Origin: an uncultured bacterium
Lineage (GTDB): Bacteria > Bacteroidota > Bacteroidia > Bacteroidales > CAIWKO01
Assembly: GCA_903862465.1 (NCBI GenBank)
Contig: CAIOYH010000027.1
Span: 1 to 44,005, forward strand
Direction: 5' to 3'
Length of the DNA: 44,005 nucleotides
Shown: positions 1-44,005 of the stretch, in pieces
Layout of the letters: every line of letters begins with the position of its first letter
Position numbering within the stretch: the first letter of the stretch is position 1
The notes under the pieces: model-generated
Database searches by the model: none
What the model was told of the DNA's origin: nothing
Seen by the model: the letters and a program-made list of their open reading frames with translations, nothing else
Translations under genes and position numbers: made by a program

Positions 1-21
1 CGGGGTTCGTAGTGTCCTAGA

Positions 22-193
22 AATGACCAAAAATGACTATAAATGACAATGAATGACTATCAAATGACCAAGAATGACAACCTAATGACAATGAATGACT
101 ATCGAATGACCAAGAATGACAACCTAATGACAATGAATGACCATCGAATGACCAAGAATGACTATCAAATGACTATAAATGACCATCAATGAC
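22..193. repeat. Helically phased AATGAC tandem array (mean 10.5 bp)
   Basis: The hexamer AATGAC starts at 22, 32, 42, 52, 63, 73, 84, 94, 105, 115, 126, 136, 147, 157, 168, 178 and 188. From 52 to 178 the spacing alternates 11, 10, 11, 10 without exception, giving exactly 12 units in 126 bp (10.5 bp each). A 42-bp higher-order unit (tails CAAG, AACCT, AATG, YATCG) repeats about three times. The last unit runs into the 3' end of the adjoining minus-strand gene and supplies its stop codon. The array may have continued to the left, but the sequence before position 21 (TTCGTAG...) is unrelated. Confidence 0.95.
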
Positions 194-1145
194 TTTCTTT
201 CCTAACAGCCTCAATTTCCGTATTAATAAACTCCTGCTTGTTGGTTTTGCTTAGCAGTCCTGCTTTCAATAGTCTGTCGAAGAACTGAGAGTAAATCTTT
301 GCTCCTTTATGGTTCAGGTGATTCAAATCTCCATATTCGGTGGTTTTCAAAGGGAAGTTCTTGAAATCTAAAAACTCCACGGTAGCGAACTTTGTTTTCA
401 GAAGCTTTTGAAAGCTTGGTTCGTTATTCAAATTGGGCCAACGGGGATGCAGCGGACTTCGTATTAAATATACTGCCACTTGATGTTGGGTGCAAAAATC
501 TATTGTTTGGCTCAGATAGCCCATATTGGGATCAGAAAGTTCGGGAACAACATATTTCACCGTGGTGTCTTTAGGCAGCGTTTTGACAAGCGAATCCGTT
601 TTGTCTCGGTTCAAATAGAGATAGCCTCCCCATCTTTTATGATTGATGAAGTTTGGGTCACTCTTCAAAAAAAAGAGGAGGTTCTCTTTAAACGATAGAA
701 ACTGCGAATTGAGAATTGCCTTCGGATTATGGATAAACATAGAAACCACATCTTCGAAATTCATCAAAGGTGCATAGAGCGAATATCGCAGGGAAAGATA
801 TTTGTCGGACCAAATGTTGTAGCCTTTTTCTTTATCGATTCTGTTGTTGGTGAATTCGATGAAAACGGTTTTGACTTGTGGATTCGCTTCGATAATTTTC
901 TTTGTTTTCAGATAGGTGTAATAATATATCTCTGAAGATTGTCCGAAGTTTTCGAGTCCTGAAATGATAAGGTCATTGTAGTCGCATTCCGCATGTGAAT
1001 GACCTAAAATGATATATTTGGTCGTGTTTTTTATCTTGAAGTAGTCTCCTTTATCAATAATTCGGTTAGAAACTAGCATTAAGAGTAGCGTGATGCAACC
1101 TAAGATGAAGCAGAAAATAGCAGTTTTACGTAAAAAATATTTCAT
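186..1145 (-). CDS. SGNH-fold O-acetylation partner protein (AlgX/DltD-like role)
   Basis: 319 aa. A single N-terminal hydrophobic segment (about residues 7-26) anchors it, with the rest outside the membrane. SGNH-hydrolase-like signatures are visible: GHSH at 48-51 (block I position, with Ser50 as the likely nucleophile) and D273-x-x-H276 near the C-terminus. The ATG at 1145 was chosen because it lies 5 nt after the stop of the upstream MBOAT gene and is followed at once by the membrane anchor; an in-frame extension to 1232 would overlap that gene by about 80 nt. The pairing with an MBOAT acyltransferase is the known arrangement for exopolysaccharide or cell-wall O-acetylation, in which the MBOAT protein passes acyl groups across the membrane and the SGNH protein puts them on the polymer. 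The actual substrate cannot be read from the sequence. The 3' end merges with a tandem repeat. Confidence 0.8.
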   Translation of the reverse strand: MKYFLRKTAIFCFILGCITLLLMLVSNRIIDKGDYFKIKNTTKYIILGHSHAECDYNDLIISGLENFGQSSEIYYYTYLKTKKIIEANPQVKTVFIEFTNNRIDKEKGYNIWSDKYLSLRYSLYAPLMNFEDVVSMFIHNPKAILNSQFLSFKENLLFFLKSDPNFINHKRWGGYLYLNRDKTDSLVKTLPKDTTVKYVVPELSDPNMGYLSQTIDFCTQHQVAVYLIRSPLHPRWPNLNNEPSFQKLLKTKFATVEFLDFKNFPLKTTEYGDLNHLNHKGAKIYSQFFDRLLKAGLLSKTNKQEFINTEIEAVRKESH

Positions 1146-1150
1146 GCCTA

Positions 1151-2614
1151 TTAAAACTGAAAGTAAATAAACTGCTGCTCTTTGCCTGCAAAAAGAAATA
1201 TCGTAATCACAATAACATAATACAAACCCCACCGCAAAGGTCTATACCATTTGGTGCCTATATGCGCAATGGCATATTGTTGTTCTCTGCCAATCCACTC
1301 TATGATGATAAACAGGAAGATGAGCAAGGGCAAAGCCAAGCCAACTTTGTCTAGAACAAAACTGATAGTCTGTGAATAGGAAGCACGATGAATCAGCCCA
1401 ACAAAGATATCTTTGATGTAAATAAGTGCATGAGACACATCTTTTGCACGAAAAAATATCCATGCCAATACGGTTAGTCCAAATGTAAAGCAAATGGCAA
1501 AAAACTCTTTGATGGTAGGCAGATATTTCCCTTTGGCAACGATGTCGAGATTGTTTCTATGGGTATTGAAAATGATGGAAGGCATGATATAAATGGCATT
1601 CAACAAGCCCCATATAATAAAAGTCCAATTGGCGCCATGCCAAAAGCCACTCACCAAAAAGATGATAAAGGTATTGCGAATCTTCATCCAAATGCCGCCT
1701 TTGCTTCCGCCCAAAGGGATATACAAGTAATCGCGAAACCAAGAGGAAAGGGAGATATGCCAACGACGCCAAAATTCAGCTATATCTCTAGAGAAATAAG
1801 GGAAAGCAAAATTTCTGAGCAAATCAATGCCAAACAAACGGGCAGTGCCTAAAGCGATATCAGAATAACCCGAGAAGTCGCAATAGATTTGAAATGCAAA
1901 GAAAAGAGCGCCCAATATAAGTGTAGTCCCCGAGTAATCTGCCGAGTTGTTGAAAATCGTATTCGCAAATTCAGCACAACTATCGGCAATAACCATTTTC
2001 TTAAACAGCCCCCACAATATTTGCCGCAAACCATCCACTGCTTTCCCATAATCAAATTCTCTTTTCTTTAGAATTTGGGGTAGGAGATGGGTGGCGCGTT
2101 CAATAGGTCCGGCAACAAGCAAGGGAAAGAAACTTACAAAGACAGAATAATCAATAAAATTACGTTCGGGTTTGATACGGTCTTTATACAAATCGAGCAC
2201 ATAAGACAAACCATGAAAGGTATAGAACGAAATACCCACGGGCAAAATCACCTGCAAAGAACCTAAGTTAGCTTTGATGCCCATCAACGATAAGCCATCG
2301 GCAAAAGAAGCAGCAAAAAAGTTATAATATTTAAAAACACCCAAAAACCCCAAATTCACACCTATACTCAACCATAACCAAAACAATTTCTTTTTTCGTA
2401 CACTAGCTTCATGAATTTTTATTCCGGTGTAATAATCCAACAAGGTGGAAAAAATCAAAAGAAACAAAAACCTCCAATCCCAACACGCATAAAAGAAATA
2501 ACTCGAAACAAGTAATAATATGTTTTGTAAACGGAAATTTCCCTTAGTTGCAAACCAATATAGCAAGAAAACTACAGGCAGAAATAAGGCAAAGTTTATG
2601 GAATTAAAGAGCAT
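1151..2614 (-). CDS. MBOAT family O-acyltransferase (AlgI-like)
   Basis: 487 aa, close to the usual AlgI/DltB length, with about ten predicted membrane spans. The family signature is clear: CDFSGYSD at 245-252, WRRWH at 282-286 followed by SLSSWFRDYLYIPLGG, and SGFWHG at 322-327 with the catalytic His326. The protein would act in the inner membrane, moving acetyl (or another acyl) groups from the cytoplasm to an envelope or secreted glycan. It is followed after 5 nt by an SGNH-type partner on the same strand, so the two are almost certainly one transcript and one enzyme system. No glycan synthesis genes sit next to it, so the acceptor polymer is unknown. Confidence 0.95.
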   Translation of the reverse strand: MLFNSINFALFLPVVFLLYWFATKGNFRLQNILLLVSSYFFYACWDWRFLFLLIFSTLLDYYTGIKIHEASVRKKKLFWLWLSIGVNLGFLGVFKYYNFFAASFADGLSLMGIKANLGSLQVILPVGISFYTFHGLSYVLDLYKDRIKPERNFIDYSVFVSFFPLLVAGPIERATHLLPQILKKREFDYGKAVDGLRQILWGLFKKMVIADSCAEFANTIFNNSADYSGTTLILGALFFAFQIYCDFSGYSDIALGTARLFGIDLLRNFAFPYFSRDIAEFWRRWHISLSSWFRDYLYIPLGGSKGGIWMKIRNTFIIFLVSGFWHGANWTFIIWGLLNAIYIMPSIIFNTHRNNLDIVAKGKYLPTIKEFFAICFTFGLTVLAWIFFRAKDVSHALIYIKDIFVGLIHRASYSQTISFVLDKVGLALPLLIFLFIIIEWIGREQQYAIAHIGTKWYRPLRWGLYYVIVITIFLFAGKEQQFIYFQF

Positions 2615-2663
2615 AGATTGTTTTCATGAATAAACGTATTGGTGTCTTACATTGATGATAGTG

Positions 2664-2671
2664 CAAAAGTA
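2664..2671 (-). promoter_or_regulatory. Bacteroidetes -7 promoter box for the MBOAT operon
   Basis: Read on the minus strand this is TACTTTTG, an exact match to the Bacteroidetes sigma-A -7 consensus TAnnTTTG. It lies 50 nt upstream of the MBOAT start codon. No clear TTTG -33 element is present. Confidence 0.6.
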
Positions 2672-2755
2672 ATATAATTTTAAAAATATGGATTAAGAAA
2701 TATGAATTTTGCAAGGTGATTCATTCTGGAGAATTATTTTTTTCATGCCTGTTTG

Positions 2756-2785
2756 TTGATTATTGGAAAATATTTAATAGTTTTG
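2756..2785 (+). promoter_or_regulatory. Bacteroidetes promoter for the TMTC-like pair
   Basis: TTG at 2756-2758, a 19-nt spacer, then TAGTTTTG at 2778-2785 matching TAnnTTTG. Transcription would begin near 2792, leaving a leader of about 110 nt before the ATG at 2903. This fits that start codon, and the 3'-most gene of the pair has no promoter of its own. Confidence 0.7.
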
Positions 2786-2902
2786 TAACATCGTTATGAA
2801 AGTGACATGTAAATATACTTGGGAAACAACCGATTTACATTACATTTGATTCAACGATGTGCCTTAGAAACGAATATATGTTATAATAATCTAGCCTCAT
2901 AC

Positions 2903-5017
2903 ATGAACAAAAAGCAAGCAAATAAAACAACCCAACAGCAACCTGCTATAAAAAAAAGTATGCAAAGAAACGCATCGCCCAAACCTTTCAAATATACAAA
3001 CCTTGTTGGGATAGCAATTATTATACTTTTGGGGAGTATCATATATTCTAATTCTTTTAATTGTTCTTTCCATTTTGATGATGCTAGCAGTATTGTAGCA
3101 AATAAAGCAATCCAAAATTTGTCAAACATAAAATCCTTATGGAATTATAGTTCAAATCGTTTCATTGCTTATTTTAGCTTTGCAGTTAACTATCATTATG
3201 GTCAGCTGAATGTGTGGGGTTACCACCTTGTCAACTTGATTATCCATCTTATCAATGCTTGTATAGTTGGGTGGCTAACCTTACTAATCTTCTCCACCCC
3301 GGCATTGAAAGATAACCCAACAATCAAACATAAAAAAACATTTGCCTTTTTTGTAGCACTACTTTTTGTTTCACATCCATTGGCAACGCAAAGTGTAACC
3401 TACATTGTACAGCGAATGGCATCGTTGGTGGCAATGTTCTATCTTCTTTCTCTCGCTCTTTATATGAAAGGACGTTTATCAGAGAACAGAATTACTAAAT
3501 ACATTTGGTTTGCAGGGGCATTAGTTTCTGCTATTTTAGCATTGTTCACTAAAGAAAATGCTTACACGCTTCCCTTTGCGATTTTACTTTTCGAGATTTT
3601 CTTTTTACAAAAAGAGAAACTTATAATTAATTTCAAAGATTATCGCATCATACTAATAATTGCTGCTTTTCTGAGTATTATGATTTTTATGCTTTCAAGA
3701 TTTTCATTGAGCATCTTCAAACCCATCGCACCAACTCAAGGGAATACGAATACGATAACCTCCCTGAATTATCTTTTTACGCAATTTAGTGTCATTGTTA
3801 AGTATATTCAGCTTTTATTTCTTCCAATAAATCAGAATGCCGACTATGACTTCCCTATCGCAAATAGTTTGTTTGGAATCAGAACATTGTTATGTTTATT
3901 TTTTCTGTTAGCCTTGATTGGATTGGCGATATTTCTTTTCAAAAAATACAGAGTTATTTCATTCGGAATCTTTTGGTTTTTCATCACTTTGGTAATTGAA
4001 TCGAGTATTGTGCCCATTGATGATGTAATTTTCGAACATCGTACCTATCTTCCTTCATTTGGTTTTTTTCTTGCCTTTATTTCGGCACTATACATTTTAT
4101 TATGGAATAAATATAAGTATGTTGCCATTTCTATGCTCCTGTTGATAATTGTAACAAACTCCTTTCTGACCTTTAATAGGAATAAAGTTTGGAAGGATGA
4201 AGTTTCCATTTGGAGTGATGTTGTTATAAAATCTCCTAATAAAGCTAGACCATTTGTTAACCTAGGGAATGCATTAAAAAATATTGGGCAATTTGATGTT
4301 GCAATAGAAGATTATACTAAGGCAATTAATATCAACCCGAAATTCTCTGATGCCTATTACAATCGTGCCGTCGCCTACGATAAACTAAGTCAATGGGGCA
4401 AAGCAATTACTGATTATTCCAAGACGATCGAAATCAACCCTAAATATTTAGAGGCATATAATAATCGTGGTGCAGATTATGGTAAACTTGAAAAATGGAA
4501 TGAGGCAATAGTGGATTACAATGCAGCGATTAAAATAGATTCAAATAATGCTATGCCTTATTACAATTGCGGCATTGCCCAAGGTAGCCTTGAGCAATGG
4601 GATACGGCAATAATTTATTACTCCAAAGCAATAAAAATTGATCCCAAATATACTTCTGCTATTAGCAACCGAGGAGTTTCGTATGGAAAACTTAAGCAAT
4701 GGGATAAAGCCATTGCTGATTATTCCAAGGCTATTAAGTTAGATCCGAATAATGCAAGTGCTTACACCAACCGTGGGGTATCCTATCGTAATCTAGGACA
4801 ATATGAAAAAGCGATTGCTGATTATACCAAAGCCATCGAATTGGATCCAAAATATTCCTCAGCTTATAACAACCGTGGCTTTGCTTATGCTATGCTTGGT
4901 CAATGGGATAAAGCAAATACCGATTATACAAAAGCTATTGAAATTGACCCTAATTATTCTCTAGCCTATTCAAATCGCGATATTGCGTATCAGAAACTGA
5001 ATAGTAAGGTAAAGTGA
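2903..5017 (+). CDS. TMTC-like membrane glycosyltransferase with C-terminal TPR array
   Basis: 704 aa. After a basic N-terminus, a first membrane span (about 31-50) is followed by a loop with FHFDD (Asp59-Asp60), the place where GT-C/PMT-type enzymes carry their acidic catalytic residues. Next come NYHYGQLNVWGYHLVNLIIH, HPLATQSVTYIVQRMAS and a run of about ten membrane spans, then EHRTYLP (Glu378). These are the landmarks of bacterial relatives of TMTC O-mannosyltransferases. From about residue 445 to the end there are seven to eight 34-residue TPRs (pattern YNRGxxYxxLxQWDKAIxDYTKAIxxDP). By analogy it may transfer a sugar from a lipid carrier to exported proteins; this is inferred, not shown. 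The ATG at 2903 is preferred to an upstream TTG at 2819 because the protein then matches the length of its 706-aa neighbour. Confidence 0.8.
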   Translation: MNKKQANKTTQQQPAIKKSMQRNASPKPFKYTNLVGIAIIILLGSIIYSNSFNCSFHFDDASSIVANKAIQNLSNIKSLWNYSSNRFIAYFSFAVNYHYGQLNVWGYHLVNLIIHLINACIVGWLTLLIFSTPALKDNPTIKHKKTFAFFVALLFVSHPLATQSVTYIVQRMASLVAMFYLLSLALYMKGRLSENRITKYIWFAGALVSAILALFTKENAYTLPFAILLFEIFFLQKEKLIINFKDYRIILIIAAFLSIMIFMLSRFSLSIFKPIAPTQGNTNTITSLNYLFTQFSVIVKYIQLLFLPINQNADYDFPIANSLFGIRTLLCLFFLLALIGLAIFLFKKYRVISFGIFWFFITLVIESSIVPIDDVIFEHRTYLPSFGFFLAFISALYILLWNKYKYVAISMLLLIIVTNSFLTFNRNKVWKDEVSIWSDVVIKSPNKARPFVNLGNALKNIGQFDVAIEDYTKAININPKFSDAYYNRAVAYDKLSQWGKAITDYSKTIEINPKYLEAYNNRGADYGKLEKWNEAIVDYNAAIKIDSNNAMPYYNCGIAQGSLEQWDTAIIYYSKAIKIDPKYTSAISNRGVSYGKLKQWDKAIADYSKAIKLDPNNASAYTNRGVSYRNLGQYEKAIADYTKAIELDPKYSSAYNNRGFAYAMLGQWDKANTDYTKAIEIDPNYSLAYSNRDIAYQKLNSKVK

Positions 5018-5090
5018 TACTCAATAATTACGACAAGACAAACAATTGGATATATACGATCCATAGAATAAATAACAACACAAAAATAAA

Positions 5091-7211
5091 ATGAGTAGTA
5101 AACAAAATCAAAAGACAAAACAACAGAAATATTCTATTAAAAAGAAAGACATTCAACTTAATAACCATTTTAAAGATAGTAAATATTTTGATTTGCTTGG
5201 GTTGAGTATAATCGTCGTTCTTGGCATCATCATCTATTCCAACTCTTTCAACTGCTCATTCCATTTTGACGATTTAAACAGCATCATCAACAATAGTGCT
5301 ATAAAAGATTTGTCCAATTTTAAAGCATGGTGGAATTATAGTTCAGGTCGTCCTATAGCATATTTTTCTTTTGCTCTTAATTACCACTTTGGTCAATTAA
5401 ATGTATGGGGCTATCATATTGTTAATCTAATAATTCACCTTACAACAGCTTGCATAGTCATGTGGCTTACCCAACTAATCTTTTCAACTCCAACTTTGAA
5501 AGATTCGCCTATTCGCAAACATAAAAAAACGTTTGCTTTATTAACGGCTTTACTATTTTTATCTCATCCTTTGGCTACGCAATCCGTAACATATATTGTT
5601 CAGCGCATGGCTTCTATGGTAGCTATGTTTTATCTTCTTTCTGTTGCACTTTATATAAAGGGGCGTCTGTTAGAAAAAGGAAGTATATCCAAGTACTTTT
5701 GGTTTGCAGGAGCTTTAATTTCTGCTATTTTAGCATTGTTCACTAAAGAAAATGCCTATACGCTTCCGTTTGCCATAATACTATTCGAAATTTTCTTTTT
5801 ACAAAAAAAGAAACTTATAATTAATTTCAAAGATTATCGAGTATTAATATTTCTAGTTGCATCCCTAAGCATCATTATCATAATGTTTTCTCGATTTTCT
5901 TTAAGCATTTTTAATGCTATACCTCCTAAAAACGGCAACGACTATACTATTACCTCAACAAACTATCTCCTAACACAATTCAGTGTCATAGTAAAATATA
6001 TTCAGCTTTTGATTCTTCCAATAAATCAGAGTGTAGATCATTATATTCCCCTTTCAACTAGTTTTTTCGAACTCAGAACGCTATTAAGCTTTCTTTTCCT
6101 TCTTTCGTTACTTGTTGTGGCGATACTTCTTTTTAAAAGAAACCGCATAGTTTCGTTTGGTATTTTTTGGTTTTTTCTTACATTATCAATTGAATCTAGT
6201 ATTATCCCAATAGATGATATCATGTTTGAACATCGAACCTATCTCCCTTCATTTGGTTTTTATCTTATGCTAAGCTCAGTCATTTACATTTTGTTTCAGA
6301 ATAGAAATAAGTACATCCCCTTGTCAATTCTCCTTTCATTAATCCTATTGAATTCCGTTCTAACATTTCAAAGAAATAAAATATGGAAGGATGTTATCAC
6401 ACTTTGGAACGATGCAATTTCAAAATCCCCCGAAAAACCAAGACCTTATGTCGTTCGGGGTTTTGTTTATTATAATCTCGGGCAATTAGATAAAGCAATA
6501 GATGATTTCTCAAAAGCTCTTGAGTTAAATCCAAAATATAAAGATGCTTACAACAATCGTAGTATTGCTTACTGTCAGCTTAATCAATTTGATAAAGCTA
6601 TTGGCGACTACACCAAAGCGATTGATCTTGACCCTCAATATACAGCTGCTTATTACAACCGTGGCATTGCTTATGAAAATATAAATCAGTGGGATAATGC
6701 ATTGATTGATTTCACCAAAGCCATTTCATTGGATCCAAAATATACTGAAGCATATTCCAATAGAGGCGTTGCAAATAGAAATCTTGGGCATTTGGAGAAT
6801 GCTATTGCCGATTATTCTAAAGCGATTGAGATTAACCCCAGCTACAACTCCGCATATTCGAATCGTGGAATTGTGTATGATAAACTTGAGCAATGGGATA
6901 AAGCCATTTCTGATTACACTAAAGCTATAACGCTTGACCCCCAAGTCGCCAATGTGTATTATAATCGCGGGAATACGTATTGGAAAAAGGGCGAGTGGGA
7001 TAAAGCCATAAATGACTATACAAAGACAATTGAAATTGACCCCCAATTTGCCAAAGCCTATTACAATCGCGCTAATGTATATGTCAAGCTTGAACAATGG
7101 GATAAAGCTATAAGTGATTATACCAAAACGCTAGAAATTAATTCTGATGATAAGCTTGCTTTTTCAAACCGTGAATACGCCTATTCCAAACTAAAACCAT
7201 CCCCAAAATAA
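5091..7211 (+). CDS. TMTC-like membrane glycosyltransferase with TPR array (tandem paralog)
   Basis: 706 aa and clearly a duplicate of the preceding gene. It has the same NSFNCSFHFDD loop after the first span, NYHFGQLNVWGYHIVNL, HPLATQSVTYIVQRMAS, KENAYTLPFAI, and PIDDIMFEHRTYLPSFGF. The membrane part ends near residue 430 and about eight TPRs follow, with consensus repeats such as YNRGIAYxxxxQWDKAIxDYTKAIxLDP. It begins 73 nt after its partner with no TAnnTTTG box between, so the two are probably co-transcribed. The membrane halves are conserved almost block for block while the extreme N-termini (lysine/glutamine-rich) differ. A GT-C glycosyltransferase role is inferred from family resemblance; the paralogs may differ in acceptor through their TPR halves. 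Confidence 0.8.
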   Translation: MSSKQNQKTKQQKYSIKKKDIQLNNHFKDSKYFDLLGLSIIVVLGIIIYSNSFNCSFHFDDLNSIINNSAIKDLSNFKAWWNYSSGRPIAYFSFALNYHFGQLNVWGYHIVNLIIHLTTACIVMWLTQLIFSTPTLKDSPIRKHKKTFALLTALLFLSHPLATQSVTYIVQRMASMVAMFYLLSVALYIKGRLLEKGSISKYFWFAGALISAILALFTKENAYTLPFAIILFEIFFLQKKKLIINFKDYRVLIFLVASLSIIIIMFSRFSLSIFNAIPPKNGNDYTITSTNYLLTQFSVIVKYIQLLILPINQSVDHYIPLSTSFFELRTLLSFLFLLSLLVVAILLFKRNRIVSFGIFWFFLTLSIESSIIPIDDIMFEHRTYLPSFGFYLMLSSVIYILFQNRNKYIPLSILLSLILLNSVLTFQRNKIWKDVITLWNDAISKSPEKPRPYVVRGFVYYNLGQLDKAIDDFSKALELNPKYKDAYNNRSIAYCQLNQFDKAIGDYTKAIDLDPQYTAAYYNRGIAYENINQWDNALIDFTKAISLDPKYTEAYSNRGVANRNLGHLENAIADYSKAIEINPSYNSAYSNRGIVYDKLEQWDKAISDYTKAITLDPQVANVYYNRGNTYWKKGEWDKAINDYTKTIEIDPQFAKAYYNRANVYVKLEQWDKAISDYTKTLEINSDDKLAFSNREYAYSKLKPSPK

Positions 7212-7230
7212 CATCCTTCCCCCCCCAACA

Positions 7231-8292
7231 CTACTCCATCCCAACCATCACAATCTCCCCCTCCTGCGTGATCAAACTCAACTGCCGCCCCCCCACAAAC
7301 CGACTCCCATCAGGACCAAAACATCCCAAGCCAGCCCAAACAGCATGTCCTGCATATTGAGTGGAGTTCGGCTCATTAAAATATGTCTGCCTTACCTTCC
7401 CACTACCATCCGTGTTCATCATCCACCAATCCGTGCCCCCTTTCGTACTTTCCGTATTCGTCATCCACACAATTTTGCTGCCATCAGGCTTATAAAACGC
7501 ATGTTCATTATAATCGCTCTCCGTCAGTTTCGTCAAATTATTCCCCGCCGTATCTATCGTATAAATATGCTCATCCCAAGCACTCACCTGATTGATACTA
7601 CTGCAAAAAATAAGCTTCTCCCCATTGGGCGAAAACCCATAACACTCATAAAACGCACTCCCGCCCGGCTCCAACGTCTTTATGTTACTCACCACAGGGA
7701 TACTATCAGGCGAACTAAACCCAAAATCACCCATCTTGATAGTCCAATAACCCAAGGTTTGAGTTGTACTCAGCACATCCGGTCTTAATTTCCTATCCGT
7801 CCAAACAATATGCTTCCCATCCGGCGAAAACCTTGGCGCAATCACCCCATGGTCATAATCATTCGGAATATCCACAAGCTTATACGCTTTTGTCCCACTC
7901 GTATTCATCATCCATATATCACAATAAGACCCAAACCCAGGCAAAGCATCTGTGGACGAACCCGGATGGTCAGCTTTTTCCACTACCATCATCAGCCATT
8001 TACCCGAAGGATGCCAATACGGACACGCGATATGCCGATTCGGAAGCAGCACATGATCACACGTCAAACAAACATCCCCCGTCCCATCAGGCGCCACCAA
8101 ATGTATATCATAATACCCATCCTCGCCCTTGGCGGAATACGCTATCCTGTTACTCCCTGACCAATCCCATGCAACATCCAACCCATGCTCCCTAAACATA
8201 CTAACCGTGGTAGGAGGGGTGATGATGCTCTCATCTTTTTTACACGAGGATGCCATCGCTATCATCACTAAAGAAAAAAATACTGTTCTCAT
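7231..8292 (-). CDS. PD40/WD40-like beta-propeller lipoprotein
   Basis: 353 aa. The N-terminus MRTVFFSLVMIAMASSC is a lipoprotein signal with Cys17 as the lipidated residue, followed by KKDE. The rest contains TolB/PD40-type propeller blades: APRFSPDGKHIVWTDR, YGFSPNGEKLIFCSS, AFYKPDGSKIVWMTN and CFGPDGSRFVGGR, each with the (S/K)PDGxxIxW core, alternating with DIWMMNTSG-type strands. Such domains act as binding or scaffold propellers in the periplasm or on the outer surface; no catalytic residues are evident. A start 18 nt upstream (8310) is also possible. The gene converges on the preceding gene with a gap of only 19 nt, and the plus strand over it is very C-rich. Confidence 0.75.
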   Translation of the reverse strand: MRTVFFSLVMIAMASSCKKDESIITPPTTVSMFREHGLDVAWDWSGSNRIAYSAKGEDGYYDIHLVAPDGTGDVCLTCDHVLLPNRHIACPYWHPSGKWLMMVVEKADHPGSSTDALPGFGSYCDIWMMNTSGTKAYKLVDIPNDYDHGVIAPRFSPDGKHIVWTDRKLRPDVLSTTQTLGYWTIKMGDFGFSSPDSIPVVSNIKTLEPGGSAFYECYGFSPNGEKLIFCSSINQVSAWDEHIYTIDTAGNNLTKLTESDYNEHAFYKPDGSKIVWMTNTESTKGGTDWWMMNTDGSGKVRQTYFNEPNSTQYAGHAVWAGLGCFGPDGSRFVGGRQLSLITQEGEIVMVGME

Positions 8293-8363
8293 CCGATTCA
8301 AATTTGGCATAAAAGTACAACTATTCATCCAATACAAACGAAAATAATTGACTATTATCATAA

Positions 8364-8392
8364 TTGTCGTATGAATATATTGCTTAATTTTG
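8364..8392 (+). promoter_or_regulatory. Bacteroidetes promoter (TTG-N18-TAATTTTG)
   Basis: TTG at 8364-8366, an 18-nt spacer and TAATTTTG at 8385-8392 form a good match to the Bacteroidetes -33/-7 consensus. The start codon of the next gene is 19 nt downstream, so the leader would be only about 12 nt. Confidence 0.7.
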
Positions 8393-8410
8393 CACCAAAC
8401 ATTCTTTATC

Positions 8411-8968
8411 ATGAAAACAAAACAAATTCTCCTGCTGTTTTTCAGCACTATTTTGCTGCTTATGTCCTGCGGACAGAAAGAAAAACATCAAAAAGCCGTT
8501 CTCTATTTCAAAACCATCAACTCCGAAATGGACTCCACCACCTCCACCGTCAACACCTTTTGGAACCAATTATCCTTAGCAACCGAAAACACCCAACAAT
8601 CCCCCGACAAACGTTTCGATTCTTTGAAACTCGACACCCTAAACCAAGCATTCCTTGCCTCCACATCCGCGCTCGAAACCTCCATTGCCAAGCTCACCGC
8701 CCTCGAAGAGTTCGATGCCGAATTAGCACTAAAAGACAAAGCCCTCTCCAACCTTACCCAAACCAACATCCTCAACAAAACCGCCATCGTTGAAGTCCTC
8801 AAAGCCCTCAAAACAGGCTTAGGCCAACTCACCGACTCCCAACGCGACGCCTTCAAACAATTCAGCGAAACCGCCGCCCAACTCCAAACCTCTCAAGACG
8901 ACTTGCAAAAACGCTATGATGAATTTCAATCTAAATACAAAATAACAACCGAAGACTATGGAAAATAA
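8411..8968 (+). CDS. Small helical lipoprotein of unknown function
   Basis: 185 aa. Lipoprotein signal MKTKQILLLFFSTILLLMSC with Cys20 as the lipidated residue. The mature part is almost entirely predicted helix, rich in Ala, Leu, Lys, Gln and Thr, with heptad-like patterns (for example ALEEFDAELALKDKALSNL and TAAQLQTSQDDLQKRYDEF), suggesting a periplasmic coiled-coil or three-helix bundle. The ATG at 8411 is chosen because the lipobox fits the usual spacing and a promoter ends just upstream. Its stop overlaps the start of the next gene by 11 nt, so the two are translated from one message. No known family recognised. Confidence 0.75.
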   Translation: MKTKQILLLFFSTILLLMSCGQKEKHQKAVLYFKTINSEMDSTTSTVNTFWNQLSLATENTQQSPDKRFDSLKLDTLNQAFLASTSALETSIAKLTALEEFDAELALKDKALSNLTQTNILNKTAIVEVLKALKTGLGQLTDSQRDAFKQFSETAAQLQTSQDDLQKRYDEFQSKYKITTEDYGK

Positions 8969-9773
8969 ATCTTTAAACAGTAAAGCCTTTCAAACGGCTG
9001 CCACTTACGTCAAAGCATTCATCCTGCTTTTAGCGATATGCTCCTTTTCCTTTCTGAAATTGAGCGCACAACAACTGCCCACCGATATCGAATTATTAAA
9101 GATGATGTACGGCAGTTGCGATCCCAATGGCAAATCCTACACCCGTCCGCATGCCCCGGGCGAACCCTCCGATGAGAAGTATCCTAACGTAAGTTATTCC
9201 ATTGCCTTCAAACAAATCTGCAAGGTTGATGGACAAAACGTTTTGTTCATCATAAGTCAGGCACCCATTGCCTATCAATCCTACCACACTTTCCGACTCA
9301 CCGATTACTTCTTTTTCATCAGTTATGACAACACATGGCTATTTTATAATACCATCAAAGGCGATTTCTCAAAAGCTTTAATAGATGCCGACAAATTCCA
9401 ACTTGTCGAAATCGGAAACGATAGAAACGCTTTGCTAACCACCTTCGAGATATCTGATATTGCTAACGATTCCCGCGCCATAAGTCTCGAATTAATCCAT
9501 TTAACAGGACTTGCAACGGTGTTCACTACCGACTTAGACTATACATGCCACATCTCCAAAGGCTCCCAAGCCTCCACTCCCCAAGACACCTGTGAAACCA
9601 AAAACTTCTCTAGCACCTATAAGATCATGAAGACCAACAACCCTTGGCACAACATCAGCATCCATAAAATAACCTATGCCCATGCCAAAGCAGGCACCGA
9701 AGGCAAAGTCGTATCAGAGATAACCCTTGTCTATACTTACAATGGTAAAGAATACGTACTCCCCAAGAAGTAA
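8958..9773 (+). CDS. Secreted protein of unknown function
   Basis: 271 aa. It begins with a somewhat long n-region and a hydrophobic segment (about 20-33) ending in LSA at 35-37, a plausible signal peptidase I site, so the mature protein is periplasmic or exported. The mature part looks beta-rich (FLTTFEISDIANDSRAISLELIHLTGL, VVSEITLVYTYNGKEYVLPKK) with three cysteines that could form disulfides. No family recognised. The start codon lies inside the 3' end of the preceding lipoprotein gene (11-nt overlap), indicating translational coupling and possibly a shared envelope function. Confidence 0.7.
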   Translation: MENKSLNSKAFQTAATYVKAFILLLAICSFSFLKLSAQQLPTDIELLKMMYGSCDPNGKSYTRPHAPGEPSDEKYPNVSYSIAFKQICKVDGQNVLFIISQAPIAYQSYHTFRLTDYFFFISYDNTWLFYNTIKGDFSKALIDADKFQLVEIGNDRNALLTTFEISDIANDSRAISLELIHLTGLATVFTTDLDYTCHISKGSQASTPQDTCETKNFSSTYKIMKTNNPWHNISIHKITYAHAKAGTEGKVVSEITLVYTYNGKEYVLPKK

Positions 9774-9818
9774 TCCGTAAATATCTCAACCATCTATCGC
9801 CATCTAAACAATTAAACC

Positions 9819-9826
9819 TATCTTTG
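9819..9826 (+). promoter_or_regulatory. -7 promoter box TATCTTTG
   Basis: Exact TAnnTTTG match 22 nt upstream of the ATG at 9849. It is followed by CACC, as in several other promoters of this window. No obvious -33 element. Confidence 0.55.
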
Positions 9827-9848
9827 CACCAATCAAAACATTTCAATC

Positions 9849-10370
9849 ATGGAAGACATCTTAGACATCCTAAAATACATCTTGCCTTCAGGCATCGTAT
9901 TTGCCACAGCTTATTTCCTGCTAAAGGCATTCATCGACAACGATAACCGCAAAAAACTTATCGAAATCAAAACCAACAACCAAGCCCTCATCAACCCCAT
10001 CCGCCTCCAAGCCTACGAACGCATCATTCTCCTTTTAGAGCGAATCTCCCCGGGCAGTTTAATCATGCGTGTTGCCCAACCCAACATGACCGCATTTCAG
10101 TTCCAAACCGCTTTAATACAAACCATCCGCGACGAATTCGAGCACAACCTATCCCAACAAATCTACATCTCCTCCAACGCTTGGGAACTAACCCGCAACG
10201 CAAAAGAAGAAATGATAAAACTCGTCAACATCGCCGCTTCCCGCCTCAACGACAACGCAACCGCCACCGACCTCGGCTCCATCATCTTCGAACTATCCAT
10301 GCAAAAAGACAAACTACCCCTCAACCAAGCCATCGAATTCACCAAAAAAGAAGTCCGACAACTCTTTTAA
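9849..10370 (+). CDS. Conserved Bacteroidetes membrane-anchored protein (DUF7935-like)
   Basis: 173 aa. One N-terminal membrane span (about 10-27: ILPSGIVFATAYFLLKAF) is followed by a positively charged stretch (DNDNRKKLIEIK) and a helical cytoplasmic domain. The motifs NPIRLQAYERIILLLERISP, AFQFQTALIQTIRDEFEHNLSQQIYIS, and WELTRNAKEEMIKLVN are typical of a small uncharacterised protein widespread in Bacteroidota. I associate it with DUF7935 from memory and cannot confirm the number. Function unknown; the topology (short anchor, long amphipathic helices) suggests a scaffold. It has its own -7 box and ends before a noncoding repeat stretch. Confidence 0.7.
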   Translation: MEDILDILKYILPSGIVFATAYFLLKAFIDNDNRKKLIEIKTNNQALINPIRLQAYERIILLLERISPGSLIMRVAQPNMTAFQFQTALIQTIRDEFEHNLSQQIYISSNAWELTRNAKEEMIKLVNIAASRLNDNATATDLGSIIFELSMQKDKLPLNQAIEFTKKEVRQLF

Positions 10371-10816
10371 ATGAAAAACGAATGTCTTTAAATGAAAAAC
10401 GAATAATGAAAAATGAAAAATGATTCCGAACTTCCAATTCCCAATCCTCAATTTCTAATTTTTAATTATGTGCCCTTTCCGAAAAGTTCTTATCTTACCA
10501 CTAAATCACAAAGACTCTAAGCAACTCGAAGTTTTTAAAAGTTTCTTAGTAAGAGTATCGATACTTTGTGTCACTTTGTGTCCTTGTGTCTTTGTGGTAT
10601 TTTTTTCTTTGTGGTTTTCGAAGGAGACACAATTTGAAATCCTCGGTTCCCAATCCTAAGTTTTTCATTTTTCATTTTTCATTCCTCCAAACTCTGAACT
10701 CCTAACTATGTGCTCTCCATTAACTCCTCCAAATTCCTATGTGTCTATGTGCCTATGTGGTAAAATAGACCTCCGAACTATGAACTCCAAACCATGAACT
10801 CCAAACTCCCCCCCCC
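10371..10816. repeat. Noncoding stretch of low-complexity word repeats
   Basis: 446 nt without a credible gene. It is built of short recurring words: AATGAAAAACGAAT (twice near 10370-10405), TTCCCAATCCT (10436 and 10647), GTGTCACTTTGTGTCCTTG with CTTTGTGG variants (about 10565-10615), and AACTCC / GAACTATG blocks (10690-10810). Similar GTGCCTTAGTGG words recur at 30370-30400, so these belong to dispersed intergenic families. It ends in nine consecutive C residues (10808-10816) directly before the next start codon. Confidence 0.7.
10405..10683. repeat. 19-bp perfect inverted repeat pair
   Basis: 10405-10423 reads AATGAAAAATGAAAAATGA and 10665-10683 is its exact reverse complement. The 241 bp between hold the CTTTGTG-type word repeats. 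The sequence is low complexity, so pairing may be incidental, but the match is perfect. Confidence 0.7.
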
Positions 10817-12058
10817 ATGAACCCCTACGCCGTCTTTAAAATCAAAGACTTCCGTCTCTTCGTCTTCGGCAGATTCTTCATCACCCTTGCCACGCAGATG
10901 CAGGCTATCATCGTCGGGTGGCAAATCTACGAACTAACCCACGACGTCTTCTCCCTTGGTCTCATCGGGCTTGCCGAAGCCATCCCATTCCTCTTCATCT
11001 CATTATTCTCCGGCTATGTCGCCGACATCGTCCCCCGCAAACGCATCGTCATGCTCGCCTCCCTATTCTTCCTCGTCACCTCCGCCGCCCTATGGCTCAT
11101 CTCCACCTACTACGCCCCCTTCCTTCTCTCTCAGGGCGTCATCGCCATCTATACCATCATCTTCATCTCCGGCATTGCTCGCGGCTTCTACTTCCCCGCT
11201 CAGTCTGCCTACATGGCACAAATCGTCCCCCGCCATCTCTATCCCAACTCCTCCACTTGGAACAGCGCAATATGGCACATCGCCGCCATCACCGGACCTG
11301 CCATTGGCGGACTCATCTACGGATTCTTCGGCGTCTCCGCCTCCTATCTCGCCGTCGTCATCTTCCTTATCATCGGCATTTTGCTCTTCATCTTCGTCCA
11401 CTCCAAACCCCTGCCCGAGCGCTCCCGTGGCGAAACCCTCTTCGCCAACCTCTCCGCAGGACTCAAATTTGTATTCAACAACCAAATCATCCTTAGCGCC
11501 TTAGCCCTCGACATGTTTGCCGTACTCTTCGGCGGCGCTGTCGCTCTTCTCCCTGTCTTCGCCGGCGAAATCCTCAAAGTAGGACCCCAAGGTCTTGGTT
11601 TCCTCCGTGCCGCTCCCGCCGCGGGTGCCGTCCTCATGTCCTTGCTCTTAGCCTACCGTCCGCCCCTCAAAAACTCCGGCGCCGCACTCCTCCTTGGCGT
11701 AACGGGTTTCGGCATCGCCTATCTCCTTTTCGCCCTCTCATCCAACTTCTATCTCTCTCTCTTCCTACTATTTCTAAGCGGCGTCTTCGACAACATCTCC
11801 GTCGTCATCCGTTCCACCATCCTCCAGCTCCTCACCCCCGACAACATGCGCGGACGCGTCTCCGCCGTCAACAGCCTCTTCATCGGCTCCTCCAACGAAA
11901 TCGGCGCCTTCGAATCCGGCTTAGCCGCCCGTCTCCTCGGCTTAATCCCCTCCGTCATCTTTGGCTCCACCATGACCTTCCTCGTCGTCGGCTCCGTCTT
12001 TGGTTTCGCCCCCAAAATCCGCAACCTAAGCCTCTCCCGCGAAATCTCCAAACAATAA
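10817..12058 (+). CDS. MFS transporter (EntS/MFS_3-like exporter)
   Basis: 413 aa with about 12 predicted membrane spans. The N-terminus (AVFKIKDFRLFVFGRFFITLATQMQAIIVGWQIYELT) and the loop GYVADIVPRKRIVMLASL, the MFS motif-A region between spans 2 and 3, match the MFS_3 group that includes EntS-type siderophore exporters and many Bacteroidetes transporters. The second half repeats the pattern (LLTPDNMRGRVSAVNSLFIGSSNEIGAFESG). Substrate unknown. Codon use is strikingly different from the flanking genes: third positions are mostly C (GCC, ATC, CTC), and 11041-11100 for example has 27 C and 9 G. A 9-C tract abuts the start codon and no Shine-Dalgarno sequence is visible. The codon bias may reflect transfer or a regional strand bias. 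Confidence 0.85.
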   Translation: MNPYAVFKIKDFRLFVFGRFFITLATQMQAIIVGWQIYELTHDVFSLGLIGLAEAIPFLFISLFSGYVADIVPRKRIVMLASLFFLVTSAALWLISTYYAPFLLSQGVIAIYTIIFISGIARGFYFPAQSAYMAQIVPRHLYPNSSTWNSAIWHIAAITGPAIGGLIYGFFGVSASYLAVVIFLIIGILLFIFVHSKPLPERSRGETLFANLSAGLKFVFNNQIILSALALDMFAVLFGGAVALLPVFAGEILKVGPQGLGFLRAAPAAGAVLMSLLLAYRPPLKNSGAALLLGVTGFGIAYLLFALSSNFYLSLFLLFLSGVFDNISVVIRSTILQLLTPDNMRGRVSAVNSLFIGSSNEIGAFESGLAARLLGLIPSVIFGSTMTFLVVGSVFGFAPKIRNLSLSREISKQ

Positions 12059-12089
12059 TTACTCTCATAAACTCCAAACCCCCTTCCTT

Positions 12090-12180
12090 ATTCGTAATTC
12101 GCTAATTCGTAATTCGTAGGGCTTTCGTAATTCGCACATTCGTAACCTGTCCCGCACACGCAGTGTCGGGGTTCGTAGGG
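12090..12180. repeat. TTCGTAAT word-repeat block
   Basis: Iterations of ATTCGTA / AATTCGC with 7-8 nt spacing, ending in CGGGGTTCGTAGGG (12167-12180). The same block occurs at 30454-30510 (ATTCGTAATTCGCCAATTCG...GTAGGGGG), and its tail CGGGGTTCGTAG also forms positions 1-12 of the window. It belongs to a dispersed intergenic family in direct orientation. Confidence 0.8.
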
Positions 12181-12194
12181 CTCTAATCCTTGGT

Positions 12195-12478
12195 ATTTGG
12201 AATTTGGATCTTGGAACTTGGATCTTAAAACTTTGGGCGCATCCCTCCTTCGTCGGGTCGGGCTTTCCGTTCCAAGTCCTCGCGCCTGAATAACGGCGCT
12301 GTGGGCTTTCCTCTCCAATCCCTTGCGCGCGTGCCAACGGGTTATCCTCAGGTATTTATAGCATTATTCCCCTTTCCTCCTCCCATTAATTCCACATGTC
12401 ATATACATACGATTCACCAATTGCCCATACATCCTGATGATAACTTCCATGCCATGTAGAGGCAGAAAATTTTCTGCC
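12195..12478 (+). repeat. Composite structured intergenic repeat, copy A
   Basis: Modules in order: TTGGA-rich lead (12195-12230); GGGCGCATCCC (12235-12245); TCGGGCTTTCCGTTCC; hairpin GCGCC/GGCGC (12282-12286 with 12295-12299); TGTGGGCTTTCC; CAATCCCTTGCGCGCGTGCC; ATCCTCAGG ending 12352; a pyrimidine block with TTCCTCC; and the perfect palindrome GGCAGAAAATTTTCTGCC (12461-12478). The same modules in the same order and orientation are found at 29440-29680. The GGGCTTTCC core is itself repeated within the element. Confidence 0.85.
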
Positions 12479-12486
12479 CTCCTTAA

Positions 12487-12571
12487 ACCCCGTTAGGGGT
12501 GAAATGTTTGTAGTCCCGACCGACAGGTCGGGATAAAAATGCCCCCCCACACGCTCTAAGCCCCTTTAGGG
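12487..12571. repeat. Two CCCC(GT)TTAGGGG mini-hairpins with GAAAT tails
   Basis: ACCCCGTTAGGGGT (12487-12500) followed by GAAATGTTTGTAG, and CCCCTTTAGGG (12561-12571) followed by ACGAAATATATTG. Both are preceded by TAA, so they are diverged copies of one short hairpin unit. Between them lies a further hairpin, TCCCGACC-GACA-GGTCGGGA (12514-12533). Confidence 0.7.
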
Positions 12572-12612
12572 ACGAAATATATTGAATCTTAAAACCTTAT
12601 TTCCCTCCTCCT

Positions 12613-12745
12613 AAACCTTAGTAGAAAACCCAAATACACACACAAACCAACCTTATTACCTTATTATATACACAACAACATAGATAGAATTGAATAAGGT
12701 AATAAGGTCATGACGATCCTATGTCATTCATTTCTACTAAGGTTT
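12613..12745. repeat. Symmetric nested inverted repeat (MITE-like)
   Basis: The outer arms are 15-bp perfect inverted repeats: AAACCTTAGTAGAAA at 12613-12627 and its complement at 12731-12745. Inner 16-bp arms are also perfect: 12650-12665 (ACCTTATTACCTTATT) with 12693-12708. The 22 nt between outer and inner arm are the same length on both sides, and the apical loop is 27 nt. No transposase and no target-site duplication are visible. It could be a miniature mobile element, a protein-binding cruciform or a structured RNA. Confidence 0.85.
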
Positions 12746-12800
12746 TATAACTGCATAACTTATAAACATTATGTGAAACCTTCCAATTAATTCCCTCCCT

Positions 12801-12960
12801 ATTATAGTCCCGACTTCAGTCGGGATTGGGATTCTTCTCTTCCCATTTATAATCCCAACTTCATTCATAGTTGAGATTTTCCAACTCAAACATCCCGTCC
12901 CAAACAATTACACACATTCCTATCATAATGCCGACAATTCATTCGGGATTGAGGTTCTTA
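12801..12960. repeat. TCCCGACTTCAGTCGGGA hairpin family, three tandem decaying copies
   Basis: Copy 1, ATAGTCCCGACTTCAGTCGG (12805-12824), is a perfect stem. Copy 2 (12848-12878: ATAATCCCAACTTCATTCAT, then AGTTGAGATT) and copy 3 (12923-12953: TAATGCCGACAATTCATTCG, then GGATTGAGG) are recognisably the same unit with the stem degraded. A fourth, intact relative sits at 12514-12533. The unit carries a TTGRGRTTCTT tail. Confidence 0.75.
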
Positions 12961-12990
12961 ATTAAACATTTTAATACAACAATGATACAT

Positions 12991-13131
12991 TACATTCTAA
13001 TAGCGACACTTTACATTCTAATAGCGATACTTTGCATTCTCATAGTGAAACTTTGCATTCTCATAGTGAAACTTTGCATTCTCATAGTGAAACTTTGCAT
13101 TCTCATAGCGACACTTTGCATTCTCACATTT
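12991..13131. repeat. 21-bp tandem array, about 6.5 copies
   Basis: Units start at 12991, 13012, 13033, 13054, 13075, 13096 and 13117, exactly 21 bp apart. The first two read TACATTCTAATAGCGA(C/T)ACTT; the next three read TGCATTCTCATAGTGAAACT plus T; the sixth mixes both types and the seventh breaks off. The ordered shift of sequence types along the array suggests growth by unequal exchange. The remaining parts of the 12059-13314 noncoding interval are described in neighbouring entries; 13132-13314 is AT-rich with nothing recognisable. Confidence 0.95.
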
Positions 13132-13314
13132 GAAAAAATATTATATATATCCCCATAATGCAACCCCACAACAAAACCTTAAACCTCTCTAATGAATCCG
13201 TACTACTTTATAAAGCAACACATTCTGCAATCCGTCCATTCGTTTCTGTGAAACATATTTCACCCTATCTAACATATCATCAAATTTATAAACCTAACAA
13301 ACTTAATCAACAAT

Positions 13315-14085
13315 TCAACCATATTTCCCCTTCAACACCCGTTTTGCCTCCTCATACCCTATTTTCATCATCTCCGCTGCCTTCGACATGTCGAACAAGG
13401 AGTATTTATGCAGAGCTTGTGGCACAATATAGATATCGAACTGCGGAATTTTATGTTTGTTTAGCTCATGAAGCATCATGTGTATCGTTCTATCGGCAAC
13501 GCTCATCATCCCATCGAAGGTATCCAGCGGAACAATGGGGTTGATGTTCACTCCGATGAGCAGTTCGCAATCATTTTCGATAGGTTCGAGGGGTAAATTG
13601 TTCAGTATGCCGCCATCCACGTAAGTGATACCCTCGATAGTCATGGGTTGGAACATAATAGGGATAGTGGATGACGCGATGATGAAGGGTGCCAGCTCGC
13701 CTTCCGATACAAAGATGGTTTTGGCTTCGTTCAAGTTGGTAACTGCGACGTGCAATGGTAGTTTCAGCTCATCGAAGTGCTTAGCATGAAGCTTTTCGAG
13801 CAGAGTTTTATACAAACCCGTCATGCGAACGAATCCCCGCTTGGGAACAATGAACTCGAGGTACTTATACATGCTTTTATGGATGAATATATCGTAGATT
13901 TCCTGCGGAGAATACCCATCGGCATACAGAACTCCGACGATAGAGCCTACACTTGCACCCACGATGACCTCGGGATAGATGCCTGCCTCGTTCAAAGCTT
14001 TGATGACGCCCAGATGAGCGAATCCGCGGACCGCGCCGCCACTAAGGACTAAGCCTGTTTTGTATTTTTTAGTTGATATTGTCAT
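13315..14085 (-). CDS. Patatin-like phospholipase family protein (RssA/YlbK-like)
   Basis: 256 aa, a typical length for the bacterial single-domain patatin group. The oxyanion-hole motif GGAVRG lies at 16-21, the nucleophile elbow GASVG at 43-47 (Ser45), and the catalytic Asp157 in YVDGGILNN, so the Ser-Asp dyad is complete. It would be a cytoplasmic or membrane-associated lipid acyl hydrolase; the natural substrate is unknown. The start codon overlaps the stop of the upstream MFS gene by 4 nt (ATGA), indicating translational coupling. Its 3' end lies next to the repeat-rich noncoding interval. Confidence 0.92.
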   Translation of the reverse strand: MTISTKKYKTGLVLSGGAVRGFAHLGVIKALNEAGIYPEVIVGASVGSIVGVLYADGYSPQEIYDIFIHKSMYKYLEFIVPKRGFVRMTGLYKTLLEKLHAKHFDELKLPLHVAVTNLNEAKTIFVSEGELAPFIIASSTIPIMFQPMTIEGITYVDGGILNNLPLEPIENDCELLIGVNINPIVPLDTFDGMMSVADRTIHMMLHELNKHKIPQFDIYIVPQALHKYSLFDMSKAAEMMKIGYEEAKRVLKGKYG

Positions 14086-15266
14086 GATGTGTGATGTTTA
14101 TAGGGTACAAAGATGATGAAATAGAGCGCGACTATGGCAACGGCGACTGCGGAGAGGCACATCGTGGTAGCGGAGCCCCACAGAAACCATATCACCCCTG
14201 CTGCGGAGCTTGCTAACATCGTTGCAAGGCTGTTGAATGCCGTGAAAGCGCCGATGGCTGTGGCGGTTTGATGTTGTGGGATAATATTGGTGATCCATGC
14301 TTTGCCAATACTTTCGGAGCAGGCAGCATAAATGCCATAGATGAACAGCAAAGCGAAAAAGATGATGGCGTTGGTGTTGAAAGCGAAGCCTGCATAGACC
14401 ACCGCGAAGAGAAAAAAGCCCACAACGAGCAGGGTTTTGAGTCCGATTCTGTCGGCAAGCGCTCCGATGGGGTAAGCAAAGATGGCGTAGATGAGGTTAT
14501 AGAAGATGTAGGCGAGGATGAGGTTGACATCGCTGAAGCCGGCTTGTTTCATCACCAAAAGAAGAAAGACGTCGGAGCTGTTGAAGAGGGTGAAGAGCAA
14601 TAGACCGATGACCAAGCGCTTGTAATGGACAGGCGATAGGCGCACAAAGGCGATGAAGGAGAAGAAAGTGGGTTTGGTTTTGGGAACGGGGATGGTTGGG
14701 GTATGTTCTTTCAACAAAAAGGTGAGCAGTATGCTGACTATGCCCGGGAAGATAGCCAACATGAAGAGTAATTTGTACTGTTGTGGATAGAAATGCAACA
14801 AGATGAGCGCAACAATGGGACCCATGAAGGCGCCGATGGTGTCGAAGGTGCGATGAAACCCGAACACTTTGCCTTTGTGTTCTTTGGTGGTTTGGTCGGA
14901 GAGGTAAGCGTCGCGTGCGCTTGTGCGTATGCCTTTGCCTAAGCGGTCGGAAGTGCGGGCGAAGAAAATCCACAGGGGATAGGCGAACAAAGCCATCATG
15001 GGTTTGGATATTGCGCTGAGCAGATAGCCAAAGCGGATGAAGGGAACGCGTTTGCCTTTGGCGTCGGAGAGTTGACCGAAGTAGCCTTTGCTTAGTCCTG
15101 CTGTGGCTTCGGCAAGCCCTTCGAGGATGCCGATGAGCAGGATGGAAAAGCCGATGCTCTTGAGGAAGAGCGGCATGACGGGGTATAGCATTTCGCTCGA
15201 CACATCGGTGAATAGGCTTACCAATGATAGTATCCAAATGGGTCGGGTGATTATCTTCTTTTTCAT
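14082..15266 (-). CDS. MFS transporter
   Basis: 394 aa with about 12 predicted membrane spans. Near the N-terminus it has TDVSSEMLYPVMPLFLKSIG, then GILEGLAEATAGLSKGYFGQLSDAKGKRVPFIRFGYLLSA (motif A region, with an unusual SDAKGKR loop) and ARTSDRLGKGIRTSARDAYLSD. The latter resembles a group of bacterial MFS proteins of unknown substrate whose TD.SSEM start is highly conserved. The second half contains ALADRIGLKTLLVVGF. The gene is coupled to the patatin-like gene by a 4-nt overlap. A promoter box ends only 5 nt before the start codon. The plus strand is strongly G-rich here, opposite to the preceding 5 kb. Confidence 0.9.
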   Translation of the reverse strand: MKKKIITRPIWILSLVSLFTDVSSEMLYPVMPLFLKSIGFSILLIGILEGLAEATAGLSKGYFGQLSDAKGKRVPFIRFGYLLSAISKPMMALFAYPLWIFFARTSDRLGKGIRTSARDAYLSDQTTKEHKGKVFGFHRTFDTIGAFMGPIVALILLHFYPQQYKLLFMLAIFPGIVSILLTFLLKEHTPTIPVPKTKPTFFSFIAFVRLSPVHYKRLVIGLLLFTLFNSSDVFLLLVMKQAGFSDVNLILAYIFYNLIYAIFAYPIGALADRIGLKTLLVVGFFLFAVVYAGFAFNTNAIIFFALLFIYGIYAACSESIGKAWITNIIPQHQTATAIGAFTAFNSLATMLASSAAGVIWFLWGSATTMCLSAVAVAIVALYFIIFVPYKHHTS

Positions 15267-15271
15267 GGGTG

Positions 15272-15279
15272 CAAAAATA
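15272..15279 (-). promoter_or_regulatory. -7 promoter box placing transcription start at or near the start codon
   Basis: On the minus strand TATTTTTG, an exact TAnnTTTG match, is followed by CACCC and then the ATG at 15266. In Bacteroidetes, transcription starts about 5-8 nt after this box, so the message may begin at the ATG itself (leaderless). Confidence 0.55.
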
Positions 15280-15401
15280 CGGTTTTATTGCGTGTTTGGA
15301 TGAGAAATGAAAAATATTTTTTAAAGAAAGTTTAGTTGGGATTGGTTATTTAATTAATTTCGCGGCTTTATTAATTAAGGTTCATTAAAAACATATATAA
15401 T

Positions 15402-16736
15402 ATGAAAAAGGTATTGATATTAGGCGCCGGTATGGTTGCCAATCCGATTATTAAACATCTGCTTGAGAAGCAATATGGCGTTACAGTAGCTGCATTGAAT
15501 TATGATGAAGCGAAACGCATGGTGGGTGATGCACCCAACGGCAAGGCATTGCATTGGACTACGGATGATGAAACGATGTTGAACACTTTAGTTGCGGAAC
15601 ATGATGTGGTGGTGAGTTTGTTGCCCTACGCGTTTCATGTGATGGTTGCGAAATGCTGCGTGAAACATAAGAGAAGCATGGTTACGACCTCTTATGTGAA
15701 GCCTGAGATGCGTGAATTGGATGCGCCTGCCAAAGAAGCGGGGGTGATTATCTTGAATGAGATTGGTTTGGACCCCGGAATAGATCACATGTCTGCGATG
15801 CGCATCATTGATAAGGTACATGCAAAGGGCGGCACGGTGGATGAGTTTTATTCCCTGTGTGGTGCGTTGCCTGCTCCCGAATCGTGCGACAATCCGTTCA
15901 ACTATAAGTTTTCGTGGAGCCCGAAAGGGGTTGTGTTAGCGGGGAATAATGATGCGATGTTCTTGAAAGATGGGCAAACGGTGGAGTTGCCTACTAAGGA
16001 TTTGTTTAAGAAGCCGATGAAGCTTGATTTTCCTGATGTTGGCAGCTTGGATATTTATCCCAATAGAGATTCGTTGTCCTATATTGATATTTATGGCGTT
16101 CCTGAGACCAAAACTATGTATCGTGGCACGTTTCGCTTTGCGGGTTGGTGTGAGACTTTGGATGTGTTGAAAGCATTGAAATGTACTTTGCCTGATACTT
16201 TTGATTTTACGGGGAAAAGCTTTGCGGAAGCTGTTGCGATGGTGAATGGTTTGGATGCTTCGGGCGATGTTAGGAAGCAAGTGGCTGCGTTGTTGCATAT
16301 CCCTGAAGATGCTTATGCGCTGAAAGCGATTGCATGGTTGGGATTGTTTAGCAAGGAGGCAATGAACCGCACCAAAGATTCCATGTATGAGATTACGTCT
16401 GATTTGATGATAGAGAAGATGATGATTACGGAAACTGACCGCGATATGGTAGCGATGATGCACATCTTTAAAGTGTCGTATCCCGACGGGACTTCGGAAG
16501 TGATCAAGTCGCGAATGTTGGATTTTGGTTCGTTGAAAACAGATACGGCTATTGCTCGCACGGTTGCCGTGCCTGCTGCCATCGCTGTGGAGATGATTTT
16601 GCATGGAGAGATTAAAGTGAAGGGTGTGCATATCCCTGTGATTGCGGATATTTATAATCCTGTGTTGGACAATTTGGAGAAACTTAATATAAAGATGATA
16701 GAGGAATATGGTTTGCCTTTGTCGGAGAGATTATAA
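15402..16736 (+). CDS. Saccharopine dehydrogenase family oxidoreductase (LYS9-like)
   Basis: 444 aa, the normal length of glutamate-forming saccharopine reductase (Lys9 / the SDH half of AASS). A Rossmann dinucleotide-binding motif GAGMVA sits at 8-13, followed by LNYDEAKRMV, and the family signature EIGLDPGIDHMSAMRIID lies near 118-135 with the long C-terminal substrate domain after it. Enzymes of this type interconvert saccharopine with aminoadipate semialdehyde and glutamate; in bacteria they serve lysine degradation or polyamine pathways. Nothing adjacent fixes the pathway here. It is followed after 21 nt by a DnaJ-type gene on the same strand, probably in one transcript. Confidence 0.9.
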   Translation: MKKVLILGAGMVANPIIKHLLEKQYGVTVAALNYDEAKRMVGDAPNGKALHWTTDDETMLNTLVAEHDVVVSLLPYAFHVMVAKCCVKHKRSMVTTSYVKPEMRELDAPAKEAGVIILNEIGLDPGIDHMSAMRIIDKVHAKGGTVDEFYSLCGALPAPESCDNPFNYKFSWSPKGVVLAGNNDAMFLKDGQTVELPTKDLFKKPMKLDFPDVGSLDIYPNRDSLSYIDIYGVPETKTMYRGTFRFAGWCETLDVLKALKCTLPDTFDFTGKSFAEAVAMVNGLDASGDVRKQVAALLHIPEDAYALKAIAWLGLFSKEAMNRTKDSMYEITSDLMIEKMMITETDRDMVAMMHIFKVSYPDGTSEVIKSRMLDFGSLKTDTAIARTVAVPAAIAVEMILHGEIKVKGVHIPVIADIYNPVLDNLEKLNIKMIEEYGLPLSERL

Positions 16737-16757
16737 TACAACATTAAAACGTTAACG

Positions 16758-17474
16758 ATGAAATTTGGAAAATGGATAGGCGGTGGGTTGGGATGGGCTT
16801 TTGGCGGACCCATCGGTGCTCTGCTTGGGTTTGCTGTTGGTTCGGTGTTGGATTCAATTACTGTGACATCATTACAAACGCAATCGCCTACAATGCAGGG
16901 GGATTTTATAGCGAGTTTGTTGGTGCTTACAGCCGCTGTAATGAAAGCCGATGGGAAGGTGTTGAAATCGGAGTTGGAGTATGTGAGAAGGACTTTTCAG
17001 AGTCAGTTTTCGCCCGAAATCACGCAACAGAATATGCTGATGCTACGCGATATTTTGAAGCAAGAGATTCCTGTGAAGGATGTTTGTTATCAGATAGCGG
17101 AATATATGGACTATTCATCGCGTTTGCAGTTGTTGCATTATCTGTTTGGGATATCGTCTGCCGACAATGAGGTGCATCCGAGCGAAGTGAGATTGATTGA
17201 GGAAATTGCTTCTTCTATTGGCATAGCCGAAGCGGATTATCGCTCAATAAGAGCCATGTTTGTGGCGGATACCGATAGTGCTTATAAGATACTCGAAATA
17301 GAACCTACTGCGACAGATGCTGAACTGAAATCAGCGTATAGAAGTATGGCTGTGAAGTATCATCCCGATAAGGTAAGCCATTTGGGAGTTGAAATGCAGA
17401 AGGCGGCTAATGAAAAGTTTCAGAGCGTGAATGCGGCGTATGAAACGATAAAGAAACAGCGAGGCGTTAACTAA
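16758..17474 (+). CDS. DjlA-like protein: TerB domain plus C-terminal J domain
   Basis: 238 aa. The N-terminus (GKWIGGGLGWAFGGPIGALLGFAVGSVLDS) is a glycine-rich membrane-associating hairpin as in DjlA. The middle (about 45-165) is a helical TerB-like domain (SLLVLTAAVMKADGKVLKSELEYVRRTF, HYLFGISSADNEVHPSEVRLIEEIA). The C-terminal J domain (about 172-238) has helix II and the essential HPD triad at 202-204 (YHPDKV), so it can stimulate the ATPase of DnaK. It probably acts as a membrane-localised co-chaperone. It converges with the next gene with 7 nt between stops and no visible terminator. Confidence 0.9.
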   Translation: MKFGKWIGGGLGWAFGGPIGALLGFAVGSVLDSITVTSLQTQSPTMQGDFIASLLVLTAAVMKADGKVLKSELEYVRRTFQSQFSPEITQQNMLMLRDILKQEIPVKDVCYQIAEYMDYSSRLQLLHYLFGISSADNEVHPSEVRLIEEIASSIGIAEADYRSIRAMFVADTDSAYKILEIEPTATDAELKSAYRSMAVKYHPDKVSHLGVEMQKAANEKFQSVNAAYETIKKQRGVN

Positions 17475-17481
17475 TGACTTA

Positions 17482-18048
17482 TTATAGTTGCACTTCTTTA
17501 TGGCGGGGACATGTAATGATATGATCATTTATCATCCCTGCGGCTTGCATGAAGGCATAACAGATGGTGGTGCCAACGAAAGAAAAGCCTCTTTTGCGGA
17601 GGTCGGTGCTCATTTTATCTGATTCGAGAGTGCTTGCAGGCATTTGTTTTAGCTCTGTCCATGTGTTGACAATGGGTTGGTGATTCACGAAACTCCAAAT
17701 GTATGCATCAAATGTACCAAACTCTTTTTGCACAGCAAGAAAACACTTTGCGTTTTTAACGGTAGCGAGTATCTTCTGTCTGTTGCGAATGATGGCTGTG
17801 TCTTGCATCAGAGATTCTATCCTATTGTCGTCAAATTGAACTATCTTATTTGCATCAAAATCATCAAAGGCACGACGAAAGGCTTCTCTTTTGTGCAAGA
17901 CTATCTTCCAATTCAATCCTGCCTGAAAGGCATCCAAAACCATAAACTCAAACAACTTCTGATCATCATGCAACGGAACGCCCCATTCCGTATCATGATA
18001 GGCAATCATACTTTCATCTTTTGAGGTCCAAGGACAGCGGTTTTCCAT
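17482..18048 (-). CDS. tag: DNA-3-methyladenine glycosylase I
   Basis: 188 aa, the usual TAG length. It starts MENRCPW and continues YHDTEWGVP, LFEFMVLDAFQAGLNWKIVLHKREAFRRAF, and ends with NDHIITC. The four zinc-snap ligands known for E. coli TAG are present: Cys5, His18, His176 and Cys180. The enzyme removes N3-methyladenine from alkylated DNA, starting base-excision repair. The ATG directly abuts the stop codon of ribBA (TAA then ATG with no gap), so it must be translated from the ribBA message by re-initiation. No dedicated promoter is visible. Confidence 0.95.
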   Translation of the reverse strand: MENRCPWTSKDESMIAYHDTEWGVPLHDDQKLFEFMVLDAFQAGLNWKIVLHKREAFRRAFDDFDANKIVQFDDNRIESLMQDTAIIRNRQKILATVKNAKCFLAVQKEFGTFDAYIWSFVNHQPIVNTWTELKQMPASTLESDKMSTDLRKRGFSFVGTTICYAFMQAAGMINDHIITCPRHKEVQL

Positions 18049-19263
18049 TTAGTCTGCAATGTTGAGGGTGTGCCCCAATCTGTCTTGTTTGGTTTTCAGA
18101 TAGGTAATATTGTGTTCGTTGGGTGCTATGACGATTGGAATATTACCCACTATTTCGATGCCGTAGCCTGTCAATCCACTTAGTTTTTTAGGATTGTTGG
18201 TCATTAAGTTTATTTTGCCTGCACCTAAATCGCGGAGAATCTGAGCGCCGATGCCATAATCGCGTTCGTCGGCTTTGAAACCAAGTTTCTCATTGGCTTC
18301 GATGGTGTCATAACCTTGTTCTTGGAGGTGATAGGTCTTTAATTTGTTTTCAAGCCCGATGCCTCTTCCTTCTTGATTCATATAAATCACAATACCTTTG
18401 CCTGCTTTTTCTATGGCTTGCATGGCTTGGTGCAGTTGTTTGCCGCAATCGCAACGACATGAACCAAAGATATCGCCTGTGGCACATGACGAATGAACTC
18501 TAACCAAAATAGGTTCATCATGTTCCCACGTTCCTTTGGTCAATGCAAGATGAATTTGTTCTGTGGTGTTTTCACGATATAAGGTGAGTTTGAAATGACC
18601 CCATTCGGTGGGCAAATCAACGCTTTCTTCTTTACTGATGAGGCTCTCATTCTTGATACGATAGGCAATGAGGTCTTTGATAGAGATAATCTTCAAATCA
18701 AATTTCTCGGCTATCTTATATAAATCCATCAAGCGCGCCATCGTTCCATCTTCATTCATGATTTCAACCAAAGCACCTATAGGACGCAAACCTGCTAATC
18801 GCGCTAAATCAACGGTGGCTTCGGTGTGACCTGCTCTGCGCAACACGCCGCCATCTTTGGCACGTAGGGGAAATATATGTCCCGGACGACCCAACTCATT
18901 TGGCTTGGTATTAGGATTCGACATAGCTTTGATGGTTTTCGAACGGTCGGAAGCTGAAATACCTGTGGTGCATCCATCGCCTAATAAATCAACAGAAACG
19001 GTAAATTGGGTTTCGTGTGAAGAGGTGTTTTTAGCCACCATCATATCAAGTTCGAGGTTTTGACATATCTCGGCAGAGGTGGGAGCGCAGATGAGTCCGC
19101 GTCCGTGTTTCGCCATAAAATTTATTTTCTCAGGCGTCATTGTTTCGCCTGCTGTGATAAAGTCGCCTTCGTTTTCGCGGTCTTCATCATCCACTACGAT
19201 GATGATTTTTCCTTGACGGAAATCTTCTATAGCTTCGGCGGTAGTATTTAGTTTGTAATCCAT
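18049..19263 (-). CDS. ribBA: Bifunctional 3,4-dihydroxy-2-butanone-4-phosphate synthase / GTP cyclohydrolase II
   Basis: 404 aa fusion of the two entry enzymes of riboflavin synthesis. The N-terminal RibB domain (1-200) has DDEDREN at 25-31, the acidic Mg-binding loop, and [25 protein letters not shown]. The C-terminal RibA domain has the zinc cysteines Cys260, Cys271 and Cys273 (SCATGD, RCDCG) and the catalytic [12 protein letters not shown] loop. It converts ribulose-5-phosphate and GTP into the two riboflavin precursors. The 65-nt upstream gap contains a promoter box and is too short for an FMN riboswitch. The tag gene follows immediately. Confidence 0.97.
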
Positions 19264-19282
19264 GGTTTTTTATTTTCGGCTG

Positions 19283-19290
19283 CAAAGGTA
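19283..19290 (-). promoter_or_regulatory. -7 promoter box of ribBA
   Basis: On the minus strand TACCTTTG, an exact TAnnTTTG match, followed by CAGCCG. It lies 19 nt upstream of the ribBA ATG. The sequence CTTTGCAGCCGA here is also found in the rpmB promoter region of this window. Confidence 0.65.
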
Positions 19291-19328
19291 ATTATAATCG
19301 CTAAAAGGAGCGCATATTAATTGATATT

Positions 19329-20162
19329 TTAATGAAAGATATATCCTTTTTGCCATAAAGCAGACAAATCCATGGAGAGTGCCACAGTGTAATGTATCAT
19401 CACACCCATCCATATCGTTCGACTTTTCAGGCTTAAGGTGCCCAACACTATGCCTGCTATGATGGCTGCAATGGTTTCGGGGAAAGGCTTTCCGAAATGT
19501 ATCATGCAATAGGGGATGGTCATGATGAAGACGCTGTAGTAGCCAAATTGGCGTTTCAATCCGTGAACTAAAAATCCTCGAAAGAAAAACTCAACAGCAA
19601 TGAATTGAAAAAAATAGAGCACTTGCCATATCCAAAAGTTGGGATAAAGCGGTTCGCCACTATACATTCTATAGAAAGGATAACGATTTTGAAAGCTCTG
19701 AGTGGTGGAAAAAAACAGGATGATGGGTATCATAATACAAAAAAACAGGATGTAAATCTTGTAATCTTTATAGAGGTTGCCAATGGTGAAGCCGTACTCA
19801 GAGATTTTTTCTTTGAACACTATTTTAATCAGCAAAATCGGCATCACTATATAAAAAAACAAAATCACCACCACCCAATAGCCCAAGGAGAACAATTGGT
19901 GGTTGATTTGATGCTCGATATAAAAGCGCGCTTTGTCGGCAAAGGCAGCGAAGCCGTGATTTTTTAAGAATTGAATGAGGAGGTAATAGCCGTCGTCTTT
20001 ACCAATATATTCAATGCAGCTCAATGAGATACAGGCGATGACCGCTATAAGCAGTATTTTGTAATTAAATTTTTGAAGACCTGAGTTTCTGATGAACTCT
20101 TCGTGTTCTAATTGTATGTTACGGAAAGTATCTGAAAAGATTTTTCGGAAGAGATAGTTCAT
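19329..20162 (-). CDS. CPBP-family intramembrane metalloprotease-like protein (Abi/Rce1 family)
   Basis: 277 aa with about seven or eight predicted membrane spans. The C-terminal CPBP core is present: motif 1 reads A-V-E-F-F-F-R-G (Glu191, Arg195), motif 2 has His222 in CMIHFGKPFPE, and a final His257 lies in GVMIHYTVALSMD. In the canonical EExxxR motif two adjacent glutamates occur; here the first is Val190, so one expected acidic residue is missing. Activity may be altered, or only the second Glu may be essential. Members of the family act as CAAX-type proteases, bacteriocin self-immunity proteins, or have unknown targets. A terminator lies just upstream, so the gene has its own transcription or depends on read-through. 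Confidence 0.8.
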   Translation of the reverse strand: MNYLFRKIFSDTFRNIQLEHEEFIRNSGLQKFNYKILLIAVIACISLSCIEYIGKDDGYYLLIQFLKNHGFAAFADKARFYIEHQINHQLFSLGYWVVVILFFYIVMPILLIKIVFKEKISEYGFTIGNLYKDYKIYILFFCIMIPIILFFSTTQSFQNRYPFYRMYSGEPLYPNFWIWQVLYFFQFIAVEFFFRGFLVHGLKRQFGYYSVFIMTIPYCMIHFGKPFPETIAAIIAGIVLGTLSLKSRTIWMGVMIHYTVALSMDLSALWQKGYIFH

Positions 20163-20172
20163 TGATAGAATA

Positions 20173-20203
20173 AAAAAAATCCTCCAATAGTGGAGGATTT
20201 TTA
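20173..20203 (-). terminator. Intrinsic terminator downstream of the first lipoprotein gene
   Basis: AATCCTCC-AATAGT-GGAGGATT stem with an 8-A run on its left, which is a U-run for leftward transcription, and T5 on its right, so it may work both ways. It sits 20 nt after the stop of the minus-strand gene ending at 20224. Confidence 0.85.
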
Positions 20204-20223
20204 TTGAATGCTTTTAGGTGAAA

Positions 20224-20877
20224 TTATTTAGGTTTGTAAGTGTACGTACAAGTTGTAGTGTATTTTACAAAATTGATAGTTTCAGTTCGGTTCAATTTTA
20301 ATACAAGCTCTTTGCTTTTTAGGGCATATATTTCATACACATCCAAGGTGTGTTCGCCTTGATGAATGGTGGTATATGCATTGCCTGCTGTAGGGTTGTA
20401 AACAAAATTGGTTACTTGCATTGACACCAATTCTTTGTTTTTAAAACCATTTTGTTGGTTGGCGCCCATAAAATACCAAAGCCCTGTTATTTCATAGTTT
20501 CTAACGATTTGTGTCAAATCTTCGGTGAAGGATTCTATGTAATTATAAGTGCCATTTGATTTTATATTGTTGGTGATAGTACCCTTGTAGGTGGTATCAG
20601 AATAAAAAACCGTGTCGTGAGGGGTGGGGGTGGGCCAACTGACGGTGGTTTGCCAATCCACTTTTTTACTCGAACCATCATAGGTGGTTTCTTTTCTAAT
20701 GTTTTGATAGGTGAAAAGTTCATTAAAACTCGACATTTTCCATTCGTTCGTGATACGTGCTTTGCGCGTATATAATGAGAAAAATGGGTCGCCATCGCCT
20801 TTTTTACAGGAGCTTACCATCAAACCAAATACTACACAAAGTAGCATGGCGGATACAAATCGTATATGTTTTTTCAT
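20224..20877 (-). CDS. Lipoprotein of a three-member local family (copy 1)
   Basis: 217 aa. Lipoprotein signal ending VSSC, with Cys24 lipidated, followed by KKGDGDPFFSLYTRKARITNEW. The family hallmarks shared with the next two lipoproteins are SCKKGxxDPxxSLxxRKxRxxxxW after the lipid anchor, a central GxWYFMGANQQNxxKNKExVSM block, and a C-terminal YxIxALKSKELVLKLNRTE strand pattern. The build resembles small lipocalin-like beta-barrel lipoproteins of Bacteroidetes (probably about eight strands), but I do not recognise a named domain. Start at 20877 rather than two codons upstream because the signal peptide begins MKKH. It is preceded by its own TATATTTG box. Confidence 0.75.
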   Translation of the reverse strand: MKKHIRFVSAMLLCVVFGLMVSSCKKGDGDPFFSLYTRKARITNEWKMSSFNELFTYQNIRKETTYDGSSKKVDWQTTVSWPTPTPHDTVFYSDTTYKGTITNNIKSNGTYNYIESFTEDLTQIVRNYEITGLWYFMGANQQNGFKNKELVSMQVTNFVYNPTAGNAYTTIHQGEHTLDVYEIYALKSKELVLKLNRTETINFVKYTTTCTYTYKPK

Positions 20878-20900
20878 GATCAATGAATTTAATTTGAGTG

Positions 20901-20908
20901 CAAATATA
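20901..20908 (-). promoter_or_regulatory. -7 promoter box of lipoprotein copy 1
   Basis: TATATTTG on the minus strand (TAnnTTTG), 23 nt upstream of the ATG. The identical octamer serves lipoprotein copy 2 at 22241-22248, suggesting shared promoter ancestry. The noncoding interval continues to 21595 with AT-rich DNA and the 42-bp array. Confidence 0.6.
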
Positions 20909-21143
20909 GAAAAAATATAATAGCAAATAAAAAAAAAGTTTTTTTTATTGGTTTTATACGGTCAAAATAGGGGTAAAGGTTTCAGTTTTGAGGAAACTTT
21001 TGTGATGTTTTTTATTTGTAACTCCTATTTTGCCAAATAGGAGAAGTTTGATTTTTATAGTAGTAAAAATGCAAAACAAAGGTATCATGCAACCTCTTTT
21101 TATTTTCAATATTTTTTGATGCCAAATATTTCAACATATATAT

Positions 21144-21352
21144 ATGGTCGAAATTTATAAATTACGGGCATTTCTATATCGCGAAATGGGCATAATTTAT
21201 AAATTAGAGGCATTACTATATCGCGAAATGGGCATAATTTATAAATTAGAGGCATTACTATATCGCGAAATAGGCGTAATTTATAAATTAAGGGCATTAC
21301 TATATCGCGAAATAGGCATAATTTATAAATTATAGGCATTTCTATATCATGC
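21144..21352. repeat. 42-bp tandem array of alternating palindromes, about 4.5 copies
   Basis: Two different palindromes alternate. AATTTATAAATT (perfect) starts at 21152, 21194, 21236, 21278 and 21320, every 42 bp exactly. TCGCGA, embedded in CTATATCGCGAAATAG, starts at 21179, 21221, 21263 and 21305, again every 42 bp, with a degenerate site at 21347. GGCAT occurs beside both, so each 42-bp unit is made of two halves of 20 and 22 bp. It lies between lipoprotein copies 1 and 2. The interval 21353-21543 is AT-rich with one small AACCC-GTA-GGGTT hairpin near 21474. Confidence 0.95.
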
Positions 21353-21543
21353 TATATAGACAATTTAAACATTATAATGTGCTATATATATGGATGTTAT
21401 GATATATTTAGATGGATAGGAAGGGGGGGTGAATGAAAAATTTTATTTAGGATTTAGATAATAGTGTTGTTTAACCCGTAGGGTTCTAAAGTCGCTAGAT
21501 AATGTATGTATTATTGATAAAGACCACAATTCTTTTTTTTGCC

Positions 21544-21576
21544 AAAAAAAAAGCCCCATATTGCTATGAGGCTTTT
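21544..21576 (-). terminator. Terminator downstream of lipoprotein copy 2
   Basis: AAAGCC-C-CATA-TTGC-TATG-A-GGCTTT stem (21550-21575) with one C/A mismatch, and a nine-A run to its left that becomes the U-run for leftward transcription. It lies 20 nt after the stop of the gene at 21596. Confidence 0.8.
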
Positions 21577-21595
21577 CTGAAAATGTTTTAAACAA

Positions 21596-22162
21596 CTATT
21601 TGGCAGTATAAGTCATAGTGCCTTTTGTTGAAGAAGCAGTGCCGGAATTAGAAGTTTCGTCAATTAAAACAATAATTTCTTTGTTTTTTAACTCATCCAA
21701 TCTCCAAGTATAATCAGGTGTTACCCCTGTATAGGTTGCAGTTGTGGCAACTCCACCTGCGGGAGTATAAACAATTTGTGTTTCGAAAAAAGAAACAACT
21801 TCTTTACTTTTAATGTCATTATCTTTATTTCCTTCCATAAAATACCATTGCCCGGTTTCAACACGTGTAGCACCATCATTTATAACAGTACGCTTATACG
21901 TACCATCTTTAATGATTTCAACAGTTTCTGTATAAGATTGCGAACCGCCAAGACTGCTCGAAACAGTTGCTCCGGTGTAAGTCAAGGTTTCGCTTGTTCC
22001 TGAAGTATAGACCACCGAACCCGATGATAAAGTCCATTCAGCTACCAAACGAGCTTTTCTTGAACGTAAAGAAATTCCGGGGTCATTTGCCCCTTTTTTG
22101 CATGATTGCAACATTGGTACTGCCATCACGGCTACCAATAATACTAATACTAATCTTTTCAT
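21596..22162 (-). CDS. Lipoprotein of a three-member local family (copy 2)
   Basis: 188 aa. Signal MKRLVLVLLVAVMAVPMLQSC with Cys21 lipidated, then KKGANDPGISLRSRKARLVAEW. Shared blocks: TGQWYFMEGNKDNDIKSKEVVSF and WRLDELKNKEIIVLIDET, matching copies 1 and 3. It is rich in Thr, Ser and Gly and looks all-beta. The gene has its own promoter box (TATATTTG at 22241) and terminator, so it is an independent unit despite the tandem layout. Function unknown; the conserved RKxRLxxEW segment directly after the anchor is the most likely functional or binding motif. Confidence 0.75.
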   Translation of the reverse strand: MKRLVLVLLVAVMAVPMLQSCKKGANDPGISLRSRKARLVAEWTLSSGSVVYTSGTSETLTYTGATVSSSLGGSQSYTETVEIIKDGTYKRTVINDGATRVETGQWYFMEGNKDNDIKSKEVVSFFETQIVYTPAGGVATTATYTGVTPDYTWRLDELKNKEIIVLIDETSNSGTASSTKGTMTYTAK

Positions 22163-22240
22163 AGTTTTTTTGTTTTTGGTTAATAATTGCGTTTAATTGT
22201 TTGTTTTGTTTAATAATTTATTGTGGTTAATAATTCGGTG

Positions 22241-22248
22241 CAAATATA
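22241..22248 (-). promoter_or_regulatory. -7 promoter box of lipoprotein copy 2
   Basis: TATATTTG on the minus strand followed by CACC; the leader to the ATG at 22162 would be about 72 nt and contains repeated TTAATAATT words. Confidence 0.6.
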
Positions 22249-22267
22249 GTAATATTTTAATACGTGC

Positions 22268-22900
22268 CTATAAACTTTTCTTTAAATTTATCTCTTCCGA
22301 AATTATACTCAAGTCGGAAGAGGTCGGATTGCTCAGAATATGGGTGGTTTCGTCTTTCATGGTCAATTTCACTTCGTCGCTCGATAATTTCACGATTTTA
22401 TAAACCCGCGCCATCAAATCGCCCGTGCCCACCCAATTGGTAGTGCTCGTGCTACCGTTGATTTGCAATATGGTGGTCTCTTTGGTGGGTTGCAGTCCCA
22501 AAAGTTCTTTACTTTTGGTGTCGCTATCTTTGCTGCCGCCCGAAAAATACCAACTACCTTCTTCTTTATAGGAACAAGTAGAAGTATCGGTCGAAACATA
22601 TTGATCCCACAAATACGTACCGTTTTTGCTGAACGAAATTTTCATCGTTGCATGTGCTATGTAGTGATAATTGGCATACATGGTGACGAACGAAGCCCCA
22701 TCAAACTCGTATGAAACGCTGTTGCTGTTGGTTTGTTCCACGCGTTTGTAGAACGAGAACCCCCAATCCTGACACAAACGATGCTTGCGCGAATAGAATG
22801 AAAGGGAAGGATCTTCTGCCCCTTTCTTGCAGGCGTTGAAAATTGGAATCATAATCATGGCAGCCAAAACCACCACTAATAAGCGTCTAAATGTTTTCAT
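22268..22900 (-). CDS. Lipoprotein of a three-member local family (copy 3)
   Basis: 210 aa. Signal MKTFRRLLVVVLAAMIMIPIFNAC with Cys24 lipidated, then KKGAEDPSLSFYSRKHRLCQDWGF, the family motif with an added Cys. The middle block reads EGSWYFSGGSKDSDTKSKELLGL, and VYKIVKLSSDEVKLTMKDET corresponds to the C-terminal block of the other copies. It is the most diverged of the three. Upstream, AATGTTTG (22932-22939 on the minus strand) is a near match to the promoter box. Role unknown. Confidence 0.75.
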   Translation of the reverse strand: MKTFRRLLVVVLAAMIMIPIFNACKKGAEDPSLSFYSRKHRLCQDWGFSFYKRVEQTNSNSVSYEFDGASFVTMYANYHYIAHATMKISFSKNGTYLWDQYVSTDTSTCSYKEEGSWYFSGGSKDSDTKSKELLGLQPTKETTILQINGSTSTTNWVGTGDLMARVYKIVKLSSDEVKLTMKDETTHILSNPTSSDLSIISEEINLKKSL

Positions 22901-23014
22901 ATATGTACTTTTAAAAAACTGTGTAAAATTACAAACATTTTTGATATCTGATGAAAAAAAAATAAAATTTTTACTTTTTACGTAAGAAAAAGAAAAAGGT
23001 TTTAGGAATTTTCA

Positions 23015-24241
23015 TTACTTACAATTTTTTTCTAGTTTCGCAGCAGCAAGCTTATAGCCCAATGCTGATGCGGATTGCAAGTCTTCGCACATGCCTTTCG
23101 TATCTTTCAATTGATCTTTGCAGGCAGCGCGAAAATAATACCACTCACCATTCGAGAAAATTTTCAAGGCATTCGTATAATCTTCCAAAGCTAAAGCATA
23201 TTTATTTTGGTCTAAATTAATTTTTGCACGTCCTGCGTAGGCTTCTGCGCTGCGCGGATTCAGTTGCAGGGCTTTGTTGTAGGCGATTTGGGCATTTTTT
23301 GGTTTATTTTGTTTTAGATATATTTCTGCCATAAAAATATTGGAAGAATCGCTTTGCGGATTCAATTGATTCACCTTCGTGAAATCTTTCAAAGCTTCGT
23401 CCAATTTCGCTGATTTATAATAGCAGATTGCACGTTTGAAGTACAAATCAGTTCCCTTTTGTCCAAAGGAAGTCATCAAGGTAGTGAAATCGGCTATGGC
23501 TTTTTCATAGCTTGCTGAAAGATATAAGGCATTAGCTCTGTGTTTATAGATGTCAACGTTTTGAATTTTATTGTCCATTGCTTTTGAGAAATCAGCAGCC
23601 GCGGCAGGATATTTCTTGTCTTGTTCATAAAGCAAGCCACGTTGATAATAGGCTTCCGCAAAATCTGCCTTCAGGCTGATGGCTTTCCCAAAATCGGCTA
23701 TAGCATCAGCTTCTTTCTTGGTTTTTTCATAAAGCAATCCTCGTTTGAAATAGGCGTCGGCATTGCGTTCGTTCAGTTGCAGCACCACTGTCAGGTCTTT
23801 CAAAGCCGCTTTGGTATCATTGATTTTTAAATAATAATTTGCTCGCGCGATAAAGGCATCTTCACTCTTGGGTCTCAGTTCGATGGCTTTGGTATAATCT
23901 GCTAAGGCGTTTTTATCTTGTTTTAGTTCGATATAAGAAGCCGCCCGCAAAACAAATGCTTGGTAATAGTTCGGATTCACTTGAATTGCCTTGGTAAAAT
24001 CTTTCACGGCTAAATCATGCTTTTTCTGAACAACATAACATTTGCCACGCTCCAAATAGGCTTCATAAAAGGTTTCATTCTTTTGCACACATTTGGTGAA
24101 ATCTAAAATTGCATTGGCAATATCTTTATTCTTAACCTTCAACACCCCCGCATCGTAATAAGAATTCGCTGTTTGTGCCCAACCATAAACGGAAAGCATC
24201 CCAACGAAAACAGTAAGCAATAAGAATTTTTGAGCCTTCAT
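23015..24241 (-). CDS. Secreted tetratricopeptide repeat protein
   Basis: 408 aa. Signal peptide MKAQKFLLLTVFVGMLSVYGWAQ, then about eleven 34-residue TPRs filling the whole mature protein (for example KHDLAVKDFTKAIQVNPNYY and QDKNALADYTKAIELRPKSE), ending in a capping segment with two cysteines (MCEDLQSASALGYKLAAAKLEKNCK). Such proteins are periplasmic or outer-membrane scaffolds; no enzymatic domain is present. The repeats resemble those of the two TMTC-like proteins at the window start. It is divergently transcribed from the sigma factor gene, with both promoters in the 152-bp gap. Confidence 0.88.
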   Translation of the reverse strand: MKAQKFLLLTVFVGMLSVYGWAQTANSYYDAGVLKVKNKDIANAILDFTKCVQKNETFYEAYLERGKCYVVQKKHDLAVKDFTKAIQVNPNYYQAFVLRAASYIELKQDKNALADYTKAIELRPKSEDAFIARANYYLKINDTKAALKDLTVVLQLNERNADAYFKRGLLYEKTKKEADAIADFGKAISLKADFAEAYYQRGLLYEQDKKYPAAAADFSKAMDNKIQNVDIYKHRANALYLSASYEKAIADFTTLMTSFGQKGTDLYFKRAICYYKSAKLDEALKDFTKVNQLNPQSDSSNIFMAEIYLKQNKPKNAQIAYNKALQLNPRSAEAYAGRAKINLDQNKYALALEDYTNALKIFSNGEWYYFRAACKDQLKDTKGMCEDLQSASALGYKLAAAKLEKNCK

Positions 24242-24266
24242 AATTGTTTGATGAAATAAATATCGG

Positions 24267-24274
24267 CAAAGCTA
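24267..24274 (-). promoter_or_regulatory. -7 promoter box of the TPR gene
   Basis: TAGCTTTG on the minus strand (TAnnTTTG), 25 nt upstream of the ATG at 24241. Confidence 0.6.
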
Positions 24275-24366
24275 AAAATTATCCGCCAACTAATAAAATT
24301 TATTTTCAGATTTCGAGTTTATTCGGATATTATTTAACTAAAGTGGGCTATTGAGAAATAAAATAA

Positions 24367-24374
24367 TACTTTTG
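24367..24374 (+). promoter_or_regulatory. -7 promoter box of the sigma factor operon
   Basis: TACTTTTG on the plus strand, followed by CCAC, 19 nt upstream of the sigma factor ATG. It looks like a housekeeping promoter rather than an ECF-type one; an additional autoregulated promoter is not evident. Confidence 0.6.
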
Positions 24375-24393
24375 CCACATTAGTATAGGCTTG

Positions 24394-24963
24394 ATGGATG
24401 ATAAAAATTTAATTGACAATTTGATTTCGGGCGACCAAAAGGCGTTCAAATCCTTGGTGGATTTGTATGCTGATAGGGTGTTTCGGGTGTGTTATAGCTT
24501 TGTCAATCATCGGCAGAATGCAGAAGACTTGAGTCAGGAAGTGTTTATCGAAGTATTTCGCAGCATAGCGCAATTCAAACGGGAATCGCAAATCGGCACC
24601 TGGCTCTATCGCATCGCCATCAACAAATCCTTGAATTTTATCCGTAAGAAAAAGCAAACGCAATGGTTGGTGAATTTCGGTTTGCTATCTAATTTGGATG
24701 AAGACAAAACGATTGCCAACAACAGCATCCCCGAATTGAGCGCGGAAAGCCAATTTATCAATCAAGAGCAAAAGAAACTGTTGTACGAAACGATTGAGAA
24801 GCTTCCCAAAAATCAACGCATCGCTTTCACCTTACATAAATTGGACGACATGTCCTATAAAGAAATTTCCGAAATAATGGATGTGTCGCTTTCGTCGGTG
24901 GAATCCTTGCTGCATAGGGCAAAGAAAGGTCTGCAAGAAAAACTTTTAAAAAACTTTCGATAG
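24394..24963 (+). CDS. ECF sigma-70 family RNA polymerase sigma factor
   Basis: 189 aa, the standard ECF length with only regions 2 and 4. Region 2: VFRVCYSFVNHRQNAEDLSQEVFIEVFRSI, then FKRESQIGTWLYRIAINKSLNFIRKKK. Region 4: LPKNQRIAFTLHKLDDMSYKEISEIMDVSLSSVESLLHRAKKGLQEKL, a helix-turn-helix. It is followed by a zinc-finger anti-sigma gene and two Spy-like genes, so it probably controls an envelope or metal stress response. The ATG at 24394 is taken rather than the TTG one codon before. The start lies just after a TAnnTTTG box. Confidence 0.95.
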   Translation: MDDKNLIDNLISGDQKAFKSLVDLYADRVFRVCYSFVNHRQNAEDLSQEVFIEVFRSIAQFKRESQIGTWLYRIAINKSLNFIRKKKQTQWLVNFGLLSNLDEDKTIANNSIPELSAESQFINQEQKKLLYETIEKLPKNQRIAFTLHKLDDMSYKEISEIMDVSLSSVESLLHRAKKGLQEKLLKNFR

Positions 24964-25013
24964 CTGCGCAAGTTTTTTCTTATAATGGTGTCAAACAAAT
25001 ACGAGTTTAAATC

Positions 25014-25466
25014 ATGGAATGTCATAATGTAAAAAATCAATTGGTGGATTTCTTCTATAAAGAGTTGGAAAAGGATTCTTTTATGGAAGTGCAAAATCAT
25101 GTAAGTACCTGTGCGGAGTGTTCTATTATATATGGTAACATTTCTAAGGTGCTCAGCGCCGCCGATGATGTGAAAGTTGCACAAACGGATGCTTTTTACA
25201 ACACGCGGTTATTTGCAAAATTAGAAGGCACGACACATGCAACGCCTTATTGGATGTTTCAAAAAAAACTCTTGCGTCCTGTTTTATTAGTTTCTATGGC
25301 TGCTTTGGGTATTTTTGTTGGTGTAACTATCGGCAACACACTCCCTGAGAAAACAACAACGACTGAAAATGGCAATGTGATTATTGCCACCTTAGCAAGC
25401 GAATATTATGTGGGCACCAGCAATGAAGACAATTTGGAGAATTATTATTTAACCGATAAAAAATAA
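25014..25466 (+). CDS. Anti-sigma factor with ZAS zinc finger
   Basis: 150 aa. The N-terminal part carries the ZAS signature H29-x3-C33-x2-C36 (HVSTCAEC) within the usual helical context (MECHNVKNQLVDFFYKELEKD), which binds the cognate sigma factor. One membrane span (about 87-107, LLRPVLLVSMAALGIFVGVTIGNTL) is followed by a short periplasmic tail of about 40 residues. It is 50 nt downstream of the sigma gene and 4 nt upstream of the membrane-anchored Spy-like gene, an arrangement that points to sigma sequestration relieved by a signal sensed in the periplasm. Confidence 0.92.
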   Translation: MECHNVKNQLVDFFYKELEKDSFMEVQNHVSTCAECSIIYGNISKVLSAADDVKVAQTDAFYNTRLFAKLEGTTHATPYWMFQKKLLRPVLLVSMAALGIFVGVTIGNTLPEKTTTTENGNVIIATLASEYYVGTSNEDNLENYYLTDKK

Positions 25467-25470
25467 AAAG

Positions 25471-26013
25471 ATGAATTACTTCTCGAATAAGAAAATCTCG
25501 TTTTGGATAGTCATGGCTGTGATAATTTTGAACTGTACCGCCATCGGCACCATCCTATATAAATTATATGTACACCCTACGGAAAAAAGAGAGTGCAACA
25601 AAATGCCCTGTGCGCAATCCTATCTCGAAAGCGAACTGAAACTTTCGCCCGTTCAGGCAGCGGAGTTCAAGAAGCTAAAAGAAAAACATCACGACACAGT
25701 GTGCGCGGTGAATCAACTGATGAAAACAAAACGGAATTACCTCTCCGAAAATATGACCAGACCCAATCCCGACACCTTGATGCTGATGAAAACGGCTGAT
25801 GAAATCGGACTGTTGTATGCGCAGATTCGCAAGTTGTATGTGATGCATTATTTTCAATTGTGGAAGGTATGCGATGCGCAGCAACGAGTGAAGTTGGCAT
25901 CCATCTTTGGCAAGATGTTCTGCTCTGAATGTAGAATGGGCGACAGTATGCCCAATAGAATGAATCGCCATCAAGCCCACGGAGCTTGTGGTATGCATAA
26001 AAATAAATATTAA
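25471..26013 (+). CDS. Membrane-anchored Spy/CnrX-like periplasmic sensor
   Basis: 180 aa. One N-terminal span (about 10-32: SFWIVMAVIILNCTAIGTILYKLY), then a periplasmic helical domain of the Spy/CpxP/Metal_resist type: LKLSPVQAAEFKKLKEKHHDTVCAVNQLMKTKRNYLSE, a long second hairpin, and a helix with FQLWKVCDAQQRVKLASIF. The tail is rich in Cys, Met and His (MFCSECRMGDSM, HQAHGACGMHK), as expected for a metal-binding protein. It starts 4 nt after the anti-sigma gene. In the Cupriavidus CnrYXH system the membrane-anchored Spy-fold protein CnrX senses nickel/cobalt and controls the anti-sigma CnrY; the parallel here is by gene order and fold, not by sequence I could align. Confidence 0.82.
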   Translation: MNYFSNKKISFWIVMAVIILNCTAIGTILYKLYVHPTEKRECNKMPCAQSYLESELKLSPVQAAEFKKLKEKHHDTVCAVNQLMKTKRNYLSENMTRPNPDTLMLMKTADEIGLLYAQIRKLYVMHYFQLWKVCDAQQRVKLASIFGKMFCSECRMGDSMPNRMNRHQAHGACGMHKNKY

Positions 26014-26031
26014 TCAATAAAATAAATAAAC

Positions 26032-26691
26032 ATGAAAAAAATGAAATTAAAACTAATGATGGTGCTGTTGATAGTGATGTCCGGCACGTTTTTCAACACG
26101 ACTTTGTTTGCGCAAGGTCCAGGTTCAGCTCAATGTCAAGGCAACATGGGAAAAGGTAACGGCATGAAAGAAGGTCAAAAAGCCGGATGCTGTGGCATTT
26201 CGGATTTGACTGCCGAACAACAAAAACAAATTGATGCTTTGAAATTGAATTTGATGAAAGAATCAATGGCGATTAAAAATCAAATTGAAGAAAAGAAAGC
26301 ACATCTCATCACCGTTTCATCAGGCGACAATGTGGATATGACGGCTGTGAACAAAACTATTGACGAACTCTTCGCATTGAAAGCTGATTTGGTGAAAAAA
26401 CATCAAGCTTTCAAACAAGATGTGCGCAAACTGTTGACTGCAGACCAAAAAGTGGTGTTCGATTTGAATCAAGCCAAGAAGCAAGGCAAAGGGTCAAAAG
26501 ACTGCAAAGGCATGGGCGGCAAAGGACATCATGGAATGAAATGCCAAAGCAATTCAGGTTGCCAAATGGGTAATGGCGGTTCAGGTTGCCAAATGGGTAA
26601 CGGCGGTTCAGGTTGCCAAATGGGTAATGGCGGATCAGGTTGCCAGAAAGGCAGCGGAGGTTCCGGTTGTCCGCAAAAAGATACAAAATAA
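26032..26691 (+). CDS. Periplasmic Spy-like protein with Cys/Gly-rich C-terminal repeats
   Basis: 219 aa. Signal peptide ending near FNTTLFAQ. The body is a Spy/LTXXQ-type domain with the two diagnostic LTxxQ motifs, SDLTAEQQKQIDALK and KLLTADQKVVFDL, separated by a helical hairpin. The flanks are rich in Gly, Cys, Met and His: GNMGKGNGMKEGQKAGCCG before it, and KDCKGMGGKGHHGMKC plus a ninefold-residue repeat GCQMGNGGS (four tandem copies) after it. These tails look like soft-metal (copper, silver, zinc) ligands. It follows the membrane-anchored homolog by 18 nt in the same operon and is closed by a strong terminator. Probable role: periplasmic chaperone or metal buffer induced with the sigma factor. 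Confidence 0.82.
   Translation: MKKMKLKLMMVLLIVMSGTFFNTTLFAQGPGSAQCQGNMGKGNGMKEGQKAGCCGISDLTAEQQKQIDALKLNLMKESMAIKNQIEEKKAHLITVSSGDNVDMTAVNKTIDELFALKADLVKKHQAFKQDVRKLLTADQKVVFDLNQAKKQGKGSKDCKGMGGKGHHGMKCQSNSGCQMGNGGSGCQMGNGGSGCQMGNGGSGCQKGSGGSGCPQKDTK
26554..26661 (+). repeat. Four 27-bp tandem repeats inside the Spy-like gene
   Basis: Units at 26554, 26581, 26608 and 26635 each encode SGCQMGNGG or a variant. The first three differ only at a silent T/C and a terminal T/A; the fourth has diverged (GCQKGSGG). The near identity implies recent expansion, so copy number may vary between strains. Confidence 0.95.
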
Positions 26692-26705
26692 TAAATTTAG
26701 CATTG

Positions 26706-26752
26706 ACTTTCCGAAGGCTTATACAATAAATAGGCTTTCGGAAAGTTTTTTA
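26706..26752 (+). terminator. Strong intrinsic terminator after the Spy-like gene
   Basis: 17-bp stem ACTTTCCGAAGGCTTAT with its complement at 26729-26745 (two G-U pairs), a 6-nt loop, then TTTTTT. It separates the sigma/anti-sigma/Spy operon from the TonB receptor gene. Confidence 0.93.
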
Positions 26753-26853
26753 TTTACATCCTTAACAAAAGCATCATCATTCATCAAAAGGAATCTGCGC
26801 TGAAATTGGCTATGATGTGCATCAACATAAATCAAAAAACAAAAACATACGAA

Positions 26854-29367
26854 ATGAAATATATTCTAACTATCTTATTATTGCTATCTATAGCTTTGAC
26901 TTCCGAAGCACAAAATAAACCCGGCAGTGGCGGCGGCAATGGCAATGGCAACGGCATGCGCGGCGGCGAAGCCCAAACGCCTATCGGCACTATCGTCGGT
27001 GTGGTGATTGACAAAAAAACCAACGTCCCTGTCGAATTTGCCAATGTGATAGTGTGTCGCCAGAAAGACACTTCTATGGTTACGGGCGCTCTTTCGAACA
27101 TCAAAGGAAAATTCAACATTGATAAGGTACCTTTTGGTAAGTATATAATAAAGGTAAACTTTATTGGTTTCAAACCCACTTTTGTTCCCAACATTATGGT
27201 GAAACCCGATAATAGCGACATCAATATCGGTACGGTGGAGTTGGAATCTTCTGCAACCAATTTGGATGCTGTGGTGATTAGCGGACAGAAAGATCAGATA
27301 GAATATAATTTGGACAAACGCGTGATCAATGTGGATAAAAACACTTTGACCTCGGGCGGCACCGCTTTGGATGTGATGCAGACCATTCCCTCGGTGAGCG
27401 TGGATATTGATGGCACAGTGAGTTTGCGTGGTTCGAGCAATGTTACCATCTTTATTGATGGTCGCCCTTCGGCACTCACGAGCTTAGATCAGATGCCTGC
27501 CGCGATGATTGATAAGGTGGAAATCATTACGAATCCTTCGGCACGCTACGACCCCGATGGCATGTCGGGCATCATCAACATCGTTACCAAAAGAAAAAAA
27601 GAACCCGGCTACAACGGCATGGTTTCGGCGAATGTGGGCACGGGCGGCAAATACAGCGGCTCCTTGAACTTGGGCTACAGCCGCAAGAAGTTTAACCTGT
27701 TTGCCAATGTGGACTTCCGCAGGTTTCACTCTCCATCCAACAGCACTACTTACCGCGAATTGTATCATTTGGACACCACCACCTATTACGAACAAGATAA
27801 TAAAAACATCCGCAGTGGTTATTTTTCCAATGTGAAAATCGGTGCTGACTATTTCATCAACAAGAAAAATACATTGTCATTTACGGGCACCTACAACTAT
27901 CGCAATTTTCTGCCAAACGACACCACTTCCTATCAGAATTTTGATATGAACAATATCGTTACCGATTTCTACAAGCGCGGCAATCATGGCAAAAACAGCA
28001 ACAACGGCTTCGAGTTGAGCTTAGATTATCGAAAAACCTTTACACAAAAAAATCAAGAACTCACCGCCAACCTCTTTTATTCAAATTCAAAAGGTGATTC
28101 CTATTCAGATTTAAACACCTTGTGGTTCGATGGTACTCTGCCCATAGATTCCACTTTGCTGAGCCAAACTACAGACAACTTAGGCGTCAACCAAAACTAT
28201 TTGGCGCAAGTGGATTTTGTGCGACCCTTGGAGAATGGCGGCAGGATAGAGATGGGATATAAAGGCACGTATAAAAACAACGAAAACGATTATGTGTTGA
28301 GCAATAAGATGAACGATGGGCAATGGGTCACCAATATGAATACCAGCAACGACTTTCTCTATCAGGAGCAAATCCATGCTGCCTATTTTATCTATGCCAA
28401 TAGCTTGAAGAAATTCAAGTATCAATTGGGTTTGCGTGCCGAGCAGGCTATCAGCGTTTCGAACCAAAAGACGATGGAGAAAATCTATCGCAACGACTAT
28501 TTCAATTTGTTTCCCACCATACATTTCAAATACGAATTCACCGACCACAACGCCCTCCAGTTGAGCTACAGCCGCCGTGTGAACCGTCCGCGTGCGGGCA
28601 ACATGAACCCTTTCATCAACAACACCGACCCCATGAACCTCTCTGCCGGCAATCCCTTCCTGAAACCCGAATACACCAACTCCTTCGAGCTTGGACATCT
28701 CATTGATTTCAAATCCACATCCTTCAACACCACCCTCTTTTATCGCGAAACCGAAAACATGATCACCACCGTCATCAACGTCTTGCCGGGCGGCATCACC
28801 ATGAGCACCTACGACAACCTCAACAAAGGCTCCTCCTTTGGTTTGGAGTTGATTTACAGTCAGGGCATCGCCAAATGGTGGAAAATCAATGCCAACCTCA
28901 GCTATTTTGGTTTGAAATATGACGGCAATGTCAACGTGGCGGGCTTGAGCAAAGTCAACACCAGTTGGACTGCCAAGGTCAACTCAACCATGACCTTTTG
29001 GAAATCCTTCGACGTGCAACTGAGTTTCAACTACACCGCGCCACGCGTCACCGTGCAAAGTGGCGGCGACTTCCGCGGCGGCTATTCGGGCGGACAAGGC
29101 AAACAAATTGCCAACTACTCCATGGATATCGGTTTGAAAAAAGACTTCCTCAAAAACAAACTCACCGTAACCGCCCGTTGCAGCGATGTGTTTCTCACCA
29201 ACAAATATCGCCTCACCACCGATGCCTCCAACTACTATTCCCTCTCCAACCGCTATCGCGAAACCCGCGTGCTCTATGTGGGCGTTTCCTACAAGATAAA
29301 CGGCGGCATCAAACAAAAGAAACGCAAAACCAACGGCGACGACACGCAACCTGAAGGCGACTACTGA
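26854..29367 (+). CDS. TonB-dependent receptor / outer membrane beta-barrel family protein
   Basis: 837 aa. Signal peptide cleaved after about residue 19 (TSEA), then a Gly/Asn-rich linker (GSGGGNGNGNGMRGG). A CarboxypepD_reg-like beta-sandwich follows (about 45-130: GTIVGVVIDKKTNVPVEFAN to GKFNIDKVPFGKYIIKVNFIGF), then a plug domain (TALDVMQTIPSVSVDIDGTV, FIDGRPSAL, IITNPSARYDPDGMSGIINI) and a long barrel of the OMP_b-brl_3 type. No SusD partner follows, which argues against polysaccharide import; location behind the metal-responsive sigma operon suggests transport of a metal chelate or a surface role, but this is inference. The ATG at 26854 is chosen because it starts the signal peptide; an upstream in-frame extension to 26806 is not needed. 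Confidence 0.9.
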   Translation: MKYILTILLLLSIALTSEAQNKPGSGGGNGNGNGMRGGEAQTPIGTIVGVVIDKKTNVPVEFANVIVCRQKDTSMVTGALSNIKGKFNIDKVPFGKYIIKVNFIGFKPTFVPNIMVKPDNSDINIGTVELESSATNLDAVVISGQKDQIEYNLDKRVINVDKNTLTSGGTALDVMQTIPSVSVDIDGTVSLRGSSNVTIFIDGRPSALTSLDQMPAAMIDKVEIITNPSARYDPDGMSGIINIVTKRKKEPGYNGMVSANVGTGGKYSGSLNLGYSRKKFNLFANVDFRRFHSPSNSTTYRELYHLDTTTYYEQDNKNIRSGYFSNVKIGADYFINKKNTLSFTGTYNYRNFLPNDTTSYQNFDMNNIVTDFYKRGNHGKNSNNGFELSLDYRKTFTQKNQELTANLFYSNSKGDSYSDLNTLWFDGTLPIDSTLLSQTTDNLGVNQNYLAQVDFVRPLENGGRIEMGYKGTYKNNENDYVLSNKMNDGQWVTNMNTSNDFLYQEQIHAAYFIYANSLKKFKYQLGLRAEQAISVSNQKTMEKIYRNDYFNLFPTIHFKYEFTDHNALQLSYSRRVNRPRAGNMNPFINNTDPMNLSAGNPFLKPEYTNSFELGHLIDFKSTSFNTTLFYRETENMITTVINVLPGGITMSTYDNLNKGSSFGLELIYSQGIAKWWKINANLSYFGLKYDGNVNVAGLSKVNTSWTAKVNSTMTFWKSFDVQLSFNYTAPRVTVQSGGDFRGGYSGGQGKQIANYSMDIGLKKDFLKNKLTVTARCSDVFLTNKYRLTTDASNYYSLSNRYRETRVLYVGVSYKINGGIKQKKRKTNGDDTQPEGDY

Positions 29368-29371
29368 AAAT

Positions 29372-29476
29372 AAGAACCAAATACCAAATTCCAAGCTCCA
29401 AATTCCAAGAACGCCTAACGGATACTTTAGCGACAAGCCTTTGGATTTGGGTTTTGGAACTTGGATTTTGGTTCTT
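29372..29476. repeat. Long imperfect inverted repeat downstream of the TonB gene
   Basis: Left arm 29372-29410 (AAGAACCAAATACCAAATTC, then CAAGCTCCAAATTCCAAG) and right arm 29440-29476 (TTTGGATTTGGGTTTTGGAA, then CTTGGATTTTGGTTCTT) are complementary with several mismatches. A 29-nt loop separates them. It begins 5 nt after the receptor stop codon and could act as a transcript end structure. The right arm is also the lead of the composite repeat. Confidence 0.75.
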
Positions 29477-29680
29477 TTCTTTTGGGCGCATCCCCGACAA
29501 GAAATTGTCGGGGTCGGGCTTTCCGTTCCTAGTCCTCGCGCCGCGAAGAAGCGGCGCTGTGGGCTATCCACTGCAATCCCTTGCGCGCGTGCCAACGGGC
29601 AATCCTCAGGACTTTTAATCATCATTTCCATTCTTCCTCCCTATTATTCTCATGCCTGTAGGGGTAGAAAATCTTCTGCC
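29440..29680 (+). repeat. Composite structured intergenic repeat, copy B
   Basis: Same module order as at 12195-12478: TTGGAACTTGGAT lead; GGGCGCATCCC (29484-29494); hairpin CCCCGACAA-GAAA-TTGTCGGGG (29492-29513, 9-bp stem, GNRA-type loop); TCGGGCTTTCCGTTCC; hairpin GCGCCGC-GAAGAA-GCGGCGC (29538-29557); TGTGGGCTATCC; CAATCCCTTGCGCGCGTGCC; ATCCTCAGG ending 29610; TTCCTCC; and GTAGGGGTAGAAAATCTTCT ending near 29680. Stems are preserved while loop sequences differ from copy A. The interval 29681-29879 is AT-rich with nothing recognisable. Confidence 0.85.
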
Positions 29681-29879
29681 TTCTACATTATTTTAATCCA
29701 AATCATTTAGGTAATATGGCGAATAGGAATAACATAATTCGAATAGCGAAGTATGGTATTTTCTGTCAAACTCAGCTTTAGCTTTTGTTTATAGACACTA
29801 AGATAGAACTCATTAAAAACACTTTAAAGCTAAATGTTATAATCAATAAGACATTCTTATGCGTTATTTTCTCATCTGT

Positions 29880-30269
29880 GAAAGTCATTAGCAGAGCAAT
29901 GAAAGTCATTTACACATCCGAGAAAGACACTTGCAGAGCTGTGAAAGTAATATGCACACCTGTGAAAGTTATTTGCAGAGCTGTGAAAGCCGCTTGCAGA
30001 GATGTGAAAGCCATTTGCAGAGATGTGAAAGTCACATGCAGAGATATGAAAGTCATCTGCACACCTGAGAAAGTCATTTGCAGAGCTATGAAAGTCATTT
30101 GCACTTCTGTGAAAATCATTTGCAGAGCTGTGAAAATCATTTGCACACCTGTGAAAGTTCCTAGCAGAGCTGTGAAAATCATTTTCAGAGCTGTGAAAGT
30201 TGCTAGCAGAGGTGTGAAAGTCGTTTGCAGAGCTTTAAAAATCGCTTGAAAAGTTATGAAAGTGATATG
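29880..30269. repeat. 21-bp tandem array, 18.6 copies
   Basis: Each unit begins GAAA and has the form GAAAGTCATT plus TGCAGAGCTGT. All eighteen complete units are exactly 21 bp; none has an insertion or deletion. Two subtypes, CAGAG and CACAC, partly alternate. Substitutions fall at all three codon positions of every open frame, so DNA-level rather than protein-level constraint is suggested. The array leaves frames open on both strands only because 21 is a multiple of three. Confidence 0.96.
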
Positions 30270-30290
30270 TTAGGTTCAGGAAATAGCATT

Positions 30291-30510
30291 TTGACACTAT
30301 CCCGTTCGGAACGACCTTTAACCCTTTCGGGAAATCCAAAAATCTTAATTTTTTAGTGTATCTTAGAGTGCTTAGTGCCTTAGTGGTTTTATTTTCTTAA
30401 CCACAGAGGAACACAGTGTAAAGAAACAATGGTACACAGAGGCATTTAGTGGCATTCGTAATTCGCCAATTCGTAATTCGTAGGGGGTATATTCGTAATT
30501 CGTAGTACTG
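30291..30510. repeat. Noncoding stretch with word repeats
   Basis: Contains CCCGTTCGGAACG and CCCTTTCGGGAAA hairpins (30300-30335), a GTGCTTAGTGCCTTAGTGG word block partly complementary to AACCACAGAGGAACACAG about 25 nt on (30370-30418), and the TTCGTAAT block at 30454-30507 that matches 12090-12180. It runs up to the stop codon of the next minus-strand gene. No gene seen. Confidence 0.7.
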
Positions 30511-33045
30511 TCAGAACTTAGCCACCAACTTAATATTAAACAAGCGATTCGTCAACTCATTCGGCACCGCATATTGCCTATTGTTCACATCTTTTATCCA
30601 GAGATATGAAATCGTGTTCAAACGTCCGAACAAGTTAAACACCTCGCCCGAAATCCACAAGGATTTGATAAAATGGAAAGGATTCTTCTTGGATAAGATA
30701 GAGCTTTCGTCAATAATAGATTTCGAGAAACCTATATCCACCCTGAAATAGGAAGGCATACGCAGCGTATCCAAATAGCGTTTGTGTTCGGGCGGACCGA
30801 AAGGCAGCGGGCTTGAATACACCAAATTCAAATGGATTTTGAAGGTGGGCCAACGGGGGAAATGGTCTTGGAAAAACACATTCACATTCAGCAATTGGTC
30901 GGTAGGGCGGGGCACATAGCCTGTTTCGTGGCGCACACTGTCGGCTATCACAGCATTTTGGGTATAGCCGGCTTGTATCAAATTCCCGTTCTTATCATAA
31001 TAGCTCATATACGATTCCCCTTCAATCTTCTCGCGCGTCTGCATCAACGAAATCCCCAACCACGACTCATCGCCTTTCACAAACTCCCCATTAATTTTCA
31101 TGTCCAAGCCTGCGGCATATCCTTTGCCGTTGTTGTTCGCAAAATATTGGATTTTCACATTATCTATTTCGTAGGGATTCAGATGGTCGAGTATTTTATA
31201 ATATGCTTCCGCAACAAACTTAAACGGACGATTCCACAGTTTGAAATTCCAATCCGAACCCACCAAAAAATGTATGGATCGCTGTGCTTTCACATCCGTA
31301 TTAATCACCCCATCAAAACCCTTCATCTCTTTATAGAATGGCGGCTGATAATACATCCCGCTCGAAAATCGGAACACAATGTCGCGTTTCCAATGCGGTT
31401 TATACGAAAGCGTCAAACGTGGACTTACGCACAATTCATTATTCAAATCCCAATAGGTGGCTCTTGCGCCAACGGTGAGGGCGAGTTCAGCACTATCTAT
31501 ATCAAAGGTCCACGTGTTTTGCAAAAAAGCGTTGATGCGATTGCTTTGCACATAGTTCTTGCGTTTAACCACATCTTGCAAAAGAATCGGATTTTCGCCT
31601 TGCAATCCCGGATTGGTGTAGCCAACAGAATCGGGGTGATGCGGAATGGTGAAGCCTGATGAATCTATCATCTCCCATTCTTTCAGATTATCTTCAATGA
31701 TTTCGTGTTGATATTTCAATCCAAATTGCAGATAGCTTCTCTTTTTGGTATATCCGCCTTTCAATTCCGTACTCATCACCGTGGCATACAACTCATCGCG
31801 CGCATGTTGAAAATGGGTGCCAACGCCTAAAATCTCTTTCATATCGCCAAAATCTGCTTTGCCAAAGTCGGCTTCCAAGCGTCCGATTAAATACTGCCCG
31901 TTGATATCATAGCGTTGCGTTTCGTGGGTTTGATATCCCGAACTTATCCATTTCATAAACAAATTATCCGTCGGCTTATACGTAAAGGTAAGCGCACCCA
32001 AATAGGTGTTGATTTTGTCCAACTCTTCTCCTTCGAAGAATATCTTCAAGGCGTAGGACTCCTGCACGGTTCCAAACTGCGTTTCCCGCGATTCGGGAAT
32101 CACCAAATATTTGTTACGGGAATAATTTCCCAAGAAACTCACCTCAAGTTTTTTGCTTATCTGATAGGTGGTATATAACTGCACATCGGTAAACGAGGGT
32201 TTGTATTGACCTTTTGTCTGCAAAGCGTTCAACACATATTGATTTGATTTCTGACGAATGCCAAACAAAAAGGTGAACTTTTCATTCTTCGAAGCTGCTT
32301 CCAAATGCGCCGAAGCTCCAAGCAAACTCAGCATCACCGAACCTGCCAACTTTTTAGGTTTTTTATATTGAATATCCAAAACGGACGACATCTTGTCGCC
32401 ATATTTCGCATCAAATCCACCTGAAGAAAACAAAACGCCGGAGGTTAAATCCGAATTAGCGAAACTCAAACCTTCCTGCTGTCCCGAACGTTGCAACAAG
32501 GGGCGATAAATCTCCACATCATTCACATATACCAAGTTTTCATCAAAATTGCCACCCCTAACTGTGTATTGAGAACTAAGCTCATTGTTGGAATAGACCC
32601 CCAAGCTCGTTTTCTTCACCAACTCTTCAATACCACTTCCTGATGTGGACGGAATAAAATCTGCTTGTTTGATATCAATGCGTGTGATAACGGCTCGTTC
32701 ATCTTTTGCAATAAATTCAAATGTAGGAATAGTCGTCGAAATAGAAACAATTATTTGATTCATTTGTTTCTTTTCGCCGGGGGTCAATATAATAGTATGT
32801 GTAACTTTTTGATAACCGACAAACGAAAAACCTATAATGATATCTTGATTAGCAGGAACTGTAAGTTGATAGTTTCCGTTCTTGTCCGTAGTCGTACCTG
32901 CCGTTGTTCCTTGAATTGTTACATTCACGTATTCCAATGCTGCGAGTTTCTCGTTGGTAACACGCCCGTAAATGCTTGCTTTTTCCTGCGAGAATGCTTG
33001 GAATCCCAAAATGAGAAATAGTATGCAGAAGAGGTGTTTTTTCAT
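30511..33045 (-). CDS. TonB-dependent receptor with CarboxypepD_reg domain
   Basis: 844 aa. Signal peptide MKKHLFCILFLILGFQAFSQ; CarboxypepD_reg-like domain about 23-110 (ASIYGRVTNEKLAALEYVNV to GFSFVGYQKVTHTI); plug about 125-230 (SGSGIEELVKKTSLGVYSNN, YTVRGGNFDENLVYVNDVEIYRP, SSGGFDAKYGDKMSSVLDIQYK); the remainder is a beta-barrel ending in an aromatic C-terminal strand (FNIKLVAKF), typical for BAM-inserted outer-membrane proteins. No SusD is adjacent. The gene lies 8 nt after a small secreted CarboxypepD_reg protein on the same strand, so both are co-transcribed and may form one outer-membrane complex. Substrate unknown. Confidence 0.92.
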   Translation of the reverse strand: MKKHLFCILFLILGFQAFSQEKASIYGRVTNEKLAALEYVNVTIQGTTAGTTTDKNGNYQLTVPANQDIIIGFSFVGYQKVTHTIILTPGEKKQMNQIIVSISTTIPTFEFIAKDERAVITRIDIKQADFIPSTSGSGIEELVKKTSLGVYSNNELSSQYTVRGGNFDENLVYVNDVEIYRPLLQRSGQQEGLSFANSDLTSGVLFSSGGFDAKYGDKMSSVLDIQYKKPKKLAGSVMLSLLGASAHLEAASKNEKFTFLFGIRQKSNQYVLNALQTKGQYKPSFTDVQLYTTYQISKKLEVSFLGNYSRNKYLVIPESRETQFGTVQESYALKIFFEGEELDKINTYLGALTFTYKPTDNLFMKWISSGYQTHETQRYDINGQYLIGRLEADFGKADFGDMKEILGVGTHFQHARDELYATVMSTELKGGYTKKRSYLQFGLKYQHEIIEDNLKEWEMIDSSGFTIPHHPDSVGYTNPGLQGENPILLQDVVKRKNYVQSNRINAFLQNTWTFDIDSAELALTVGARATYWDLNNELCVSPRLTLSYKPHWKRDIVFRFSSGMYYQPPFYKEMKGFDGVINTDVKAQRSIHFLVGSDWNFKLWNRPFKFVAEAYYKILDHLNPYEIDNVKIQYFANNNGKGYAAGLDMKINGEFVKGDESWLGISLMQTREKIEGESYMSYYDKNGNLIQAGYTQNAVIADSVRHETGYVPRPTDQLLNVNVFFQDHFPRWPTFKIHLNLVYSSPLPFGPPEHKRYLDTLRMPSYFRVDIGFSKSIIDESSILSKKNPFHFIKSLWISGEVFNLFGRLNTISYLWIKDVNNRQYAVPNELTNRLFNIKLVAKF

Positions 33046-33053
33046 AGGATTGC

Positions 33054-33713
33054 TTATTCCTCTTGCTTTTTATTCTTAAACTTGCCGTCTTTCCATGCTT
33101 TGATAAACTGTGCCCAAGCCACCGGACTTAATAAATTGTTTACAGGATATTGCCCTGCGGTATATAATTGATTAACGTGATTGCCGATGGCATTCCTAAA
33201 ATTCATTGAAGCGTCCATGCCGCCAACATCCAATCGGATACGTTTCTTAATGTCTGCGATATTTTTATCGGCACGTGCCAATGCATCATCTTTTATCTGT
33301 AGGTCAACAAAGGCTTGCTTAAACTGTTCGTAGGTGGGCCATGGGTATATTACGGTTTCGTTCATGATAAGTGTATCGGCACTCATCACCTGAATCAATG
33401 AATACCGGCTCGACCGAATGGTGTCGGGAATTCGATAATAGGTGGTTTTGCATCCCAAAGCATTAAAAACAACAACATCGTTCTTGTGTGCCACAAACGA
33501 AAAGAAGCCATACAAATCTGTAATGGTTCCACGCCAAGAATCTTTAATAAAAATATTTACGAAGGGAATAGGTTTTAAGCTATCGGCAGAAACCACCACA
33601 CCCGAAAACTGAATCAGAGTAGAATCAGAAAGTTGAGCTGAAGCCTTTAAGGAATAAAGACACAGAATGAATATGAATATCTGAATAGGAATTAATAAAA
33701 GCTTTTTGCGCAT
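33054..33713 (-). CDS. Small secreted CarboxypepD_reg-like domain protein
   Basis: 219 aa. Signal peptide MRKKLLLIPIQIFIFILCLYSLKASAQ, then a single carboxypeptidase-regulatory-like beta-sandwich (about 36-115: IQFSGVVVSADSLKPIPFVN, GTITDLYGFFSFVAHKNDVV), then a helical C-terminal half (YEQFKQAFVDLQIKDDALARADKNIADIKKRIR) with a lysine-rich end. The same N-terminal domain heads the TonB receptor that follows 8 nt later, hinting at partnership or mutual docking. An in-frame ATG seven codons upstream (33734) is possible, but the signal peptide fits better from 33713. Function unknown. Confidence 0.8.
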   Translation of the reverse strand: MRKKLLLIPIQIFIFILCLYSLKASAQLSDSTLIQFSGVVVSADSLKPIPFVNIFIKDSWRGTITDLYGFFSFVAHKNDVVVFNALGCKTTYYRIPDTIRSSRYSLIQVMSADTLIMNETVIYPWPTYEQFKQAFVDLQIKDDALARADKNIADIKKRIRLDVGGMDASMNFRNAIGNHVNQLYTAGQYPVNNLLSPVAWAQFIKAWKDGKFKNKKQEE

Positions 33714-33828
33714 TTTAAGGTATTTGTTCAGCAAAAATCCGAATAATAAATTTATAGTAAAGGTTATTTTTGAAAAATAAACGCCTTATGTAGAAAATTA
33801 TTTTAATTCCGACAGAAATAAAATAAAA

Positions 33829-33855
33829 ATGCTGTCACACCATGTGCAACAGCAT
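33829..33855 (-). terminator. Probable terminator downstream of rpmB
   Basis: ATGCTGT (33829-33835) pairs with ACAGCAT (33849-33855), and the interior CACA/TGTG adds a second stem. The AT-rich left flank provides a U-rich tail for leftward transcripts. It lies 22 nt after the rpmB stop codon. Confidence 0.65.
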
Positions 33856-33877
33856 GAATAATTTTATTACAAAACTC

Positions 33878-34117
33878 TTATTTCGTTAGGAAGCCTTTTG
33901 CGCGAGCTTTTTTCATAGTTGCACTAATACCATTTTTATCTATGGTACGTAGAGCCGCAACACAAACTTTCAGGGTAATCCATTTGTTTTCTTCGGGTAT
34001 GAAGAATCTTTTTGTTTGCAGATTCGGAACAAAAGTCCGTTTTGTTTTGATGTTTGAGTGCGACACGTTGTTTCCAACCATCACTTTTTTTCCTGTTATT
34101 TCACAAATTCTAGACAT
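33878..34117 (-). CDS. rpmB: 50S ribosomal protein L28
   Basis: 79 aa, full length for L28. It starts MSRICEITGKKVMVGNNVSHSNIKTKRTF and contains VPNLQTKRFFIPEENKWITLKV and the C-terminal TIDKNGISATMKKARAKGF. Only one Cys remains of the pairs found in zinc-binding L28 forms, so this is a zinc-free type. In many Bacteroidota rpmB is followed by rpmG (L33) and a small DUF4295 gene; here it stands alone with its own promoter and terminator. Confidence 0.97.
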   Translation of the reverse strand: MSRICEITGKKVMVGNNVSHSNIKTKRTFVPNLQTKRFFIPEENKWITLKVCVAALRTIDKNGISATMKKARAKGFLTK

Positions 34118-34159
34118 TGTAATATATATTGCTTAATGATACTTTTTTAAAATCGGCTG

Positions 34160-34167
34160 CAAAGGTC
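34160..34167 (-). promoter_or_regulatory. Probable -7 promoter box of rpmB
   Basis: GACCTTTG on the minus strand differs from TAnnTTTG at one position. The following CAGCCGA is identical to the sequence after the ribBA promoter box. It lies 42 nt upstream of the rpmB ATG. Confidence 0.45.
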
Positions 34168-34221
34168 TGCATAATTTTCGAGACTACAAAAAAAGATTGA
34201 GAAAAAGATTGAGAAAAAGAT

Positions 34222-34229
34222 TAATTTTG
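34222..34229 (+). promoter_or_regulatory. -7 promoter box of the type IX cargo cluster
   Basis: TAATTTTG (TAnnTTTG) followed by CGGC. TTG at 34197-34199 could be the -33 element, although the 22-nt spacing is slightly long. GATTGAGAAAAA is repeated three times directly before it. The leader to 34339 would be about 105 nt. Confidence 0.6.
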
Positions 34230-34338
34230 CGGCAAAAATAATAATTTTATTCCATCAAGCAACCTTTTAGCTAAAACAATTGTCCTACATTGGTAACAAA
34301 TATAAAAACTAGTAAAAATTAATAAATAGATATTACAT

Positions 34339-37300
34339 ATGAAAAAAACTCTAATTTTCTTATTGTTTGTTGTGTTGGCATTATTTGCTAAATCCCAAAC
34401 ATTTACAATTAACACCCAAGGAATTGTTTCGTCATGCACGGGCGATTTATACGATAGTGGTGGTACTGGTGGTAATTATGGTGATAATGAAAATTACATT
34501 CAAACCTATCACTCCACCGATTTAGTGAACACACACATGAGAATCACGTTCCATATTTTCGCTGCTGAGCCAGGTGATACATTAATTGTTTATGATGGGC
34601 CAAATATTACATCACCCGTGATAGGCAAATACAATAATAATAATATGCCTCCCCCTTCTGTAGATGCAACCATTTACAATTCATCGGGCGATATAACGTT
34701 TCAGTTTAAATCAAATGCATCACTGAATGCATCAGGATGGTTTTGTTCTTTAATATGTTATATCCCTTGCCAAACTATTTTGGCAACATTAAATCCTTTT
34801 ATGACCATCCCACCACCAAATGACAGCAATTATATAGATATCTGCATAGGAGACTCCATTAAATTTGTCGCCACTGGTTCTGGACCAAATGCATTTCCGC
34901 AAGCAGGAGTTTTATATCAACAGGATAGCACCAACGTAACGTATGATTGGGATTTTGGTGATGGAACTACAGGCATAGGTCAAACTGTAACTAAATTATA
35001 TAATTTTGCCCGAGGATATGACATTATATTAAATGTAACTGACATTCATAACTGTACCAATATAAATTCACTTGGAACAAGAGTACGCATCTCGCGAAAT
35101 CCATTCGGAGTAGTGCATCCTGTGCCTGATTTATGTTCTTCTGATGATACTACGTATGTTACAATTGGATATAATTCTCAATCAGTAATAGTAATCGAAC
35201 CAATTGAATCAAATCAAATTTCAACACAGCGTTTCGACAGCACCATGTTTATTCCTGATGGAGGTATATGTGTTCCCAATTGTTATAATACCAATGTTAC
35301 CTTCAATAGTTTCTTGCCTGGACAAACCATTACAAGTGCTGCTGATATACTTTCCGTTACAATGGATATTGAACACTCTTTTGCTGGAGACCTTGGGTTT
35401 ACGCTTATTTGTCCAAATGGTACGTCTTTGGTTCTTGACCCTAATGACCACTCCGGTGGTGCATTCTTAGGAATACCAAATGAAAGTGATGGCTCTCCTA
35501 CATGTGCTGCATCGGCTAATCCGCCAGGTACGGGTTGGGTTTATGGATGGTCAACAGTTTACGCTCAACAAGGTTCAATGGTTTCTTTAGAGGTTGGAGC
35601 TTCACCTATTCCGGCAACGGATACCATAAATCATACAAACTATTTAACTCCTTCAAATCCATTTTCAGGACTAATAGGGTGCCCTTTAAATGGCACATGG
35701 AATCTTCAAATTTGTGACGACTGGGCTTCTGATAACGGATATATTTTCTGGTGGGAATTAAATCTTAGCCCCAATCTTTTACCATCCGCCTGGTCGTATA
35801 GTGTGCCTATTGATACAACATATTGGTCAGGCTCATTTTTCACTGTTATTAATGATAGTACCATTAGGATTGTTCCCGATTCAGGGGGGATTTTTCAATA
35901 TACTGTTACAGTTGTTGATGCTTTTGGATGTTCTTACGATACTACACTAAACATTGAAGTTGTGAAAACACCTGATTTTAATCTTGGTCATGATACAGTT
36001 TTCTGCGAAAACCAAGTTCCTTATATTTTGAATGCAGGTCCAGGTAATGCTTATAATTGGTCAACAGGAGCTATTGTTGATAGTTTGTCTGTATCCACAA
36101 CAGGTCAGTATTGGGTTACAGTAACAAATTCGAATATCGCAAATACACTGCAATGCCGACATGCAGATACTGTGTCGGTTACGGTCAATAATATACCGAC
36201 CTCGTTATTTACTGTTACAACTCCAATTTGTCCGGGTGGGTACACCGTGGTGAATTATACGGGTAATGGAATTCCATCAGCCACCTATACATGGAACTTT
36301 GATGGGGGAGTAGCCACTCCATCGGGTGGCTTAGAAAACTACCATGTGAGTTGGGCAACACAAGGGGTTCATACCATTACCCTAACTGTAACACAGAATA
36401 ATTGCGTTTCTACTACAACTACGCTCACTGTTTCGACAAGCAATCTTTCATCTGTTGCTTCGACTACATCCAATGCGTCTTGTTATGGATTCACGGATGG
36501 TAGTGCAACGGTTGCTCCAGTCAATGGCTTAACACCATACACCTATCATTGGAATACTATACCTGCTCAGAACACTCAAAATGCTTCAAACCTGGCAAAC
36601 GGAAACTATATTGTTACAGTTACTGATAATGGGAATTGTATTACAATAGATACTGTGACCATAACCCAACCGACCGTATTGGTTTCAAGTTTGACTGACA
36701 TTAATAGTGCTTTATGCTTTGGTGCAAGCAGTGGAAGTGCCACTGCAACAGCAGCAGGCGGTACTCCATCCTATACCTATAATTGGTCGGGAGGAACTTC
36801 TTCCGGTAATGGTGTTACAGGTTTGAGCCTAGGAAGCTATACGGTTACCGTTTCGGACAGTCATACTTGTGATACGGTGCTTTCCTTTACAATTGGACAA
36901 CCTCCTCAACTAACCTTACATTTAGATAGTTTGAACGAAACTTGTATTGGAGCTTGCGATGGTAAGATTACAGCCACTGTAGGTGGAGGAATACTTCCTT
37001 ATACGTATCATTGGAGTACTAGCACTTCTACAACAAACGTTGATAATAATTTATGTGCAGGAAGTTATTCGTTGACTGTTACGGATTCTAACAATTGCTC
37101 TATCAATGACCAGATGGATATTATTACCGTTAATATTTTATTTGCAAATGCAATCGTAGATTCTGTTCACAGTGCATACCAATTACCAGTAATCTTCACG
37201 AGCACTTCCAATGCTTATTCTTATCTATGGGATTTTGGCGATGGTCATACATCGAATGTTCAAAATCCTACGAATACTTACGATTCTCCAGGAACCTATT

Positions 37301-37656
37301 CAGTCACTTTAACAGTGAATAGCGGACCTCCAAGTAATTGTGTTGACGTTACTACAATTATCATCACAATATATATTCCATCTACTATACAAATTCCTAA
37401 TATCATCACCCCGAATGGTGATGGATTTAATGATGTGTTTAAAGTTGTATCAAAAGGCTTAGGCACTGAAGAAATGAACATCTACAATAGATGGGGCAAG
37501 AAAGTATTTACATGGAGTGAGGTAGGCGGTACATGGGATGGAAAAGATGGAAGTAGAGAGTACTCTGATGGCGTGTATTTTTATATATTAAAAGCAGACG
37601 GAGCTGGTGACGGAAAACATTACGATGTTCATGGAACAGTTACGGTTTTGAAATAA
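34339..37656 (+). CDS. Giant type IX secreted protein: CUB, PKD, P-domain, SprB repeats, CHU_C tail
   Basis: 1105 aa. Signal peptide MKKTLIFLLFVVLALFAKSQ. Order: CUB-like domain about 30-145 (GNYGDNENYIQTYHS to DTLIVYDGPN to ITFQFKSNAS); a PKD domain near 200-255 (YDWDFGDGTTG); a proprotein convertase P-domain-like region about 310-490 (ILSVTMDIEHSFAGDLGFTL to PLNGTWNLQICDDWASDNG); PKD-like YTWNFDGG near 650; three SprB-type repeats about 705-925 (NASCYGFTDGSATV, ALCFGASSGSATA, ETCIGACDGKITA); PKD YLWDFGDGHTS; and a C-terminal type-B sorting domain (about 1015-1105) with TPNGDGFND and YNRWGKKVF. It would be secreted by the type IX system and attached to the cell surface as an adhesin or gliding-associated protein. 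The convertase P-domain comes without a protease domain. Confidence 0.92.
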   Translation: MKKTLIFLLFVVLALFAKSQTFTINTQGIVSSCTGDLYDSGGTGGNYGDNENYIQTYHSTDLVNTHMRITFHIFAAEPGDTLIVYDGPNITSPVIGKYNNNNMPPPSVDATIYNSSGDITFQFKSNASLNASGWFCSLICYIPCQTILATLNPFMTIPPPNDSNYIDICIGDSIKFVATGSGPNAFPQAGVLYQQDSTNVTYDWDFGDGTTGIGQTVTKLYNFARGYDIILNVTDIHNCTNINSLGTRVRISRNPFGVVHPVPDLCSSDDTTYVTIGYNSQSVIVIEPIESNQISTQRFDSTMFIPDGGICVPNCYNTNVTFNSFLPGQTITSAADILSVTMDIEHSFAGDLGFTLICPNGTSLVLDPNDHSGGAFLGIPNESDGSPTCAASANPPGTGWVYGWSTVYAQQGSMVSLEVGASPIPATDTINHTNYLTPSNPFSGLIGCPLNGTWNLQICDDWASDNGYIFWWELNLSPNLLPSAWSYSVPIDTTYWSGSFFTVINDSTIRIVPDSGGIFQYTVTVVDAFGCSYDTTLNIEVVKTPDFNLGHDTVFCENQVPYILNAGPGNAYNWSTGAIVDSLSVSTTGQYWVTVTNSNIANTLQCRHADTVSVTVNNIPTSLFTVTTPICPGGYTVVNYTGNGIPSATYTWNFDGGVATPSGGLENYHVSWATQGVHTITLTVTQNNCVSTTTTLTVSTSNLSSVASTTSNASCYGFTDGSATVAPVNGLTPYTYHWNTIPAQNTQNASNLANGNYIVTVTDNGNCITIDTVTITQPTVLVSSLTDINSALCFGASSGSATATAAGGTPSYTYNWSGGTSSGNGVTGLSLGSYTVTVSDSHTCDTVLSFTIGQPPQLTLHLDSLNETCIGACDGKITATVGGGILPYTYHWSTSTSTTNVDNNLCAGSYSLTVTDSNNCSINDQMDIITVNILFANAIVDSVHSAYQLPVIFTSTSNAYSYLWDFGDGHTSNVQNPTNTYDSPGTYSVTLTVNSGPPSNCVDVTTIIITIYIPSTIQIPNIITPNGDGFNDVFKVVSKGLGTEEMNIYNRWGKKVFTWSEVGGTWDGKDGSREYSDGVYFYILKADGAGDGKHYDVHGTVTVLK

Positions 37657-37683
37657 AGAAAAAACATTCAAATCTCGAAAATT

Positions 37684-40626
37684 ATGAAGAATATTAAATA
37701 TTTGATTTCAGTATTGATTTTTAGTATTCTTTTAAGCAATGCTGTTGTTGGACAGATTTCTTTGACCTTTTCAGTTGATACCAATTATATATGTAATGGA
37801 AATGGTTGTTCATATAGCGGTCCTACTATTCTCATAAATGAAGTAATGTTAACACCATCCACAGGAGATGGCTCTATTTTTGATTCGGATAATACACGAA
37901 GAGGTGAGTGGATTGAACTTTATAACCCCGATAACTGTAAACCTGCTGATGTTTCTTGCTTTTATCTTGGCAACAATGCGCCGGACATTGCTAATTACGG
38001 TGGCGGTTATAGGATACCCGACCATACTATTGTTCCGGCAGGCGGTTTCTTAGTTATTAGGGGAACGAACGCTACGCCTGTTCCTGCAAACCTGCTCGTT
38101 CAAAATGGGGGTAATACGCTTGAATTTCTTGTTGACAATTTATTAGGGAACGTTTGTTTAGAATCCGGAGCTAATCGTTTATGGTTTCCAAATGCAGGAG
38201 GTTGGTTTGCTTTTTATGATAGAAATGGCGTTCCACAAGATGCAATATCTTGGTGCAGCCAAACCAATTCTTGTTTGTCGTGCAGCCCTTGTATAGCAAC
38301 TTGTACTGGTTGTTCTATGGTTGCTTCTCTTCCATCTTATGATGCTGTTCCTGCAAATTTAAAGACATATATTACAAGTCTTAACCCTGCTAATTATATG
38401 GGTTCTTCATGGAGAAGAATTCCTGATGGAGGACCTTGGAGTAATGCAGCTGCGAGTCCTACAATTGGGAATTGTAATAGTATTTGTAACCCGATGGCTA
38501 GCATTACGTGCAATGGAGTTGCTATAGTAAATCCTACAGGGGGAACACCTCCATATTCTTATATGTGGAACGACCCTCAAGCCTCGCTTGTTGATTCTGC
38601 TTTTGGTCTTTGCGAAGGGTATTATACCGTAACTGTTACCGATGCTAATAGTTTACAAACAATAGATAGCGTATATATTCCGAATTTCAAACCGCAGGCT
38701 GTATTCACTACGGTGGCTCCTGTTTGCTTAGATGCAAATTCAATAAATTTATCATCTTATGCAACTCCAATTGGTGGCATTTTTTCGGGAGCGGGTGTTA
38801 CGGATTCTACCTTTAATCCTCTAGCAGGCGGTGTGGGTGACCATTTGATTTTATACGATTATGCTGATGAGCATGCTTGCACAGATTCCGCAACAACAAC
38901 CATTAAAGTGAATGGGATTCCTACATCTACTTTCACTGTAGTTTCACCCATTTGTGCTATGGGTAACTCAACAATAAATTATACAGGTAACGGCTTGGCT
39001 TCTGCTACTTATACATGGGATTTTGATGGCGGAACTGCCACACCCATTGGTGGCTTGCAAAATTATCATGTTTCTTGGTTCACCGAGGGGACCTACACGA
39101 TATCGTTGATTGTAACACAAAACAACTGTGTATCTAGCATAACTTCTCATACCATAGTAATAAGCAATCTCCAACTCAATGCAACAACAACGGCAAACGT
39201 TTCTTGCTATAGCTTCGCCAATGGAACTGCAACTGTGGCTCCTTTAAACGGATTACCACCTTATTCATATCATTGGAGCACTTTGCCGGTTCAAGACACT
39301 CAAAACATAACAAATTTACCTCCGGGAATATATTTTGTTACTGTTACAGACAGTTTGAATTGCACTGCTTTTGATACTGTTACTGTGACACAACCTACTC
39401 TTTTGATTTCAAGTATTACATCTACACAAGATGCAACTTGCCATGGATTGAATAATGGAAGTGCCACTGCAAGTGCTTCCGAAGGAACATCATCTTACAC
39501 GTATAATTGGTCAGGCGGAATACCAAATGGTGGGTCGGTGACAGGATTAGTTGCAGGAAACTACACAATTACTGTTTCTGATAGTCATGCTTGCGACACC
39601 GTACTTTCTTTTACCATTAATCAACCTACTGCTCTCACTTCATCGATAACCACCACCCATGATGTGATTTGCTATAATGACACCACGGGAGCAGCTAGTG
39701 TATCAGCAAATAATGCATCACCCCCCTACATTTACGCTTGGTCGGGAGGCAATCCAAATGGAGATACTGTCACAGGTTTACAATCAGGAACTTATTTCGT
39801 TACTGTTTCTGATAGCCATACATGTGACACGGTGCTTACCTTTCAAATTAATAATGGTCCACAAATATTTTTGACATTATTGGCAGATAACGAAGTTTGT
39901 CCCGGTAGTTGCGACGGTTCAATTTTGATAACAACCTTAAATGGTGCAACATTGCCTTACAGTTATCTTTGGAGCAATAGTGCAACTACAAATACTATAA
40001 GCCAATTATGCAATGGAGACTTCACTTTAACCATAACAGACTCCAATCATTGTAAGGCTTCAGCCCAAGCACACGTTGGTACTGATATCAGCGCCAATGC
40101 AAATGGATATGCTAACCCCAATAACTTTCCAACAGGTACACTCGTAAATTTTTATTATACCGGAGATACCGCAAATGTTACTTCTTATACATGGCAATTT
40201 GGTGATGGCGGCACTGCAAATGGACAATTTCCTATACACACCTACGAGATTCCGGATGGCGTAAACGTTTTTACGTATCATGATACCCTGACAATTACTT
40301 TCGGGACCTGCGCCGATGTGTTTATTTTTGATGTAATTGTTTATCGTCCATCTACCATTTTTATACCCAATATTATTACGCCAAACGGTGATGGGTTCAA
40401 TGATGCATTTAGAGTGAAATCCGAAGGATTAGGCATGGAGGAAATGCTTATTTACAACAGATGGGGCAAGAAAGTCTTTACTTGGAGTCAGGTTGGTGGC
40501 AGTTGGGATGGAACGGACGGAAATAGAGAGTTTTCAGATGGCGTTTATTTTTATATTTTTAAAGCAGATGGCGAAGGCGACGGAAAACACTATGATATGC
40601 ATGGAACGGTCACTGTTTTGAAATAA
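37684..40626 (+). CDS. Giant type IX secreted protein: lamin-tail domain, SprB repeats, CHU_C tail
   Basis: 980 aa. Signal peptide MKNIKYLISVLIFSILLSNAVVGQ. A lamin-tail (LTD) domain spans about 45-190 (ILINEVMLTPSTGDGSIFDS, GEWIELYNPDN, VPAGGFLVIRG, FYDRNGVPQDAISWC), followed by a short Cys-rich loop (CLSCSPCIATCTGC). Then come a PKD-like block (YTWDFDGG), several SprB-type repeats (NVSCYSFANGTATV, ATCHGLNNGSATA, VICYNDTTGAASV, EVCPGSCDGSILI), a PKD unit (YTWQFGDGGTA) and the type-B sorting domain with TPNGDGFND. The gap to the preceding gene is only 27 nt, so they are co-transcribed. Expected location is the cell surface. LTD domains in bacterial secreted proteins often accompany nucleases or adhesins; no nuclease is present here. 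Confidence 0.92.
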   Translation: MKNIKYLISVLIFSILLSNAVVGQISLTFSVDTNYICNGNGCSYSGPTILINEVMLTPSTGDGSIFDSDNTRRGEWIELYNPDNCKPADVSCFYLGNNAPDIANYGGGYRIPDHTIVPAGGFLVIRGTNATPVPANLLVQNGGNTLEFLVDNLLGNVCLESGANRLWFPNAGGWFAFYDRNGVPQDAISWCSQTNSCLSCSPCIATCTGCSMVASLPSYDAVPANLKTYITSLNPANYMGSSWRRIPDGGPWSNAAASPTIGNCNSICNPMASITCNGVAIVNPTGGTPPYSYMWNDPQASLVDSAFGLCEGYYTVTVTDANSLQTIDSVYIPNFKPQAVFTTVAPVCLDANSINLSSYATPIGGIFSGAGVTDSTFNPLAGGVGDHLILYDYADEHACTDSATTTIKVNGIPTSTFTVVSPICAMGNSTINYTGNGLASATYTWDFDGGTATPIGGLQNYHVSWFTEGTYTISLIVTQNNCVSSITSHTIVISNLQLNATTTANVSCYSFANGTATVAPLNGLPPYSYHWSTLPVQDTQNITNLPPGIYFVTVTDSLNCTAFDTVTVTQPTLLISSITSTQDATCHGLNNGSATASASEGTSSYTYNWSGGIPNGGSVTGLVAGNYTITVSDSHACDTVLSFTINQPTALTSSITTTHDVICYNDTTGAASVSANNASPPYIYAWSGGNPNGDTVTGLQSGTYFVTVSDSHTCDTVLTFQINNGPQIFLTLLADNEVCPGSCDGSILITTLNGATLPYSYLWSNSATTNTISQLCNGDFTLTITDSNHCKASAQAHVGTDISANANGYANPNNFPTGTLVNFYYTGDTANVTSYTWQFGDGGTANGQFPIHTYEIPDGVNVFTYHDTLTITFGTCADVFIFDVIVYRPSTIFIPNIITPNGDGFNDAFRVKSEGLGMEEMLIYNRWGKKVFTWSQVGGSWDGTDGNREFSDGVYFYIFKADGEGDGKHYDMHGTVTVLK

Positions 40627-40651
40627 TCTTAGATAATATAAAAAATAAATG

Positions 40652-40659
40652 TATCTTTG
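40652..40659 (+). promoter_or_regulatory. -7 promoter box of the third cargo gene
   Basis: TATCTTTG (TAnnTTTG) followed by CCC in the 120-nt gap. It would start transcription near 40666 and give the third gene independent expression. Confidence 0.6.
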
Positions 40660-40746
40660 CCCTTAATCAACTGAGAATAAAAAATATCTGTTAATTACTA
40701 TTGCACGTCAAATTTATCAATGATCATTTATAAATTCAATTTAACT

Positions 40747-43700
40747 ATGAATAAGATTTCAAACTTTATCAAACCCCTTAAGAATTTCAGGACTATTTTT
40801 ATTTTATTATTCGTTTTATTGAGTTCATTTCGAATGCTTGCACAACCTGCAAATGATGATTGTGCCAACGCTTCTTATATGGTACCAGGCACTTGCTGTA
40901 CCTTTTATTATAATACAACCATTGGTGCTACAGCTTCAACCGGGGTAGCAAATCCTTCTTGCGGTGGATATGCTGGAGGTGATGTTTGGTTTCAAGTTGT
41001 GGTACCTGCATCTGGTGCTCTTATCATACAGACACAAACAATAAACTCTGCTTCGGATGCTAGCATGGCGATTTATTCAGGGGCTTGTGGTGCATTAACC
41101 GAAATTGCTTGTAGTGCTGATAATGGAAGTGACATTGACCCAATGATAAGCAGTAATACTCTCATCCCGGGCTCAACGGTATTTATTCGCTATTGGATGG
41201 CAAATGGTGCGGCAGGGGCTGACTTTAATATTTGTGTATATTCTCCTCCTGTGGAACTACCATGCACCAATCTAGGGTTTGAAGATAGTGGTACGGGATG
41301 GATAGCAACACTTGGCAATTCAGTAACAGGACCTGCAGGTGCTCCCACACCTACTTATATACCTTCTGTATTTTGTGCCGCAGTCGGCTCAGATAACAAC
41401 CTAATGCTTTTTAGTAGCGGCAATGACCCGTATGGGGGATTCCCTTGTGTGTATAATGGGGTTTACTCGCTGCGTGTTGGTGACCCGGCTACTAGTACAA
41501 ACAATGAACCGTACAATGCTGCTTCTATTCAACAGACCTTTATGGTGGATCCGAGCAATACAAAACTCTCTATTCACTTTGCCGCGGTTCTTCAGGATGG
41601 TGGACATAACGACAATATTCAACCCTTCTTTACCATGGAGTTGTTAGATCAAACAGGGGCAGAAATTGAGTGTGCACATTATATCGTTACAGTGCCTTAT
41701 ACGGGTTTTGTTTTGGCGCCTACAGGCACAAATGTGTATTATAGACCTTGGACCGAAGTCAATATGAATCTGACAAATTATGTTGGACAATCTCTAACTG
41801 TAAAATTTACTACCTCAGACTGCGAACACAGTAATAATGGAGCTCATTTTGGCTATGTTTACTTAGATTGTGCTTGTGCACCTTACGATATTATTGCACC
41901 CGATACGGTTTGTTTAGGGCAAACTGCAACTTTATATGCACCATTAGGAGCTGATACATACCTTTGGTCCACAGGTGAAACCGGAACTTCCATTAATATT
42001 ACCCCAACGCAAGATTCTACATTTTATGTAACCATTACTGAAACAGCTATCACTACCTGTAGTAGTGTTTTGGAAGCACACGTTTTTGTTCGTCCTTATA
42101 TTCCACCTACATGTAGTAGTAATAGCCCTATTTGCGAAGGAACAACCTTGAATCTTTTCTCCACGCCTCCTTCTGCTGCAGCCTATAGTTGGGTAGGACC
42201 GAATTCCTTTACAAGCACCGACCAAAATCCTACCATCCCAAATGCAACTCCTGCGGCAACTGGAACCTATACGGTTACGGTACAAAAAAATGGCTGTACG
42301 GGAACTATATCTGTTGATGTAGTTGTGAATCCCTTAGCTGTCGTAATCCCCTCGACTAATACGCCCATTTGTGCCGGTGGGAACATCAACCTGACATGCT
42401 CGCCCGATGACGCCCTGACGTATCATTGGACCGGACCCGGATCGTTTTCGAGTAGTATTCAAAGTCCAACAATAGCCAATGCAACACCTGCTGCAAGCGG
42501 CAATTATACCATCACGGTGTCGTATCCCGGGGGATGCACTTCTTCCGCTTCCACATACGCTACCGTTAATACTTCTGTATTGTTAAATGCTTCTATGACG
42601 GCTAATGTTTCATGCTATGGATTGGCTGACGGAACTGCCACCGCTATACCTTCGAACGGAACCTCACCTTACACATATCATTGGAATACTTTGCCTCCTC
42701 AGAATACCCAAAATGCTATTAATTTAGCTCCCGGTACGTATTATGTTACCGTTACCGACTTTGCCAGTTGCACCAATCTCGATTCTGTGGTCATCACCCA
42801 ACCCACCGCCCTAAACGCTATGATTACTTCTGTGCATGATGCAATCTGTTATAATGCTACCACCGGATGGGCTACGGCAATTGCTAGTGGTGCCACATCG
42901 CCTTATACGTATTCTTGGTCTGGCGGTACAGGAAGTGGCGGTACAGTTACCGGACTCGGCTTTGGAAACTATACGGTTACTGTTTCGGATATTCACACCT
43001 GCGATACAGTGCTTTCGTTCTCCATTGGCAATGGTCCGCAATTGTTTTTATCCTTTTCAGATACCAACGAAACCTGCCCGACCTATTGTGATGGTGGCAT
43101 AGCTGCTTTGGTGTCAGGCGGAACTTCTCCTTATGTGTATCATTGGAGCAATTCAGCCACCACTAGTTCTATCTCAAATCTATGTGCGGGTAGCTATTCG
43201 CTCACCGTTACCGATTCTAACAATTGTCCAATAAACAATCAGACCTCCATCATTACAACGACCATTGTCAATGCGGTGGCTAGCGTAGATTCGATTAATA
43301 GTGTTATTGGGCAACCCGTGAATTTCTATGGTTCGGGTGGCATGGGATATACTTGGAATTTTGGCGATGGCAGCGCGACATCCACGGCGCAAGACCCATC
43401 GCATACCTACACAACGGATGGTACATATTCTATCACACTTACGGTGTCGAGCGGTCCGCCTAATAATTGCTTGGATGTTACAACCATAGTCATCACTATT
43501 TTTATTCCTTCATCCATAATAATTCCGAACATCATCACGCCTAATGGCGATGGATTTAATGACGAATTCCGAGTTAAATCTATCGGGCTTGGCAAGGAAG
43601 AAATGATGATTTACAACAGATGGGGCAAGAAAGTCTATTCATGGAGCCAAGTGAACGGTTTCTGGGATGGCAAGGACGGCAACAAAGAGTATTCGGATGG

Positions 43701-43785
43701 TGTTTATTTCTATATTTATTCGGCAGATGGGGCAGGGGATGGCAAACATTATGATATGCATGGAACCGTTACGGTGTTGAAATAA
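40747..43785 (+). CDS. Giant type IX secreted protein: PPC-like, jelly-roll-like, Ig/PKD and SprB repeats, CHU_C tail
   Basis: 1012 aa. The ATG at 40747 is preferred to 40720 because it gives a normal signal peptide (LFVLLSSFRMLAQ). The first domain (about 33-165) starts PANDDCANAS and is the Cys-rich PPC-like domain common in Bacteroidetes surface proteins (GGYAGGDVWFQVVVPASG to DFNICVYSPP). Next is a carbohydrate-binding-like jelly-roll region (LGFEDSGTGWIATLG to TVKFTTSDCEHSNNGAHFGY), then three Ig/PKD-like units (DTYLWSTGETGTS, AAYSWVGPNSFTS, LTYHWTGPGSFSS), three SprB-type repeats (NVSCYGLADGTAT, AICYNATTGWATA, ETCPTYCDGGIAA), a PKD unit (YTWNFGDGSATS) and the type-B sorting domain. Predicted surface adhesin. 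A strong terminator closes the cluster. Confidence 0.92.
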   Translation: MNKISNFIKPLKNFRTIFILLFVLLSSFRMLAQPANDDCANASYMVPGTCCTFYYNTTIGATASTGVANPSCGGYAGGDVWFQVVVPASGALIIQTQTINSASDASMAIYSGACGALTEIACSADNGSDIDPMISSNTLIPGSTVFIRYWMANGAAGADFNICVYSPPVELPCTNLGFEDSGTGWIATLGNSVTGPAGAPTPTYIPSVFCAAVGSDNNLMLFSSGNDPYGGFPCVYNGVYSLRVGDPATSTNNEPYNAASIQQTFMVDPSNTKLSIHFAAVLQDGGHNDNIQPFFTMELLDQTGAEIECAHYIVTVPYTGFVLAPTGTNVYYRPWTEVNMNLTNYVGQSLTVKFTTSDCEHSNNGAHFGYVYLDCACAPYDIIAPDTVCLGQTATLYAPLGADTYLWSTGETGTSINITPTQDSTFYVTITETAITTCSSVLEAHVFVRPYIPPTCSSNSPICEGTTLNLFSTPPSAAAYSWVGPNSFTSTDQNPTIPNATPAATGTYTVTVQKNGCTGTISVDVVVNPLAVVIPSTNTPICAGGNINLTCSPDDALTYHWTGPGSFSSSIQSPTIANATPAASGNYTITVSYPGGCTSSASTYATVNTSVLLNASMTANVSCYGLADGTATAIPSNGTSPYTYHWNTLPPQNTQNAINLAPGTYYVTVTDFASCTNLDSVVITQPTALNAMITSVHDAICYNATTGWATAIASGATSPYTYSWSGGTGSGGTVTGLGFGNYTVTVSDIHTCDTVLSFSIGNGPQLFLSFSDTNETCPTYCDGGIAALVSGGTSPYVYHWSNSATTSSISNLCAGSYSLTVTDSNNCPINNQTSIITTTIVNAVASVDSINSVIGQPVNFYGSGGMGYTWNFGDGSATSTAQDPSHTYTTDGTYSITLTVSSGPPNNCLDVTTIVITIFIPSSIIIPNIITPNGDGFNDEFRVKSIGLGKEEMMIYNRWGKKVYSWSQVNGFWDGKDGNKEYSDGVYFYIYSADGAGDGKHYDMHGTVTVLK

Positions 43786-43888
43786 ACATACGCACTGCTA
43801 CTTTGTTTCAGTTGCCGGGTTAATTTGTTGAATGGTTCATTGAGTTGAATGGTGACATTGTGGGATTGTTATAGTGTTGGATGATAAT

Positions 43889-43922
43889 AAAAAAGGCTTG
43901 CTAGTGTGCAAGCCTTTTTTTT
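43889..43922 (+). terminator. Strong intrinsic terminator closing the cargo cluster
   Basis: Stem GGCTTGC (43895-43901), loop TAGTGT, GCAAGCC (43908-43914), flanked by A-run on the left and at least nine T on the right. It is about 105 nt after the last stop codon. The A-run also makes it usable by leftward transcription. The remaining 83 nt of the window show no feature. Confidence 0.93.
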
Positions 43923-44005
43923 TATAGGAGTCCTATAAATTGCTTTTTCATCGTTGGACTTCAATTTTTAAAATGCTCATTTACTTTAGTAAACTCCGCT
44001 TTTAA

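Follow-up and report, generated by a model that had tools for sequence, protein, structure and literature searches.

Introduction

Several described systems join a sigma factor to a protein of the Spy fold. In Phocaeicola vulgatus, cirY, cirZ and spy are co-transcribed and are up-regulated 132-155-fold in DSS colitis (Elmekki et al. 2026, PMC13114119). When cirZ is deleted, expression of cirY and spy goes up, as does that of two neighbours (PMC13114119). CnrYXH and NccYXH of Cupriavidus metallidurans consist of a sigma factor, a membrane anti-sigma factor and a membrane-anchored Spy-fold protein, and CnrX M123 is required for signalling (PMC7689651). Here we describe a locus of this layout from an uncultured member of the Bacteroidales. 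The whole stretch of DNA analysed, 44,005 nucleotides, is called the window.

An operon of sigma factor, anti-sigma factor and two Spy-like proteins

The window operon consists of an ECF sigma factor, a ZAS anti-sigma factor, SpyA, SpyB and a strong terminator, and a TonB-type receptor lies next to it. Its features are as follows.

24367..24374, + strand: TACTTTTG, a TAnnTTTG-type sequence ahead of the sigma gene that may be a housekeeping -7 element; picked by eye, weak and without statistics
24394..24963, + strand: ECF sigma factor (189 aa); Pfam Sigma70_r2 2.7e-17, r4_2 1.2e-19
24969..24995, + strand: predicted promoter CAAGTTT-N13-TGTCAAA, 0 mismatches, in the gap between sigma and anti-sigma genes; motif scan
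25014..25466, + strand: ZAS-type anti-sigma factor with C3 and H29xxxC33xxC36, one TM segment with GxxxG (G103, G107); profile match RsiW 3.1e-9
25471..26013, + strand: SpyA, Spy-fold protein with a membrane anchor, its N-linker and C-tail rich in Cys/Met/His; profile, AF2 and Foldseek
26032..26691, + strand: SpyB, a secreted protein resembling Spy, with Cys/Gly/Met repeats; profile matches Spy 1.1e-7, ZraP 2.8e-7, CpxP 2.6e-5
26553..26669, + strand: 27-bp tandem repeat coding for the Cys-rich units of the SpyB tail (GGSGCQMGN-type); 3.4 copies, 95% match
26705..26755, + strand: intrinsic terminator; 18-bp stem (26705-26747) and T-run, -24.5 kcal/mol, z -8.85
26854..29367, + strand: OMP_b-brl_3 / TonB-type outer-membrane receptor; PF14905 2.5e-105, best ATG 26854, ORF open from TTG 26806

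An earlier note on this DNA had proposed an operon with one anchored and one soluble Cys-repeat Spy-type protein, closed by a strong terminator and followed by a TonB receptor. Open reading frames, Pfam, TM prediction and profile searches bear out the operon, and the stem and the receptor domains (CarbopepD_reg_2, Plug and OMP_b-brl_3 barrel) agree with the rest. Its statement that no efflux pump is adjacent is also correct. The nearest solved matches to the sigma factor are SigW (3e-27), RpoE (4e-26) and CnrH (1.9e-11). No Rfam element was found in positions 22000-31000 of the window. The genome also carries a second, paralogous sigma/anti-sigma/Spy set (C33, C184).

The upstream Cys and the HxxxCxxC motif of the anti-sigma factor (C3, H29, C33 and C36) were invariant in an alignment of 23 long homologues. 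Its single TM segment spans residues 86-108 approximately, the GxxxG glycines are conserved in 33/40 and 30/40, and the periplasmic tail is short. After RsiW, the closest solved relatives are DdvA, RsrA and ChrR.

SpyA has an N-terminal TM segment at about residues 9-30. It scores 2.8e-6 against Pfam Metal_resist, just short of the Pfam cut-off, and its profile matches are ZraP (2e-7), NccX (6e-4), Spy (7e-4) and CnrX (4e-3). The AF2 model, built on three sequences, is a helical hairpin with a core pLDDT of about 80 and a mean of 63, and Foldseek matches this model to ZraP, CnrX and Spy. The invariant positions of SpyA are two LTxxQ-type Gln, Q62 and Q138 (each 40/40), which mark Spy/CpxP/ZraP proteins and are not metal ligands. 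Asn21 within the TM segment is conserved in 35/40, and this residue and the anti-sigma GxxxG would be compatible with TM helix pairing. The N-terminus of SpyB is signal-peptide-like. Both Metal_resist and LTXXQ score above the Pfam cut-off in SpyB, and the core pLDDT of its AF2 model is about 85.

The tails of both proteins are predicted to be disordered. Cys/Met/His-rich tails are confined to the window and its nearest relatives, L034 and L035; other relatives have R/K/G-rich tails. In the window and L034, 11-12 of about 34 residues of the SpyA tail are Cys, Met or His, compared with 10 in L035 and no more than 7 in any other locus. The Cys count of mature SpyA is 6-7 in the window clade and 0-4 in other loci, except in the L064/L066 pair, which also has 7. 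The SpyB tail has 7 Cys in the window and L035, 3 in L034 and at most 3 elsewhere. L034 keeps the terminator downstream of SpyB and has a repeat copy number in the SpyB tail different from that of the window.

Conservation in Bacteroidota

A Spy gene follows the sigma/anti-sigma pair in 43/43 related loci examined. SpyA is present at every locus, unlike SpyB, which is found in 24/42 chains. The SpyA profile matched 124/247 genomes of the phylum, with the same neighbours in those inspected. The triad of sigma factor, anti-sigma factor and SpyA is not unique to the window, and this type of module is widespread in Bacteroidota; when named genomes were scanned, only two close relatives turned up. 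The sigma tree had few well-supported branches and served solely to count label changes. About a third of the anti-sigma factors in related loci lack the ZAS domain and SpyA is still kept. These short forms occur at other loci; the window copy has the domain.

A predicted promoter and its predicted targets

A search for ECF target promoters, which the earlier note had named as a check, gave a predicted sigma-dependent promoter that is new here, CAAGTTT-N13-TGTCWAA. With the 13-nt spacer the motif occurred in 36/84 module regions, compared with 0.45-0.5 in shuffles; other spacers gave only 0-3 regions. The perfect copy at 24969-24995 is the single one in the 4.2-Mb assembly and serves the window operon. 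Since 17/42 modules have no recognisable copy, target specificity varies. The presence of SpyB was associated with the motif (Fisher 1.1e-4, counts uncorrected for relatedness).

Upstream of the window sigma gene no sigma-dependent promoter site was found, the best candidate having 6 mismatches. Because the predicted promoter sits 3' of this gene, the sigma factor should drive the anti-sigma gene and both Spy genes, and not itself.

In an independent test, the motif was found upstream of receptor orthologues that are unlinked to the module in 12/30 genomes, compared with 0.15 in shuffles, which places the receptor in the predicted regulon of relatives. Among genomes without detected SpyA only 1/19 receptor upstream regions had it. 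A receptor orthologue was present in 28/36 genomes with SpyA versus 16/48 without (Fisher 6e-5, uncorrected for relatedness). The receptor adjoins the module in the window, L034, L035 and L052 and is usually unlinked elsewhere; in L035 a DUF302 gene lies between SpyB and the receptor. Upstream of the window receptor there was no copy of the promoter (best 5 mismatches) and no copy of a second promoter class, itself hardly enriched in module regions (2 vs 0.3). The target regulon, called unknown in the earlier note, is thus partly answered by the predicted targets, namely the anti-sigma, SpyA and SpyB genes and, in relatives, the receptor; none of these is an efflux pump.

Three further candidates were set aside. 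For a wider regulon in the window's own genome, one-mismatch sites numbered 6 vs 14 and 9 vs 13 in the reversed-pattern control. The one-mismatch site in C165 was discounted, as it lies antisense inside a primary-sigma-like gene. A variant motif, CGTAGGAAA, spotted by eye in module regions, gave 4 vs 0.5 under strict matching; most of its sites overlap class 1 sites and it is not claimed.

Proposed mechanism and alternatives

We consider it likely that the window encodes a self-regulating Bacteroidota envelope-stress sigma module with negative feedback through the predicted promoter. In the window lineage it may be adapted to soft metals or thiol stress. Computation shows the gene order, the homology, the enrichment of the promoter and the link to the receptor; TM pairing, the release mechanism and the signal we infer. 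At rest, the ZAS domain would tether the sigma factor to the inner membrane, with SpyA beside the anti-sigma factor, probably TM-paired, and its Spy-fold hairpin in the periplasm. A periplasmic ligand would occupy SpyA or strip it away, and the anti-sigma factor would then release the sigma factor. This ligand may be an unfolded protein or damaged envelope; in the window lineage, the Cys/Met/His tails might capture a soft metal or a thiol oxidant as the ligand. Free sigma factor would transcribe from CAAGTTT-N13-TGTCWAA. In the window this would yield more anti-sigma factor, SpyA and SpyB, which means negative feedback plus a chaperone or ligand buffer, and not more sigma factor. In relatives the same promoter would also drive the PF14905 receptor; the window receptor, behind the terminator, would need read-through or another promoter.

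The first alternative, to which we give a minority chance, is a metal sensor plus buffer. In the window lineage, the Cys/Met/His linker and tail of SpyA would capture a soft metal such as Cu(I), Ag or Zn and so free the sigma factor, and SpyB would be a periplasmic sink for metal. The scheme would resemble CnrYXH, but with a newly evolved site. The enriched tails of both Spy proteins in the window clade, the true distant homology of SpyA to NccX, CnrX and ZraP, and the DUF302 gene in L035 all point this way. However, of the five CnrX ligands only H119 has a counterpart in SpyA (H126, His in 23/40), whereas H42, H46, E63 and M123 align with Q49, E53, K70 and L130. With four of five ligands absent, a CnrX-type metal site in SpyA is ruled out. 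Neither an efflux pump nor any known metal gene is in the predicted regulon, and the lone perfect promoter serves only the window operon. The Cys tails could suit redox or disulfide roles just as well, and the tails are predicted to be disordered. Of the CnrYXH likeness in the earlier note, layout and distant homology therefore stand and the metal site does not. Metal sensing fails as a family property and is possible, judging from the tails, for the window lineage alone, where sensor plus buffer would be a plausible division of labour between the two Spy proteins.

RsiW responds to proteolysis and RsrA to oxidation. In a second alternative, to which we give the same minority chance as the first, the anti-sigma factor senses directly in one of these ways (ZAS zinc/thiol as RsrA, or proteolysis as RsiW), with SpyA an output and the Spy proteins chaperones under its control. 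The invariant ZAS ligands of the long class and the kinship to RsiW, DdvA, RsrA and ChrR fit this, as does a predicted promoter that puts window SpyA under sigma control. Against it, SpyA accompanies the pair at every locus, which SpyB does not, retains an anchor and a conserved TM Asn, and is kept where the anti-sigma factor has no ZAS domain.

A more speculative and rather improbable scenario is a general envelope-stress module turned soft-metal/thiol sensor in the window lineage. Both Spy proteins would have gained Cys/Met/His tails and the sigma gene would have lost its own promoter, leaving mainly a brake and periplasmic sink while the linked receptor handles the ligand. FecIRA-like surface signalling, with the receptor as real effector and signal source, is very unlikely: the promoter ahead of receptors and their adjacency at four loci fit it, but the receptor carries CarbopepD_reg_2 at its N-terminus and no signalling domain of the secretin/TonB short N-terminal type, the anti-sigma periplasmic tail is short, and in most cases the receptor gene lies away from the module.

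A sigma/anti-sigma/Spy module is present in half of the Bacteroidota genomes sampled, and the first described member that we found in the literature dates from 2026. The bipartite promoter and its presence ahead of a conserved receptor make the regulon testable in tractable Bacteroides. Through the promoter-receptor link, production of an outer-membrane receptor would be coupled to periplasmic Spy proteins, and signalling of protein stress and of metals may both make use of a single fold. If the soft-metal conversion is true, the Spy fold would have evolved a metal site independently for a third time, CnrX/NccX and ZraP being the earlier cases.

Comparison with known systems

The window shares with CnrYXH/NccYXH its three components. 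It differs in that the sigma factor is closer to SigW and RpoE than to CnrH, the anti-sigma factor is ZAS/RsiW-like and not of the non-ZAS CnrY class, an extra secreted Spy protein is present, and efflux-pump control has no counterpart. With enterobacterial Spy, CpxP and ZraP, both window proteins share the Spy fold and LTxxQ-type motifs. The former are under CpxAR, BaeSR or ZraSR and the latter are predicted to be under an ECF pair; in addition, SpyA is membrane-anchored and the SpyB tail has Cys-rich repeats. SigW/RsiW and RsrA-type systems have the ZAS motif in common with the window, RsiW being the closest profile match (3e-9), and differ from it in that every locus of the present module encodes a Spy-fold membrane partner as well.

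By its published description, CirY/CirZ/Spy, an experimental parallel to the proposed module, is like the window in having genes for an ECF sigma factor, an anti-sigma factor and a Spy-fold protein in one operon; in the window these genes, the anti-sigma factor being a membrane protein, are adjacent on one strand. CirY controls its own operon. In the window the predicted promoter, an enriched motif, would put the operon under its sigma factor with the sigma gene itself left out. One Spy protein and no Cys-rich tails are reported for it, compared with two Spy proteins and Cys-rich tails in the window. The system is colitis-induced, with no metal link reported (PMC13114119). Its two co-regulated neighbours are peptidoglycan- or carbohydrate-related, one being a carbohydrate-binding hydrolase and the other a LysM/glucosaminidase protein; neither is a PF14905 receptor. 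As in the window genome, a second paralogous sigma/anti-sigma/Spy set is present in P. vulgatus.

Operon organization

All elements named in the earlier note (sigma factor, ZAS anti-sigma factor, anchored and soluble Spy proteins, terminator and receptor) were present in the window:

24394-24963, plus strand: sigma factor, with regions 2 and 4
25014-25466, plus strand: anti-sigma factor, with ZAS pattern C3, H29xxxC33xxC36 and one transmembrane helix
25471-26013, plus strand: SpyA, with a single N-terminal helix that looks uncleaved, and a Metal_resist match slightly below the curated cut-off
26032-26691, plus strand: SpyB, with a signal-peptide-like N-terminus and Metal_resist and LTXXQ matches above cut-offs
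Terminator closing the operon: 18-bp stem and T-run, -24.5 kcal/mol, z -8.85
26854-29367, plus strand: receptor, OMP_b-brl_3 match (2.5e-105)

The Cys-rich tail of SpyB is encoded by a 27-bp tandem repeat. The terminator is also kept in L034, one of the two nearest relatives, whose SpyA is 94% identical to that of the window. Two small lipoprotein-like paralogues (188 aa and 210 aa) lie upstream of the operon (21596-22900, minus strand); close to their N-termini are the sequences LQSC and FNAC, and the first paralogue lacks any Pfam match. The stretch from the receptor to the next gene contains a repeat array at 29876-30234, in which a 21-bp unit, CTGTGAAAGTCATTTGCAGAG, occurs about 17 times (75% match), with open reading frames on both strands.

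Homology of the Spy proteins

Against solved structures, the SpyA profile matched ZraP (2e-7), NccX (6e-4), Spy (7e-4), CnrX (4e-3) and a Salmonella VirG-like protein. The SpyB profile matched Spy, ZraP and CpxP, and CnrX was absent among its matches. AlphaFold2 models (three sequences only) had a helical hairpin core with pLDDT of about 80 for SpyA and 85 for SpyB, and tails below 50. Foldseek E-values were weak (best 0.036), with ZraP, CnrX/NccX, Spy and CpxP dominating the top of both lists. The most conserved SpyA positions are two LTxxQ-type glutamines (40/40) and the Cys preceding the second (34/40). Because Asn21 within the SpyA membrane helix is kept in 35 of 40 sequences and the anti-sigma helix carries GxxxG (33/40 and 30/40), conservation suggests that these two helices may pair.

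Distribution of the loci

A single-sequence search with SpyA gave matches in 44 of the 149 genomes from the window's order; a named collection supplied two closer relatives, one of them labelled as a Bacteroidales bacterium. Larger stretches around the matches were fetched and genes were called. Across the 43 loci examined, a sigma/anti-sigma pair is immediately followed by a Spy gene; among these loci, L040 ends at a contig edge before sigma and L062 has an unlabelled ORF at the anti-sigma position. Since the loci were found via SpyA, their sigma and anti-sigma neighbours are independent evidence. Of 42 chains, 24 continue with SpyB. Across the phylum, the SpyA profile matched 124 of 247 genomes, and sigma or anti-sigma genes adjoin nearly all fetched examples.

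The window's own genome has two further such loci, C33 and C184, with short anti-sigma factors lacking the ZAS domain, as in about a third of loci. In the paralogous loci L037 (G000:C184) and L072 other large genes come next, so outputs seem to differ between modules. Those in L037 carry type IX sorting tails (metallophosphoesterase, Lcl_C/FGE-sulfatase, arylsulfotransferase-like).

Predicted promoter and regulon

A bipartite motif, CAAGTTT-N13-TGTCWAA, stood out upstream of sigma genes. With the spacer fixed at 13 and at most 2 mismatches, 36 of the 84 regions upstream of sigma or between sigma and anti-sigma contained it, compared with about 0.5 in shuffles and 0-3 with other spacers. Many relatives carry it at both sites. 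In the window, L034 and L035 (the other nearest relative), a perfect copy lies in the gap only, and no motif-like sequence was found upstream of their sigma genes. The gap copy is the only perfect one in the window's 4.2-Mb assembly, where near-copies were no commoner than a reversed-pattern control.

In relatives, perfect copies outside the module are few, and most precede homologues of the window's receptor by 0-79 bp. Among the 30 best receptor orthologues, 12 had it at a distance of up to about 130 bp from the start (shuffles, 0.15; other spacers, 0-1). With relatedness uncorrected, genomes without detected SpyA had it upstream of 1 of 19 receptors, and the receptor itself was rarer there (16/48) than in genomes with SpyA (28/36). 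A second bipartite, promoter-like motif, TTAAACYTTT-N13-GTCWAA, precedes 15 of 49 receptors (0.3 expected). A different ECF sigma factor may use it, as if control of the receptor had passed between two such factors. This second motif occurs mostly in genomes without detected SpyA, upstream of PF14905 receptors in L132, L141, L145, L157, L191, L193-L195, L198 and L199. The window's receptor sits beyond the terminator, and neither motif was found upstream of it. In L035 a DUF302 gene (4689-5159) separates SpyB from the receptor. In L118 (G083:C19), a perfect copy of the predicted module promoter lies 259 bp ahead of a gene for an arylsulfotransferase-like protein that carries a Por secretion tail.

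The best-supported reading is a membrane-held sigma factor that drives a short regulon. At rest it would be kept at the membrane, and an envelope signal sensed jointly by SpyA and the anti-sigma factor would free it. The genes under its control would encode its inhibitor, both Spy proteins and, in relatives, also the outer-membrane receptor. In the window, feedback would be purely negative because the predicted promoter lies behind the sigma gene; therefore, a brief, self-limiting response is expected.

Metal binding and comparison with known systems

The Ni/Co ligands of CnrX, H42, H46, E63, H119 and M123, correspond in the profile alignment to Q49, E53, K70, H126 and L130 of the window's SpyA. 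With H126 alone matching, a CnrX-type site was rejected; across the family, His is frequent only at the H119 equivalent (23/40). M123 is needed for CnrX signalling (PMC7689651). Both Spy tails in the window, L034 and L035 are enriched in Cys, Met and His, which is unusual among the loci: SpyA tails there hold 10-12 such residues vs ≤7 elsewhere, and two of the three SpyB tails hold 7 Cys vs ≤3 elsewhere. Tails in other loci are basic or Gly-rich. For this lineage, then, a role with metals or thiols is a possibility, rather than the module's general purpose.

The likeness to CnrYXH that the note had drawn holds for the layout and fails on metal site, anti-sigma class and efflux pump. A published parallel is cirY-cirZ-spy of Phocaeicola vulgatus, the most induced operon in DSS colitis (PMC13114119). 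Removal of its anti-sigma gene raised cirY, spy and two neighbouring genes, and a second sigma/anti-sigma/Spy set adjoins a SusC/D pair; the paper mentions neither anchoring nor metals (PMC13114119). The sigma/anti-sigma/Spy kind itself is known since 2026. As far as the literature consulted shows, several features are new: how far the module extends across the phylum, as measured here; the pairing of an anchored with a secreted Spy protein; the predicted promoter; the link to the receptor; the way the module is wired in the window's lineage; and the Cys/Met/His-rich tails.
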